Source: Baaleninema simplex PCC 7105 (lineage in GTDB: Bacteria > Cyanobacteriota > Cyanobacteriia > Cyanobacteriales > Geitlerinemataceae). Taken from it: 47,506 bases of DNA. Positions within the stretch are counted from its first letter, which is position 1. Every line of letters starts with the position of its first letter. Where the stretch lies: the NCBI RefSeq assembly GCF_000332355.1, contig NZ_KB235959.1, forward strand, positions 564,021-611,526. The letters run 5' to 3'. A program made the translations under genes and the position numbers. Positions 1 through 47,506 of this stretch are shown here, piece after piece. The notes under the pieces were generated by a model. The model was given only the letters and a program-made list of their open reading frames with translations. It made no database searches and was not told the DNA's origin.

Positions 1-419
1 GAAGGGGGGATGCAGTTTTTGAGCATCTGGGGGAAGACCGACGACCGCATTCGATTCGGCTTTTTGAATCGTGGAAGACCCGAACGTTTTAACCGCCATG
101 ACTCCCAAGAAGCCTCAAGTTTTCTAAGGACTTGCTGAAGAACCTGAGCGTTGACCGTCTTGAGCTGAGGAAATTCAGTCTTGGCAGCGGTCAAACGCTT
201 AGCCTGAACGTGGTAGTTCGGGAAGGGTGCATCTGCTGGCAAGATAAATTCCTGCCGAATCGAGCACGCATTCACGGGTGACTTGCGGGATTTTAGCCAG
301 TCTTTACGTTCCCGCAGAGCAAAATTCCAGACATGGCGGCACACATCAAGAATGTGTTCGATCTCTGAAACCTGCTCCGCCGTTGGCTCTAGCTTAAATT
401 CCCACGCCATGTTTAGCAT
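1..419 (-). CDS. tnpB: TnpB / OrfB (IS200/IS605 family), 5' part, runs off the left edge
   Basis: Reading leftwards from an ATG at 419, the frame is open to base 1 and encodes about 139 residues beginning MLNMAWEFKLEPTAEQVSEI. This is the N-terminal helix-turn-helix part of TnpB, the RNA-guided nuclease of IS200/IS605-type elements. The sequence is nearly the same as the start of the gene at 46318 (same order of MLNM, WEFKLEPTAEQ, NFALRERKDW, RLKRSGLPRFKKPNR) but on the other strand. The two copies differ near base 20, where the right copy has 48 extra bases, and then diverge. The catalytic RuvC part lies outside the window. No TnpA is seen. Whether this copy is intact cannot be judged here. 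The family call is secure because the right copy shows the RuvC and zinc-ribbon motifs. Confidence 0.85.
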   Translation of the reverse strand, partial: MLNMAWEFKLEPTAEQVSEIEHILDVCRHVWNFALRERKDWLKSRKSPVNACSIRQEFILPADAPFPNYHVQAKRLTAAKTEFPQLKTVNAQVLQQVLRKLEASWESWRLKRSGLPRFKKPNRMRSSVFPQMLKNCIPP

Positions 420-478
420 ATCTAAACTGTAGCAAATCTTTTGTAGGTTACTCCCCTCGGTCGCGCTTCGCTACACCA

Positions 479-504
479 CCAGCCAAGCTTTCAGCTATGG
501 CTGG
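479..504. other. Hairpin at the left end of the edge tnpB element
   Basis: CCAGCCAAGCT (479-489) pairs with AGCTaTGGCTGG (493-504) across a 3-base loop, leaving one bulged A at 497. It lies about 60 bases upstream of the tnpB start at 419. IS200/IS605 elements have imperfect hairpins at their ends that are recognised by TnpA, so this probably marks the left end of the element and places its boundary just beyond 504. The boundary itself was not proven. Confidence 0.5.
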
Positions 505-557
505 AGTACTGCGAAGAATCTGGGATAGGATAAGTTGGAAACGCGCGATTCCTTATC

Positions 558-950
558 ATGACAGCAGACCGACCGATTACTGTTGAATTTCTCAACCCCG
601 AAGAAGCGGCGAAAGTCGATGCGGCGCTTTTGTCGTCTCAAGAAAAGTTTTTGGCGCGGGTGACGATTTACGCACTGCGATCGCTCGGTCAAATTTCCGC
701 CGAACGGGGAATCGATATCGAAGAGATTACCCCCGATCTCGTGGCGGAGTGGGTACAACGCGATCGCAACATTCACCAGCAGGTGGATATGGATGCAAGC
801 TTCGTTACCTTTTTCAGCAACCTTATCGTCTCATCCCTCAAGCCCCTGCGTCAGATTTCCGCCGAAAGTGGAAAACCCATCGCCGACATTACCATCGAGC
901 AAGTTCTCGAGTGGTTCGAACGAGAAGCCAAGCGGCGCGTCGAAACCTAA
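558..950 (+). CDS. Hypothetical protein with an internal duplication
   Basis: This 130-residue soluble protein is not one I recognise. It has no signal peptide and no membrane segment. Two halves resemble each other: residues 40-69 (LRSLGQISAERG...ITPDLVAEWVQRD) and 94-123 (LKPLRQISAESG...ITIEQVLEWFERE). Each ends in a tryptophan helix rich in E and R, so the protein looks like a tandem pair of small helical units. It starts 53 bases downstream of the IS end hairpin and lies 224 bases upstream of the FutA-like gene in the same direction. Codon use looks like the host (HIP1 sites inside the gene). The function is unknown; a small adaptor or regulator is possible but not shown. Confidence 0.7.
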   Translation: MTADRPITVEFLNPEEAAKVDAALLSSQEKFLARVTIYALRSLGQISAERGIDIEEITPDLVAEWVQRDRNIHQQVDMDASFVTFFSNLIVSSLKPLRQISAESGKPIADITIEQVLEWFEREAKRRVET

Positions 951-1174
951 AGCCTCCTTGTTTTTCTGTCGATACAACCGCGATTCCCTCGCCTCAAAGG
1001 AGTGGAATCGTTTTTATTGCGAGCGTTCGGGACAGTTTTGTTGAGAGACTATTGCAATAGACAAGATTGAACGATAAAGTAGATTTCTGTTTCGATCCTT
1101 ATTATGTCGAGGTCGATCGCGCGATCGACCCATCTTACAACTGATAAAAATTACAGACTAAAACTGACCCACTC

Positions 1175-2254
1175 ATGAAACGATTCAAATATTTTTGGAT
1201 GGGTATCGCGAGCGCAGTCGTGGCGATCGTCGTCGGCTGCACCGCTCAACCCGACGTTCCCGAGACTCCCTCAGCCGCCACCGACACCGGAAACGGCGAA
1301 CAGGTGGTCAACCTATACTCGTCCCGCCACTACGACACCGATCGCAGCCTCTACGAGAACTTTACCGAACAAACCGGAATCGAAGTGAACCTCGTCGAAG
1401 CCAAAGGAGACGAACTCATCGAACGCATCAAGAGCGAAGGCGTCAACAGCCCAGCAGACGTTTATATTACCGTCGATGCGGGGATGTTGTGGCGAGCGCA
1501 AGAAGCGGAAATTTTACAACCCGTCGAGTCGGAAATCCTCGAAAGCAAAGTTCCCGAGAACCTGCGCGATCCCCAAGGTCACTGGTTTGGACTCTCCAAA
1601 CGCGCTCGCGTCATCGTTTATAACAAAGACGCCGTCGATCCCAACGAACTTTCGACGTATGAAGATTTGGCCGATCCCAAATGGGAAGGGAGATTGGTGA
1701 TTCGATCGTCGAACAACATTTACAACCAATCTTTAGTCGGTTCCCTTTTAGCCGCCGACGGAGAAGAAGCCACCGAAGAATGGGTTAAAGGGGTGGTTGA
1801 AAACTTCGCGCGTCCCCCCGAAGGAAACGATACGGCGCAAATTCGCGCGGTAGCGGACGGTTTGGCCGATATCGCCGTGGCCAACAGTTATTACGTGGCG
1901 CGGTTGGCGAACTCTGACGATCCTGAAGATCGAGCGATCGCCGAAAAAATCGATATGTTCTTCCCCAACCAAGACGGACGGGGAACTCACGTCAATATCA
2001 GCGGTGCGGGAGTCGTCGCCAACGCGCCCCATCCCGAGAACGCGGTGAAGTTTATCGAATATCTCGTGAGTCCCGAGGCGCAGACGGTGTTTGCAAAGGG
2101 AAATAACGAATTTCCCGTGGTGGAAGACGCCGAATTAGACAATCCGTTTTTGGAAAAATACAGTGGTTTCAAAGAGGATTCCCTCAACGCGGGAATTTTC
2201 GGGAAAAACAACGCTGAAGCCCTCATGATTATGGATCGCGCCGGTTGGAAGTGA
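1175..2254 (+). CDS. futA: Ferric iron ABC transporter substrate-binding lipoprotein (FutA/IdiA-like)
   Basis: This 359-residue protein binds Fe(III) for an ABC importer in the FutA/IdiA family. A lipoprotein signal ends in the lipobox VVGC, with the lipidated cysteine at residue 22, so it should be anchored at the outer face of the inner membrane. Iron-ligand positions known for FutA are visible: H52-Y53 in SSRHYD, Y183 in NNIYNQ, and Y239-Y240 in NSYYVAR. Typical family motifs DVYITVDAG and GISGAGV-like NISGAGV are present. The length matches the family. No permease or ATPase gene follows, so the rest of the transporter must be encoded elsewhere, as is usual in cyanobacteria. No convincing Fur box was seen in the 224 bases upstream. 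Family assignment is firm; the choice between FutA1 and FutA2 roles is open. Confidence 0.92.
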   Translation: MKRFKYFWMGIASAVVAIVVGCTAQPDVPETPSAATDTGNGEQVVNLYSSRHYDTDRSLYENFTEQTGIEVNLVEAKGDELIERIKSEGVNSPADVYITVDAGMLWRAQEAEILQPVESEILESKVPENLRDPQGHWFGLSKRARVIVYNKDAVDPNELSTYEDLADPKWEGRLVIRSSNNIYNQSLVGSLLAADGEEATEEWVKGVVENFARPPEGNDTAQIRAVADGLADIAVANSYYVARLANSDDPEDRAIAEKIDMFFPNQDGRGTHVNISGAGVVANAPHPENAVKFIEYLVSPEAQTVFAKGNNEFPVVEDAELDNPFLEKYSGFKEDSLNAGIFGKNNAEALMIMDRAGWK

Positions 2255-2330
2255 TGGGGAGATGATGAGGTGATGGGATGATGAGGGATGAGGGGATGAT
2301 GGGGGCGGTGCGTGACGCGGTAACAGTCCA
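2255..2330. repeat. Low-complexity GATGATGAG-type repeat between genes
   Basis: The spacer after the FutA-like gene is made of imperfect repeats of gatgatgag / gatgggg. Similar tracts occur at 13705-13725, 28958-28980 and 39568-39590. No gene or clear terminator was seen in it. Confidence 0.6.
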
Positions 2331-2460
2331 TTGACCGGATTTCGGCGCCATTCTTCGGCCGCGTCACAGCACCCTACCACTCTCTCTGGCGACAGAGTGG
2401 GCAATGCGGAAATCCCTGAACTATACTTACGGAAATGGAGTTGTGGGAGTTCCTGAAACC

Positions 2461-3405
2461 ATGATGACGCAAGGGATTTTCGGAGACGATCGCCTCTCGG
2501 CTTCGGTGCGATCGCTCCTCGTCGGCGGAACCAGTGCGCTGATGCTGGCGGTAAGTTCGCTGGCGTCTGTGGCGATCGCCGGCGATCCGTTTCGCAGCGA
2601 AAATCCCCACGACATCGGCGATAAAACAGAAAAGGCGTTCGAGGCGTTTTTCAAAGACAGCCACTATCCCAACGCAGAAGCCTACCTCGACGACGCACTC
2701 GAGAGCGAAGCCGACGATCCCATCGTTCCGGCGATGAAAGCCTCACTACTCTACCTCGAAGAACCCGACGAACTCGAGGCGGAATTTCAAGAGTACGCCG
2801 CCGCGACTCTCGCCGCTGCTGACGCTTTACTGGAAAACGATCCCCTGCGAGGGAATATTTATCTGGCGGTGGGTCACTTTTTAGAAGGGGGGTATATCCT
2901 CAAAACAGAAGGGGTGGTGCGTGGCGTTCCCAAAGCATTACAGAAGTTGCAATTAGTCTTTCAACATCTCGATCGCGCCGCCGATATCGACGCCACCGAT
3001 CCCGAACTCAACATCATCAAAGGCTATATGGATTTGATGTTAGCGGTGTCGCTTCCCTTCGCCAATCCCGATCGCCCCATCGAACGCTTGCGAGAACACG
3101 CCGCCCCGGAATATTTGGCGCAACGGGGGTTAGCCGTGGGATATCGCGATTTAGAGCGTCTCGACGAAGCGATGGAAGCCGTCGATCGCACCTTGGAACT
3201 GACGCCGAACAACCCGGAAGTTATGTATCTTAAAGGTCAGATTTACGTCGAAAAAGGTCAACACGCCGAAAGCTTGGCCTGGTTCGATCGCGCCTTGGCG
3301 ATGCGAGAACAACTACTCGACGATTTAGTCCGTCAGATCGAACGGGAACGCAACAAAGCCCAGCGGGAAGTGGAGGAAAACGGTGACGCACCCGAGGCGT
3401 CGTGA
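2461..3405 (+). CDS. Secreted tetratricopeptide-repeat protein
   Basis: The 314-residue protein has a signal peptide (basic R11 and R17, hydrophobic core 18-36, likely cut after AIA at residue 40) followed by TPR-like helices. The clearest TPR is near the C terminus (GYRDLERLDEAMEAVDRTLE followed by LKGQIYVEKGQHAESLAWFDRALAM). I prefer the ATG at 2461 (or 2464): GGGAG lies 11 bases upstream and this start gives a normal signal peptide, whereas the upstream ATG at 2404 adds 19 unlikely residues. The last codons overlap the open frame of the next gene. The protein probably acts in the periplasm as a scaffold; its partner is unknown. TPR assignment is good, the role is not known. Confidence 0.75.
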   Translation: MMTQGIFGDDRLSASVRSLLVGGTSALMLAVSSLASVAIAGDPFRSENPHDIGDKTEKAFEAFFKDSHYPNAEAYLDDALESEADDPIVPAMKASLLYLEEPDELEAEFQEYAAATLAAADALLENDPLRGNIYLAVGHFLEGGYILKTEGVVRGVPKALQKLQLVFQHLDRAADIDATDPELNIIKGYMDLMLAVSLPFANPDRPIERLREHAAPEYLAQRGLAVGYRDLERLDEAMEAVDRTLELTPNNPEVMYLKGQIYVEKGQHAESLAWFDRALAMREQLLDDLVRQIERERNKAQREVEENGDAPEAS

Positions 3406-3443
3406 GGTATCCTAGGAAAGCTCAACTCGTGCGCCCGTCAAGT

Positions 3444-3893
3444 ATGCAAGTCCAGTTTCGCGAATTCAATCCCTTCGACGTTTGGTTTTGGATCGAATTC
3501 AGCACCACGCCGTCGCCACAGGAACAGCAGTATATTGAAGAACTCTTCGACTCGTGGTTTTTCATCGGAAAACTAGGAGGGTTCAACGCCGAAAACTTGC
3601 AAGTGCAAGAAGAAGGCTTAGAAATCGGCTATATGGACTATAGCGAGCGAGTCGCGGACGATTCCATGTTGGCGTTGATGCACAATATGGGAGAGTTCGA
3701 GTATTGTGCCAATTGGGGGCGGTGTTGGTTCGATTTGGGAACCAGCGACGCGATCGCCCTCGATGTTTTGGCGAACTCGCTGCGTCAACTGAGTCTCGAT
3801 TACGTTTCGATCGAGCGGTTGATTATCGGCGGACAAAACGAAGACTGGCCGATTCCCGAGTCTCACGAAGCGCAATTTGCCGATTATAATTAA
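3444..3893 (+). CDS. DUF3531 family protein
   Basis: This 149-residue soluble protein begins MQVQFREFNPFDVWFWIEF and carries the conserved core of the cyanobacterial and plastid family DUF3531: SWFFIGKLGGFNAENLQVQ, MALMHNMGEFEY-like LALMHNMGEFEYC, and GRCWFDLGTSDAIALD. An in-frame start at 3402 would add 14 residues with no family similarity and would overlap the upstream gene, so the ATG at 3444 is chosen. It lies 38 bases after the TPR gene and may be cotranscribed. The molecular function of DUF3531 is not established. Confidence 0.88.
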   Translation: MQVQFREFNPFDVWFWIEFSTTPSPQEQQYIEELFDSWFFIGKLGGFNAENLQVQEEGLEIGYMDYSERVADDSMLALMHNMGEFEYCANWGRCWFDLGTSDAIALDVLANSLRQLSLDYVSIERLIIGGQNEDWPIPESHEAQFADYN

Positions 3894-4034
3894 CCTCAGT
3901 TCGGCATCGATCGCGACGATGGAACGGAGAACCTCGGGTGGATAACGTCCACCGACCGAACGTTTATCGAAATTTCCGTTGAAATTGCGTAAGTCGTAAA
4001 AGTATTTTCAGCTTGCAGTTCGCTTTCAGTTTTC

Positions 4035-4463
4035 ATGGGTAAATACAATTCGATTCGCGTCTTAGCATTGGGATTAATTCGCGACGGCGATCGATTGTTT
4101 GTAGGAGAAGGATTCGATCGCGTAAAAAAGCAAACATTCTATCGCGCTTTGGGGGGTGGAGTCGATTTTGGAGAACTGAGTATCGACGCACTACAACGAG
4201 AATTTCAAGAAGAAATTCAAGCCGATTTACAAAATATTGAATATCTGGGCTGCCTCGAGAATATCTTTCAATATAAAGGAAAAACAGGACACGAACTCAT
4301 TCAACTGTATCGTTGCGACTTTGTCGATCTGAAGTTGTATGACATCGCTCGCATTCCTTTTTCGGAAGGAAAACGCAAAAAAGAAGCCATGTGGATCGAC
4401 ATTGAAAAATTTCGATCGAACGAATTAATTTTATACCCTGAAGGCTTTTCAAAATTCCTGTAA
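4035..4463 (+). CDS. Nudix hydrolase
   Basis: The 142-residue protein hydrolyses a nucleoside-diphosphate-linked substrate. The Nudix box spans residues 41-63: G41, E47, then REFQEE at 55-60, which carries the metal-binding glutamates. The glycine normally two residues after the EE pair is Q62 here, a conservative departure seen in some members. The start MGKYNSIRVLALGLI leads straight into the first strand of the fold. The gene stands alone, 141 bases after DUF3531, and is followed by a terminator-like hairpin at 4577. The substrate cannot be told from sequence. Confidence 0.88.
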   Translation: MGKYNSIRVLALGLIRDGDRLFVGEGFDRVKKQTFYRALGGGVDFGELSIDALQREFQEEIQADLQNIEYLGCLENIFQYKGKTGHELIQLYRCDFVDLKLYDIARIPFSEGKRKKEAMWIDIEKFRSNELILYPEGFSKFL

Positions 4464-4576
4464 TTTCTCAAGTGCGATCGCTTCTCCTCCGGTTTTAATA
4501 CACGAAAAGTCTAATTTGTCAAGACAAGGTAGGAGAGATTTTTTAGGGGTCGAAGCCGGCCCGAAACGCACCGAGT

Positions 4577-4608
4577 CCCCCGTATCGTTAAGATACTGGG
4601 GTTCTTTT
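4577..4608 (+). terminator. Rho-independent terminator after the Nudix gene
   Basis: CCCCCGTATC (4577-4586) pairs with GATACTGGGG (4592-4601), one mismatch, loop of 5, followed by TTCTTTT. It lies 114 bases after the Nudix stop. Confidence 0.7.
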
Positions 4609-4769
4609 GATGCCAAACGGTACAACGTGGCGGCAATTTTGATAACTAAATGGTAATATAACCGATCGCATCCTTTTCAGTGAAGAGGGAAGAGTGGTAG
4701 GGTGCGTCACTTGAAAAATAGGGTGTCGAAAGTGCTACGCACCGCTTCCGCGAACGTGATACCGATCGA

Positions 4770-4842
4770 TCGCGTACCGCTCCCTTGTCTCCCCTGCTCT
4801 CCCCCTCCCTCTCTCCCCCTCTCCCCCTCTCCCTCTCTCTCC
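4770..4842. repeat. CT-rich low-complexity tract
   Basis: The tract consists of ctccccct / ctctcc units and abuts the MFS start. The same kind of tract precedes the DUF3119 gene at 39649-39705. It keeps a frame open upstream of both genes by chance and should not be read as protein. Confidence 0.7.
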
Positions 4843-6066
4843 ATGCCGGATTCTACCCAACTCGATCGCGTCCGATCCACAGAAAAACCCAGAACATCGG
4901 GAGTTTCCCCCGAACAAAAGCCCGTTTTAGCCGTATTGATGGTGGCGGCGTGCATTACCACCCTAACGGGAGCGGCGATCGCACCAGTGTTTCCCGATAT
5001 GGTAGACCGACTCGCTCTCGACCCTCGCTGGGCGGGACTGCTAGTGAGCGCTCCCAGACTGACCATCGCCCTCGCCAGTCCAATTTTAGGCTTGCTGGCC
5101 GATCGCATCGGAAAACGACGCGTTCTCGTCTCGTCCCTCCTCGGATTTGCCATCTTCGGAATGATGGGGGGACTCCTACGAACCTTCACGCCGTTGTTAG
5201 TAGTGCGGGGACTCGTCGGCGTCGCCAACGGCGGCATTTCAGCGGCGAGTTTGGGATTGGTGGCCAGTTGGTTCGACGGCGAAACGCGATCGCGCCTCAT
5301 CGGATACACCACCAGCGCCATTTCCCTGACAACGACCGTCGTTCCCCTCATTGCAGGGGGACTCGGCGCGATCGGTTGGCAATACGCCTTTAGCCTCTAC
5401 GGACTCGCTCTTCCCGTAGCGATCGCCACCCTATGGATTGTCAAAGAACCCAAACGCAGCAGCAACGGCGGCACTCTCGGCGACGTATCCCTGGCCTCCG
5501 TGGGGCGAGATTTGCGGCAGTGGAAAATGCTAGTTCTGTTCGTCAACCTCGCTGCAACCTCCATCGTGTTCTACACCGTCATCGCCTACGCGCCGCAATA
5601 CTTCCAAGAGGCGATCGGTGCCGATTCCCCCACCAACGGCATCATTTTAGCCACTCGCGCCATCGGTGCCGCCATTATCGCCGCCGTCGGAACCCATACC
5701 GTGGCGCGGCGGTTCGGATCGATCGCGGCTGTCGCGTTGGGATTTGGAGCGATCGCGCTCACCGTGGCGACGATTCCCGTCGTCGATAGCCTGTGGCTGG
5801 CACTGGTGGCGGCGTTCGGCTTCGGTGTCGGCTTCGGTTTGGTGATGCCTAACCTGTATAACCTCCTCCTCGATCTCGTCTCCGAGAACAATCGATCGAC
5901 CCTGCTGGCGTTGGGGACGGGGTTTGCCTCCCTGGGGCAGTTTTTCGCGCCGATTCTCCTCGGGGGAATTTGGAAGAGCGGATATACCGATGTTTTTGTC
6001 GTCGCAGCCGAAATCGCCATTGCCAGCGCTTTGCTGCAACTCGCCAGCAGTAAGTTCCACCGCTAA
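4843..6066 (+). CDS. Major facilitator superfamily transporter
   Basis: This 407-residue inner-membrane protein has about 12 hydrophobic segments. The MFS loop 2-3 motif is visible as GLLADRIGKRRVL after the second segment, preceded by a first segment ending in PVFPDM, a pattern typical of drug or metabolite efflux members. The ATG at 4843 is chosen: the frame is open back to a GTG at 4702, but that extension is translated from the CT-rich repeat and gives proline/serine low complexity. The stop lies 44 bases before the GH3-like gene on the same strand, so the two are likely one operon, suggesting export of a compound linked to the GH3 product (inference). The substrate is unknown. Confidence 0.88.
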   Translation: MPDSTQLDRVRSTEKPRTSGVSPEQKPVLAVLMVAACITTLTGAAIAPVFPDMVDRLALDPRWAGLLVSAPRLTIALASPILGLLADRIGKRRVLVSSLLGFAIFGMMGGLLRTFTPLLVVRGLVGVANGGISAASLGLVASWFDGETRSRLIGYTTSAISLTTTVVPLIAGGLGAIGWQYAFSLYGLALPVAIATLWIVKEPKRSSNGGTLGDVSLASVGRDLRQWKMLVLFVNLAATSIVFYTVIAYAPQYFQEAIGADSPTNGIILATRAIGAAIIAAVGTHTVARRFGSIAAVALGFGAIALTVATIPVVDSLWLALVAAFGFGVGFGLVMPNLYNLLLDLVSENNRSTLLALGTGFASLGQFFAPILLGGIWKSGYTDVFVVAAEIAIASALLQLASSKFHR

Positions 6067-6110
6067 CTTTTACCGTTTACCTTCACCTCGTTCTGACAGA
6101 AGCAACGTCT

Positions 6111-7814
6111 ATGTCCAGTATTCTTCAAACGCTCGTCAGCCCCTACGCGCGATCGATAACGGGGCAGTTTTTGCGAAAAACCCAGCAGGCGAACCGCGTA
6201 CAACGGGCGTTTTTATTGTCGCTGGTGCGGCGTCACCAAAGCACCGAATTCGGTCGTCGGTATCAATTCAACCAAATTCGTAGCGTCGAGGAGTTTTTAG
6301 CGCGAGTACCGGTTCTGTCTTACCGAGACCATCAACCGTACACCGAAAAAATCGCCCGAGGCGAGTCGAACGTCCTTACCAGCGATCTCGTTGTCTACAT
6401 GAACATGACGAGCGGTTCGACGGGTCAGAAAAAACTCATTCCCGTCACCGCGCGATCGCAGCGAATGCGAAACAAAGCCCATCGTACCGGACTGTGTTTC
6501 GGTCTCGAAGCCCTTCGGACAACCGGGCGATCGCTCGGGAAAATTCTAGTCACCAGTGCGATGGAATGGTTCGGCGAAACCGAGGGAGGCATTCCTTACG
6601 GTCCCGTCAGCGCGAACCACCTGCGAAACGCCGACGCTCTCGAACGACACTTGTTCGCCCACCCTTACGACGCTCTCGCGCCCAGCGATAACTTAGCACG
6701 TCACTACGTTTGCCTGCTGTTTGCTCTGAACAACCCCAACACCCGCTTTATCGGGGCGAACTTTCCCGTATTAGCGTTGCAACTGGCACAATATCTCGAA
6801 GCCTATGCTGACTCCTTAATCGACGACTTAGAACGCGGTACGATCGCCCCTTGGCTGAATCTCGAACCCCACTTGCGATCGCGCCTAGAACGTCAGCTCT
6901 CTCCGACTCCCCAACGCGCTCGCCAACTCCGCCAAATTCGCGATCGCACCGGACGTCTCACCCCGATTTTAGCCTGGCCGGATCTCTCCCTCATTACGAC
7001 AGCGTTGGGGGGAACCTCCGATTTCTACTTACAGCGATTTCCCGAATACTTTGGCGACATCCCCGTGTTTGGCGGAATTTATTCTTCCTCCGAAACAGCC
7101 TTCGGAATTTACCGCGACTTCAACGACAGCGGAAGTATCCTCGCGATCGAATCGGGATTTTTCGAGTTCGTCCCTTCCTCCCAATGGAACGTCGAACAAC
7201 CGACGACTCTCCTCGCCGAAGAAGTCCAAATCGGACAACACTATCGCATCCTCATCACCAACTACAACGGCTTATATCGCTACGACATCGGCGATGTGGT
7301 GGAAGTGGTGGGATTCTGTCACAAAACCCCCGTTATTACATTTCGCCATCGCCGAGGAGGATTGCTCTCGTCGACGAGCGAGAAAACGACAGAATTCCAC
7401 GCCATACAAGTAATGAAACAATTGCAGCAAGACTTCGATATTGCTTTAACCAACTTCTGCATTACCCTTTCAGAAAACGAAACGCCACCGTCTTATTTAG
7501 TCAATATCGAACTGGTTTCTGGGCAAACTTTATCAAATCCTGACACCTTCCTCGAACAGTTCGATCGCCACTTACAAGAAATTCACACCTCTTACGCTTT
7601 CAAACGCCAACGCAACCAAATCCCACCGCCCCGTCTGCGCGTTTTGGCCTCGGGAAGTTTCGATCGCGTGCGCCAGCGATTACTCCAGAGAGGAATTCCC
7701 GAACACCATCTCAAATTTCCCCACATCAGCGAAGATCGCCAATTTTTAACCGGCGTCGCGATCGAACAAGAAGTATATCTTTCAGTCAACTGTTCTTCGT
7801 TCTTTAAGTCTTAA
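6111..7814 (+). CDS. GH3-family acyl-acid amido synthetase
   Basis: The 567-residue enzyme belongs to the GH3 branch of the adenylate-forming superfamily, which activates a carboxylic acid with ATP and joins it to an amine or amino acid. ATP-binding motif 1 is TSGSTGQKK (100-108), motif 2 is YSSSE (324-328), and motif 3 lies in LYRYDIGDVVEV (388-399). Length is normal for the family. It follows the MFS gene by 44 bases with no terminator between. GH3 proteins are best known from plant auxin and jasmonate conjugation; bacterial substrates are mostly undetermined, so no substrate is assigned. The stop is followed by an IS graveyard rather than another gene, so the operon ends here. Confidence 0.88.
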   Translation: MSSILQTLVSPYARSITGQFLRKTQQANRVQRAFLLSLVRRHQSTEFGRRYQFNQIRSVEEFLARVPVLSYRDHQPYTEKIARGESNVLTSDLVVYMNMTSGSTGQKKLIPVTARSQRMRNKAHRTGLCFGLEALRTTGRSLGKILVTSAMEWFGETEGGIPYGPVSANHLRNADALERHLFAHPYDALAPSDNLARHYVCLLFALNNPNTRFIGANFPVLALQLAQYLEAYADSLIDDLERGTIAPWLNLEPHLRSRLERQLSPTPQRARQLRQIRDRTGRLTPILAWPDLSLITTALGGTSDFYLQRFPEYFGDIPVFGGIYSSSETAFGIYRDFNDSGSILAIESGFFEFVPSSQWNVEQPTTLLAEEVQIGQHYRILITNYNGLYRYDIGDVVEVVGFCHKTPVITFRHRRGGLLSSTSEKTTEFHAIQVMKQLQQDFDIALTNFCITLSENETPPSYLVNIELVSGQTLSNPDTFLEQFDRHLQEIHTSYAFKRQRNQIPPPRLRVLASGSFDRVRQRLLQRGIPEHHLKFPHISEDRQFLTGVAIEQEVYLSVNCSSFFKS

Positions 7815-7819
7815 CCCTG

Positions 7820-7876
7820 GGGTGCATACCAGTTTTGCAATGAGTAAGAATATTTAGGGCTTGCTGAAAAAGACGG
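7820..7876. mobile_element. Two solitary IS/MITE ends
   Basis: GGGTGCATACCAGTTTTGCA (7820-7839) resembles the terminal repeat of the 87-bp element at 8188 (GGGTGCATCTCAATTTTGCA). Right after it, AGGGCTTGCTGAAAAAGACG (7856-7875) matches the right-hand end of the MITE at 46053-46263. Neither has a partner end in place, so both look like truncated remnants. Confidence 0.5.
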
Positions 7877-7947
7877 TTGGTAAAGGAAGGGAACAGCAGA
7901 TCTGGGAACAGGGAACAGTTTGGAGGATTGGCGATCGTTTAATTTCC

Positions 7948-8099
7948 GGCTCTTCCGACCCTGGTATGTAGGGTAAATGCCTGTAGTCGAACTCTGGAAA
8001 GGGATTTCGCAATTTCAGCTCTCTTTTTATAAGTTTAAGCGAAAAGCTTTACTCTGTAAGGGGTTCAGCGATTTCTTGCATAGCAAAATCGGAAGAGCC
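7948..8099. mobile_element. 152-bp MITE or IS remnant with GGCTCTTCCGA ends
   Basis: GGCTCTTCCGA (7948-7958) is repeated inverted as TCGGAAGAGCC (8089-8099), a perfect 11-bp terminal repeat. Ends of this type are typical of ISL3-family elements (family knowledge). There is no coding capacity inside. The 8-bp flanks do not match, so no target duplication could be confirmed. Confidence 0.6.
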
Positions 8100-8187
8100 T
8101 TTTTTTTATATCAAACTAACCAACAGTTCGTCACTTTTATCCCATACTGATTTTAGGGCTGTCTTTTGTCAATTTGAAACTATAGCA

Positions 8188-8274
8188 GGGTGCATCTCAA
8201 TTTTGCAAAAACATGAGAATTGGAGGCTGAAATCCTTATTCTCTCGTATAGATTTACATTTTTGAGATGCACCC
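8188..8274. mobile_element. 87-bp MITE with 13-bp ends and an 8-bp target duplication
   Basis: GGGTGCATCTCAA (8188-8200) is repeated inverted as TTGAGATGCACCC (8262-8274). The element is flanked by perfect direct repeats CTATAGCA at 8180-8187 and 8275-8282. It has no gene and must have been moved by a transposase supplied elsewhere. The duplicated bases include the first bases of the neighbouring MITE (8276), so this element inserted at the tip of an older one. Confidence 0.85.
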
Positions 8275-8275
8275 C

Positions 8276-8404
8276 TATAGCAGTCCCAAATGAGTCGTCA
8301 AAAATCAAAACCTCAGAAAAAATCCGATTCCCCGCTCCCTGTTCCCCGTTCCCCGTTCCCTTTTTTTCTCAATTTTGTTACTCAACTGATTTAGGGTTGC
8401 TATA
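8276..8404. mobile_element. 129-bp MITE with TATAGCA ends (IS630/Tc1-like)
   Basis: TATAGCAGTCCCAAATGAGT (8276-8295) matches the inverted right end, which reads TATAGCAACCCTAAATCAGT from 8404 inwards. Terminal TA dinucleotides suit the TA target duplication of IS630-type transposases. The interior holds about three GTTCCCC heptamers (8341-8360). A second member of the family lies at 26196-26300. The left tip was hit by the 87-bp MITE. Confidence 0.7.
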
Positions 8405-8430
8405 ACTCAGCGTTAAGGCGTTTTTGTGGT

Positions 8431-9447
8431 TTACCGATCGCCCAAAATTTGGCTCAACTCCGTCGAAAGTCGAGACGCCGTTCGCGTGTCGTCGAGTTCC
8501 TGGGCGATCGCGATCGCCCCTCGATAAAACCGAATCGCTTCCTCAGTCTGTCCCGCCGCCAAATACAACTGGGCGAACTCCGTTAACGTCCTCATCTCCT
8601 GACGCAAACTCCCCAGTTCCCGCGACAGTTCTAACCGTTCCTCCAATAACTCCTGCGATCGCAAAAACCGTCCCACACTGCGATGCGCTTCCACTAACCC
8701 GTCGATCGCTCTCAACCAATTTTCAATATCCTCGTTCAGCCGCGCCAACCGCAACGCCGAACCGTAAGTACCAATGGCGTTATCGTAATCGTTCAACGCC
8801 CAGTACGCATCGCCGAGATTGTTCAGCGTATTAGCTTCCCCCGCTGTATCGTTCGCCCGCATCCGCAACGGAAGCGCCGCCTCGTAAAAAGCGATCGCCT
8901 CCTCGTAATTCCCCCGCGAGGCTTCCACTAACCCCAAATTACTCGTCGAGAGTCCCCGCATTAACGTCGAGTTCGTGCGTTCGGCTAACATCAACGCCTC
9001 GCCAAACGCCGCCTGCGCCTCGGCAAATTTTCCCCGTCGTAACAACGCCGTCCCAAAATTGTTCGATCCCGCCATCAACCCCTGCAAATCGTCCCGCCGT
9101 CGCGCCATCGATACCCGCGCCGCAAACATCTGTTCGGCGGTAGCGAAATCCTCTAAGCGAGCGTAGGCCAATCCCAAAAGATTATAGGCGCGTCCCATGC
9201 CCTCCCAATCGTAATAGTCCGTATAGATCTCGAGGGCCGTTTCCCACGCTGCGATCGCGGCTTCCCAATCTCCCGCGTTTTGCTGCTGGCGTCCCAACTG
9301 CAACAACTCGTCCGCGTCGTCTCGCGACGGTTGGGGTTGAGAATTTTGAAACGGGGCGTCCGTCGTTTGAGCGATCGTTTGAGCCAGTGTGGGGGTTGCC
9401 CATCCCAAACAGACCGAGAGACTGAGGGCGCTAAGGTAGGGTTTCAT
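8431..9447 (-). CDS. Secreted tetratricopeptide-repeat protein
   Basis: The 338-residue protein starts with a clear signal peptide (MKPYLSALSLSVCLGWATP, cut near TLA-Q at residue 22), so it is periplasmic or outside the inner membrane. From about residue 47 on it is a string of TPRs of the 40-residue NPHP3/SNAP type (LLQLGRQQQNAGDWEAAIAAW, NLLGLAYARLEDFATAEQMF, NNLGDAYWALNDYDNAIGTY). These act as protein-binding scaffolds. The gene lies 69 bases downstream of the sigma-like gene on the same strand and may be cotranscribed with it. The binding partner is unknown. Confidence 0.82.
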   Translation of the reverse strand: MKPYLSALSLSVCLGWATPTLAQTIAQTTDAPFQNSQPQPSRDDADELLQLGRQQQNAGDWEAAIAAWETALEIYTDYYDWEGMGRAYNLLGLAYARLEDFATAEQMFAARVSMARRRDDLQGLMAGSNNFGTALLRRGKFAEAQAAFGEALMLAERTNSTLMRGLSTSNLGLVEASRGNYEEAIAFYEAALPLRMRANDTAGEANTLNNLGDAYWALNDYDNAIGTYGSALRLARLNEDIENWLRAIDGLVEAHRSVGRFLRSQELLEERLELSRELGSLRQEMRTLTEFAQLYLAAGQTEEAIRFYRGAIAIAQELDDTRTASRLSTELSQILGDR

Positions 9448-9516
9448 GAGAGGTGACTGGGGACAGAAATTCCAAGACGAGAAACACGGACGGTCGATCG
9501 AGGGATCGGGCGTGAT

Positions 9517-10209
9517 TCAAGAAGGCGTTCCGTTGTTGGGCGAAGGAAACGACGATCTCGGGCGATCGCGATCGAGTGCTTCGTACCCGTAAAGATAAAT
9601 CGTGCGAATATCTTCAGGTAGCGACTCCTCCAGTTGTCGGTATCCCTTGGGAAGCTCTCGGGCAACGTCGGCCGGCGTCACCGTTTCCCCTTCTGCTTGT
9701 AAATACGCCGCAATGCGCGTTTCGCTCCATTTAAACGTTTGCGACATCACCACCATCAATCGAATCAGAGGAGAAAGGGTGTCGAGGGCTTGTTGGAGGT
9801 AACACCACAACGGCGGGGGGGCTGCTTCGATGGAGTATTGAATCGATTCGACCGGAGGCAGCTGTGCGTTGTCGATCGACATCGCCGTCAGTTCGATCAG
9901 CCAGTTTTGTAACGTCACTTCCCCCGTTTGGTCGTTGTTGGCTTCTAAGCTGGGATTGAGATCGAGGGTTCGCATTTCGTGAAAAATGCGCTGCCAAATC
10001 AAGGCGAAGAGATAATCGGCTCGGACGGGGGACTTCGCCGAATGGCGAACTAAGGTGTAAACGATCGCGCTGTAACGGCAAAAGAGAGCCGTGAAGTATT
10101 TACCTTCGTCTGGGTGTCGTTGGTACAGAGTCAGCAACTCTCGATCGCTGTGATGAAACAGCGATTTGACGATCGGGTGATTCGCTTCGGGAAACGTGGG
10201 GATTTGCAC
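9517..10209 (-). CDS. Divergent sigma-70 family (ECF-like) protein
   Basis: I take the GTG at 10209 as start, giving 230 residues beginning VQIPTFPEANHPIVKSLF, which matches the usual start of a cyanobacterial sigma-like family. The frame is open for 80 more codons upstream, but they are arginine- and cysteine-rich and look non-coding. Residues about 17-80 (DRELLTLYQRHP, LFCRYSAIVYTL, ADYLFALIWQRIF) resemble sigma region 2; residues about 148-215 (ALDTLSPLIRLMVVM then SETRIAAYL) resemble region 4 with its helix-turn-helix. It would direct RNA polymerase to special promoters. No anti-sigma gene is adjacent; the downstream gene is a secreted TPR protein. Sigma activity is inferred from family resemblance. 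Confidence 0.65.
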   Translation of the reverse strand: MQIPTFPEANHPIVKSLFHHSDRELLTLYQRHPDEGKYFTALFCRYSAIVYTLVRHSAKSPVRADYLFALIWQRIFHEMRTLDLNPSLEANNDQTGEVTLQNWLIELTAMSIDNAQLPPVESIQYSIEAAPPPLWCYLQQALDTLSPLIRLMVVMSQTFKWSETRIAAYLQAEGETVTPADVARELPKGYRQLEESLPEDIRTIYLYGYEALDRDRPRSSFPSPNNGTPS

Positions 10210-10487
10210 GGTTGTTCGGCAGTCGGCAAAGTTTGTAACTAGAATACCAAGGAGACACCCGTATGAGATTGTTTCCCCTGCGGGGCAATACCTCCCTCTA
10301 GGATATCTGTTTCCTGTTAACCGTATAGGGCGATCGCACGACAATTTGCAAGTTCGGCACGAGTTCGGCATCCGTTCGATGGATCGCCTCGATCGCGGCC
10401 CGCCTGTACAAATCGGGAAACGAATGCGAGAGCGAGGTTTTCGATACAATTAGATACACTATAGAAATAGACTGTCTGTTTTAATCG

Positions 10488-11063
10488 ATGGTTCACACAG
10501 GTTTTACTCTCTCGACTGACAGCGTTGTTGTCGCAGCCTTACCGTTAGTCGATACCTTATTCTCGACCCAAGGCATTATGGTCATGCTGCTGGCGGCTTA
10601 TGCAGTCGCCATGTGGATGTTTTTGACCAGCGCGCCTAAAGTTCATACGGTGATGGTGTCCGACCTCGAGATCGCACGACAGTTTTACGAAGGAGAGTTG
10701 CAACTTCCCGCCGCCGACGTTCCACTTCACTACTATTACAACTACGAGCAAACCTTGGGAGCTGCCACGGTCGATCCGCTGTATCTTTCGGCAGATATCG
10801 GCGTTCCTCGTCGCAACGATGCTCCAGACGGGCTGTGGTATCAACTCAAGAAAAACGCGCAATTACACGTGATTAGTGGTGCGAGTTTGGGTCAGAAACA
10901 CCGACAGCGTCACGTCTGTTTCGATCGCGACTGCCTCGAAGAAGTGTTACTTCGCGCTCAAAGTTACGGGACGAAGTATAAAATTCGTAGCGAGAAACCC
11001 CTGAATTTCTTGGTTAAAGACCTTCAAGGCCACGTCATCGAGATGGTCGAAGCCAACAGTTAA
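10488..11063 (+). CDS. Membrane-anchored glyoxalase-like (VOC) domain protein
   Basis: The 191-residue protein has an N-terminal hydrophobic segment (about residues 26-46, GIMVMLLAAYAVAMWMFL) followed by a single VOC fold: VHTVMVSDLEIARQFYEGEL opens the first beta-alpha-beta unit and HVCFDRDCLEE with FLVKDLQGHVIEMVE closes the second. The last motif, with D, H and E, is the usual metal-binding strand of such proteins. It is probably a membrane-tethered dioxygenase or lyase-type domain; the reaction is unknown. Its end overlaps the end of the convergent kinase gene by 4 bases. Confidence 0.75.
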   Translation: MVHTGFTLSTDSVVVAALPLVDTLFSTQGIMVMLLAAYAVAMWMFLTSAPKVHTVMVSDLEIARQFYEGELQLPAADVPLHYYYNYEQTLGAATVDPLYLSADIGVPRRNDAPDGLWYQLKKNAQLHVISGASLGQKHRQRHVCFDRDCLEEVLLRAQSYGTKYKIRSEKPLNFLVKDLQGHVIEMVEANS

Positions 11064-11743
11064 ACAGTTTTGGACGTTTGATGCGATCGCTTCGACTCGT
11101 TTAATCTCGGATCGTTATTGATGATGGCCGTAACGGCGGCTTGAGGGCGATCGAGATTGAAGTGAATTTCCTGCCCCCGAAAGTAAATCGTCTCATAAGC
11201 GGCAACGGTTTCGGCTGGGGATAAGCCTTCTTGAGAACGAGCGATCGCCCGCTCTAACGCGGTTTCAAAACTGCACTGAATCCAAAACGAAACGTCATAA
11301 TAACTCTGAAACTGACGTTTCAATAAGTAAATTCCTTCGAGCAAAATGACATCAATTTTATCAAATTGATAGGTGTGCTTGCGGAAAGCTGTTGCTGTTT
11401 CTTCGGCATAATTGGCTTCAAGATAAATAGAGCCGCGATCGCGAAGCGGGAACACCAATTGAGTAAATAATTCATCAAAGCGAATTGCATTCTGATAGAA
11501 ATGCTTCGCTGGATTGGTTGGGCTAAACCGTTTTTCAGGTAGATCGAGCCAGCCATCAATGTTAAGAGTTGCGATTTTCAAATCCCGTTGCTCGAGCAAG
11601 TTAGCAATTTTGCTAGTGATATAGCCCTTCCCCGAACCATCAATTCCTGAAATTGCCACGAGTAAAGCTTTTTTCTCAGTCAACACAGCTCGTTGATTGG
11701 TGATGATTTCACTAGCTCGGTCAATGTCGATCGTTAGGTTCAT
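11060..11743 (-). CDS. Uridine kinase-like P-loop kinase
   Basis: The 227-residue cytoplasmic protein has a Walker A motif GIDGSGKG at 33-40, a following NIDGWLD that suits the substrate-binding DxxxW region, and a hydrophobic strand VILLEGIYLL that suits the second ATP-site strand. This architecture is that of uridine kinase / phosphoribulokinase-like small-molecule kinases. A lid region rich in R follows (ERAIARSQEG). The natural substrate cannot be told; many such orphan cyanobacterial genes are simply annotated uridine kinase. It is convergent with the VOC gene, sharing 4 bases. Confidence 0.78.
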   Translation of the reverse strand: MNLTIDIDRASEIITNQRAVLTEKKALLVAISGIDGSGKGYITSKIANLLEQRDLKIATLNIDGWLDLPEKRFSPTNPAKHFYQNAIRFDELFTQLVFPLRDRGSIYLEANYAEETATAFRKHTYQFDKIDVILLEGIYLLKRQFQSYYDVSFWIQCSFETALERAIARSQEGLSPAETVAAYETIYFRGQEIHFNLDRPQAAVTAIINNDPRLNESKRSHQTSKTV

Positions 11744-11974
11744 GGCCTTGGTGGTGCAGAAACCTGAAAAGGATAGGACTTACACAGAAACCGGGTTTTG
11801 TCGAACTCAAGAGAACTCAAAAAGCCCCCCAGTCTCTTGAAGAGGCGAGGGGGATGAAAAATTAATATTGACAAACAATAGCTTGTGTGGTATAGGAATC
11901 ACCAAAACAAGGTTTCCTCATAATAATCCTCGCAGGAAATTTGGTGAATCTCTTGAACAAGATCGCGACGCACT

Positions 11975-12002
11975 CCCCCACCTCGCGGGACGCAGGTGGG
12001 GG
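11975..12002. repeat. Left-end hairpin of the tnpB element
   Basis: A perfect 9-bp stem CCCCCACCT (11975-11983) / AGGTGGGGG (11994-12002) with a 10-base loop, 4 bases inside the left boundary of the element. Confidence 0.8.
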
Positions 12003-12045
12003 TCAAGGAGCCGCACCACTCAAAGCCTTGAGTTATCATACCGTT

Positions 12046-13398
12046 ATGGTAATCCAGAAACCTGGCCAGATCGTTCGCACCGATAAATGGAGTCTTAACC
12101 CCACAAAAGAACAGCGACGACTGTTTCACGAGACGGTTAAGGTCTATCGTCGTGTGTGTCGGCACTTGGTCGGAATTCTATTTACCCATTGGTCTTCTCT
12201 GGCGGGGTTGTCCAGCCAAAAACGGGTACTGGCGGTTGAAAAACTGATTCACCAAACCGAACAGAATCCCCACCCTAAATATCCTCAGTTCGACTCGACC
12301 TTTTACAAATTCCCCAGCTACTACCGAAGAGCCGCTATTGTCTTCGCCGCCGGACAAGTCAGTAGCTACATGACCCGGTATCGGGAATGGCAGAGTGGCA
12401 TTCGCCAACATCGCAAGGCCAAGCCACCCGTCCTGAATGCGAATACCGGATGCTATCCCACCTTGTACAAAGGTCAGTGCTACAAACTGCACGGGTACGA
12501 TCGCATCGAAATCAAAGTATTTAACGGAACAGATTGGATTTGGACAACCGTTCAGATTACAGGTCTACGGGAACGGCATACGGTAGACAGCAACAAACTA
12601 CTGTCACCCTCACTCATTTTTAATGAGGAGAAGAAGGTCTGTCACCTCTCAGTTCCGTTTGAGTGTCATCCACCCCAACGGGAGGTAGATGGCAATGTAG
12701 TGAGTGTTGACCTCGGTATCAATACCACCGCAACCGTTGCAGTCGTGAATTTTGACGGCACTGTAATCCATCGGGAGTTCGTTCACCCTGGAAGAGACAT
12801 CGACCGTCGGGATAAGCGACTGAAATCGGTATCGAAACGAGCCAGTAAGACGATGGGGAAAGGTGGAAGTCTCCAAAAAGGCTTCTGCTACCATACCTAT
12901 CGCAAATGCCGTAATATCAACCGTCAAATCGGGCATTTAGTCTCGAAGCGTATTGTCCAGATTGCCAGACAATTCAAAGCCGATGCCATTGTCTTTGAGA
13001 ACCTGAAAGGATGGAAAGCTAAAGGTGGACGAAAACGGTCTAACCTGCGCCAGCGCTTTCATGGTTGGCTCAAAGGGATGATTCGAGATTTTACTGAAAT
13101 GAAGTGGCTTGAAATTGGCGGTAAGGTTGTTGATGTCGTTGCCGCTTATACCTCAAAGCTGGCTTATGACGGGAGTGGAGTGGTGCGACGGGACTCCAAA
13201 AACTATACACTGGCCAAATTTTCTTCGGGCAAGCGGTACAACGCAGACCTCAATGGGGCGCTGAACATTGCTGCCCGAGGCATTCTTAAGCTCACTTGCA
13301 GAAATGACAGTGAGGAGCGTTCCCGCCAAAGTTCTGGACGCTCGCCTAGAAGCTGGGCTTGTCTGTGTGATCTGTGGACTAGCACAGTTCCAGGTTAG
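12046..13398 (+). CDS. tnpB: TnpB-like RNA-guided nuclease lacking zinc-ribbon cysteines
   Basis: The 450-residue protein begins at the ATG 12046 (MVIQKPGQIVRTDKWSLNPT); the frame is open back to 11941 but that part contains the element's end hairpin. RuvC motifs are in order: D in SVDLGINTTATVAV (about 220), E in IVFENLKGWKAKGG (about 325), and D in YNADLNGALNIAARG (about 405). Between the last two, where most TnpB have two CxxC pairs, this one reads TSKLAYDGSGVVRRDSKN with no cysteine, so the zinc ribbon is missing. This variant recurs in cyanobacteria, so it may still be active. The C-terminal tail after AARG is rich in S and R and overlaps sequence leading to the right-end hairpin, where the guide RNA scaffold is expected. 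Confidence 0.85.
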   Translation: MVIQKPGQIVRTDKWSLNPTKEQRRLFHETVKVYRRVCRHLVGILFTHWSSLAGLSSQKRVLAVEKLIHQTEQNPHPKYPQFDSTFYKFPSYYRRAAIVFAAGQVSSYMTRYREWQSGIRQHRKAKPPVLNANTGCYPTLYKGQCYKLHGYDRIEIKVFNGTDWIWTTVQITGLRERHTVDSNKLLSPSLIFNEEKKVCHLSVPFECHPPQREVDGNVVSVDLGINTTATVAVVNFDGTVIHREFVHPGRDIDRRDKRLKSVSKRASKTMGKGGSLQKGFCYHTYRKCRNINRQIGHLVSKRIVQIARQFKADAIVFENLKGWKAKGGRKRSNLRQRFHGWLKGMIRDFTEMKWLEIGGKVVDVVAAYTSKLAYDGSGVVRRDSKNYTLAKFSSGKRYNADLNGALNIAARGILKLTCRNDSEERSRQSSGRSPRSWACLCDLWTSTVPG

Positions 13399-13407
13399 CA
13401 CCGACAC

Positions 13408-13434
13408 CCCCACCTCGCGCCCTAGCAGGTGGGG
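13408..13434. repeat. Right-end hairpin of the tnpB element
   Basis: An 8-bp stem CCCCACCT (13408-13415) / AGGTGGGG (13427-13434) with an 11-base loop, 2 bases inside the right boundary. In TnpB systems the guide RNA scaffold ends at this border and the guide is read from the flanking DNA, which here would be the bases from 13437 on (inference). Confidence 0.75.
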
Positions 13435-13663
13435 TGAGCTTCATGTCCCAAACTTTCGAGATGACGAATCCAATCGTCCGGGGTATCGTCACCCGCCAGC
13501 AGCCCGATTTCCCGCGCCACGTCCGCCACCCAAGGCTGCGTCGCAACGCGTTAGCCTTGCCAGTTCGCACGAACCTCTAACCAATCGGGAAGCTGAGTCT
13601 CGTCGAAGTGCGATCGCACAGATTCGGCTCGAAAACAGTAAATTCGATCGGTGTGGCTCATGT

Positions 13664-13691
13664 AGCAGTGAGCAGTGAGCAGTGAGCAGTG
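13664..13691. repeat. Heptanucleotide tandem repeat AGCAGTG x4
   Basis: Four perfect head-to-tail copies of AGCAGTG. Heptamer tandem repeats of this kind (STRR) are known from cyanobacteria. Confidence 0.85.
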
Positions 13692-13723
13692 AAGACCGTT
13701 TTCACCTCGTCATCTCATCATCC

Positions 13724-15313
13724 CTAGAGGGGTCGATACACGCGATAGTCGATGCTCGGGAAAATATTATCGATCGCTTCGACCTTCTCGAGCCAACCCG
13801 AATCGATTTTACCCGCGTTGATATCGTCGTAAATCTTGTGTAACCGCATCAAGTGCGATCGCGTCCGACGTACCGCATACGGCACCATCGTCCCCGTTCG
13901 CATGATAAACGCCCAGTCTGACGACTGTGCCAACAGCAACTCCCGCGCCGCTTGATTGAGCGCTCGCCACTCTAACTCGTCGGCTGGTTCCCGTTTGCTC
14001 AATTCAATCGTGCGTTCGGTGGCTTTGTGCAAATGGGGATACACCCAGGCGTTCGTCTCGTTCAACCAATACTCGTGAAACCCCTTAAAGCCCCAACTCG
14101 ACTGAGACGGCTTACACACCTGCTGCGTCGGGTTCGTCCGCAGGTAGTCCGCTAAATGAGTCATCTCATAAGTGTTCTGGTCGTACCAAGACTTGCGGAA
14201 CAAATAATCGATAAACCACGGTCCCTCGTACCACCAGTGACCGAAGAGTTCCGCGTCGTAGGGAGAAACCACGATCGGCGGACGTCCCATAATCCCGTGG
14301 AGGTGTTCGACTTGACGCTCGCGGTTGAACATGAAGTTCGAGGCGTGTTCGGCGGCTTTCTCCCGCGCCCAATAGGGATCGTAAAGCGCTTTTTGGCTCA
14401 AATCCAACCCGCGCCCGGTAATCTTGTGATACTTAATTCCCGTATTTTTGCGCTGACCGTTGGGCATAATATACGGCTTAATGTACTCGTATTCAGCCTC
14501 CCAGCCCAAATCCTTGTAAAACTCTCGGTATTCCGGCGCACCGGGATATCCCACTTCTGACGACCACACCTGTTGAGACGATTCGTGATCCCGCGCGAAA
14601 ACGCCCACGCCGGTTTCGGTGAAAATCGGCGCGTAAGTCCCGAAACGGGGACGGGGACGCGCGTAGAGAATTCCGTGACCGTCTGTGAGAAAGTAGCGCA
14701 GTCCCGCATCGGCGATTTGACGTTCTAAGCCTTCGTAGTAGGCGCACTCAGGCAACCAAATGCCTTTAGGCGGCTGGCCGAAGTTCTCTTCGTAGTGTTC
14801 TGCCGCCACGCGCAACTGCGCCCACACCGCTTGGGGATACATCTTCATTAACGGCAGGTAGCCGTGAGTTGCCCCGCAGGTGATGATATCTAAGTTGTTG
14901 CTGTCGAGAAATTGCTTGAACGCGGTTACGAGGTCGCCGTTGTAACGTTCCCACACCTTGCGAGTATGCTGGAATTCCGTCGCGTAGTGTTCGGCTAGAT
15001 ACCGCAGGTGTCCGTTGTGTTCGTTATGCTCGATTTCTTGGGCGACTAGCTCTTCGAGCTTGGTGAGGTGGGCGTCGTACCGCTCTTGCAGGAGGGGATC
15101 TCGAAGCATCGACACCAGCGGCGGCGTCATGCTCATCGTCATTTTGAAGTCTACCCCGTCCTGTTTCAAGCCCTCAAAAACGCGCAGGAGGGGAATGTAG
15201 GTTTCTGTAATTGCTTCGTACAGCCATTCCTCTTCTAGTACGTAATCGCTTTCGGGGTGTCTGACGAAGGGTAGGTGTGCGTGCAGCACCAGAGCGACAT
15301 AGCCAATAGCCAT
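13724..15313 (-). CDS. Glycoside hydrolase family 57 glycogen branching enzyme
   Basis: The 529-residue enzyme transfers alpha-1,4-glucan segments to form alpha-1,6 branches in glycogen. The start ATG at 15313 gives MAIGYVALVLHAHLPFVRHP, the standard GH57 opening with the HAHLP motif; a longer frame reaches 15418 but runs through tandem repeats. The catalytic nucleophile is E189 in WLPECAYYEG and the acid/base D353 in SPYDAELFGHWW, matching the characterised Thermus and Thermococcus GH57 branching enzymes. A C-terminal helical domain with SSWGFKGFHEYWLN and SSDWAFIMRTGTM is present, so the enzyme is complete. It acts in the cytoplasm. Cyanobacteria often have this enzyme in addition to the GH13 GlgB. 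Confidence 0.92.
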   Translation of the reverse strand: MAIGYVALVLHAHLPFVRHPESDYVLEEEWLYEAITETYIPLLRVFEGLKQDGVDFKMTMSMTPPLVSMLRDPLLQERYDAHLTKLEELVAQEIEHNEHNGHLRYLAEHYATEFQHTRKVWERYNGDLVTAFKQFLDSNNLDIITCGATHGYLPLMKMYPQAVWAQLRVAAEHYEENFGQPPKGIWLPECAYYEGLERQIADAGLRYFLTDGHGILYARPRPRFGTYAPIFTETGVGVFARDHESSQQVWSSEVGYPGAPEYREFYKDLGWEAEYEYIKPYIMPNGQRKNTGIKYHKITGRGLDLSQKALYDPYWAREKAAEHASNFMFNRERQVEHLHGIMGRPPIVVSPYDAELFGHWWYEGPWFIDYLFRKSWYDQNTYEMTHLADYLRTNPTQQVCKPSQSSWGFKGFHEYWLNETNAWVYPHLHKATERTIELSKREPADELEWRALNQAARELLLAQSSDWAFIMRTGTMVPYAVRRTRSHLMRLHKIYDDINAGKIDSGWLEKVEAIDNIFPSIDYRVYRPL

Positions 15314-15361
15314 AATTTGAGAACCTGTGGGTTGACAGCGAACGCGACGGGAGATCGCACC

Positions 15362-15400
15362 GAGGGCGCTCGACAACGAGAGCGCTCGACAACGAGAGCT
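15362..15400. repeat. Tandem repeat upstream of the GH57 gene
   Basis: Two and a part copies of gcgctcgacaacgaga lie head to tail in the 5' region of the GH57 gene. From there to 15763 I see no gene: about 360 bases with several HIP1-like octamers and no convincing small frame. Confidence 0.6.
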
Positions 15401-15763
15401 TCGATACAACTGTAGCAAGGCGATCCCAGCACTTTAAAAATTGCTTAAGGATCGATCTTGGTTAGAACTATACCGCTTAATTCGCGTTCTTGTTCGTTCG
15501 TCGCAGTCAATTTCACAGAAGACCTTGAATTGATGGAATTACCCAAGTCGCGATGGCGCGATCGCGCAATTCATGTAATATCCCTCTCGGTCTACCGTGC
15601 GATCGCGTCTTGGAAAGAAAAGAGTATGATGAAGACAAACTCGGCCTGACGAACGAGATCGCACGACGGCACAGTTGGAACGCGATCGCGTCTGTTTAGG
15701 TGTGAAGTCCTCGAACGCACGCCTCTTTTGGCGTTGACCCTTCGTTCTTGCTGTTGGATCGTT

Positions 15764-16834
15764 ATGAGTCCTACCCCCAATCAGTTACTCGATCAGGCGA
15801 AACAGGGCGATCCAAAAGCGATCGCCGCACTGATGAACCGTTCGACGCAACCGAAAGGCATTTCGGTCAAAGCCTCCCTCAACGACCGGTGCTTGCAAGT
15901 TCTTCTCGAAGGGGAAAACGCCCCGAGCCAAACCAAAAGCGTTGGCTTCGTGCGAGAGGGAATGCTCAAGCTCGATATCGCATCGATCGATCGCGTGCGC
16001 GTCTACGGCCGTCAAGTCGGTCGCGAGACTCCCGTTTGGCAAGACGAAATCGTCCTCAAAGAAGCCCCTCCGCCTTCGACTCCTCCCGAACTTTCCCATC
16101 GAGCGGTTCCCCTCGACGAACTGGCTGACGAAAGCCTCCTACCCGACGACCTTCTCGAAGGGTATTACAACGAAGACGGCGAGACGCTAGAAGCTTCGGA
16201 AGACTTTCCCGAAGTTCCCCCCGAGGCAGAGTCGTTCCTCAACGACGAGGAGCAAGACTACGACGAAGAACTCGAAGAAGAGGACGACGAGGGGCAAGAC
16301 TACGACGAAGAACTCGAAGAAGAGGACGACGAGGGGCAAGGCTACGACGAAGAACTCGAAGAAGAGGACGACGAGGACGAGGACGAACCCCCTTCCAAAC
16401 CGAAGCAAAAATCCTCTTTAGTGGGGTTGCTCGTCCTGCTGGTGCTGGTTGTTCTCGCTGGCGGCGGCTATTACCTCTACACCACCCGACCGGAACTGTT
16501 CTCGAACCTTCCCTTCTTAAATTTAGGCGGCGAAACGGGTGACGAAACGACGCCTTCAGAAACGCCGACGACGCCAACGGAGGACGCTCCCGACGCGACG
16601 ACTCCCGAAACTCCCGATCCGTTCGCAACGGCGGTCAACGCGGCGATGAGTGCGGCCGAGAGCGCACAAACGGCTTCGACCCCGGAGCAGTGGCAACAAG
16701 TGGCGAACAACTGGCAAACGGCGATCGATCGCATGAACGCCGTGCCGCAAGACCATCCGCAATACGAGGTCGCTCAGCAAAAGGCTCTAGACTATCAAAA
16801 AAATCTAGATTACGCACAACAACAAGCACAGTAA
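15764..16834 (+). CDS. Membrane protein with cytoplasmic acidic repeats
   Basis: The 356-residue protein starts MSPTPNQLLDQAKQGDPKAI (ATG 15764; the frame reaches 15728 but the shorter start fits a conserved cyanobacterial N-terminal domain). Residues 1-115 form a folded domain (QPKGISVKASLNDRCLQVLL, SIDRVRVYGRQ). Residues 162-203 are three 14-residue acidic repeats of the type QDYDEELEEEDDEG. A membrane segment follows at about 219-241 (LVGLLVLLVLVVLAGGGYYLY), then a threonine/proline-rich stretch and a helical C-terminal region (WQQVANNWQTAIDRMNAVP). The N-terminal part is therefore likely cytoplasmic. Function is unknown. It lies 31 bases before the pentapeptide gene, so the two are probably cotranscribed. 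Confidence 0.75.
   Translation: MSPTPNQLLDQAKQGDPKAIAALMNRSTQPKGISVKASLNDRCLQVLLEGENAPSQTKSVGFVREGMLKLDIASIDRVRVYGRQVGRETPVWQDEIVLKEAPPPSTPPELSHRAVPLDELADESLLPDDLLEGYYNEDGETLEASEDFPEVPPEAESFLNDEEQDYDEELEEEDDEGQDYDEELEEEDDEGQGYDEELEEEDDEDEDEPPSKPKQKSSLVGLLVLLVLVVLAGGGYYLYTTRPELFSNLPFLNLGGETGDETTPSETPTTPTEDAPDATTPETPDPFATAVNAAMSAAESAQTASTPEQWQQVANNWQTAIDRMNAVPQDHPQYEVAQQKALDYQKNLDYAQQQAQ
16247..16372. repeat. 42-bp tandem repeat x3 inside the coding region
   Basis: Three head-to-tail 42-bp units at 16247, 16289 and 16331 differ at only a few bases and encode the EEQDYDEELEEEDD repeats. The unit is in frame, so copy number can change without a frameshift. Confidence 0.9.
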
Positions 16835-16865
16835 CGGTTTTGACCGACGTTCGCGAGAGAAGTTT

Positions 16866-17831
16866 ATGAGTGAAAAACGTTCTGACCATTGGCTCGATAC
16901 GGTGGAAGGATTGTCCCTCGTGGGGGCAGTTTTGGGAACGGGAGCGGGGTTCGCGTTTCAACAGATAACGTATGTTGCTGCCCCGGTGACGCTGGCTTTG
17001 GTGATGAATTTCGTCAATCGACAACGTCACCAAGATCGGATGCAGCAACAGACGATCGCGCGCATTGCTGAGTCTCGGCTCGCAGTCGAACGTCAAGTTG
17101 AGTTACAAGTGCAAGATTTGCGCGAGGAAACCCTCTCGAACACGGCGACTCCGATGGCGATGGCGTCTTTCGATATCGCCCCGTTGGAAACGCAAGTGCA
17201 AGCGTTACAAGCCAACGTGGAGCGACCGATGGCGGCTGTGTCAAGTCTGGAAGGGCAAATGAAGGATTTGGCCGCCCAAATTGCCGCGATCGCCGCCCAG
17301 AGCGGTCGACACCTGGTTGACGCCAACGGCAGTAACGGGGCGACTGAAATTCTGCCGTTACCCGGCGACGGCGCAGCCGGCGATCGCGCGAACCAGTTTT
17401 GGCAACAGTACGAGTCGGGCGTGCGATCGTTCGTGGGAATCGATTTGGCTGGGGTGGATTTGACGGAACCGGAAATCTATCTCGACGGGATCGATTTTAG
17501 CGAGGCGAACCTCGAAGATGCTGTGTTGACGGCGATGAATTTGGGAGAGGCGACGTTGGCGCGATCGAACCTTCGAGGGGTGAAACTGGACAACGCCAAC
17601 CTCGCCCACGCCGATCTGACGGAGGCGAAATTGGTCGATGCGAACTTACGAGGGGCGAACCTGCGCGGGGCGAATCTCGAGAGAGCCGATTTGCAAAATG
17701 CCGATCTCGCCTACGCCGACCTCACTCACGCCAAGCTGCAAGGGGCCAAACTGGACAACGCCAACTTTTATCGAACGCGGCAAGTGGGGACGGAAATGCC
17801 AACAGCCGTGGCGATCGCGCAACGGGTCTGA
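16866..17831 (+). CDS. Membrane-anchored pentapeptide-repeat protein
   Basis: The 321-residue protein has two short hydrophobic segments near the N terminus (about 12-30 and 35-50), a coiled coil at about 60-145 with QVELQVQDLREE and QVQALQANVERP, and a C-terminal pentapeptide domain at about 195-305. The A(D/N)LXX pattern is plain: NLRGVKLDNANLAHADLTEA, then ANLRGANLRGANLERADLQ. Such domains fold as right-handed quadrilateral beta helices. Many cyanobacteria have dozens of them with unknown roles. The gene follows the acidic-repeat membrane gene by 31 bases, suggesting a shared function at the membrane. Confidence 0.85.
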   Translation: MSEKRSDHWLDTVEGLSLVGAVLGTGAGFAFQQITYVAAPVTLALVMNFVNRQRHQDRMQQQTIARIAESRLAVERQVELQVQDLREETLSNTATPMAMASFDIAPLETQVQALQANVERPMAAVSSLEGQMKDLAAQIAAIAAQSGRHLVDANGSNGATEILPLPGDGAAGDRANQFWQQYESGVRSFVGIDLAGVDLTEPEIYLDGIDFSEANLEDAVLTAMNLGEATLARSNLRGVKLDNANLAHADLTEAKLVDANLRGANLRGANLERADLQNADLAYADLTHAKLQGAKLDNANFYRTRQVGTEMPTAVAIAQRV

Positions 17832-17875
17832 GAAACCCGATTTTCGTCGGTCGTTGAGGTCGTTAAATCACGTCG

Positions 17876-18454
17876 TTAAAACTGAGGATCGACGGAGGGA
17901 GCGATCTCGAACAGCAGAGTGCGCCATTCGCGCACAACGAAGGGAGGAACGGGAATTTCGACGGGACGACGATCGCCGAGAACGGAAAACGACAGCCGTA
18001 GTGCTGTATCGGTCGAGAGCTGCCGCGCGATCGCCTCGAAGTCGTACTGGACGATGTTGGACGGCAACGGCTCGTCGGTCGATGCCGAGGCCGAGCGATC
18101 GCGGACTTGCCAAGATCGACCGGTGGCTGCATCGACCTGTAACGGAACGTCGCGATCGATCCTCCGACCGGGAAATCCCACCACTCGCAAGAAGATCCCC
18201 TGAAGCTCCGTGGGAGTCCGACGCTCGAACAAAACGAGCTGCCAACTGCCATCGCGGATATCTCTGAGGCTTTGCAGCGATCGCACCACGATCTCGCCGC
18301 GAGCCGGGTCGGGATACGTCTCGATCGCTGCCCGTGCGGGCAATCCACTCCCCCACCACAGACCCCAACAGCACAACAGTAATAGAAGCACTTGCCAGGG
18401 AGAAGGACGGCGAGAAACGTCGAACCCTCGAAACATCGGTCGAAAGTCAAGCAT
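17876..18454 (-). CDS. DUF3122-like secreted protein
   Basis: The 192-residue protein starts MLDFRPMFRGFDVSRRPSPW at 18454, with a hydrophobic core WQVLLLLLCCWGLWWGSGL and a likely cleavage after ARA near residue 42. The open frame extends to 18691 but that part lacks coding character and the signal peptide supports the later start. The mature part resembles DUF3122: SWQLVLFERRTPTELQG, FLRVVGFPGRRIDRDVPL. It is convergent with the pentapeptide gene, 44 bases away. Family assignment is from memory of the motif and is less firm than others; function is unknown. Confidence 0.6.
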   Translation of the reverse strand: MLDFRPMFRGFDVSRRPSPWQVLLLLLCCWGLWWGSGLPARAAIETYPDPARGEIVVRSLQSLRDIRDGSWQLVLFERRTPTELQGIFLRVVGFPGRRIDRDVPLQVDAATGRSWQVRDRSASASTDEPLPSNIVQYDFEAIARQLSTDTALRLSFSVLGDRRPVEIPVPPFVVREWRTLLFEIAPSVDPQF

Positions 18455-18950
18455 GGCGTTACGGATATCGTTGTATTTTATTTGGAACGGGAGCGCTTCT
18501 CGGAATATCGCGCCAAACCCCCAGTTTGCAAGAGCTTTAGAGATGCGATCGTCTCTTGACACTCGCGTTCGAGATCGGTTATCTATTCGGAGGAAGACCG
18601 TACGATGACCCAAAGCGATCGCTCGATTTTCACTGCGCTCGATCCACACAGACCGAGTCGATCGTAGTAAAATAGTAGGATACTCCTGCAAAACTCGAGA
18701 AGGTAGACGCGCGGCAATTCCCCGCTCGCTCGACGCGACCTACGCGAGATAATTCTCGCCTCTGGCAGAGATAACATTCCGTTAACCTGCCGGTGATACT
18801 CTGAGCGTACCCTGAGTACAGCTAGGTTCCATATTTTGGTTCCGTTTAGAACTGTTGCCTAGAGTCCGCAAAAGAGTTGGCCTTCGAGAATTTGTTAACT
18901 TTTGCAGAACGTTCACAGGTGTGAGAGTGAAAGAACGAACGAATCAAACA
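18455..18950. other. Long regulatory spacer between the DUF3122-like gene and the porin
   Basis: About 500 bases with no gene. It must hold the promoters of both divergent genes and the long leader of the porin gene. I see no operator I can name. Confidence 0.5.
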
Positions 18951-20654
18951 ATGTTGAGATCCCTCCTGCGAGTCTCCCCTCTACTCGTAGGACTCGTCTC
19001 TCTGGCTTGGGCAACCGATGCCTCGGCCAAAGAAGCGACAGCAACCCAAAGCCAAAAATCCGCTCAGGTTCTGTCGACTTCTAAAGGTCTCAGTGAAGTC
19101 AGCAGCCTCGAGACCCCGCAACAACTGGCACAGAACGTTTCCGTCGACGAACTGTCGGCCTACGAACTGACCGAGAACCTCGACCAAGTGACCTCAGTGT
19201 CCCAACTGTCCGACGTTCAGCCGACGGACTGGGCGTTCCAGGCACTGCAATCGCTGGTCGAACGTTACGGTTGTATCGCCGGTTATCCCGACGGTACCTA
19301 TCGCGGTAACAGCTTCATGACCCGTTACGAATTCGCTGCGGGTGTGAACGCTTGTTTGGATCAAATCGTCGCCCTCATCGGTGGTGGAGAAGCCATCGAC
19401 CCGGAAGACTTAATAACGATCCGCCGCTTGCAAGAAGAATTCGCTGCTGAACTGGCCGCCCTGCGCGGACGGGTTGACGGCTTAGAAGCTCGCGTGGCCG
19501 AACTCGAAGCCAACCAGTTCTCGACGACCACCAAACTCGGTGGTGAAGTCATCTTCTCGATCAACGACAGCTTTGGCGAAGAAGTCGACTTCGACGACGA
19601 CAACGACGGCGACGATCCCACGCAAACTCAGTTTGCTTACCGCGCTCGTCTGAACTTCGATACTAGCTTCACCGGACGCGACTTACTGCGGACTCGCCTG
19701 CAAGCTCGCAGCACGGTTCCGTTCGACGACGGCGTCACCGGCACCGACATGACCCGTCTCGGCTTCGACGGCGACTCCGGTAGCGATGTCCAAATCGACG
19801 ATTTGTTCTACCGCTTCCCCGTCGGCGATAACGTCAACGTCTTCTTGGCTGCTAACAGCTTTGAAGCTCGCGACTTCATCAACGAAGTGACGCCTCTGGT
19901 AAGCAGTGGTAGCGGTGCGGTGTCTCGCTTCGGTCGCCTCAACCCGATCATGCGTCAGTCTGACAGTGGCGAAGGGATCGGCATCCAAGCGAAATTCGAC
20001 GCCTTCCAATTCGATGTCGGTTACTTGGCCAACGTCGCCAACAGCCCCGAACGCAAAGAAGGTCTGTTTAACGGCGAATACGGTGCGTTTGCTAACGCCA
20101 GTTACGCCGTCAACGACGACATCGAAGTGGGCGTATTCTACCAACACTATTACGCTCCTGGCGGTACGGTTAACTTGACCGGAAGCACTGGTAGCTTGAG
20201 CGCCCAAAGTCCGTTTGGCGACCTCGTGGCTACCTCCTCTGACTCCGTCGGCGGTCAGTTCTTGGTGGGTCTCGGTCCGGTCGACCTCTCCGGTTGGTTC
20301 GGTTTCACTTGGGCGCGTGCCGAGAGCGATGGCGACGGCTTTGAAGAAGACGACAAAGCAGACGTGATCAACTACGCTCTGGCGCTGTCGGTACCCGATC
20401 TCGGTGGTGAAGGGAACTTGGCTGGTGTGATCGTCGGCGTTCCCCCGCAAGCGACTCGCATCGAGCGTTCTAGCTCGACCCTGATCGGGGAAGAAGACGA
20501 CGATACGTCCCTGCACATCGAAGCCTTCTATCGTTACCAACTCACCGACAACATCGCCATCACGCCGGGCTTCTTTGTCGTGACTTCGCCGGAACACAAC
20601 GACGAAAACGATGCCCATTGGGTGGCAACTCTTCGGACGACCTTCAAGTTCTAG
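18951..20654 (+). CDS. SLH-domain iron uptake porin (OprB family)
   Basis: The 567-residue outer-membrane porin starts at the ATG 18951 with a signal peptide (LLRVSPLLVGLVSLAWATDA, cut near ASA-K at residue 26). An S-layer homology domain spans about 83-138 (LSDVQPTDWAFQALQSLVER, YPDGTYRGNSFMTRYEF), which binds the cell wall. A coiled coil follows (about 155-188, RLQEEFAAELAALRGRVDGL), then a beta barrel of the carbohydrate-selective porin type to the end, closing in the aromatic residue F of TFKF. This SLH-coiled-coil-barrel layout is the standard cyanobacterial porin, used for small inorganic ions such as iron. Coding bias is strong, consistent with high expression. A terminator follows at 20704. 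Confidence 0.92.
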   Translation: MLRSLLRVSPLLVGLVSLAWATDASAKEATATQSQKSAQVLSTSKGLSEVSSLETPQQLAQNVSVDELSAYELTENLDQVTSVSQLSDVQPTDWAFQALQSLVERYGCIAGYPDGTYRGNSFMTRYEFAAGVNACLDQIVALIGGGEAIDPEDLITIRRLQEEFAAELAALRGRVDGLEARVAELEANQFSTTTKLGGEVIFSINDSFGEEVDFDDDNDGDDPTQTQFAYRARLNFDTSFTGRDLLRTRLQARSTVPFDDGVTGTDMTRLGFDGDSGSDVQIDDLFYRFPVGDNVNVFLAANSFEARDFINEVTPLVSSGSGAVSRFGRLNPIMRQSDSGEGIGIQAKFDAFQFDVGYLANVANSPERKEGLFNGEYGAFANASYAVNDDIEVGVFYQHYYAPGGTVNLTGSTGSLSAQSPFGDLVATSSDSVGGQFLVGLGPVDLSGWFGFTWARAESDGDGFEEDDKADVINYALALSVPDLGGEGNLAGVIVGVPPQATRIERSSSTLIGEEDDDTSLHIEAFYRYQLTDNIAITPGFFVVTSPEHNDENDAHWVATLRTTFKF

Positions 20655-20703
20655 GAATTAGGGTTTAATACGATTCTCTAGAATTCGATCGCTCGAGTTC
20701 GAT

Positions 20704-20735
20704 AAAAGGGAGGGCTTATCACAGCTCTCCCTTTT
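20704..20735 (+). terminator. Rho-independent terminator after the porin gene
   Basis: AAAAGGGAG (20704-20712) pairs with CTCCCTTTT (20727-20735), giving a stem that ends in the T run. Confidence 0.85.
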
Positions 20736-20820
20736 GCGATCGTGGAGGTTTGCGATCGCCCCCACTTCGGAAATCACCACATTTTAGTTGACAAAATTGC
20801 ATAAATGTGATATGGGGCAA

Positions 20821-21321
20821 CTAGCTTAGCTCCTCTTCAGCATTCTCCTCGCGAGAGTCAGACACCTCATCGCGATGGGCAAAGTTTTTTAATTTCGAGT
20901 GAAGTTGAGAACTATCTAGCGACGGCGTAAAGCGATCGATTTGAGGCTGAGGCGTCAGAGAGGGGGCTTTCTCTTCAGGTTGGTCTGCGGTCTCGACTTC
21001 TTCAGCCGTGGGAATCTCGGGAACCTCTTCTAGAGGGGGGGCGGGCATTCCAGGGAGGCGATCGCACACCAAGCGCTCGAATTCGTAACTGTAATGTTGA
21101 AACGGACTCTCCCGCCGCAGCCACAGTTGCAGTAAGTGTTCGACGGAAATTCCTTTATAACGCCCTTGATAGAGGGCTTCTAACACCGACAAGCGCAGCC
21201 AAGCGGCCGGAACGCCGCCGAGCCAGCGATCGACGAACTCCTCGGCGGTTTCCCCCCCGAGGTCGAAACTGTAGTACTTCAATAAAGCAATCGCCTCGAT
21301 CGCCGCTGTATCGCGCGTCAT
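20821..21321 (-). CDS. Conserved hypothetical protein
   Basis: The 166-residue soluble protein starts MTRDTAAIEAIALLKYYSFD at 21321 (a frame extension to 21369 adds 16 unlikely residues). Residues 1-95 look helical and folded (EEFVDRWLGGVPAAWLRLSV, LYQGRYKGISVEHLLQLWLR, YEFERLVCDRLPG); the rest is proline/glutamate rich and probably disordered (PPLEEVPEIPTAEEVETADQ). I do not recognise the family by name. It lies 61 bases downstream of the LptD-like gene on the same strand and is likely cotranscribed with it. Confidence 0.72.
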   Translation of the reverse strand: MTRDTAAIEAIALLKYYSFDLGGETAEEFVDRWLGGVPAAWLRLSVLEALYQGRYKGISVEHLLQLWLRRESPFQHYSYEFERLVCDRLPGMPAPPLEEVPEIPTAEEVETADQPEEKAPSLTPQPQIDRFTPSLDSSQLHSKLKNFAHRDEVSDSREENAEEELS

Positions 21322-21381
21322 ATTGTTCCAAAGACGATGTACGATTTCCCGAGAGATCGCGCACCCCACGCACGTTCGATA

Positions 21382-23886
21382 TTATCTTACGCAGCGCAGT
21401 CCACCCATAACTTCACAGGTTTCCGTATCGCTAAACGCCCCCGTGTTGCCGTTCCAGTCGAAATCGCTAATCCGAAACGTCAGCGAGCCGATTTCCCGTT
21501 CCGGGTTGACCAATAACGTAATACCGTGCGTGCGGCGACTGTACTCCAGTACTAAATTCGTACTGAAGTTTTCGCCCGAATCCAGGTTCAACGAGGCTTG
21601 AACCCCAAAGCGGAACGGTCCGACGAGCTGTTGAGTAAAGCCAAACCGCAACACGCGGCGATCGGCGGTGCGATCGAAGAAAAAGGGCGACTCGCCTTCT
21701 TGCAACGTTTCCGAATACTCGAGGTTAAATGCCGTGTAATCGAGGAAATTTCGCGAAAAATGCCCGAACTGCGCCTCGAATCCCGCTGTCCCTCGTAACG
21801 AAATCTCTGAATCGCCGTTGCTGTAAAAACTGCCGATCCCTCGCCCTCCTAAATAAAAGCGCACGAAAGGAACCACGGGAATCGGAGAAAACCGCAACCC
21901 TTCCTCAGCCGTGGCCGGAAGTGCTTCGCCCTGCCACAGTGTAAAACCGCGACGCGCCACGAAACTGCCTTGAAATCGCGTCAAGGTCGCCCGGTTGTTG
22001 TCTCGAATCGGCTCGAGTAAGTCTAAATCGTCCGTATCCGCCTCGACTCGGTTCACTCCTAACTGATATTCGAGATTGATGCCCGTTCGTCCTAACATCA
22101 ACCGAGGCGATGTCAAAACGGCACCAATGCTACTGTGAACGGTTTGAAAGCCGAGAGAACCGTTAAACAGACGGTTGCGGAAACTGTACTCGCCTGTCAG
22201 GGTGTGGTTGGCGACTTTTTGGGACAAGCGGACGCTGGCTCGTAGGTCGTCGTCGGCGTCGAAATTGCCGAAATCCAAACTCGTGAGACTTCCTTCGGCT
22301 CGCAAGGTCGTCGTCGGCGAGAGGAGCGACTGGAGGCGAAACAGACTGCCGAACTGGTCTAAGTCTAGTAAATCCCGCTCGTCGTACCCCTGCTGCACGA
22401 AATATTGAGGGGCGACGCGCAGGGAGAAACGAGGGGTGTCGATGACGGTAAAGGAACGCTGGATAAAGAAACCGCCGCGATCTTCGCGATCGAATCCGAA
22501 TTCTAAAAACGGTTGCTGGCGTTCCCGGCGATCGATAACGTAACGGCGCTTGAGAATGGGAAGGGAAAACCCGCCGTCGAACACCAAACGAGGACGACTC
22601 AACAGCAACTCGTCTCGGAGGGGATCGATCGGCGTCAGCGTGGCGCGATCGGCTCGGATTTCTAATTCGGGCGGTGAAAACGGATCGTTGGTGATGCGAA
22701 CTTCCGTTCCGACCCAACCGTCGGGGGTAAATTCGACCTGTTCGGCCTCGAAGCGGAAGCTGTTGATGGTTCCCCCGCCTTCGGCGTCTTGGTAGCCGCG
22801 GCCGGCACCGACACCGATTTGGACTTCTCCCCCGCGAGCGACGTTGAGAGGCTGTTCTCGGGCAATACGATCGCTCTGGGGGGCGTCAGACAGCCCTCGC
22901 GCGGCGATATCGACGGGTAGTAGGGTATTGACTGACGGTACGGCGGTCGGGGCGTTTTGGGGCGTTGCGGTCTGTACTCGCGTCAAACTGCTGATTTCCC
23001 CTCGCGCCTGGTCGATGGTTCCGATTTCTTGAACGAAGTTGTAGCGAAATAACTCGCCGCGCAAGACCTGTCCGGGTTGCGTTAGGGCGACGTTTCCTTC
23101 GGCTCGAGCCATGCGCGTGAGTAAGTTGACTTGCAGCCAGTCGGCATCGATGACGGCGTCTCGGTAGCGCATGACCACGTTTCCCGTCGCCGTGAAAATT
23201 TGGCGATCGTCGTCGAATTCTTGATAGTCTGCGGTTACTTCGATGGGGGTTTCGAGTTCGAGGGGTTCTTGCAAACTCGAACCGTCTACTGTTGGGGCGT
23301 TGGGTTGTTTGTCTGGGGAAGTGTCGTCCGTTACGCGATCGCCGTTTTCGATCTCGTCAAGTTCGGAATCTTCAATTTCGCGATCGCCGTTTTCGATCTC
23401 GTCGAGTTCGGAATCTTCAATTTCGCGATCGCCGTTTTCGATCTCGTCAAGTTCGGAATCTTCAATTTCGCGATCGCCGTTTTCGATCTCGTCAAGTTCG
23501 GAATCTTCAATTTCGCGATCGGGAACCCGTTCTTCAAACTCGATCGCGGGAAAAGAGGCCGGTTCGTCGCGGGGCGTAACACTGTCTTCAGTCGATTCCA
23601 TCGCCGACAACACCGCCGATTTATCGGGTAAGCGTTGCGGTGGAAGCAGTTCGTTCGCACTCGGTTCGACCCAACTCACCTCGGGGGCGAGGGGATCGGG
23701 GCGAACACCCGACCACGGATCGATCGTCTCTGGCTGGCTTACAGACAGCGGTTGACCGGTTTCCGGCGAATCGATCGCGCGATCGCTGCGATGCGAGGAA
23801 AACTCAAACTCGGGTTCCGCCAATTGCTTCGACGGAACCACCTTCACGATCGGCGGCGGTTCGGGAGGCTGCACCGGGTAGGTCAT
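21382..23886 (-). CDS. LptD-like outer-membrane protein (DUF3769)
   Basis: The 834-residue protein combines an OstA/LptA-like domain with a large C-terminal beta barrel, the cyanobacterial counterpart of the lipopolysaccharide assembly protein LptD. The first 200 residues are disordered and acidic and hold four 15-residue repeats (124-183, REIEDSELDEIENGD). The OstA domain starts about 213 (PIEVTADYQEFDDDRQIFTA, GNVVMRYRDAVIDADWLQV). The barrel from about 440 shows alternating aromatic strands and ends in aromatic- and charge-rich strands near TFRISDFDWNG. No classical signal peptide is visible at the chosen start, which is unusual; the protein starts MTYPVQPPEPPPIVKVVPSK, so a more upstream start or a signal-less N terminus should be considered. 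It acts at the outer membrane. Confidence 0.82.
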   Translation of the reverse strand: MTYPVQPPEPPPIVKVVPSKQLAEPEFEFSSHRSDRAIDSPETGQPLSVSQPETIDPWSGVRPDPLAPEVSWVEPSANELLPPQRLPDKSAVLSAMESTEDSVTPRDEPASFPAIEFEERVPDREIEDSELDEIENGDREIEDSELDEIENGDREIEDSELDEIENGDREIEDSELDEIENGDRVTDDTSPDKQPNAPTVDGSSLQEPLELETPIEVTADYQEFDDDRQIFTATGNVVMRYRDAVIDADWLQVNLLTRMARAEGNVALTQPGQVLRGELFRYNFVQEIGTIDQARGEISSLTRVQTATPQNAPTAVPSVNTLLPVDIAARGLSDAPQSDRIAREQPLNVARGGEVQIGVGAGRGYQDAEGGGTINSFRFEAEQVEFTPDGWVGTEVRITNDPFSPPELEIRADRATLTPIDPLRDELLLSRPRLVFDGGFSLPILKRRYVIDRRERQQPFLEFGFDREDRGGFFIQRSFTVIDTPRFSLRVAPQYFVQQGYDERDLLDLDQFGSLFRLQSLLSPTTTLRAEGSLTSLDFGNFDADDDLRASVRLSQKVANHTLTGEYSFRNRLFNGSLGFQTVHSSIGAVLTSPRLMLGRTGINLEYQLGVNRVEADTDDLDLLEPIRDNNRATLTRFQGSFVARRGFTLWQGEALPATAEEGLRFSPIPVVPFVRFYLGGRGIGSFYSNGDSEISLRGTAGFEAQFGHFSRNFLDYTAFNLEYSETLQEGESPFFFDRTADRRVLRFGFTQQLVGPFRFGVQASLNLDSGENFSTNLVLEYSRRTHGITLLVNPEREIGSLTFRISDFDWNGNTGAFSDTETCEVMGGLRCVR
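23336..23515. repeat. 45-bp tandem repeat x4 with a HIP1 site in each unit
   Basis: Four units of 45 bases (starting 23336, 23381, 23426, 23471) are nearly identical; the second differs by one base. Each unit boundary carries GCGATCGC. They encode the REIEDSELDEIENGD repeats of the LptD-like protein. Confidence 0.9.
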
Positions 23887-24027
23887 CGTTTAAGGGAATA
23901 GGAGCGACGGATAAGGTGAGACGAGATGCGATCGAGCATGGTACTCGCCACCGACCCCACATAGCAAGCGGGGGTACGGCAAACCGCCCCCCGCCTAGTT
24001 TTCGTTCGAGTGGTGCCGAATTCGACG

Positions 24028-24144
24028 TTACTCGAAATCCCGACGACCGGGGTTCCGAGACGGGTCGTTAGACAAAAATCCGAAGATAAACAGCAGGACG
24101 AAAAAGGCAACAACGATGTAAACGGTGATTTTAAGGGCTAACAT
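24028..24144 (-). CDS. psbI: Photosystem II reaction centre protein I
   Basis: A 38-residue frame from the ATG 24144 to the TAA at 24028-24030 reads [20 protein letters not shown] then [18 protein letters not shown]. This is PsbI: one membrane helix (about 5-23) followed by the conserved [10 protein letters not shown] tail on the stromal side. PsbI is a core subunit of photosystem II that helps assembly around D1. Length equals the family standard. It lies between the LptD-like gene and a glycosyltransferase, alone and too short for length-cutoff gene calls, so it is easily missed. Identification is essentially certain. Confidence 0.96.
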
Positions 24145-24474
24145 TCTCGATTACTCCAGTCTGTTGAAAAAAGCTTCAATTTGTCTGCCACGGTCGCAGG
24201 CGGTCGCGATCGCAAAACCCAACCGATTCAATATTCTGGCATTTTATTCCAGCAAATCCAAGGCGATTTTAGAAAATTCTCGAACCTGGCGATCGAAGGG
24301 TTTCGCTTGGCAAGCCGTTCGCTTTACCATGCGAGCGACAGCTAAGTCCTCTCGATTCTACCATTATCTCTACTTCCTTTCTGACGGGGGATCGGTAGAA
24401 TGCGACTGAAACCTTTCTCGTTGCGATACGATGCACAAAGGGTCTTGTGAAGAGATCGAACCAAGGGTCAATCT
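24145..24474. other. Spacer between psbI and the glycosyltransferase
   Basis: About 330 bases without a gene I can support. It should hold the psbI promoter (minus strand) and the promoter of the downstream gene; no motif was certain. Confidence 0.4.
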
Positions 24475-25584
24475 ATGTCGCGTCCCGTTCTTTACGTTGC
24501 CGTTACCAACCACGGTTTCGGTCATGCCGTCCGTGTCGCTTCCGTCGTCGCTGAAATCCAACGCCTCAACCCGGACGTTCTCGTGGCGATGGTGACGACC
24601 GCCCCCCGCTGGTTGCTCGAATCCTATATCGAAGGAGACTTTCTCTACCGCCCTCGCGCCCTCGATGTGGGAGTCGTTCAATCCGACAGCCTCAACATCG
24701 ACCGAGACGCCACCCTCGAGAAACTACAGGACATCCGACGTCGCCAAAACGACCTGATTGCCGCTGAAGTCAACTTCATCCGCCTCAACAACGTCAAACT
24801 CGTTCTCGCCGACATTCCCCCTCTCGCCGCCAAGATCGCTCGGGTTGCAGGGGTTCCGGGGTGGATGATGAGTAACTTCGGTTGGGACTTCATTTATCGC
24901 GACTGGGGGGGCGAATTCCTCGAGATTGCCGACTGGATTCGCGAATGTTTTCAGCAGTGCGATCGCCTGTTTCGCCTCCCGATGCACGAACCCCTCGCCG
25001 CCTTTCCCCACGTTACCGACACGGGACTAACTGGCGGAACTCCTCGCTATAGCATCGACGAACTACAGCAGTTACTCGGAATTACCGCACCGCGCGATCG
25101 CACGGCATTACTGAGTTTCGGCGGTTTGGGACTGCAAAAAATTCCCTACCGCGTCCTCGAACATTTTCCCGACTGGCTGTTTCTCACGTTCGACGCCAAC
25201 GCTCCAGATTTACCGAATCTCGTCAAACTGCTCGATATCGAACGTCGGATGGAGCGATCGCAGCGGATTCGTCCAGTGGATGTCATGCCTCTGTGCGATC
25301 GCGTCGTCTCTAAACCCGGTTTCAGCACCTTCGCCGAAGCCATGCGCCTCGAGGTTCCAGTCGTCTCCCTGACTCGCGAAGGATTCGCCGAAGCGCAACT
25401 GCTTCTCGACGGCTTACAAAACCGCGCCCCCCATCAAATTATCTCTCACGAGGAATTTCTTGCTGGGAACTGGGACTTTTTACGACAGCCCCTCAAACCG
25501 CCCAAAACTCCACATCGCTTTGCCAAAGACGGCAACGAAACGATTGCCCGTGCGGTTGTTGAATATTTCGAGAAACAGGCATAA
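24475..25584 (+). CDS. GT-B fold glycosyltransferase-like protein
   Basis: The 369-residue soluble protein opens with VLYVAVTNHGFGHAVRVASV, the typical start of the MGT/MurG-type GT-B fold with the GFGH loop, and has the C-terminal half PVDVMPLCDRVVSKPGFSTF with the SKPG loop where the nucleotide-sugar donor binds. The length is right for a single-domain GT-B enzyme. The sugar donor and acceptor are unknown. It is related to the UDP-glycosyltransferase-like proteins often annotated in cyanobacteria without a pathway. No operon partner is evident; the YjbQ gene follows by 41 bases and may be cotranscribed. Confidence 0.8.
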   Translation: MSRPVLYVAVTNHGFGHAVRVASVVAEIQRLNPDVLVAMVTTAPRWLLESYIEGDFLYRPRALDVGVVQSDSLNIDRDATLEKLQDIRRRQNDLIAAEVNFIRLNNVKLVLADIPPLAAKIARVAGVPGWMMSNFGWDFIYRDWGGEFLEIADWIRECFQQCDRLFRLPMHEPLAAFPHVTDTGLTGGTPRYSIDELQQLLGITAPRDRTALLSFGGLGLQKIPYRVLEHFPDWLFLTFDANAPDLPNLVKLLDIERRMERSQRIRPVDVMPLCDRVVSKPGFSTFAEAMRLEVPVVSLTREGFAEAQLLLDGLQNRAPHQIISHEEFLAGNWDFLRQPLKPPKTPHRFAKDGNETIARAVVEYFEKQA

Positions 25585-25625
25585 CCTTAAAATAAGTCCA
25601 AACTTAGCCGAACCCTGAAATCATC

Positions 25626-26054
25626 ATGCCAACTGTCACTCAACATTATCAAAAGTCTCTACGCATTCAAACTTCTGGAAAATCTCTACAAAAAATCACC
25701 TCACAAGTTCAAAATATCGTTAAAGAATCGGGAATCGAAACAGGGCTGTGTACCTTGTTTTTACGCCATACTTCAGCAAGTTTGATTATCCAAGAAAACG
25801 CCGATCCCGATGTTTTACGAGATTTAGAAAACTTTTTCTCAAAACTGGTTCCTGAAAGCGGACATTACATTCACAGCACTGAAGGTCCCGACGATATGCC
25901 CGCCCACATCCGCACGGCGATTACTCACACTTCCGAACAAATTCCAGTTTCTAGAGGGCGTTTAGTTTTAGGAACTTGGCAGGGAATTTACATTTGGGAA
26001 CATCGCAGCTTTTCTCACGCTCGCGAACTCGTGGTTCATATTAGTGGGAGTTAG
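25626..26054 (+). CDS. YjbQ family protein (UPF0047)
   Basis: The 142-residue protein is a full-length UPF0047/YjbQ member. Conserved residues are visible: H48 in LFLRHTSASLII, then NADPDV, H83 in YIHSTEG, DDMPAHIR (89-96) and GTWQGIYIWEHR (115-126), which together make the proposed metal and active site. Some members have weak thiamine-phosphate synthase activity; the true role is not settled. It follows the glycosyltransferase by 41 bases and is followed by a terminator. Confidence 0.9.
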   Translation: MPTVTQHYQKSLRIQTSGKSLQKITSQVQNIVKESGIETGLCTLFLRHTSASLIIQENADPDVLRDLENFFSKLVPESGHYIHSTEGPDDMPAHIRTAITHTSEQIPVSRGRLVLGTWQGIYIWEHRSFSHARELVVHISGS

Positions 26055-26076
26055 ATAAATTCTTAGATGTATTAGT

Positions 26077-26098
26077 GTGGGCTACGCCCACCTTTTTT
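26077..26098 (+). terminator. Rho-independent terminator after the YjbQ gene
   Basis: GTGGGC (26077-26082) pairs with GCCCAC (26086-26091), 3-base loop, followed by CTTTTTT. Confidence 0.8.
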
Positions 26099-26195
26099 AC
26101 AGGCGTTTCTCGATGTAAATTCAACGGATTGGAGATCTTTCATACCAAATTTTTTATCGAACAACATTATGTTGTTTTTTTGCACTTCCAAAGTA

Positions 26196-26300
26196 TAGCA
26201 ATCCTAAATCAGTTGCGAAATCTCAGACCTGTCAAACCCCGCCCCGCGTCGTACAGGCTTCCAGCCTGTGATTCTTTCCGTAAGTCAATTGGGATTGCTA
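26196..26300. mobile_element. 105-bp MITE of the TATAGCA family
   Basis: TAGCAATCC at 26196 is repeated inverted as GGATTGCTA ending 26300, with TA on both sides as expected for IS630-type target duplication. The interior has the palindrome ACAGGCTtccAGCCTGT. It shares its end sequence (GCAATCCTAAATCAGTTG) with the MITE at 8276-8404. Confidence 0.7.
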
Positions 26301-26307
26301 AAAATTT

Positions 26308-26700
26308 TTATTCCTGACTTTCTTCACTTTCTTCTTCAGATGCTGCTTTACGACTTTCACCACTTTCTTCTAAACCCAACCAACTTTTAGCTCGCTCCCA
26401 GAATGTCGTCGGACGACCTCGATGATGTTTGTACTGCTTTTCTAAATAACGAGTTTTACGTTTGTCTAGAGGAGTGGGGTGACTCCATCGTGTTTTAGAG
26501 AGCTTATCTTCAGTAAAAATTTTAGGTTTGAGTTCGTTTGGTTCAGTTTTATCGTTCCAACCAGAAACCGTAACGCTTCCCGCAATTCCACCGGCGATCG
26601 CTAACACAATACTCAATAACGGATCGTATCCCAGCAGCAGAAAAATGATGAGAAACGCCGAACCAAACTGAATTGCTAGAGTTAAATCGTGTTTTGACAT
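26308..26700 (-). CDS. Small membrane protein, hypothetical
   Basis: The 130-residue protein starts at the ATG 26700 (MSKHDLTLAIQFGSAFLIIF). Two hydrophobic stretches at about 9-24 and 29-45 form a hairpin (LAIQFGSAFLIIFLLL, LSIVLAIAGGIAGSV). The rest is basic and then acidic and serine rich (SRKAASEEESEESQE), likely cytoplasmic. I do not recognise the family. The DNA is AT-rich compared with the neighbours. It is convergent with the MITE region. Confidence 0.65.
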   Translation of the reverse strand: MSKHDLTLAIQFGSAFLIIFLLLGYDPLLSIVLAIAGGIAGSVTVSGWNDKTEPNELKPKIFTEDKLSKTRWSHPTPLDKRKTRYLEKQYKHHRGRPTTFWERAKSWLGLEESGESRKAASEEESEESQE

Positions 26701-26899
26701 TATTTTTTGAGTTTCAAGTTGATTAAGAAAAATATATCGATCTATATTTTTCTTTTTTATTTGTTTCAAATTATGTATTTTTTTTGAGGTACAGCAATAT
26801 TTTGCGAAAGTGTTAAATATTCCTTAAAAATCGTGCGTAATTTTTGAAGCTCGAGCTAAGCTCGCTGTATCAAACTTCACAATTTCAGGAGCATTAAGT

Positions 26900-27163
26900 A
26901 TGAACGAAGGCACAATTGGAGAAATTCGACTTTTTGCGGGAACCTTTGCGCCAAGAGATTGGGAATTTTGCAACGGACAAGTATTAGAAATCAATCAAAA
27001 TGTAGCGCTGTTTAGTATTCTTGGGAACAAGTACGGTGGTGATGGTCGCACGACTTTCGCCTTACCCAAGATCGCGCCAGTCCTGGGGGCAGAAACCGGG
27101 GCGACTTACGACGATCTCAACTATATTATCTGTATGAATGGATGGTATCCCTGCAGATCCTGA
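26900..27163 (+). CDS. Short phage tail-collar domain protein (MdpB-like)
   Basis: The 87-residue protein begins MNEGTIGEIRLFAGTFAPRD and contains the collar fold signature WEFCNGQVLEI and GGDGRTTFALPKI. The longer family members have 170-200 residues; here the second half is replaced by a short end, NYIICMNGWYPCRS, itself typical of family C termini, so this looks like a naturally short version rather than a broken gene. Members are found in phage tails and in contractile or secreted cyanobacterial complexes (microcystin-dependent protein B). No other tail genes are near. An AT-rich leader precedes it. Confidence 0.75.
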   Translation: MNEGTIGEIRLFAGTFAPRDWEFCNGQVLEINQNVALFSILGNKYGGDGRTTFALPKIAPVLGAETGATYDDLNYIICMNGWYPCRS

Positions 27164-27169
27164 TTAAGC

Positions 27170-27239
27170 GTTTAAGCTGAGCTTAAACATCGATCGAATC
27201 CTCGAACTTCCCAGGAATTCTCAAACCTGGGAGGTTCAG
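27170..27239. other. Two hairpins between convergent genes
   Basis: GTTTAAGC/GCTTAAAC (27170-27188, loop TGA) is a perfect 8-bp stem. A second stem pairs AACTTCCCAGG (27205-27215) with CCTGGGAGGTT (27226-27236), one G:U. They probably act as terminators or insulation between the collar gene and the convergent ATPase gene; neither has a long T run. Confidence 0.5.
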
Positions 27240-27331
27240 ATCTCTATCCGATCGCATTGTAAACCGTTAACTGAAACGCGATCGGAAAAAGTCGATCTAG
27301 GAAAGTCTCATCGAGAAATTCCTCAAAAGGT

Positions 27332-28879
27332 TCAGCCAACAGACGTCAACTGCATCTCGAGATTTTGTGTCGTGTCGATTTCCACAACTCTCGAGAGTTC
27401 GTCTTCCGTAAACCCCTCCGCTTTCGCCTGTTGACTGGCGAGTAAATCGGCGGTGGCGTCGGCGATATCTCCCGTTCGGCGATCGAGTCGATCGCGCAAC
27501 ACGGACATCGGTGCGGTACAGTGGAGAATCTGCACCGGAATCGAAGCGGCTTCGGCGCGATCGCACGCCATCTTTCGCCACTCTCGGCGATCGTACTTCG
27601 CGTCTAAAATAACCGTCCATCCCAACTTCGCCAACATCGCCCCCAACTCCGCCAGGCGATCGTAAGTGCGGCGACTCATCTCGAACGTATAAATCTCGTC
27701 GCTTCCCCGTTCGTCTAGGGGAATTCCCGCTAAATGCTTGCGAACCGCGTCCGATCGCACTTGTATCGCCCCCAAACGGCGCGCCAGTTGACGAGCTGTG
27801 GTACTTTTCCCCGAACCCGACAACCCCGACATCACGAACATTTTCCCCGAATGCGATCGCGTGTACTCCCACGCCAACCGATAATACTCAGACGCCGTTT
27901 TCGCCGCTTTCGCTTTCTCCTCCTCCGATACCGCCTCGTCATCGAGGAGAAACGACGTCACTTTCGCTCGCACGTAAGCCTGACGGCTCAGGTACAACGG
28001 TAACACTCGCAAGCCATCCCAGTCGCCCGTGCGTTCGATGTAAGTGTTGAGAAACGCGTTTCCGAGATCTCGCCTTCCCCTGGCTTCGCAATCCATCACC
28101 GTAAACGCCACGTCGTACATAACATCGACGAAGCGAAAGGGTTTGTTGAACTCGATGCAATCGAACAGTAAAATGCGATCGCCGTCGAGGGCGATGTTGC
28201 GAAGGTGTAAGTCGCCGTGACACTCGCGAATCTTGCGCTGGCGAACCCGCGACTCGAACCAATCCCGATGGCGATCGAACGTGCGATCGGTGTAAGCTTT
28301 GGTTTCGTCGAACTGTTGCTGGGTCTGAACTCGCCCGATATAGTTTTCCGTATAGCGATAGTTGTCGTCGATGGCTTCGCGAATTTGTTCGACCGTTCCG
28401 AATTCGAGAATTTCCTCGTTAACCGGAGCGTTAGCGTGGTAATCTGCGACGATGCGCCCCAACTGTTCCATTAAGCGTTCTGTGAGTTCCCCGCGATCGA
28501 GCAAATCTACAAACAGACAGTTCGGGGGAAACTGCTTCATCTTCAACGCATATTCAACAATGTCATCGTCGTCTCCCGATGCGTCTCCCAAAACGAAGCG
28601 ATCGCCCTTTTGAACGATTGGAAGTACGTCTAAATAGATTCCTGGCGCACCCCGTCGGTTCATCCGAAGTTCCTCGCGACAGAAATGTCGGCGTTTCTCC
28701 AGCGTCGAGTAATCGAGAAAGCCGAAATCGACAGGTTTCTTGAGTTTGTAGACGAACTCTCCTGTCAGCAACACGAAGGAGACGTGAGTTTGAATCAATT
28801 CGATCGCCTGCGTTACCGGATGGGGGTAAAACTCCGGTTTCAGCATTTGCTGGACGAGAGGAGGGAGAGAGGCTGACAT
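27332..28879 (-). CDS. Bifunctional aminoglycoside phosphotransferase-like / ATP-binding protein
   Basis: The 515-residue protein fuses two parts. The N-terminal half (about 1-330) is a kinase-like phosphotransferase fold with the catalytic HGDLHLRN (221-228) and metal-binding LFDCIEFN (238-245). The C-terminal half is a P-loop kinase with Walker A SGLSGSGKST (351-360). This two-domain protein (COG2187 plus COG0645) is common in cyanobacteria and proteobacteria; the small molecule it acts on is unknown, and it should not be read as drug resistance. It is monocistronic, followed by the hairpins at 27170-27239 and preceded by repeats and a divergent secreted protein. Confidence 0.85.
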   Translation of the reverse strand: MSASLPPLVQQMLKPEFYPHPVTQAIELIQTHVSFVLLTGEFVYKLKKPVDFGFLDYSTLEKRRHFCREELRMNRRGAPGIYLDVLPIVQKGDRFVLGDASGDDDDIVEYALKMKQFPPNCLFVDLLDRGELTERLMEQLGRIVADYHANAPVNEEILEFGTVEQIREAIDDNYRYTENYIGRVQTQQQFDETKAYTDRTFDRHRDWFESRVRQRKIRECHGDLHLRNIALDGDRILLFDCIEFNKPFRFVDVMYDVAFTVMDCEARGRRDLGNAFLNTYIERTGDWDGLRVLPLYLSRQAYVRAKVTSFLLDDEAVSEEEKAKAAKTASEYYRLAWEYTRSHSGKMFVMSGLSGSGKSTTARQLARRLGAIQVRSDAVRKHLAGIPLDERGSDEIYTFEMSRRTYDRLAELGAMLAKLGWTVILDAKYDRREWRKMACDRAEAASIPVQILHCTAPMSVLRDRLDRRTGDIADATADLLASQQAKAEGFTEDELSRVVEIDTTQNLEMQLTSVG

Positions 28880-28983
28880 AGTTGTTGATGGAGAGGGAGC
28901 AAGGAAGCTTTTTCAGTGAAGAGGAAAGAGAGAAGAGTGAAGAGTGGGGAGTTCTCCTCATCTCATCATCTCATTATCACTGA

Positions 28984-29011
28984 TGACTGGTGACTGGTGA
29001 CTGGTGACTGT
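28984..29011. repeat. Heptanucleotide tandem repeat TGACTGG (about x4)
   Basis: Three perfect copies and one with a last-base change. Comparable heptamer arrays occur at 13664 and 39628. Confidence 0.85.
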
Positions 29012-29077
29012 TTTCATCACCTCACCTCCAGATTCGCGATACACTGACGATCGCACGGTATCTTCACGTTATTTTCT

Positions 29078-29512
29078 ATGGGTAACTTCCAAAAGTTAAA
29101 AGCGATCGCCGCGACTTGTGCGATCGTCGTGTTGTCTTGGCTGTGGACGCCAACCGCCTTCGCCTTGGTTCCCGTCGAACTCTCCGATCTCTCTTATCAC
29201 GAATGTCCGCCAGCCCTCTCAGAAGGGGCGGTAGTGAGCGGTTCGATGCAAGCAGCGAACTGTTTTATCGTCACGGGAAAGGCGGAAAATAAATCGGGAA
29301 AACCCGTCGTCAACGCCGATATTTTCGGACGCATCTACGACGCCAACCATAACAACGTTTTCCCCAACCGCACGCGACTCGGGGCGATCGATGAGGTTCC
29401 CCCCGGCGTCAGTGATTTTGAGTTACAGATTACAGTCGCCGCAAACCAACCGCTCCCCCTTCAATTCGAGCAGTTTAAAGCTTCTGGCTTTACGGGGCGC
29501 GTTCGCCGTTAA
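29078..29512 (+). CDS. Secreted hypothetical protein
   Basis: The 144-residue protein has a signal peptide (MGNFQKLKAIAATCAIVVLS, core to TAFA near residue 29) and a mature beta-rich domain with two cysteines (HECPPALSEG, ANCFIVTG) that could form a disulfide. The body (VTGKAENKSGKPVVNADIFG, GRIYDANHNNVFPNRTR) suggests an immunoglobulin-like fold of the FxLYD type. I do not recognise the specific family. It is divergent from the APH/ATPase gene. Confidence 0.7.
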   Translation: MGNFQKLKAIAATCAIVVLSWLWTPTAFALVPVELSDLSYHECPPALSEGAVVSGSMQAANCFIVTGKAENKSGKPVVNADIFGRIYDANHNNVFPNRTRLGAIDEVPPGVSDFELQITVAANQPLPLQFEQFKASGFTGRVRR

Positions 29513-29672
29513 TTCAATTGTTTTGATTTTTTTGTTCGACCTTCATCGGGCTTCGGTCGATGGGGGTTGACCCGTCCCGTTTTCGGCGCTAGAATATAAG
29601 TATAATTATATGGCCTATCTCGTCCATATACTTGATTTTTTAATCATCAACAATATTCATAAAAATCCAACT

Positions 29673-29704
29673 AAAAAGAAGAGGCGGAACCGAGACGCCG
29701 CCTC
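29673..29704 (-). terminator. Rho-independent terminator after yggT
   Basis: On the minus strand GAGGCGG and CCGCCTC form a 7-bp stem (ends 29681-29687 and 29698-29704), followed by TTCTTTTT (29680-29673). It lies 43 bases after the YggT stop. Confidence 0.8.
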
Positions 29705-29746
29705 GATCGAACCGGAAAAACTTCTCAACCTGAATTAAAGCGCCGA

Positions 29747-30025
29747 TTAAACCAACTGCATCAAGACAGAAGGAACCAGGGATTGAACCACTTGAAGCAG
29801 TAAGATAGCGATAATCGGGGAAAAGTCCAAACCGCCCAAGGGAGGAATAATCGATCGAAACAGATTGAGGTAGGGATCGGTTAATTGAGAGAGAATCGAG
29901 AACGGCGGATCGTACCAGTTGACGTTGGGAAACCAGCTCAACAGAATCCGAATAATCAGCAGAGCAAAATAAATATTTAAGAACGTAACCAACGTTTGCG
30001 TCAGCAACAGAACGATCGAAGACAT
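29747..30025 (-). CDS. YggT family membrane protein
   Basis: The 92-residue protein starts MSSIVLLLTQTLVTFLNIYF at 30025 (an upstream in-frame ATG at 30070 adds 15 residues without family similarity). It has two hydrophobic segments, about 3-25 and 65-85, and the YggT signature LLIIRILLSWFPNVNWYDPP then LTDPYLNLFRSIIPPLGG. In cyanobacteria and plastids this family is linked to thylakoid and cell-division organisation (CCB3-like). Length is normal. Confidence 0.9.
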   Translation of the reverse strand: MSSIVLLLTQTLVTFLNIYFALLIIRILLSWFPNVNWYDPPFSILSQLTDPYLNLFRSIIPPLGGLDFSPIIAILLLQVVQSLVPSVLMQLV

Positions 30026-30127
30026 AATCTTAAAGGTTGAACTCGCGTCTGGACAGGGTGAAGTTCGCAATTCACTTTATCCAGTGTACTCGATCGCCAC
30101 TCAAGTAAGAGGTTCGGTTCACCAAAC

Positions 30128-30182
30128 CCCGGCAGGATGCTCCGCTTCTAATCTCTGATTGAAGCGCGGGAGGAATGCCGGG
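30128..30182. other. Structured region ahead of the second tnpB element
   Basis: CCCGGCA (30128-30134) pairs with TGCCGGG (30176-30182), enclosing a second stem GCTTC/GAAGC (30144-30148 and 30161-30165) around the loop TAATCTCTGATT. It lies 54 bases before tnpB and is likely the left end of the element. Confidence 0.55.
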
Positions 30183-30235
30183 ACAGCAACTTTAAGACTT
30201 GCGCGGCAACCCTCAAATAATAGTACAATTATCGC

Positions 30236-31411
30236 ATGGAACAAATCCTGACTGTCGTTTGCCAGTTAAAGGCCACCGCCGAGCAAAGTGCCGCCCTCTT
30301 GCGAGTTGCACAAGCATTTGCCGCAGCCTGTAACCTTACAAACTCTGTCGTTCGTCCGGCTGTGACCAGCAAAACAACAATTCAGTCGTTGGTCTATCGG
30401 CAACTGCGAGAATCCTTCGGACTGAGTGCCAATCTTGCGGTTCGGGCCTGTGCGCGAGTCGCCGCAAACCGAAAAACGGCAAAGGCAAAAGGGCGCGAAG
30501 TCAACGCATTCAAACCCACCAGTGTCGATTACGATGCGAGAGTGTTTTCATTCCGGGAAGACGATTGGACGGTTAGCCTTTCTACAACGAGTGGGCGGGT
30601 TCGAGTCCCCATCGTTGCCGCCCCTTACCAGAAAGGGAAACTGAGCGAACAAAAGCCGACTTCGGCGCAACTGTGCAAGCATCGCGACGGTCTGTATTAT
30701 CTCCACATCCAGGTCAAAAGGTCAGCGCCAGAAATGTGCGATTCGCAAAGTGCTGTGGGTGTGGATCTGGGACGCCGCGACATTGCCGTAACGTCAAAAG
30801 GGCAGCGCTGGAACGGCAAAGACATTCAGGAAAAGCGAGACAAGTACGCTCGCGTTCGGGCGTCGCTCCAAAAAAAAGCCTCGAAAGGCACAAGGTCAAC
30901 TCGCCGTCGGGCGAGACAGGTCTTGAAACGGCTGTCGGGCAAGGAGCGACGCTACCAACAATGGCTAAATCATAATATCAGTCGTCAGATCGTCGATTTT
31001 GCGAAACAGCAAGGCCTATTTATTGCCATCGAAGACCTTTCCGGGATTCGAGAGCGAACCAACCAACAGCCTCGCAACCAAACCGAACGCCGCCGCTCGA
31101 ATAGCTGGGCGTTTTATCAGTTGCGGCAATTTCTGTCTTACAAGGGAATAACTGAAGGCGTGTTGGTGCTTGCCGTGCCGCCTGCTTATAGCAGCCAAAC
31201 GTGCCATCACTGCCTGCATATCCATCCGGTCAAAGGAAAGTCCTATCGTCAGGGTAAGACGTTTCGATGCGGGAATTGTGGCTGGCTTGGCGATGCTGAC
31301 GACAATGGTTCCAAGGTTATCGAATTGATTGGGGTCGCCGTAAACCGGCCCGGAGGTTCGGGGCTGTTTTGCAGTCTCAGGGCTACGGAAAGCCATTTAT
31401 CTATCGCTTAG
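30236..31411 (+). CDS. tnpB: TnpB RNA-guided nuclease, zinc-ribbon type
   Basis: The 391-residue protein appears complete. RuvC D lies in AVGVDLGRRDIAV (about 180), E in LFIAIEDLSGIRER (about 263), and D in GDADDNGSKVIEL (about 360). The zinc ribbon is intact: CHHC at about 324, then CGNC at about 345. The helical insert KASKGTRSTRRRARQVLKRL lies between the first two motifs. It starts at the ATG 30236, right after a plausible minus-10 box (TATCGC region is weak). The element sits between yggT and the ytxH gene without breaking either. It belongs to a different subgroup from the tnpB copies at 12046 and at the window edges. Confidence 0.9.
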   Translation: MEQILTVVCQLKATAEQSAALLRVAQAFAAACNLTNSVVRPAVTSKTTIQSLVYRQLRESFGLSANLAVRACARVAANRKTAKAKGREVNAFKPTSVDYDARVFSFREDDWTVSLSTTSGRVRVPIVAAPYQKGKLSEQKPTSAQLCKHRDGLYYLHIQVKRSAPEMCDSQSAVGVDLGRRDIAVTSKGQRWNGKDIQEKRDKYARVRASLQKKASKGTRSTRRRARQVLKRLSGKERRYQQWLNHNISRQIVDFAKQQGLFIAIEDLSGIRERTNQQPRNQTERRRSNSWAFYQLRQFLSYKGITEGVLVLAVPPAYSSQTCHHCLHIHPVKGKSYRQGKTFRCGNCGWLGDADDNGSKVIELIGVAVNRPGGSGLFCSLRATESHLSIA

Positions 31412-31424
31412 CGATGATGAATGG
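31393..31424. repeat. Right-end hairpin containing the tnpB stop codon
   Basis: CCATTTATC...ATCGC pairs with GCGAT...GATGAATGG across a loop of TTA, with one bulged T and one G:U. The tnpB stop TAG (31409-31411) falls in the loop. Right ends of this kind normally form the 3' part of the TnpB guide RNA. Confidence 0.65.
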
Positions 31425-31455
31425 TAGTTTACCCACCGCCACCGGCGAGCAACCG

Positions 31456-31779
31456 CTAACGTTCTTCGAGTTGTGACGGTTCGCGATCGCCTCTGGCATT
31501 GCCGTTGACGACGTGAAGTTGTTCGCGCACGTCGTCGATGGTTTCGTTGAGTTGCGCGATTTTATCTTCGAGGGTACGTCGAGCCGACTCCATACCCTCA
31601 CTTCCCGCCAGACGTTCCCCCCGCGTTCCCTCAGCGGGAAGGGTGCGGCGATCGTCGTCGTTTAACGTTGTATTCGAGGATTGGCGAGACGCCAGCAACG
31701 CCCCAACAACACCGCCGATAACGCCACCAAAGACGGCTCCAGCCAAAAAACCACCTGTAAAACCACTGCGATCGCTCAT
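31456..31779 (-). CDS. YtxH-domain membrane protein
   Basis: The 107-residue protein starts MSDRSGFTGGFLAGAVFGGV at 31779 (an upstream in-frame ATG adds 22 arginine-rich residues that are unlikely). The glycine-rich hydrophobic segment (about 7-29, GGVIGGVVGALLASR) is the YtxH signature. A long amphipathic helix follows, ARRTLEDKIAQLNETIDDVR. Such proteins are small membrane anchors, often linked to stress or to coiled-coil partners; function is unknown. It is convergent with the tnpB element. Confidence 0.8.
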   Translation of the reverse strand: MSDRSGFTGGFLAGAVFGGVIGGVVGALLASRQSSNTTLNDDDRRTLPAEGTRGERLAGSEGMESARRTLEDKIAQLNETIDDVREQLHVVNGNARGDREPSQLEER

Positions 31780-31871
31780 GACCTTATCTCTCCAGTTCCA
31801 TCTATTTCTAGAGTACCGTGTCGCGCGGGGCTCGTAGCGATTCAACGGGTTGCGCCCTCAAATTGCAGTTG

Positions 31872-32528
31872 TCAAGTTCCAAACGTGCGATCGCCCGCAT
31901 CCCCCAACCCCGGAACGATAAACCCGCGATCGTCGATCGCCGGATCGATCGTAGCCGTATACACCACCAACCCCGGATAAGCTTCGTTCAAACGCTGTAA
32001 CGCAGGCGGTGCGGCGACGACAGATACCACGCGCACCCGTTCGATGGCGATTCCCCGTTTCGTCAACTGCGCCATCGTTTCCGTCATCGTTCCCCCCGTC
32101 GCCAACATCGGTTCGCTGATGACGACGTGAGTGTTATTGGGAAACCGTTCGGGGAGTTTGTTGAGATAACAGTGAGCCTCCAAAGTTTCCTCATCGCGTA
32201 CCATTCCGAAGTGATATACCGACGACGCCGGTAACACCTCTTGCATCCCGTCGAGGAGCGCCAAACCCGCCCGCAAAACGGGTACGATCGCCAACGGAAC
32301 ATCCGATCGCACCATCGTTCCCTCACAGGGAGCTAACGGCGTGTTTACCGTCACTTGCTGCACCGGGAGCCATTCCCGAATCGCTTCGTAAGTAAGCCAA
32401 CGTCCCAATTCCTTCATCGCCGTGCGAAACAGCGGCGTCGGTGTCGAAGCTTCCCGCGAGAGGGTGAGCCAGTTTTGAATTAGAGGATGGGGGGGAACGT
32501 AAACGCGAAGTTTAGAAGTCTCGGACAT
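31872..32528 (-). CDS. upp: Uracil phosphoribosyltransferase
   Basis: The 218-residue enzyme converts uracil and PRPP to UMP in the pyrimidine salvage pathway. The PRPP loop EPMLATGGTM spans 139-148 (the family norm is DPMLATGGS, so the first residue is E here). The uracil-binding end is present as DPAIDDRGFIVPGLGDAGDR. Length is slightly above the family mean. Divergent from hom. Complete and typical. Confidence 0.95.
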   Translation of the reverse strand: MSETSKLRVYVPPHPLIQNWLTLSREASTPTPLFRTAMKELGRWLTYEAIREWLPVQQVTVNTPLAPCEGTMVRSDVPLAIVPVLRAGLALLDGMQEVLPASSVYHFGMVRDEETLEAHCYLNKLPERFPNNTHVVISEPMLATGGTMTETMAQLTKRGIAIERVRVVSVVAAPPALQRLNEAYPGLVVYTATIDPAIDDRGFIVPGLGDAGDRTFGT

Positions 32529-32835
32529 TATTTAAGTGGAGCGTAAACGACAAAGAACGCCGAATTATTCTAACTTGCAGCCTAACGAGTCAGCGCGAGA
32601 TCTCTAGTCGAACAGTACGCCAAATCGGGCGCGATCGCGGCGAGGCGGGCGACCAACACCCCAATATTGGGGTAGAATTCTTGCAGACTCACGACGAGCG
32701 ATCGAGTGCGAACTTTCCCACACCCGCCACGAGTCGTTCCAGTTTCGACCCGGTTCGAATCCCATCGAACGGGAAATCTTCATCTCGAAATGACGAGTGA
32801 GTCGAATTAGTCGAATTGAGGCGTTTCAGCGAACA
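32529..32835. other. Divergent promoter region between upp and hom
   Basis: About 300 bases. A palindrome CCCCAATATTGGGG (32651-32664) sits near the middle; its role is unknown. A tRNA-like TTCGAAT loop near 32752 has no matching stems. Confidence 0.4.
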
Positions 32836-34146
32836 GTGACATATAAAGTCGGTTTACTTGGATTAGGCACAGTTGGCACGGGAACGGCAAAAATTTTAAC
32901 CGCTCCAGAGGGACGCCATCCCCTCATGCGGGAATTAGAAATCGCGAAAGTGGGCGTGAGAAGCCTCGAGAAGCCCCGCGCCATTCAGTTTCCGCCCTCC
33001 GTTCTCACCACTGATTTCGACGAGATCGTCACCCATCCAGAAATCGACATCGTAGCCGAGTTGATTGGCGGCGTGGAACCCGCGCGATCGTGGATTCTCA
33101 AAGCGATCGCCCACGGAAAACACATCGTCACCGCCAACAAAGCAGTAATGTCTCGCCACGGCGACGAAATCTTCGCCGCCGCCAACGAAAAAGGCGTGTA
33201 CGTGATGCTAGAGGCGGCGGTAGGCGGTGGAATTCCCGTAATTTCTCCCCTCAAACAAGCCCTCGGCGTCAACCGCATCAAGCGCGTCACGGGAATCGTC
33301 AACGGAACGACGAACTACATCCTGACGCGGATGAAGAACGAGGGAGCAGATTTCGAGGCGGTTCTCGCCGACGCGCAAAAGCTGGGATACGCCGAAGCCG
33401 ATCCCACCGCCGACGTAGAGGGATTAGACGCCGCCGATAAAATTGCCATTCTCGCCTCGATCGCCTTTGGCGGACGCATTAAACTCGAAGAAGTCTTCTG
33501 TGAGGGAATTCGCCACGTCACCGCCGCCGATATCGCCTACGCGGAGAAACTGGATTTCGTCATCAAGCTGTTGGCGATCGCCCAAGAAGACGTAACCGAA
33601 GATCCCAGCACCGACACGCCGCAACAGTTAGCCTTGAAAGTCCATCCGACGCTGCTGCCGAAATCCCATCCGTTGGCCAGTGTCGATGGCGTCTTCAACG
33701 CTATTTTAGTCGAAGGAGAACCCCTCGGACAGGTGATGTTTTTCGGACCCGGTGCTGGGGAAGGAGCGACCGCCAGTGCCGTCGTTGCGGATATGATGAA
33801 CATCGCGGCGATTTTGAAGACAGAAACCGAACCGATTCCCCATCCGTTGTTGAGTAGCACGCACCAACATTACTGTGCGATCGCGCCGATTGAAGAGTCG
33901 GTGAGTCGGTTTTACGTGCGGGTGTTAAGTCAGGATTCCCCCGGCGTTATCGGAAGTTTGGGAACCTGTTTCGGCGATCGCGGCGTCAGTCTCGAGTCTG
34001 TGGTTCAAACTGGGATGAGAGACAACCTCGCCGAAATCGTTCTCGTCACCCACCACGTTCGCGAGGGCAATTTCCGCGAAGCTCTCGACAGCATTTCCAA
34101 ACTCGACGACGTGAAGGAAATTCCTAGCGTCATTCGCGTTTGGTAG
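32836..34146 (+). CDS. hom: Homoserine dehydrogenase
   Basis: The 436-residue enzyme reduces aspartate semialdehyde to homoserine for threonine and methionine. I choose the GTG at 32836, giving VTYKVGLLGLGTVGTG; the frame is open to a GTG at 32797. The NAD(P) loop GLGTVG is at 9-14. Catalytic-domain motifs follow: TANKAVMSRHGDEI, GGGIPVISPLKQ, NGTTNYILTRM, and GYAEADPTADVEGLDAADKI with the catalytic aspartate/lysine region. The C-terminal ACT domain (about 355-430, FYVRVLSQDSPGVIGSLG) suggests threonine feedback control. Standard cyanobacterial layout. Confidence 0.94.
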   Translation: MTYKVGLLGLGTVGTGTAKILTAPEGRHPLMRELEIAKVGVRSLEKPRAIQFPPSVLTTDFDEIVTHPEIDIVAELIGGVEPARSWILKAIAHGKHIVTANKAVMSRHGDEIFAAANEKGVYVMLEAAVGGGIPVISPLKQALGVNRIKRVTGIVNGTTNYILTRMKNEGADFEAVLADAQKLGYAEADPTADVEGLDAADKIAILASIAFGGRIKLEEVFCEGIRHVTAADIAYAEKLDFVIKLLAIAQEDVTEDPSTDTPQQLALKVHPTLLPKSHPLASVDGVFNAILVEGEPLGQVMFFGPGAGEGATASAVVADMMNIAAILKTETEPIPHPLLSSTHQHYCAIAPIEESVSRFYVRVLSQDSPGVIGSLGTCFGDRGVSLESVVQTGMRDNLAEIVLVTHHVREGNFREALDSISKLDDVKEIPSVIRVW

Positions 34147-34170
34147 GGGTTTTATTAAAAGGAAAGTGCG

Positions 34171-34203
34171 AGATCCCCGGCATCTCCAAGATGCCGGGGA
34201 TCT
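34171..34203. terminator. Perfect 14-bp hairpin between convergent genes
   Basis: AGATCCCCGGCATC (34171-34184) pairs exactly with GATGCCGGGGATCT (34190-34203), loop TCCAA. It separates hom from the convergent Uma2 gene and probably serves both. There is no long T run. Similar palindromes recur in cyanobacterial genomes. Confidence 0.6.
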
Positions 34204-34221
34204 GGAAATTCACCCGACTCT

Positions 34222-34836
34222 TCACGTATTTTCCGCACTGATATTCGTTCCTTCTTCCAACAAGGTGAAGTCCACTCCGGCGTAAATATCGCTCGACGCC
34301 AGGGGCAAATTCAGCGAAGCCAACGTTATTACATCATTTTGAGTTTCATAGTCGCTCAAGAGCCATCGATCGCCTTCCTGTCGTAAGTGCTGTAACACCC
34401 GCCAGCGAGACTGTTCTACGAGTAGATATTCCTGAAAACTGGGTAAAGAACAATAGTAATCAAACTTATCGCCGCGATCGTAGTTCTTCGTGGATTTCGA
34501 CGCAACTTCCACGATTAGGATAGGATTTATCACGGTGCTAGTACCTGCCCCGTGATAAATCGGTTCCCCAGGAATCACCATCACATCTGGATAAGTATAA
34601 ATCCGATAGCGTTCGATCCATATTCGCACGTTTTCCGTAAACAGCCGATAGCCCCGAGTACGAAGCTGTGGCTTGAGTGCCACACACAAGTTCGTCACGA
34701 TCTCGTTGTGGTTGGTTGTTCCCCCTGCCATCGGCACGATATCCCCATCGCGATATTCACTGCGAAAATCTGCCTGTGCTTCGAGTTCTAAATACTCTTG
34801 AGGACTGTAGTAACGTTGGCCAACTCGAACAACCAT
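34222..34836 (-). CDS. Uma2 family protein (DUF820)
   Basis: The 204-residue protein has the PD-(D/E)XK-like fold typical of Uma2, a family hugely expanded in cyanobacteria. Candidate active-site residues are D84 in TYPDVMVIPG, E110 in PILIVEVASKS and K124 in RGDKFDYYCSLP. Other family motifs: YLELEAQADFRSEYRDGDIV at the start and EYLLVEQSRWRV later. A nuclease role is assumed from the fold but has little experimental support. It is the first gene of the AT-rich block; the ATPase/TOPRIM-like pair is next to it on the same strand but upstream, 115 bases away. Confidence 0.85.
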   Translation of the reverse strand: MVVRVGQRYYSPQEYLELEAQADFRSEYRDGDIVPMAGGTTNHNEIVTNLCVALKPQLRTRGYRLFTENVRIWIERYRIYTYPDVMVIPGEPIYHGAGTSTVINPILIVEVASKSTKNYDRGDKFDYYCSLPSFQEYLLVEQSRWRVLQHLRQEGDRWLLSDYETQNDVITLASLNLPLASSDIYAGVDFTLLEEGTNISAENT

Positions 34837-34950
34837 GACGTTTCTTCCGTGCTAATTTCAACAACAAACAGCAATCGATCGATCCCAGGAAAATATATTT
34901 TAAATATAGCATTTTCTGAAATCTAAATTCTTCAAAAAAGTCTTATTGAA

Positions 34951-35469
34951 TTAAACAAATAAAAACTCTCCACACGATCGCATCAACCGTTCTCGTTCTC
35001 GATCGTTATGTCGAAGCATTTCGTGATTCCACAACTCACTTTGAGAATGGGGACAATCTCGAGCAAGTTCGTTCCCGATCGTCTCGAAACTCATCTTGAC
35101 AGTCGAACGTAAAGTTTCCGGTTCGTCTCGCACGCCAAGAACAAACGTTCTCTCTTTAAGATCGGAAGGAATTCGACTGTCAATATAATCCAATCGTCTT
35201 TGGATGTTCGAGCGATCGGGATCGTTGACAAAAAATTCATCATCAAAATCAATCAACAGCAGAATTCGTCTCTGCCGAAACTGACGCATTTTAGAAATAT
35301 GGTCGTGTTCAAATTTTTCAAAAACGTCTTTTGTGCCTTTGGCAAATGGTAAAATTTGGAGCGATCTAGTATTGACGTTCAGACTGTTGTGAAAGCCGTT
35401 TGCAATATCTTTTGTGGCTTCGTCCTCTGGTAAAATTAAGAGATGAGGGCTAAATTTGTTCGGACTCAA
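34951..35469 (-). CDS. Small TOPRIM-like protein, partner of the upstream ATPase
   Basis: I start at the TTG at 35469, whose TTGA overlaps the ATPase stop TGA; another TTG at 35487 is possible, and there is no ATG before residue 60. The 172-residue protein opens SPNKFSPHLLILPEDEATKD. An acidic strand end E15-D-E17 and a second strand LLLIDFDDE (70-78, D74 D76) give the E...DxD layout of TOPRIM nuclease folds, with the strand FVLGVRDEPETLR (about 109-121) after them. The C-terminal part is helical and charged. TOPRIM partners of OLD or AAA15 ATPases include AriB of the PARIS anti-phage system, but this protein is shorter and its family is not known to me. TOPRIM assignment is inference from the motifs. 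Confidence 0.6.
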   Translation of the reverse strand: MSPNKFSPHLLILPEDEATKDIANGFHNSLNVNTRSLQILPFAKGTKDVFEKFEHDHISKMRQFRQRRILLLIDFDDEFFVNDPDRSNIQRRLDYIDSRIPSDLKERTFVLGVRDEPETLRSTVKMSFETIGNELARDCPHSQSELWNHEMLRHNDRERERLMRSCGEFLFV

Positions 35470-36569
35470 AGCTCGATATCTCCACAAACTAGCGAAGTAA
35501 TAATATCTTCCGAAAGATTGAGTTCTTCTGCCAATCGAACGAGCGTCGGTTCCAGATGGCTTTTTCGATCTAACACGAAGATATTTTCTCGAGAAAATCT
35601 TTGAATCGCCTCGGGATTGTGAGACGTAACTAAAATTTGACTTTCACTTTGTTGAAACGATTTTCTCAAGGACACTATGAAATGTCCGACTTCCGATAAA
35701 GATAAATGGTTGTCGGGTTCGTCCCAAAAACAGAACAGAGAACGATAAGCTCGGTTTGCAGCTAATACGGCTGCACCGACAAAAAAGCATTTTTCGCCAC
35801 TTGACAAGTCTTCAAAACTTAATTCAAAGGTCGATCGTCCCTCAAAAGTTACTTTTAATTCTTTAGAGTATTTACCCGTCGGCTCGTATCGAAATTCTCG
35901 CAAATCCGGAATGACTTGTCTCAAATACTGCTCGAAAACCGAATAGGATGCCGGATAACGAGACAACAAACCCGTCAGCCAATTACTGATATTCTCTGCG
36001 TAAAGATTAGGATATAGCGTTTCTCCACTCGATTCTGACAACATTAAATGCGGAACTGGAGACAATAAAATAATACGTGAAAGCCAATCTTTCCAGATGC
36101 GAAGCGGATCGGATGAAGATTGTTCTTGAATAATCGGCAAGGCAATTAAATGCCAATCTACTAAAAATTGAACTTCCCTTTCATCCCGAGTAAGTGTCAC
36201 CTGTGCGAGTTCTCGAGAGTAGAGTGCTTCCCCGTCCACCTTTAGCGCTTCTTCAAGGACTCGATATTCACTAAAATTTTCGGAACGCTCGAAGGCCAAA
36301 TGATATTCATAGATTCGATCGTCTATTTCAACTTCGATTTCAAAGCGAATTGGAATCGAAGTTCGATAATACGAGGCATCTTTTACGTCTACAATCTCTT
36401 TAACCCGATTCGTGCCGCGCCCGATTTTTTGAAAAATCTCGAGAACGCTCATAACCGTCGATTTTCCCGAGCCATTTTTTCCAATCAGCAAAGCGGCATG
36501 ACAGTCGATAAGCTTAAGCTCGAAATTTTCAAAGCAGCGAAAATTGTTGACGTAAATCCTGTTTAGCAT
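35466..36569 (-). CDS. RecF/OLD-like ABC ATPase of a two-gene module
   Basis: The ATG at 36569 gives 367 residues starting MLNRIYVNNFRCFENFELKL, the standard opening of AAA15/RecF-type SMC-like ATPases (a frame extension to a TTG at 36611 is rejected). Walker A is GKNGSGKST (30-38), the signature is LSSGEK (255-260), Walker B is LFCFWDEPD (278-286) and the switch is TSHNPE (315-320). There is no nuclease domain fused to it. The gene overlaps the small TOPRIM-like gene by a TTGA, so both are translated together. This split of ATPase and nuclease is typical of anti-phage modules such as PARIS. The DNA is AT-richer than the flanks, suggesting transfer. Confidence 0.85.
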   Translation of the reverse strand: MLNRIYVNNFRCFENFELKLIDCHAALLIGKNGSGKSTVMSVLEIFQKIGRGTNRVKEIVDVKDASYYRTSIPIRFEIEVEIDDRIYEYHLAFERSENFSEYRVLEEALKVDGEALYSRELAQVTLTRDEREVQFLVDWHLIALPIIQEQSSSDPLRIWKDWLSRIILLSPVPHLMLSESSGETLYPNLYAENISNWLTGLLSRYPASYSVFEQYLRQVIPDLREFRYEPTGKYSKELKVTFEGRSTFELSFEDLSSGEKCFFVGAAVLAANRAYRSLFCFWDEPDNHLSLSEVGHFIVSLRKSFQQSESQILVTSHNPEAIQRFSRENIFVLDRKSHLEPTLVRLAEELNLSEDIITSLVCGDIEL

Positions 36570-36852
36570 ATCGAGATAAATTCTAAAATAAAAAGCTATC
36601 AATCGAGCCAAAACAGTTCTAATTTTATATCATATCATTTTTCTCAAGAGAGAAATAAGTTAATTTAAAAAACTTAGGATAGTCTGCCAAAAGTCGGTTG
36701 GCGATCGCCCCGATCGCTCTCATCCTCCGACGCCGACACTGCCCAAAACGAGAAATTCATCATAAAATACAAAAATATCGACTCGAGCGAAACTTTAAAA
36801 TCCCACAAAATAACCTCTCTGTGTCTCTGTGGTGAAGTCCCCATAAAAAACC
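36570..36852. other. AT-rich spacer before glcD
   Basis: No gene. The last 60 bases hold a repeat-type sequence CCTCTCTGTGTCTCTGTGGT (from 36812), nearly repeated near 41632. Confidence 0.45.
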
Positions 36853-38325
36853 ATGTTCTCCCTCAAATCCTCCTCAAAAAACGACTGGAAACGCATCGCC
36901 AAAGCCTTTGAAGAAATCCTCGGTAAAAACAGCGTCGTCCAACGAAAAGAAGAACTGCTGACTTACGAATGCGACGGCTTAGCCAGCTACCGCCAAAAAC
37001 CCGCCCTCGTCGTGCTTCCCCGCACCACCGAACAAGTCGCCGAAGCCGTCAAACTCTGCGATCGCTACAACCTGCCCTGGATTGCCCGAGGTGCCGGAAC
37101 CGGACTTTCCGGCGGTGCGCTACCCGTCGAAGACTGCGTTCTCATCGTCACCGCCCTGATGCGAAAAATCCTTAACATCGACTACGAGAACCAACGAGTC
37201 GTCGTCCAACCCGGCGTCATCAACAACTGGGTGACGCAAGCCGTCAGCGGCGGCGGATTTTACTACGCTCCCGATCCCTCCAGTCAAATTATCTGTTCGA
37301 TCGGCGGAAACGTGGCCGAAAACTCCGGCGGCGTCCACTGCTTGAAATACGGCGTCACCACCAACCACGTCCTCGGCTTAACCGTCGTGCTTCCCGACGG
37401 CTCGATTTCTCAACTCGGCGGCGAAATCCCCGAAATGCCCGGATACGACCTCACCGGCTTGTTTGTCGGTTCCGAAGGCACCATCGGCATCGCCACCGAA
37501 ATTACCCTAAAAATCCTCAAAACCCCCGAAGCCATCTGCGTCGTTCTCGCCGACTTCACCAGCATCGAAGCCGCCGGAAGTGCCGTCGAAGACATCACCA
37601 GTTCCGGCATTATCCCGGCGGGAATGGAAATGATGGACAACCTCAGCATCAACGCCGTCGAAGACGTAGTGGCGACAGGTTGCTATCCCCGCGACGCCGA
37701 AGCGATTCTACTGGTAGAACTCGACGGCTTAGACGTAGAAGTCGCCGAAAACAAACGCCGCGTTGCCGAAATTTGTCGAAAAAACGGGGCGCGAAACATC
37801 ACCTCTGCCCGCGACGCCGAAACCCGTGCCAAACTCTGGAAAGGACGAAAAGCCGCCTTTGCCGCCGCCGGACACATGAGTCCCGATTATTACGTCCAAG
37901 ATGGCGTAATTCCCCGCACCCAGTTAGCCGGAGTTCTCAAAGAAATCGAAGCCCTCAGCCAGCGTAGCGGCTACAAAATCGCCAACGTCTTCCACGCCGG
38001 AGACGGCAACTTACACCCGTTGGTACTGTACGACAACGCCGTAGAAGGACAACTCGAAGAAGTCGAAGAAGTCGGCGGCGAAATTTTGAAACTCTGCGTG
38101 AAAGCCGGAGGGTCGATTTCTGGAGAACACGGAATCGGGGCGGACAAACGCTGTTATATGCCGGAAATGTTTACGGACGCCGATCTCGAAACCATGAAAT
38201 GGGTGCGAGACGCTCTCAATCCCAAAGGACTGGCGAACCCTGGAAAGATTTTCCCGACGCCGCGCACTTGTGGCGAAGGCGTTCACCCGAAGGCGAAGGC
38301 GTATCCGGGCGTTCCGCAGTTTTAG
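36853..38325 (+). CDS. glcD: Glycolate oxidase subunit GlcD
   Basis: The 490-residue FAD-linked oxidase belongs to the PCMH/VAO superfamily. FAD-binding motifs are visible: ARGAGTGLSGGALP (78-91), DPSSQIICSIGGNVAENSGG, and the pyrophosphate loop GSEGTIGIATEI. The C-terminal cap has FHAGDGNLHP (380-389) and SGEHGIGADKR (423-433). In cyanobacteria this enzyme oxidises glycolate in photorespiration, using partner subunits encoded elsewhere; alternatives in the same family include D-lactate dehydrogenase. Complete length. Not in an operon here. Confidence 0.9.
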   Translation: MFSLKSSSKNDWKRIAKAFEEILGKNSVVQRKEELLTYECDGLASYRQKPALVVLPRTTEQVAEAVKLCDRYNLPWIARGAGTGLSGGALPVEDCVLIVTALMRKILNIDYENQRVVVQPGVINNWVTQAVSGGGFYYAPDPSSQIICSIGGNVAENSGGVHCLKYGVTTNHVLGLTVVLPDGSISQLGGEIPEMPGYDLTGLFVGSEGTIGIATEITLKILKTPEAICVVLADFTSIEAAGSAVEDITSSGIIPAGMEMMDNLSINAVEDVVATGCYPRDAEAILLVELDGLDVEVAENKRRVAEICRKNGARNITSARDAETRAKLWKGRKAAFAAAGHMSPDYYVQDGVIPRTQLAGVLKEIEALSQRSGYKIANVFHAGDGNLHPLVLYDNAVEGQLEEVEEVGGEILKLCVKAGGSISGEHGIGADKRCYMPEMFTDADLETMKWVRDALNPKGLANPGKIFPTPRTCGEGVHPKAKAYPGVPQF

Positions 38326-38458
38326 AGCGGTTGGAGACGGTCGGCGACGGGATAAAATAGCTTGTCACGAACGTTTTTAAGCGTTTTTCTGACAGCGGCG
38401 ACCGTCCCGGCGGACAGCATTCTCCAAACTTCTAGAAATCTTCTGGATATTTTTAACG

Positions 38459-39526
38459 ATGAAACCCGATCCCAAAGCGTTACTCGATCGCCTAACAGCC
38501 CTCGAATCCGAACTCGCCCAACTCGGTAACGTCACCGACAGCACTACGTTAGGGGCGTTGAAAACCCTGCTGCAACAACAACAGGCTACCGCAGCCCGCG
38601 ATCCCAAAACCTCGGCGATCGCCCTTCTCGATCGCTTCTTGGCGTTAGACCATCAAGACCAACCGGGATTTCCGCCCCTGGCCCAATACAAACAGCAGGT
38701 GCGCCAGTTTCGCACCCAAGTCGAAAACGCCTCCGAAACCGACTTACCCGCCGATGTCAACCAATTGCTAACGGGCAAACATCCCGTCAGTCAACTCCTC
38801 AAGGCGATCGACGAAGGGGACAACCTCACCGACGCCCAATGGTCGAGTTTACAAAGCGTCCTGGTGAAAGTCTTCGGTCAAGCAGTTTCCATCGCCGCCT
38901 CGCGAGGTAAACTCTACGTCGCCACCCGCCAACCCCAACCCGCCGCCACCCCAGCCGCAGCGACCCCTAAACCCGCTTCCCCCAACGAAGACTTACTGAT
39001 GTGGGGCGACGCCACGGAAAAAGCCGCCCAACCTTCCGCCGAACCCTCCGACGACGAACCGTTAATTGTCTTCGGTGCCAAGAGTCTGGGAATTGAAAAC
39101 CAACCCGGTGGAACCGTTCCTCTCAACGTTTTGGTTCATATCCAAGGCTTGGGCGATCGCCAGTTCGGGGCGCGAGAATTCGCCGGAACGCGGGGTCAAT
39201 CGAAGGCGATCGAAGGATTGCAACTCAGTTTCGCCTCTCCCGTCGCCGGATTGAACATCGAGTACATGGCGCACTTAGCCGGTGTCGGCGATACCCCCTG
39301 GATGTCAGCAGGGCAATATCTAGGAACCCGGAACGAAAACCGCCAACTCGAAGGGTTCGCCGTTCGGTTAGTCGGTGCCGAAGCCAGCAAATACAGCGTG
39401 TGCTACTCCGCCCACGTTCAGAACATGGGAGATACCCCCGTTTACGCTGACGGACAGTTTTGTGGAAGCCGGGGTAAATCCCTGCGCGTCGAAGGTTTGC
39501 GCGTCTGGGTACAGCCGAAAGCCTAA
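38459..39526 (+). CDS. ChW-repeat protein
   Basis: The 355-residue protein has a helical N-terminal part (about 1-150) with a low-complexity Q/P/A linker (about 160-215) and three C-terminal ChW-like repeats: about 226-265 (VLVHIQGLGDRQFGAREFAG), 268-305 (IEYMAHLAGVGDTPWMSAGQ) and 312-352 (YSAHVQNMGDTPVYADGQFC with RVEGLRVWV). The repeat pattern is HvQ..G(D/W)..v..G...GT.G...R.EG; here a D takes the place of the usual tryptophan. ChW modules were first known from clostridial secreted proteins. No signal peptide is visible, so the protein may be cytoplasmic or non-classically exported. Function is unknown. Confidence 0.7.
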   Translation: MKPDPKALLDRLTALESELAQLGNVTDSTTLGALKTLLQQQQATAARDPKTSAIALLDRFLALDHQDQPGFPPLAQYKQQVRQFRTQVENASETDLPADVNQLLTGKHPVSQLLKAIDEGDNLTDAQWSSLQSVLVKVFGQAVSIAASRGKLYVATRQPQPAATPAAATPKPASPNEDLLMWGDATEKAAQPSAEPSDDEPLIVFGAKSLGIENQPGGTVPLNVLVHIQGLGDRQFGAREFAGTRGQSKAIEGLQLSFASPVAGLNIEYMAHLAGVGDTPWMSAGQYLGTRNENRQLEGFAVRLVGAEASKYSVCYSAHVQNMGDTPVYADGQFCGSRGKSLRVEGLRVWVQPKA

Positions 39527-39627
39527 GCAGGCGATCGAGATTGACCATTACAATGAGAGCGATTGCAGATGATGGGGAGATGAGACAATTGATAATTGAC
39601 AATTTCTCCCCCTGCTCCGCTTTTACA

Positions 39628-39648
39628 GGGAACAGGGAATAGGGAACA
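39628..39648. repeat. Heptanucleotide repeat GGGAACA x3
   Basis: Three copies of GGGAACA, the middle with a single change (GGGAATA). The same heptamer occurs twice at 7905 and on the other strand as GTTCCCC at 8341-8360. Confidence 0.8.
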
Positions 39649-39723
39649 GTGTCTCCCCCTCTCCCCCTCTCCCTCTCTCCCCCTCTTCCCTGCTCCAGAA
39701 GCTCAGCCAGAGGTACTCGAATC

Positions 39724-40113
39724 GTGACGGTCTCTTCTCCCCAAATCCAACCGACGCAAGTTGTCGAACTCTCGCCAAGTTACGCCATTCCAGCGGTTTT
39801 GGTGTTAGCGGCGATTCCCCTGTTACTCGTCCAGGTGTGGGTGGCGTCTGTGGTGGCGTTATTCGGACTGTTTCTGATGGTGCAGGCGGCGACGATTCGA
39901 CTGAGATTCACCGAAACGGATCTCGATGTCTATCGATCGAACGAGCGGATTCGCCGATTTCCCTATCGCGAATGGCTCAATTGGAAAATCTTCTGGCAAC
40001 CCGTCCCCATTCTGTTCTATTTTCGCGAAGTGAAGAGCATCCACTTCCTGCCCGTTCTCTTCGACGCCAGTACGTTACGCGCCTGTCTCGAACAACGCTG
40101 TCCCAAGGCTTAG
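39724..40113 (+). CDS. DUF3119 family membrane protein
   Basis: The 129-residue protein starts at the GTG 39724 (VTVSSPQIQPTQVV); the frame opens at 39649 inside a CT-rich repeat that is not protein. Two hydrophobic segments (about 22-40 and 42-60) precede the DUF3119 core RFTETDLDVYRSNERIRRFP, YREWLNWKIFWQPVPILFYF and SIHFLPVLFD. The family is confined to cyanobacteria and plants. It is followed by DUF3086 at 44 bases, the usual neighbour, so the two are probably cotranscribed and act together. Molecular function is unknown. Confidence 0.88.
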   Translation: MTVSSPQIQPTQVVELSPSYAIPAVLVLAAIPLLLVQVWVASVVALFGLFLMVQAATIRLRFTETDLDVYRSNERIRRFPYREWLNWKIFWQPVPILFYFREVKSIHFLPVLFDASTLRACLEQRCPKA

Positions 40114-40157
40114 CGGCGTTCTGATGCGGTGCTGTTGTTATTTGAACAAACGCTTCG

Positions 40158-41540
40158 ATGAATCCCGAAGAAAATCAAACTCCCGAATCTCCAGCAATTC
40201 CCGATCCCTTTGACGACGATCCGATCGAACCGTCGGATACTGAGACTGACTCGCCTGCGATCGCACCGACTTCTTCTTCAGTGGAGTCGGACGAGAACGC
40301 GGTAGAGGAACCCCCAGCCGCTACGGAAATCGACCTCGAGGCGTCTTCTGACGAGGCTGCAATTGAAGCCGAACCCGTCGCAGCAGAACCCATCGAGGCG
40401 GAATCGGTCGAAGCTGAATCATCGGTTGAAAGCGAAGCGATCGAAGCCACGATCGAACCGGAACGCGAACCGGAAATGGAAGCCGAAGCCGCCGAAACCC
40501 CTTCAGAGGAAACCGCAGCAGCGGCGAATCCCGTGGTGAATCTGGAACCGACACCGATCGCACCCGATCGCGAGACTGTCGCCGCAGAAGTCGATCGCCT
40601 CGAACAACGAGCCGAAGAACTGCGCCGAGACATTTCAGCACTCGAAGCCTCCAGAGCCGAACTGCTGAACTCTCAGGCGCAATTACAAGCGGATTTGGGA
40701 CGACTGATTCAAGAAGGACTCAGCGAACTCGAAAAGCGCAAACAACAGCTTAAGGTATCGATCGAAAAACTCGAACGCCGCCAAGATCGCATTCGCCAAG
40801 AAATGCGATCGACCTTCGCCGGAGCCTCCCAAGACTTAGCCATTCGGCTGCAAGGCTTCAAAGAGTACCTCGTCGGAAGCCTGCAAGACTTGTCCGTCGC
40901 CGCCGAACAACTCGAACTCGCGCCTCCCGAACCCGCACCCCCACCGCCACAGCCGAAACGGGAATCCGCAGAACCCGCCGCCGCTTCCCCTCAATTTTCC
41001 GATCGCGGCTTCCAAGAACAGCGTCGCGCCATCCGGCGACTTCTCGAACAATATCGCAACAACCCAGATTACTACGGCCCCCCGTGGCAACTTCGCCGCA
41101 CCTTCGAGCCAGTTCACGCCGAGCGCGTCTCCAACTGGTTCTTCACCCAAGGGGGACGAGGTGCGCTGAAATCCACCAACAGCCGTTTGCAAAACATCCT
41201 CATCGCCTCAGCGATTATTTCGATTCTGCACGTACTCTACGGAAAACGGCTGAGAACGTTAGTTTTAGCTAACACTCCCGAACGCCTCGGAGAATGGCGT
41301 CGCGGCTTACAAGACTGTTTGGGAATTACGCGCACCGATTTCGGTCCCGATCGCGGTGTGGCGTTGTTTGAAGCACCCGAACCCCTAGCGCAACGAGCCG
41401 ATCGCCTGGCGCGATCGGGATTGATGCCCCTCGTAATCGTAGACGAGTCGGAAAGCCAACTGAATCTATCTCTGTTGCAATTCCCCCTCTGGTTGGCGTT
41501 TGCTCCCGATCCCGATTCAGCCTTCGTTCGAGAGTGGTAA
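40158..41540 (+). CDS. DUF3086 family protein
   Basis: The 460-residue protein has a long acidic, disordered N terminus (about 1-140, E/A rich), a coiled coil at about 145-250 (EVDRLEQRAEELRRDISALE, LEKRKQQLKVSIEKLERRQD), a proline-rich link, and the C-terminal DUF3086 domain from about 285 (EQRRAIRRLLEQYRNNPDYY, GPPWQLRRTFEPVHAERVSN, WFFTQGGRGALKSTNSRLQN). The last 120 residues form a mixed alpha/beta region. It is next to DUF3119 at 44 bases. The role is not established; a link to membrane or thylakoid organisation is only a guess. Confidence 0.88.
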   Translation: MNPEENQTPESPAIPDPFDDDPIEPSDTETDSPAIAPTSSSVESDENAVEEPPAATEIDLEASSDEAAIEAEPVAAEPIEAESVEAESSVESEAIEATIEPEREPEMEAEAAETPSEETAAAANPVVNLEPTPIAPDRETVAAEVDRLEQRAEELRRDISALEASRAELLNSQAQLQADLGRLIQEGLSELEKRKQQLKVSIEKLERRQDRIRQEMRSTFAGASQDLAIRLQGFKEYLVGSLQDLSVAAEQLELAPPEPAPPPPQPKRESAEPAAASPQFSDRGFQEQRRAIRRLLEQYRNNPDYYGPPWQLRRTFEPVHAERVSNWFFTQGGRGALKSTNSRLQNILIASAIISILHVLYGKRLRTLVLANTPERLGEWRRGLQDCLGITRTDFGPDRGVALFEAPEPLAQRADRLARSGLMPLVIVDESESQLNLSLLQFPLWLAFAPDPDSAFVREW

Positions 41541-41556
41541 TGAGATGTTGAGATGA

Positions 41557-41588
41557 GAAACCCGGTTTTTTGGAAAAAGCCGGGTTTC
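41557..41588 (+). terminator. Terminator hairpin after the DUF3086 gene
   Basis: GAAACCCGG (41557-41565) pairs with CCGGGTTTC (41580-41588), extended by TTTTT/AAAAA. Located 17 bases after the stop. Confidence 0.7.
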
Positions 41589-41761
41589 TGGATTTAGGGT
41601 TTCTATTCCATTCTCATCTCCCTGCAAAAACCTCTCTGTGTTCTCTGTGTCTCTGTGGTGAAAATATTTTCAAACCCGCTTCATCGAAGGGCGATCGCAT
41701 TTTCCAAACATAGGTATTCGTTGGATTTCGCAAGCTTCACCCAACCTACAGATTAAAAAAT

Positions 41762-42697
41762 TTACGATGATAAATTATTTCGCATAAACACTAAAATAAA
41801 AATTCCAAAAATTACGCGATACCAAACAAAAACCCAAGTGCTTCTAGTTTGTAAAAAGCGAATCAACCAAGCGATCGCCAGATAAGAAAACACTCCCGCC
41901 GAGAGTAAACCAGACGCTAACGGCATCCAACCCACTTCGCTGCTGGTTTCAAATACATCCTTTAATTCCACCAAACCCGCCAACGTAATCGCCGGAAGTC
42001 CCAACAAAAACGAAAATCTAGCGGCGGTCGCCCGTTCCAAACCCATAAACAAACCCGCCGTAATCGTAGAACCCGAACGGGAAACACCGGGAACTAATGC
42101 CAAAGTTTGAGCCAATCCCATGAGAATTCCATCTTTCGCAGAAAGCGTTTGAAACCCCCGTTTGTGACGACATAATTTTTCCGCCAAACCGAGTAAAACA
42201 CCCATCACGATCGACACGATCGCAATGACCGCCAAACTGCGAACGTTGGCTTCGTAAAACTCTCGAAACACGAATTTTACCAACAAACCAACCCCCACAA
42301 TCGGCAACGTTCCGATAGCAATTCCTAACGCAATCCGAAACTCGGGGCTGTCGTAATCCGATTCTGAAATCGCCCGTATCGAACCGCCGACGACTTGTAC
42401 GAGATCCTGCCAGAAATAGCCGAACACCGCCACGATACTACCGAGTTGAATCACCGCCGAAAACGCCGAACCGGGATCGCCCCATCCCAACAGTTCGGGA
42501 ACCACTTTCAGATGGGCGGTACTGCTGATGGGGATAAATTCCGTCAATCCTTGCACCATTCCCAACACCGCCGCTTGAAATACGTCAGGCGTCCAGGTGA
42601 CGAGTTCGGACGTGGCGTCTGTAGCGTTGAGGGGAAGAGCGATCGCCACGCACAGAGAAACCGTACTGACGAACAGAAGCGTTTGAAGTTTGGTCAT
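41762..42697 (-). CDS. uppP: Undecaprenyl-diphosphatase UppP
   Basis: The 311-residue inner-membrane enzyme recycles the undecaprenyl lipid carrier of cell wall synthesis. Active-site motifs are EFIPISSTAHL (53-63, E53) and PGVSRSGST (203-211). About eight hydrophobic segments are visible. The N terminus (about 1-30) is longer than in enterobacteria and ends in a segment LFVSTVSLCVAIALP that may be an extra helix or signal anchor. Same strand as the radical SAM gene 80 bases upstream, possibly one unit. Confidence 0.94.
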   Translation of the reverse strand: MTKLQTLLFVSTVSLCVAIALPLNATDATSELVTWTPDVFQAAVLGMVQGLTEFIPISSTAHLKVVPELLGWGDPGSAFSAVIQLGSIVAVFGYFWQDLVQVVGGSIRAISESDYDSPEFRIALGIAIGTLPIVGVGLLVKFVFREFYEANVRSLAVIAIVSIVMGVLLGLAEKLCRHKRGFQTLSAKDGILMGLAQTLALVPGVSRSGSTITAGLFMGLERATAARFSFLLGLPAITLAGLVELKDVFETSSEVGWMPLASGLLSAGVFSYLAIAWLIRFLQTRSTWVFVWYRVIFGIFILVFMRNNLSS

Positions 42698-42777
42698 CGG
42701 CGTTCGAACAACATAAAAGGCTTTCCCATCTTAAAGCGAGCTGTTGGGAAACGGGGAGGACAAGGGAGAAAGGGGTT

Positions 42778-43737
42778 CTACAGTTGGCTGCTGGCGGTCA
42801 AAAGACTGCGATTTTCCATCAACGCCCCTGGATAAGTATTTCTGGCTTCAAATTCCGTTGCGATCGCCTGTAAAATTTCCGATTTCGTCACCTCCCAGCG
42901 AGGCGCAATCAGCGTATCCCCCAACGTATCCCCCACAAACCGCTGTACCACCGTATTTCGTGGAAGTCGTTCCAAGACATCGCACGCCAAACAGACGTAA
43001 GCGTGCGGCGTCAGCGTCTCCACCCGTCCCGCTTTGTATTCCCAAGCGAGTACCGTTCCCTTCACGATATGGAGATGGTGGAGTTTAATGCCAAACGTCG
43101 GTAAATCCACCTGTGAAATCAACTCTCCGAGTCGCTGTGCGGTTTCTCGCATCATCGTCGGCGTTTCACCGGGAAGTCCCAGAATCAGATGAACGCACAA
43201 GTTAATCCCCCGTCCCGACAGGCGACGCACTGCATCTTCAAACTGCGCCCAGGTGTGACCGCGATTGATGCGGCTTAACGTGCTATCGTGGCTGCTTTCG
43301 AGTCCCAATTCCAGCCAGAGATGGGTTTTTTGGGCGTACCCTTGCAGCAAATCCAAAACTTCGTCAGAAACGCAATCGGGACGGGTGGCGATGTCCAACC
43401 CCACCACTCCCTCAACGGTGAGGGCTGCATCGTAAAGGCTTTCTAACACGTCGACGGGGGCGTAGGTGTTGCTGAACGATTGAAAATACGCCAAAAACGC
43501 ATCGGTGTTGTGGCGACTGTGACGGAGGCGATCGATCCCGGCTTCGATTTGTTCGCGTACCGACTGGCGGCGATAGGCGGTTCCCTCGCTGAAACTGCGG
43601 TTGTTGCAGAAGGTACAGCCCCGTTTGGCGACAGTTCCGTCGCGGTTGGGACAGGTGAATCCCGCATCGATGGAGATTTTGCGAACGGGCTTCCCAAACG
43701 TCTGTTTTAAATATTTGCCAAAGGTGTACAGCGTCAT
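42778..43737 (-). CDS. TIGR01212 family radical SAM protein
   Basis: The 319-residue protein starts MTLYTFGKYLKQTFGKPVRK at the ATG 43737, supported by GGGAGGGG about 7 bases upstream; another ATG at 43761 is possible. Cysteines C29, C41 and C44 (CPNRDG...GCTFCNN) form the unusual wide-spaced 4Fe-4S site of this YhcC-type family. Further family motifs are LWLELGLESSHD and HLILGLPGETPTMM. It likely catalyses a radical modification of unknown substrate. It lies divergent from acsF, 124 bases apart. Confidence 0.92.
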   Translation of the reverse strand: MTLYTFGKYLKQTFGKPVRKISIDAGFTCPNRDGTVAKRGCTFCNNRSFSEGTAYRRQSVREQIEAGIDRLRHSRHNTDAFLAYFQSFSNTYAPVDVLESLYDAALTVEGVVGLDIATRPDCVSDEVLDLLQGYAQKTHLWLELGLESSHDSTLSRINRGHTWAQFEDAVRRLSGRGINLCVHLILGLPGETPTMMRETAQRLGELISQVDLPTFGIKLHHLHIVKGTVLAWEYKAGRVETLTPHAYVCLACDVLERLPRNTVVQRFVGDTLGDTLIAPRWEVTKSEILQAIATEFEARNTYPGALMENRSLLTASSQL

Positions 43738-43861
43738 TATGCGTCCCCTCCCATGAAGCATTGTTACAATTTTTGCCTTCCCCTCTAGCCGAAACCGGGC
43801 AAGCCGTTATAACTTAATATAACCATCTGGCGATTAACAAACCGATAATAGACTTACGGAT

Positions 43862-44938
43862 ATGACGAACACGGCGACCAAACCCGCGATCGAAGAACTC
43901 AAACCCGGTGTCAAAGCCCCTGTCAAAGAAACCCTCCTTACGCCGCGCTTTTACATCACCGACTTCGACGCGGTGGCGGAGATGGACTTATCTCTCCAAG
44001 AAACGGAACTCCAGACCATGTTGGACGAGATGCGGGCTGACTACAACCGCCATCACTTCGTCCGTGACGAGGAGTTCGAGCAATCCTGGGATCACATCGA
44101 CGAAGAGACGCGCCTAGCATTTATCGACTTCCTCGAACGGTCTTGTACCTCCGAGTTTTCCGGTTTCCTGCTGTTCAAAGAGCTATCTCGCAAGCTCAAA
44201 GACCGCAATCCGCTTCTGGCTGAGATGTTCCACCTGATGGCTCGGGACGAAGCGCGTCACGCCGGATTCCTCAACAAGGCGATGGCGGACTTCAACATCT
44301 CCCTAGACTTAGGGTATCTCACCAAGAATCGCAGCTACACGTTCTTTAAGCCTGAATTCATTATTTACGCCGTGTACCTCTCTGAAAAAATCGGGTACTG
44401 GCGTTATATCACCGTGTTCAACCATCTGGAGAAACATCCCGAACATCGGTTCTATCCTCTCTTCAAGAAATTCGATAGCTGGTGTCAGGACGAAAACCGC
44501 CACGGTGACATTTTCAAAGCTTTGTTGCGCTCTCAAGAGTCGATGTGGAAGAGTTTAAAAGGTCGTCTGTGGGCGCGGTTCTTCCTGCTGTCGGTGTTCT
44601 TCACCCATACGTTAACGGTGTTGGAACGGTCGGATTTCTATCAATCTTTGGGAATCGATCCGGTGGAATACGATAAAGAAGTCATTCGCCAAACTAACAA
44701 CACCTCAGCGCGGGCGTTTCCCGAGATTCTCAACGTCGAACATCCCCAGTTCTTCAAGCGCCTGCACGAGTGCGCCGAACGCAATCAAAAAATGCAGGAA
44801 ATCGACAGCAGTAACGCGCCGAAATTTGTGAAGTCTTTGCGGAAGTTCCCGTTAATGGCTGGAATGTTTACAGATTTCGTGCGGTTGTATTTGATTAAAC
44901 CCATCGACGCTGAAGCGACGCGCGGACAGGTTTGTTAA
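43862..44938 (+). CDS. acsF: Mg-protoporphyrin IX monomethyl ester oxidative cyclase
   Basis: The 358-residue enzyme forms the fifth ring of chlorophyll under aerobic conditions. The diiron ligands are visible: E98/E107 region ([16 protein letters not shown]), DEARH (129-133), and DENRH (210-214). The start [20 protein letters not shown] is standard for cyanobacterial AcsF (ChlA-I). Length normal. Probably transcribed from a promoter at about 43810-43850 (TATAAC / TAATAT boxes). A terminator follows at 45012. Confidence 0.97.
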
Positions 44939-45011
44939 GGTTGAGTTCGCTTGTTTCTGTGCTGCGATCGCACTGCTAAGAATCCTAGCAAGTTGAATTT
45001 TTGAGACGTGG

Positions 45012-45038
45012 AAGACGTGCCGTTTGGTGCGTCTTTTT
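45012..45038 (+). terminator. Terminator after acsF
   Basis: AAGACG (45012-45017) pairs with CGTCTT (45030-45035) with an inner CC/GG pair, followed by TTTCTT. Confidence 0.6.
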
Positions 45039-45234
45039 CTTATCGAGCCTGTGGAGATAGACTGTAGCGCTTTGCAACGGCACTGTAAAGCAACGTGACA
45101 ATTTCGGGCGATTCCCGTAAAACAATGAAATTTCAAGCGAGAGAAAGGTAGAGGGTTCATTTACCAATTTGCGTATTTTTACGAAAACGATAACAAGTTG
45201 TATCGATCGCTTTTCGGGGGTGAAGTTTTCCGCT

Positions 45235-45247
45235 ACAGTAATACTGT
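45235..45247. promoter_or_regulatory. Palindromic operator candidate ACAGTA-A-TACTGT
   Basis: A perfect 6-bp inverted repeat with 1-base spacer lies 35 bases before the ribbon-helix-helix gene. RHH proteins usually repress their own promoter at such sites. The minus-10-like TACGAT follows immediately. Confidence 0.55.
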
Positions 45248-45281
45248 GGTACGATGCAATACGCTGTTAACGCTGTGCGGT

Positions 45282-45479
45282 ATGGCCAGGAAACCTTTTA
45301 GCGTAAGACTCCCCGATGAGGTGCGCGATCGCCTCGAACTCCACGCCACTGAAACGGGATGTTCGATGTCGGATATCGTGACGGAAGCGCTGGCTAATTA
45401 TTTTTCGATTTCCTCACCGAAGTCTCTCAGTGACAGAGTTTCACGGATCGAGCGACAGTTGGGGTTGCTGGAAAGTTGA
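45282..45479 (+). CDS. Ribbon-helix-helix (CopG/Arc-type) regulator
   Basis: The 65-residue protein starts MARKPFSVRLPDEVRDRLEL at 45282; the N-terminal strand KPFSVRLP and the helices DEVRDRLELHA and SMSDIVTEALANYF are the RHH fold that binds DNA as a dimer. The open frame extends to 45198 but covers the operator. It lies 75 bases before the type I methyltransferase remnant on the same strand, so it could be an antitoxin-like or control gene of that locus. Only the DNA-binding fold is certain; no toxin partner is visible. Confidence 0.78.
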   Translation: MARKPFSVRLPDEVRDRLELHATETGCSMSDIVTEALANYFSISSPKSLSDRVSRIERQLGLLES

Positions 45480-45554
45480 GCGATCGCCCTTCGTTTTAGA
45501 ATGCCGTAGGGCGATCGCACTGTAACGCCTCAAACCGTCTTTATCGATTCATCA

Positions 45555-46049
45555 ATGTTCGAGCAAACGTTTAAAAATATCGACGACGTTCTCTGGAAAG
45601 AAGCCGGGTGCGCCACCGAACTCGACTACACCGAACAAACGTCCTGGCTGTTGTTTTTGAAGTATCTCGACGACCTCGAACGAGAGCGATCGCAGAAAGC
45701 CGAATTAATGGGGGAGTCCTACGACTTCATTCTCGAGGAACCCTATCGTTGGTCGTACTGGGCGGTTCCGAAAAAGCCCAACGGTGAAATCGACCGCGAT
45801 CGCGCCCAGACGGGAGACGACCTCATCACCTACGTCAACGAGGTTCTGTTTCCCCATTTGCAAGGGTTCAAGCAACGCGCCGCCAGTTCCGATACCGTCG
45901 AATATAAAATCGGCGAGATTTTCGGCGAAATTAAGAACAAGTTTCAAAGCGGTTACAGTCTGCGCGAAGCGTTGGAGTACGTAGACGAGTTGCGGTTTCA
46001 GTCTCAGGACGAGAAACACGAGCTGTCTCACCTCTACGGGAGGGAGTAG
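45555..46049 (+). pseudogene. hsdM: Type I restriction-modification methyltransferase HsdM, N-terminal remnant
   Basis: The 164-residue frame matches the N-terminal helical domain of HsdM (MFEQTFKNIDDVLWKEAGCA, WLLFLKYLDDLERERS, YRWSYWAVPKKPNGEIDRDR, and ELSHLYG). An intact HsdM has 450-550 residues and continues after LY with the SAM domain containing NPPF; here it ends in GRE and a stop at 46047. The family sequence is lost from about 46035 on, where the tnpB element's left part begins. The methyltransferase is therefore truncated and cannot methylate. Whether the rest lies beyond the right tnpB copy cannot be seen. Confidence 0.8.
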
Positions 46050-46052
46050 TTC

Positions 46053-46263
46053 GGGCTTGCTGTATAAAACTGAAATGCAGACCCGGAAAGAGTTTTGAGG
46101 ATTTTTTTGACCCGCTAGTGCAAGGTTTTCCCATCGAGACGCTCAAAAACCTTGCATTTTCGTCGGCGATGGCCGATTTAATGGGGAAGCTAGAGTCCAA
46201 AACGACCATTGGGCAAGCTGTACGGCATCAGAATTCGCTCTGTTCGTCTTTTTCAGCAAGCCC
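46053..46263. mobile_element. 211-bp MITE with a 6-bp target duplication
   Basis: GGGCTTGCTG (46053-46062) is repeated inverted as CAGCAAGCCC (46254-46263), flanked by perfect direct repeats TAGTTC (46047-46052 and 46264-46269). No gene inside. The right end extends as AGGGCTTGCTGAAAAAGACG in inverted form, the same end found alone at 7856. The stop codon of the hsdM remnant falls in the left copy of TAGTTC. Confidence 0.85.
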
Positions 46264-46317
46264 TAGTTCGCTTAAGCCTAGGAAACAAATATTTATTTCA
46301 TAGGCTATAATAATTTC

Positions 46318-47506
46318 ATGCTAAACATGACGTGGGAATTCAAGCTAGAGCCAACGGCGGAGCAGGTTTCAGACATCGAACACATTTTGGATGTGTGCCG
46401 CAATGTCTGGAATTTTGCCCTGCGGGAACGTAAGGATTGGCTAAATTCCCGAAAGTCGCCCGTGAATGCGTGTTCCATCGTGCAGGAATACATCTTGCCT
46501 GCGGATGCACCATTTCCCAGCTATGCGCGGCAGTGCAAGTCCCTAACTGCGGCCAAAGCTGAATACCCCCGATTGAAGACTGTCAACGCTCAGGTTCTTC
46601 AACAAGTCATCCGAAAACTGGAAGCCTCCTGGGAGTCGTGGCGGTTAAAGCGTTCGGGTCTTCCACGGTTCAAAAAACCCAACCGGATGCGAAGCTTTGT
46701 CTTCCCCCAGATGCTCAACGCTTCGGCTCCGCTCAGCGTTGAGTCCGAGCGGAGTCGAGGACTCAAAAACTGTGTGTCTGATGAGGGTATAAAGCTGCCG
46801 CAACTGGGATGGGTTACGGTGCGCTGGTCGCGGAAAATTCCTGATTTATTCCAGGTTAAGCAAGCTCGAATTGTTCGCAAGGCATCCGGGTACTTTGTCG
46901 TGCTTAGCCTTCAGGCTGACGTCGATCTTCCTGCTGTAGCCCCTCATGGACATCCAGTAGGGATTGACGTTGGACTGGAGTACTTTCTTTCAACGTCTGA
47001 TGGAGAACAGGTCGAGCGACCTCGCTTCTTCAACAAACTGCACCGCAAGCTGAGATTGCTGCAACGCAGGCTTAAGAAAAAGCAGAAGGGGTCAGCTAAC
47101 TGGCTGAAACTCCAGAAGAAAATTGCCAGAGTCCATCAACGTATTGCCGATACGCGAAAAGACTGGCATTTCAAGCTGGCTCATCACCTCTGTGATGGTG
47201 CAGGGATGATTTTTGTAGAAGATCTCGACTTCCGTATCATGGCCAAAGGGATGTTGGGCAAACACACCCTCGATGCTGGATTGGGTCAATTTGTGAATCA
47301 GATCCTTCCCTGGGTGTGCTGGAAGCGTGATGTCTTTTACGGCAAGGTGGATGCTCGTGGCACTTCTCAGGAATGCCCAGACTGTGGAGTGGAGGTTCGC
47401 AAAGATCTCTCAACTCGAATCCATCACTGTCACAACTGCGGGTCAACAAAGCCCCGTGATGTGGCGAGTGGACAAGTTATCTGTACCCGTGGGCAACGGG
47501 GAATCG
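46318..47506 (+). CDS. tnpB: TnpB / OrfB, runs off the right edge
   Basis: From the ATG 46318 the frame is open to the window end (396 codons). It starts MLNMTWEFKLEPTAEQVSDI, the same as the gene on the other strand at 419. RuvC D is in VGIDVGLEYFLSTS (about 218), E in IFVEDLDFRIMAKG (about 301) and D in PRDVASGQVI near the end. The zinc ribbon is intact (CPDCG at about 357, CHNCG at about 374). A 48-bp palindromic insert at 46714-46761 adds 16 residues in frame that the left copy lacks. The stop lies outside the window. A TATAAT box is 7 bases before the ATG. Confidence 0.9.
   Translation, partial: MLNMTWEFKLEPTAEQVSDIEHILDVCRNVWNFALRERKDWLNSRKSPVNACSIVQEYILPADAPFPSYARQCKSLTAAKAEYPRLKTVNAQVLQQVIRKLEASWESWRLKRSGLPRFKKPNRMRSFVFPQMLNASAPLSVESERSRGLKNCVSDEGIKLPQLGWVTVRWSRKIPDLFQVKQARIVRKASGYFVVLSLQADVDLPAVAPHGHPVGIDVGLEYFLSTSDGEQVERPRFFNKLHRKLRLLQRRLKKKQKGSANWLKLQKKIARVHQRIADTRKDWHFKLAHHLCDGAGMIFVEDLDFRIMAKGMLGKHTLDAGLGQFVNQILPWVCWKRDVFYGKVDARGTSQECPDCGVEVRKDLSTRIHHCHNCGSTKPRDVASGQVICTRGQRGI
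46714..46761. repeat. 48-bp palindromic insert in tnpB
   Basis: The left-edge copy lacks these 48 bases. They are bordered by the direct repeat CTCAA (46714-46718 and 46762-46766) and contain the perfect stem CTCAACGCT/AGCGTTGAG plus GGCTCCGCTC/GAGCGGAGTC. The insertion is in frame (16 codons). Confidence 0.8.

Follow-up and report, generated by a model that had tools for sequence, protein, structure and literature searches.

A two-gene ATPase/TOPRIM-like pair of cyanobacteria and other bacteria as a candidate split OLD-type abortive-infection module

Our results point to a gene pair in the chromosome of the cyanobacterium Baaleninema simplex PCC 7105, encoding an ABC ATPase and a small TOPRIM-like protein, as a two-gene chromosomal abortive-infection module of the PARIS/AbiL kind, that is, a minimal split OLD/TOPRIM pair belonging to neither of these families, a reading to which we assign a probability of about 0.62. 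The pair was analysed within a stretch of 47,506 nucleotides (hereafter, the window) and together with its relatives in other genomes.

Split ATPase/TOPRIM pairs constitute a recurrent immune design: associations of the two domains are known in OLD, Gabija, retrons, AbiL, MADS and PARIS, and homologues of the AriB TOPRIM domain have been reported in many uncharacterised defence systems (PMC12409363, excerpts). The pair studied here is compact and strongly conserved at its predicted active sites. Discovery by co-localisation misses systems that lie outside defence islands (PMC13092281, excerpts); if defensive, the pair would be an example of a system missed in this way, and would provide a small model for the control of a separate TOPRIM nuclease by an OLD ATPase.

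The gene pair and its relatives

Both genes are intact and overlap by four bases (Table 1), an arrangement that would allow translational coupling. The first-pass annotation, made from the sequence alone, had placed them at the correct coordinates and strand and had recognized the TGA/TTG overlap, and the translations bear out its motifs, showing GKNGSGKST, LSSGEK, FCFWDEPD and also TSH in the ATPase, and LPEDE...LLLIDFDDE in the small protein. Together, the genes span about 1.6 kb. The block is AT-richer than its surroundings, as had been remarked, with a GC content of 41.2%, whereas the window as a whole reaches 52.2%. Among 459 overlapping window bins of equal length, counting those that fall on the pair, 2.4% have so low a GC content. 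The Uma2 gene previously mentioned as a neighbour is real, but it carries no weight as a clue, since 93 Uma2 matches are found in the whole 6.15-Mb genome. Besides Uma2, the flanking genes scanned in the window encode UPRT, a homoserine dehydrogenase, an FAD oxidase, a TnpB-like protein and a ChW protein, and glcD is a neighbour of the pair.

Table 1. Features of the gene pair and its surroundings (positions in the window).
Feature	Position	Strand	Description
ABC ATPase gene, RecF/Rad50/OLD-type	35466..36569	-	ATG start, 367 aa, intact; proposed sensor/regulator
Small TOPRIM-like protein gene	34951..35469	-	TTG start, 172 aa, intact; proposed nuclease effector
TTGA junction	35466..35469	-	TGA stop of the ATPase gene overlapping the TTG start of the small gene, 4 bases
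Uma2 neighbour gene	34222..34836	-	family match

Relatives were collected by scanning the contigs of named genomes with an alignment of 21 cyanobacterial copies of the small protein, and the best 80 of 134 loci were kept. In all 80, an ATPase relative, with 43-61% identity in local alignments, lies just upstream on the same strand, in line with the split pair that had been proposed; as the small protein alone served as query, the ATPase was observed independently of it. Only part of the ATPase is matched in six loci, three of them at a contig end (L038, L089 and L094) and three elsewhere (L052, L096 and L103). The overlap measures exactly 4 bases in 71 of the 80 relatives, nearly always as ATGA, whereas eight others show a spacing between -14 and +2, and L103 displays a large apparent overlap that is probably due to a frameshift. 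No fusion of the two genes was found among the 80 relatives, the ATPase frame stopping beside the small gene; a stop codon interrupts the small gene in three. In the survey of cyanobacteria, one of the two genes is missing from a few copies. The pairing of ATPase and small gene is real, and the conservation of the small frame (about 36-60% identity across other genomes), together with the AAA_15 score of the ATPase and its presence beside the small gene in the 80 loci, indicates that the pair is more than chance reading frames.

The ATPase and the fold of its partner

The larger protein corresponds to the ATPase half of the OLD family, related to RecF and Rad50, with Walker A, signature, Walker B and H-loop motifs and without a nuclease domain of its own, as the first-pass annotation had read it. 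It matches AAA_15 with 73.6 bits (cut-off 32.1) and AAA_21 with 67.8 bits in Pfam, and its best PADLOC models are AbiLi (9.5e-26), AriA, for which a search had been suggested, and HEC-01A (PDLC04178; 73.0 bits, below AbiLi and AriA), with mad3 reaching 59.8 bits. Residues G35, K36, S256, G258, E259, D283, E284, S316 and H317 are invariant in the 51 sequences aligned (50 of the 74 near-full-length relatives plus the window copy). The predicted model (pLDDT 92.9) finds its best match by VIA in PtuA of retron Ec83 (Z 22.3, rmsd 4.2 over 302 residues); the heads of SMC and Rad50 follow at a distance of roughly 1 Z unit or less.

For the small protein of the window, Pfam, PADLOC and NCBIfam give no match at E<=1, and PHROGs gives none at E<=0.1, so that these libraries name its family no more than the first-pass annotation could. 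Among 77 small proteins (76 relatives and the window copy), weak PADLOC matches were obtained to HEC-01B (at most six members for one model, best 7.1e-4), ATPase-Toprim_I-B (two members), RT-Toprim (one) and mad4 (one), and weak Pfam matches to DUF3226 and DUF4276 (one each). We consider these TOPRIM-type matches as hints only, since unrelated families reach similar E-values, T4_Rnl2_C (five members) and REase_II (three) matching equally well or better. An NCBIfam scan of the relatives yielded nothing convincing, and the list of 24 Pfam families for the 77 proteins at E<=1 includes none of DUF4435, RloB (PF13707) and the receiver family. Profile comparisons by hhalign of the small family with 18 RloB proteins (E 0.13), 14 DUF4435 proteins (E 0.32) and HEC-01B (E 0.16) were insignificant, as was a profile comparison with DUF4276; these relied on shallow family alignments drawn from 98 or 146 cyanobacterial genomes only. 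Control comparisons of RloB with DUF4435, two TOPRIM families, and of RloB with DUF4276 were insignificant as well, and the failure to place the small protein among TOPRIM families by profiles is thus regarded as a limit of the method; HEC-01B and DUF4276, at 99.7%, gave the sole profile match obtained. In the literature we found no earlier description of the family, although the ABC ATPase classification of Krishnan et al. may contain the pair.

Structure prediction had been proposed as a check. The model built from the 77 sequences reaches a pLDDT of 90.3 and a pTM of 0.87, and its first match by VIA is the OLD nuclease 6p74 (residues 369-525; Z 7.4, rmsd 4.7 over 138), followed by lumazine synthase (Z 7.0). 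Judged by their titles, 33 of the 50 matches listed are TOPRIM proteins, many of them repeated gyrase or topoisomerase entries; below the first matches, most rows are gyrases, type II topoisomerases and another OLD structure (6nk8), and the list also holds the response regulators 3heb (Z 5.5) and 2qxy (Z 5.0). The likeness is weak, however, as Foldseek gave no match at E<=0.001 in either library, with 6p74 ranked second at E 0.085; in the viral structure library, an RloB-like protein, a phage primase/helicase and a Toprim protein ranked first, second and seventh, all with E>0.03.

TOPRIM domains carry an acid after strand 1 and a DxD motif after strand 3, and the small protein displays this layout: E15 follows the predicted strand 9-14, and D74 ends the predicted strand 67-74. 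As putative metal ligands, E15 and D74 are present in all 77 sequences and D76 in 76, while E118, after strand 108-113, is found in 73. The window copy keeps all of these acids and has T at the position of W46, which is W in 75 of the 77. A Z score below 8 is ambiguous by itself, and the value of 7.4 counts against certainty, since unrelated alpha/beta folds such as lumazine synthase reach similar scores; the position of the conserved acids, as in TOPRIM, is what tips the balance, making the small protein very probably a TOPRIM domain, the best structural reading of the TOPRIM-like partner that had been annotated.

Distribution, genomic context and alternative readings

A tree built by a quick method from 75 pairs (the window and 74 of the 80 loci) covers eight named phyla, with 44 pairs from Cyanobacteriota, 12 from Pseudomonadota, 6 from Acidobacteriota, 5 from Thermodesulfobacteriota and 3 from Chlorobiota, one row each from Verrucomicrobiota, Chloroflexota and Calditrichota, and in addition KSB1 and the window. 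The starred branches force at least three changes each for Pseudomonadota and Thermodesulfobacteriota, and this splitting of phyla on the tree is suggestive, though not proof, of transfer. The branch leading to the window pair is long and lies apart from the main group of cyanobacteria, its placement being unsure. Many rows correspond to MAGs, though the records of Stella sp. ATCC 35155, Giesbergeria anulus and Methylobacterium sp. NEAU 140 carry no such label in their titles. Within cyanobacteria, 30 of 386 genomes give a match at E<=0.01, or 26 of 386 after dropping four weak matches (L027-L030, E 0.003-0.009) without an ATPase relative alongside, and the pair is found in freshwater and soil genera such as Nostoc, Anabaena, Microcoleus, Planktothrix and Dolichospermum. 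A pattern scan of IMG/VR and a search of phage records revealed no relative, and the plasmid collection contained one, in a 1.2-Mb Kovacikia record.

The neighbourhood of the relatives was surveyed over the two nearest genes per side (292 genes, called by a simple longest-frame script, some of them false), from which 13 longer than 900 aa were excluded (9 nearest, 4 second-nearest), leaving 141 nearest and 138 second-nearest proteins. Members were counted per family, with 25 families listed of 75 and of 124, and Pfam was scanned for the nearest genes only. The commonest neighbours are metabolic genes, and the families that head the list for the 141 nearest genes are DUF212 (8), YbjN (7) and oxidoreductases; eight relatives, mostly of the Microcoleus/Tychonema type, share the same upstream neighbours. 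Defence-type neighbours (restriction, Septu, BREX, NERD helicase) occur in at least 6 of the 80 loci: a type IV Mrr gene (L031), a separate Septu PtuAB system (L032), the HsdS and HsdR genes of a type I system flanking the pair, as in Giesbergeria (L105), a similar locus whose downstream gene opens with identical sequence (L095), a NERD helicase (L096), and PglZ of BREX about 3 kb away (L099). Helicases of the SngC/BrxH type can be housekeeping, and a locus with a helicase matching these models (L043) was therefore left out of the count. The first-pass annotation had regarded scattered single genes in housekeeping contexts as a sign against a defence module and had called for such a survey; the commonest neighbours are indeed metabolic, with defence genes visible in at least those six loci, but the genes are always paired in the 80 kept loci rather than single.

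The window pair itself is near, but outside, a defence island. A type I restriction locus lies about 9 kb away, beginning at window position 45555 and running past the window, its hsdM and hsdR pieces separated by genes judged by eye to be of TnpB and transposase type; beyond it, about 25 kb from the pair, is a CRISPR array with at least ten 37-base repeats. PADLOC showed no match in the two genes scanned between the restriction locus and the pair.

Decay was surveyed at 28 cyanobacterial loci, several in draft genomes where broken loci may include assembly errors. Both genes are full length in 18 (one, G127, with an in-frame insertion in the ATPase), whereas 10 are broken: the small gene beside a full-length ATPase in four genomes (G354, G157, G064, G229), the ATPase, N-terminally truncated or gone, beside a full-length or nearly full-length small gene in three (G298, G087, G231), and both genes in three (G308, G306, G072). 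With 10 of 28 loci broken, the pair is probably dispensable. Upstream of glcD, it is missing in eight of the nine other family genomes with a readable flank, and the ninth, G298, has the truncated ATPase; among the 12 other family genomes, the pair-glcD arrangement recurs in G298 alone, and in three the contig breaks off there. The sequence preceding glcD varies between family members. In 11 pairs of close relatives, differences in the ATPase fall mainly at third codon positions, less clearly so in the small gene, from which the putative effector seems to evolve faster than the ATPase.

ATPase/TOPRIM pairs recur in defence systems, PARIS among them, and we take PARIS-like logic as the simplest explanation. 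The ABC ATPase, equivalent to the OLD ATPase half without the nuclease, would form a multimer loaded with the inactive small TOPRIM protein, and would respond to a phage product or to a phage-caused state; the 172-residue protein would then act as the effector, a metal-dependent nuclease using E15, D74 and D76 that would cut nucleic acid, tRNA if it resembles AriB and DNA if it resembles OLD and GajA, and this cleavage would halt growth or phage replication. Complex formation, nuclease activity and phage sensing by the pair are thus all proposed, and we regard a role in defence as fairly likely. The loci inside defence operons, such as that between HsdS and HsdR in Giesbergeria, argue for a defence module, and decay and patchy presence fit a dispensable conflict gene. 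Against it stand the metabolic commonest neighbours, the fact that only some loci, at least six of the 80, are visibly beside defence genes, and the absence from IMG/VR and phage records with a single plasmid record; the insignificant profile comparisons and the unrelated families that match equally well weigh against a TOPRIM module, and the departure of the window copy at W46 weighs against our best explanation. With comparable likelihood, the pairs would represent an unnamed split OLD immunity class, spread over eight or more phyla and for the most part away from recognisable defence islands, beyond the reach of neighbourhood-based discovery, in which a minimal TOPRIM effector of about 160-170 aa, comprising little beyond the catalytic core, is obligately coupled to an OLD-type ATPase and has its own trigger and nucleic-acid target.

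Three other explanations were weighed. That the small protein adopts another Rossmann-like fold, for instance a receiver-like signalling domain, and is not a nuclease seems very improbable: in receiver domains, too, strand 1 is followed by a pair of acids and strand 3 by a single one, and two response regulators figure among the VIA matches, where other non-TOPRIM folds reach Z 7.0, but the receiver family is easily detected and is absent from the Pfam families listed for the 77 proteins, the model has no clear fifth strand after residue 113 among its elements, and D76, the second acid of DxD, is kept in 76 of 77. A non-defence role is a real rival, though an unlikely one, given that the archaeal OLD-family protein Cran1 has a role in cell-cycle progression and apparently none in defence (PMC12796447, excerpts); the pair would then be a DNA-repair or cell-cycle module of a RecF/Rad50- or Cran1-like ATPase with a housekeeping TOPRIM nuclease, without immunity. 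The metabolic neighbours are compatible with this, as are the shared upstream neighbours of eight relatives, a sign of stable inheritance at one site, and an ATPase model about equally close to SMC/Rad50 heads and PtuA. A housekeeping function would predict steadier conservation, however, than is seen in a pair that is present in 26 of 386 cyanobacterial genomes, broken at 10 of 28 loci and largely missing beside glcD in the family.

Somewhat less likely again is a toxin-antitoxin pair, in which the TOPRIM protein is constitutively toxic and the ATPase does no more than counteract it. Neutralisation of TOPRIM_OLD toxins by AAA proteins has been shown in two pairs (PMC10440598, excerpts), and overlapping genes, obligate pairing and the four genomes with a broken small gene beside a full-length ATPase fit such a role. 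Deletion of either PARIS gene is, however, non-toxic (PMC9122126, excerpts). In addition, a free active toxin would forbid the whole or nearly whole small genes that survive without an intact ATPase in G298, G087 and G231, a weak argument against an always-active toxin unless these genes are unexpressed.

Comparison with known systems

PARIS, a class 4 OLD system, combines the AAA_15/21 ATPase AriA with the DUF4435 TOPRIM nuclease AriB, is triggered by a phage anti-restriction protein, and acts through cleavage of tRNA by AriB. It needs both genes and both predicted active sites, and is detected by an ATPase scoring above 32 (AAA_15) or 27 (AAA_21) next to a DUF4435 protein above 27 bits (PMC9122126, excerpts). 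The pair resembles PARIS in its adjacent genes for an ATPase and a putative TOPRIM nuclease and in an ATPase that exceeds both detection thresholds (73.6 and 67.8 bits). In contrast, no DUF4435 match is listed at E<=1 for the 77 small proteins, and the partner is, as had been noted, shorter than AriB, with 172 aa vs about 240-340 aa for the frames of DUF4435 matches, fusion-size ones excluded. PARIS membership, which the first-pass annotation had entertained, is rejected on the missing DUF4435 match; the hhalign value of E 0.32 is weak evidence here, as the control fails too.

AbiL (RloA-RloB) provides the best PADLOC model of the window ATPase (AbiLi, 9.5e-26) and is likewise bicistronic, with an ATPase and a TOPRIM-related partner (PMC10440598, excerpts), but membership is rejected: the matches listed for the 77 small proteins at E<=1 do not include RloB, and the hhalign value is insignificant (E 0.13). 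As for HEC-01 and MADS, the ATPase matches HEC-01A and mad3, weak matches among the small protein's relatives link a few to HEC-01B and one to mad4, and the acids follow a similar order (E after the first strand, DxD, then E-x-E); nonetheless, the window small protein matches neither HEC-01B nor mad4, and the profile comparison with HEC-01B is insignificant, though HEC-01B and DUF4276 reach 99.7%. MADS membership was considered and not adopted, and the scanned flanking genes include no methylase.

OLD of classes 1-3, GajA of Gabija and the retron Eco8 effector comprise the same two domains. The Gabija and retron assignments were both rejected: the scanned flanking genes include no UvrD-like GajB, and Gabija differs further in the two genes being separate here; nor do these flanks contain the reverse transcriptase of class 3 OLD (retron). 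With Septu the pair shares an ATPase whose structure comparison is topped by PtuA (retron Ec83, Z 22.3), but its partner is TOPRIM-like instead of an HNH protein. The OLD TOPRIM domain is the nearest solved structure to the small protein, and what distinguishes the pair from class 1 OLD and GajA is that ATPase and TOPRIM are two separate proteins here, as in all 80 relatives.

Loci with a damaged or missing ATPase

In three other cyanobacterial genomes, G298 (loci L002/L230), G087 (L022/L133) and G231 (L015), the gene encoding the small TOPRIM-like protein is full-length or nearly so, and the ATPase lacks its N-terminal region or is missing altogether. These loci constitute natural tests of whether the proposed effector is silent without its ATPase.

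Surroundings of the pair

The type I restriction-modification locus near the pair comprises hsdM pieces, hsdS, a PDC-S02-type nuclease and hsdR pieces; reading by eye placed a TnpB-type gene between the hsdM pieces and a transposase-type sequence between the hsdR pieces. A CRISPR array with a 37-base repeat (GTTGAAAAACCCAAAAATCCCTTCTAGGGATTGAAAC, at least 10 copies) lies about 25 kb from the pair. Adjoining glcD, a neighbour of the pair, is a gene whose product carries three repeats of the ChW (clostridial hydrophobic W) type, an arrangement also displayed by 7 of the 12 other genomes of the same family with a glcD match.

Coordinates of features in the window, in L236 (the same chromosome, running beyond the window) and in G000 (the whole genome)
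Feature	Window	L236	G000	Basis
TnpB-type gene, one window end	3-419			by eye
TnpB-type gene	30236-31411			Pfam
ChW-repeat protein	38459-39526
Type I locus	45555-47506 and beyond	576-10426	C5 about 609575-619425
TnpB-type gene, other window end	46318-47505			by eye
CRISPR array		16300-17061	C5 about 625300-626060
RloB-, DUF4276/HEC-01B- and weak DUF4435-type matches			C4:1070143-1070673, C4:1102834-1103403, C2:3739-4386, C4:3575115-3575465

Other families in the genome

Uma2, a putative nuclease-fold family, is expanded, with 93 matches in the whole 6.15-Mb cyanobacterial genome. The genome that carries the pair also harbors, elsewhere, RloB-, DUF4276/HEC-01B- and weak DUF4435-type matches, which are further candidate TOPRIM partners, of the types found in AbiL, HEC-01 and PARIS, respectively.
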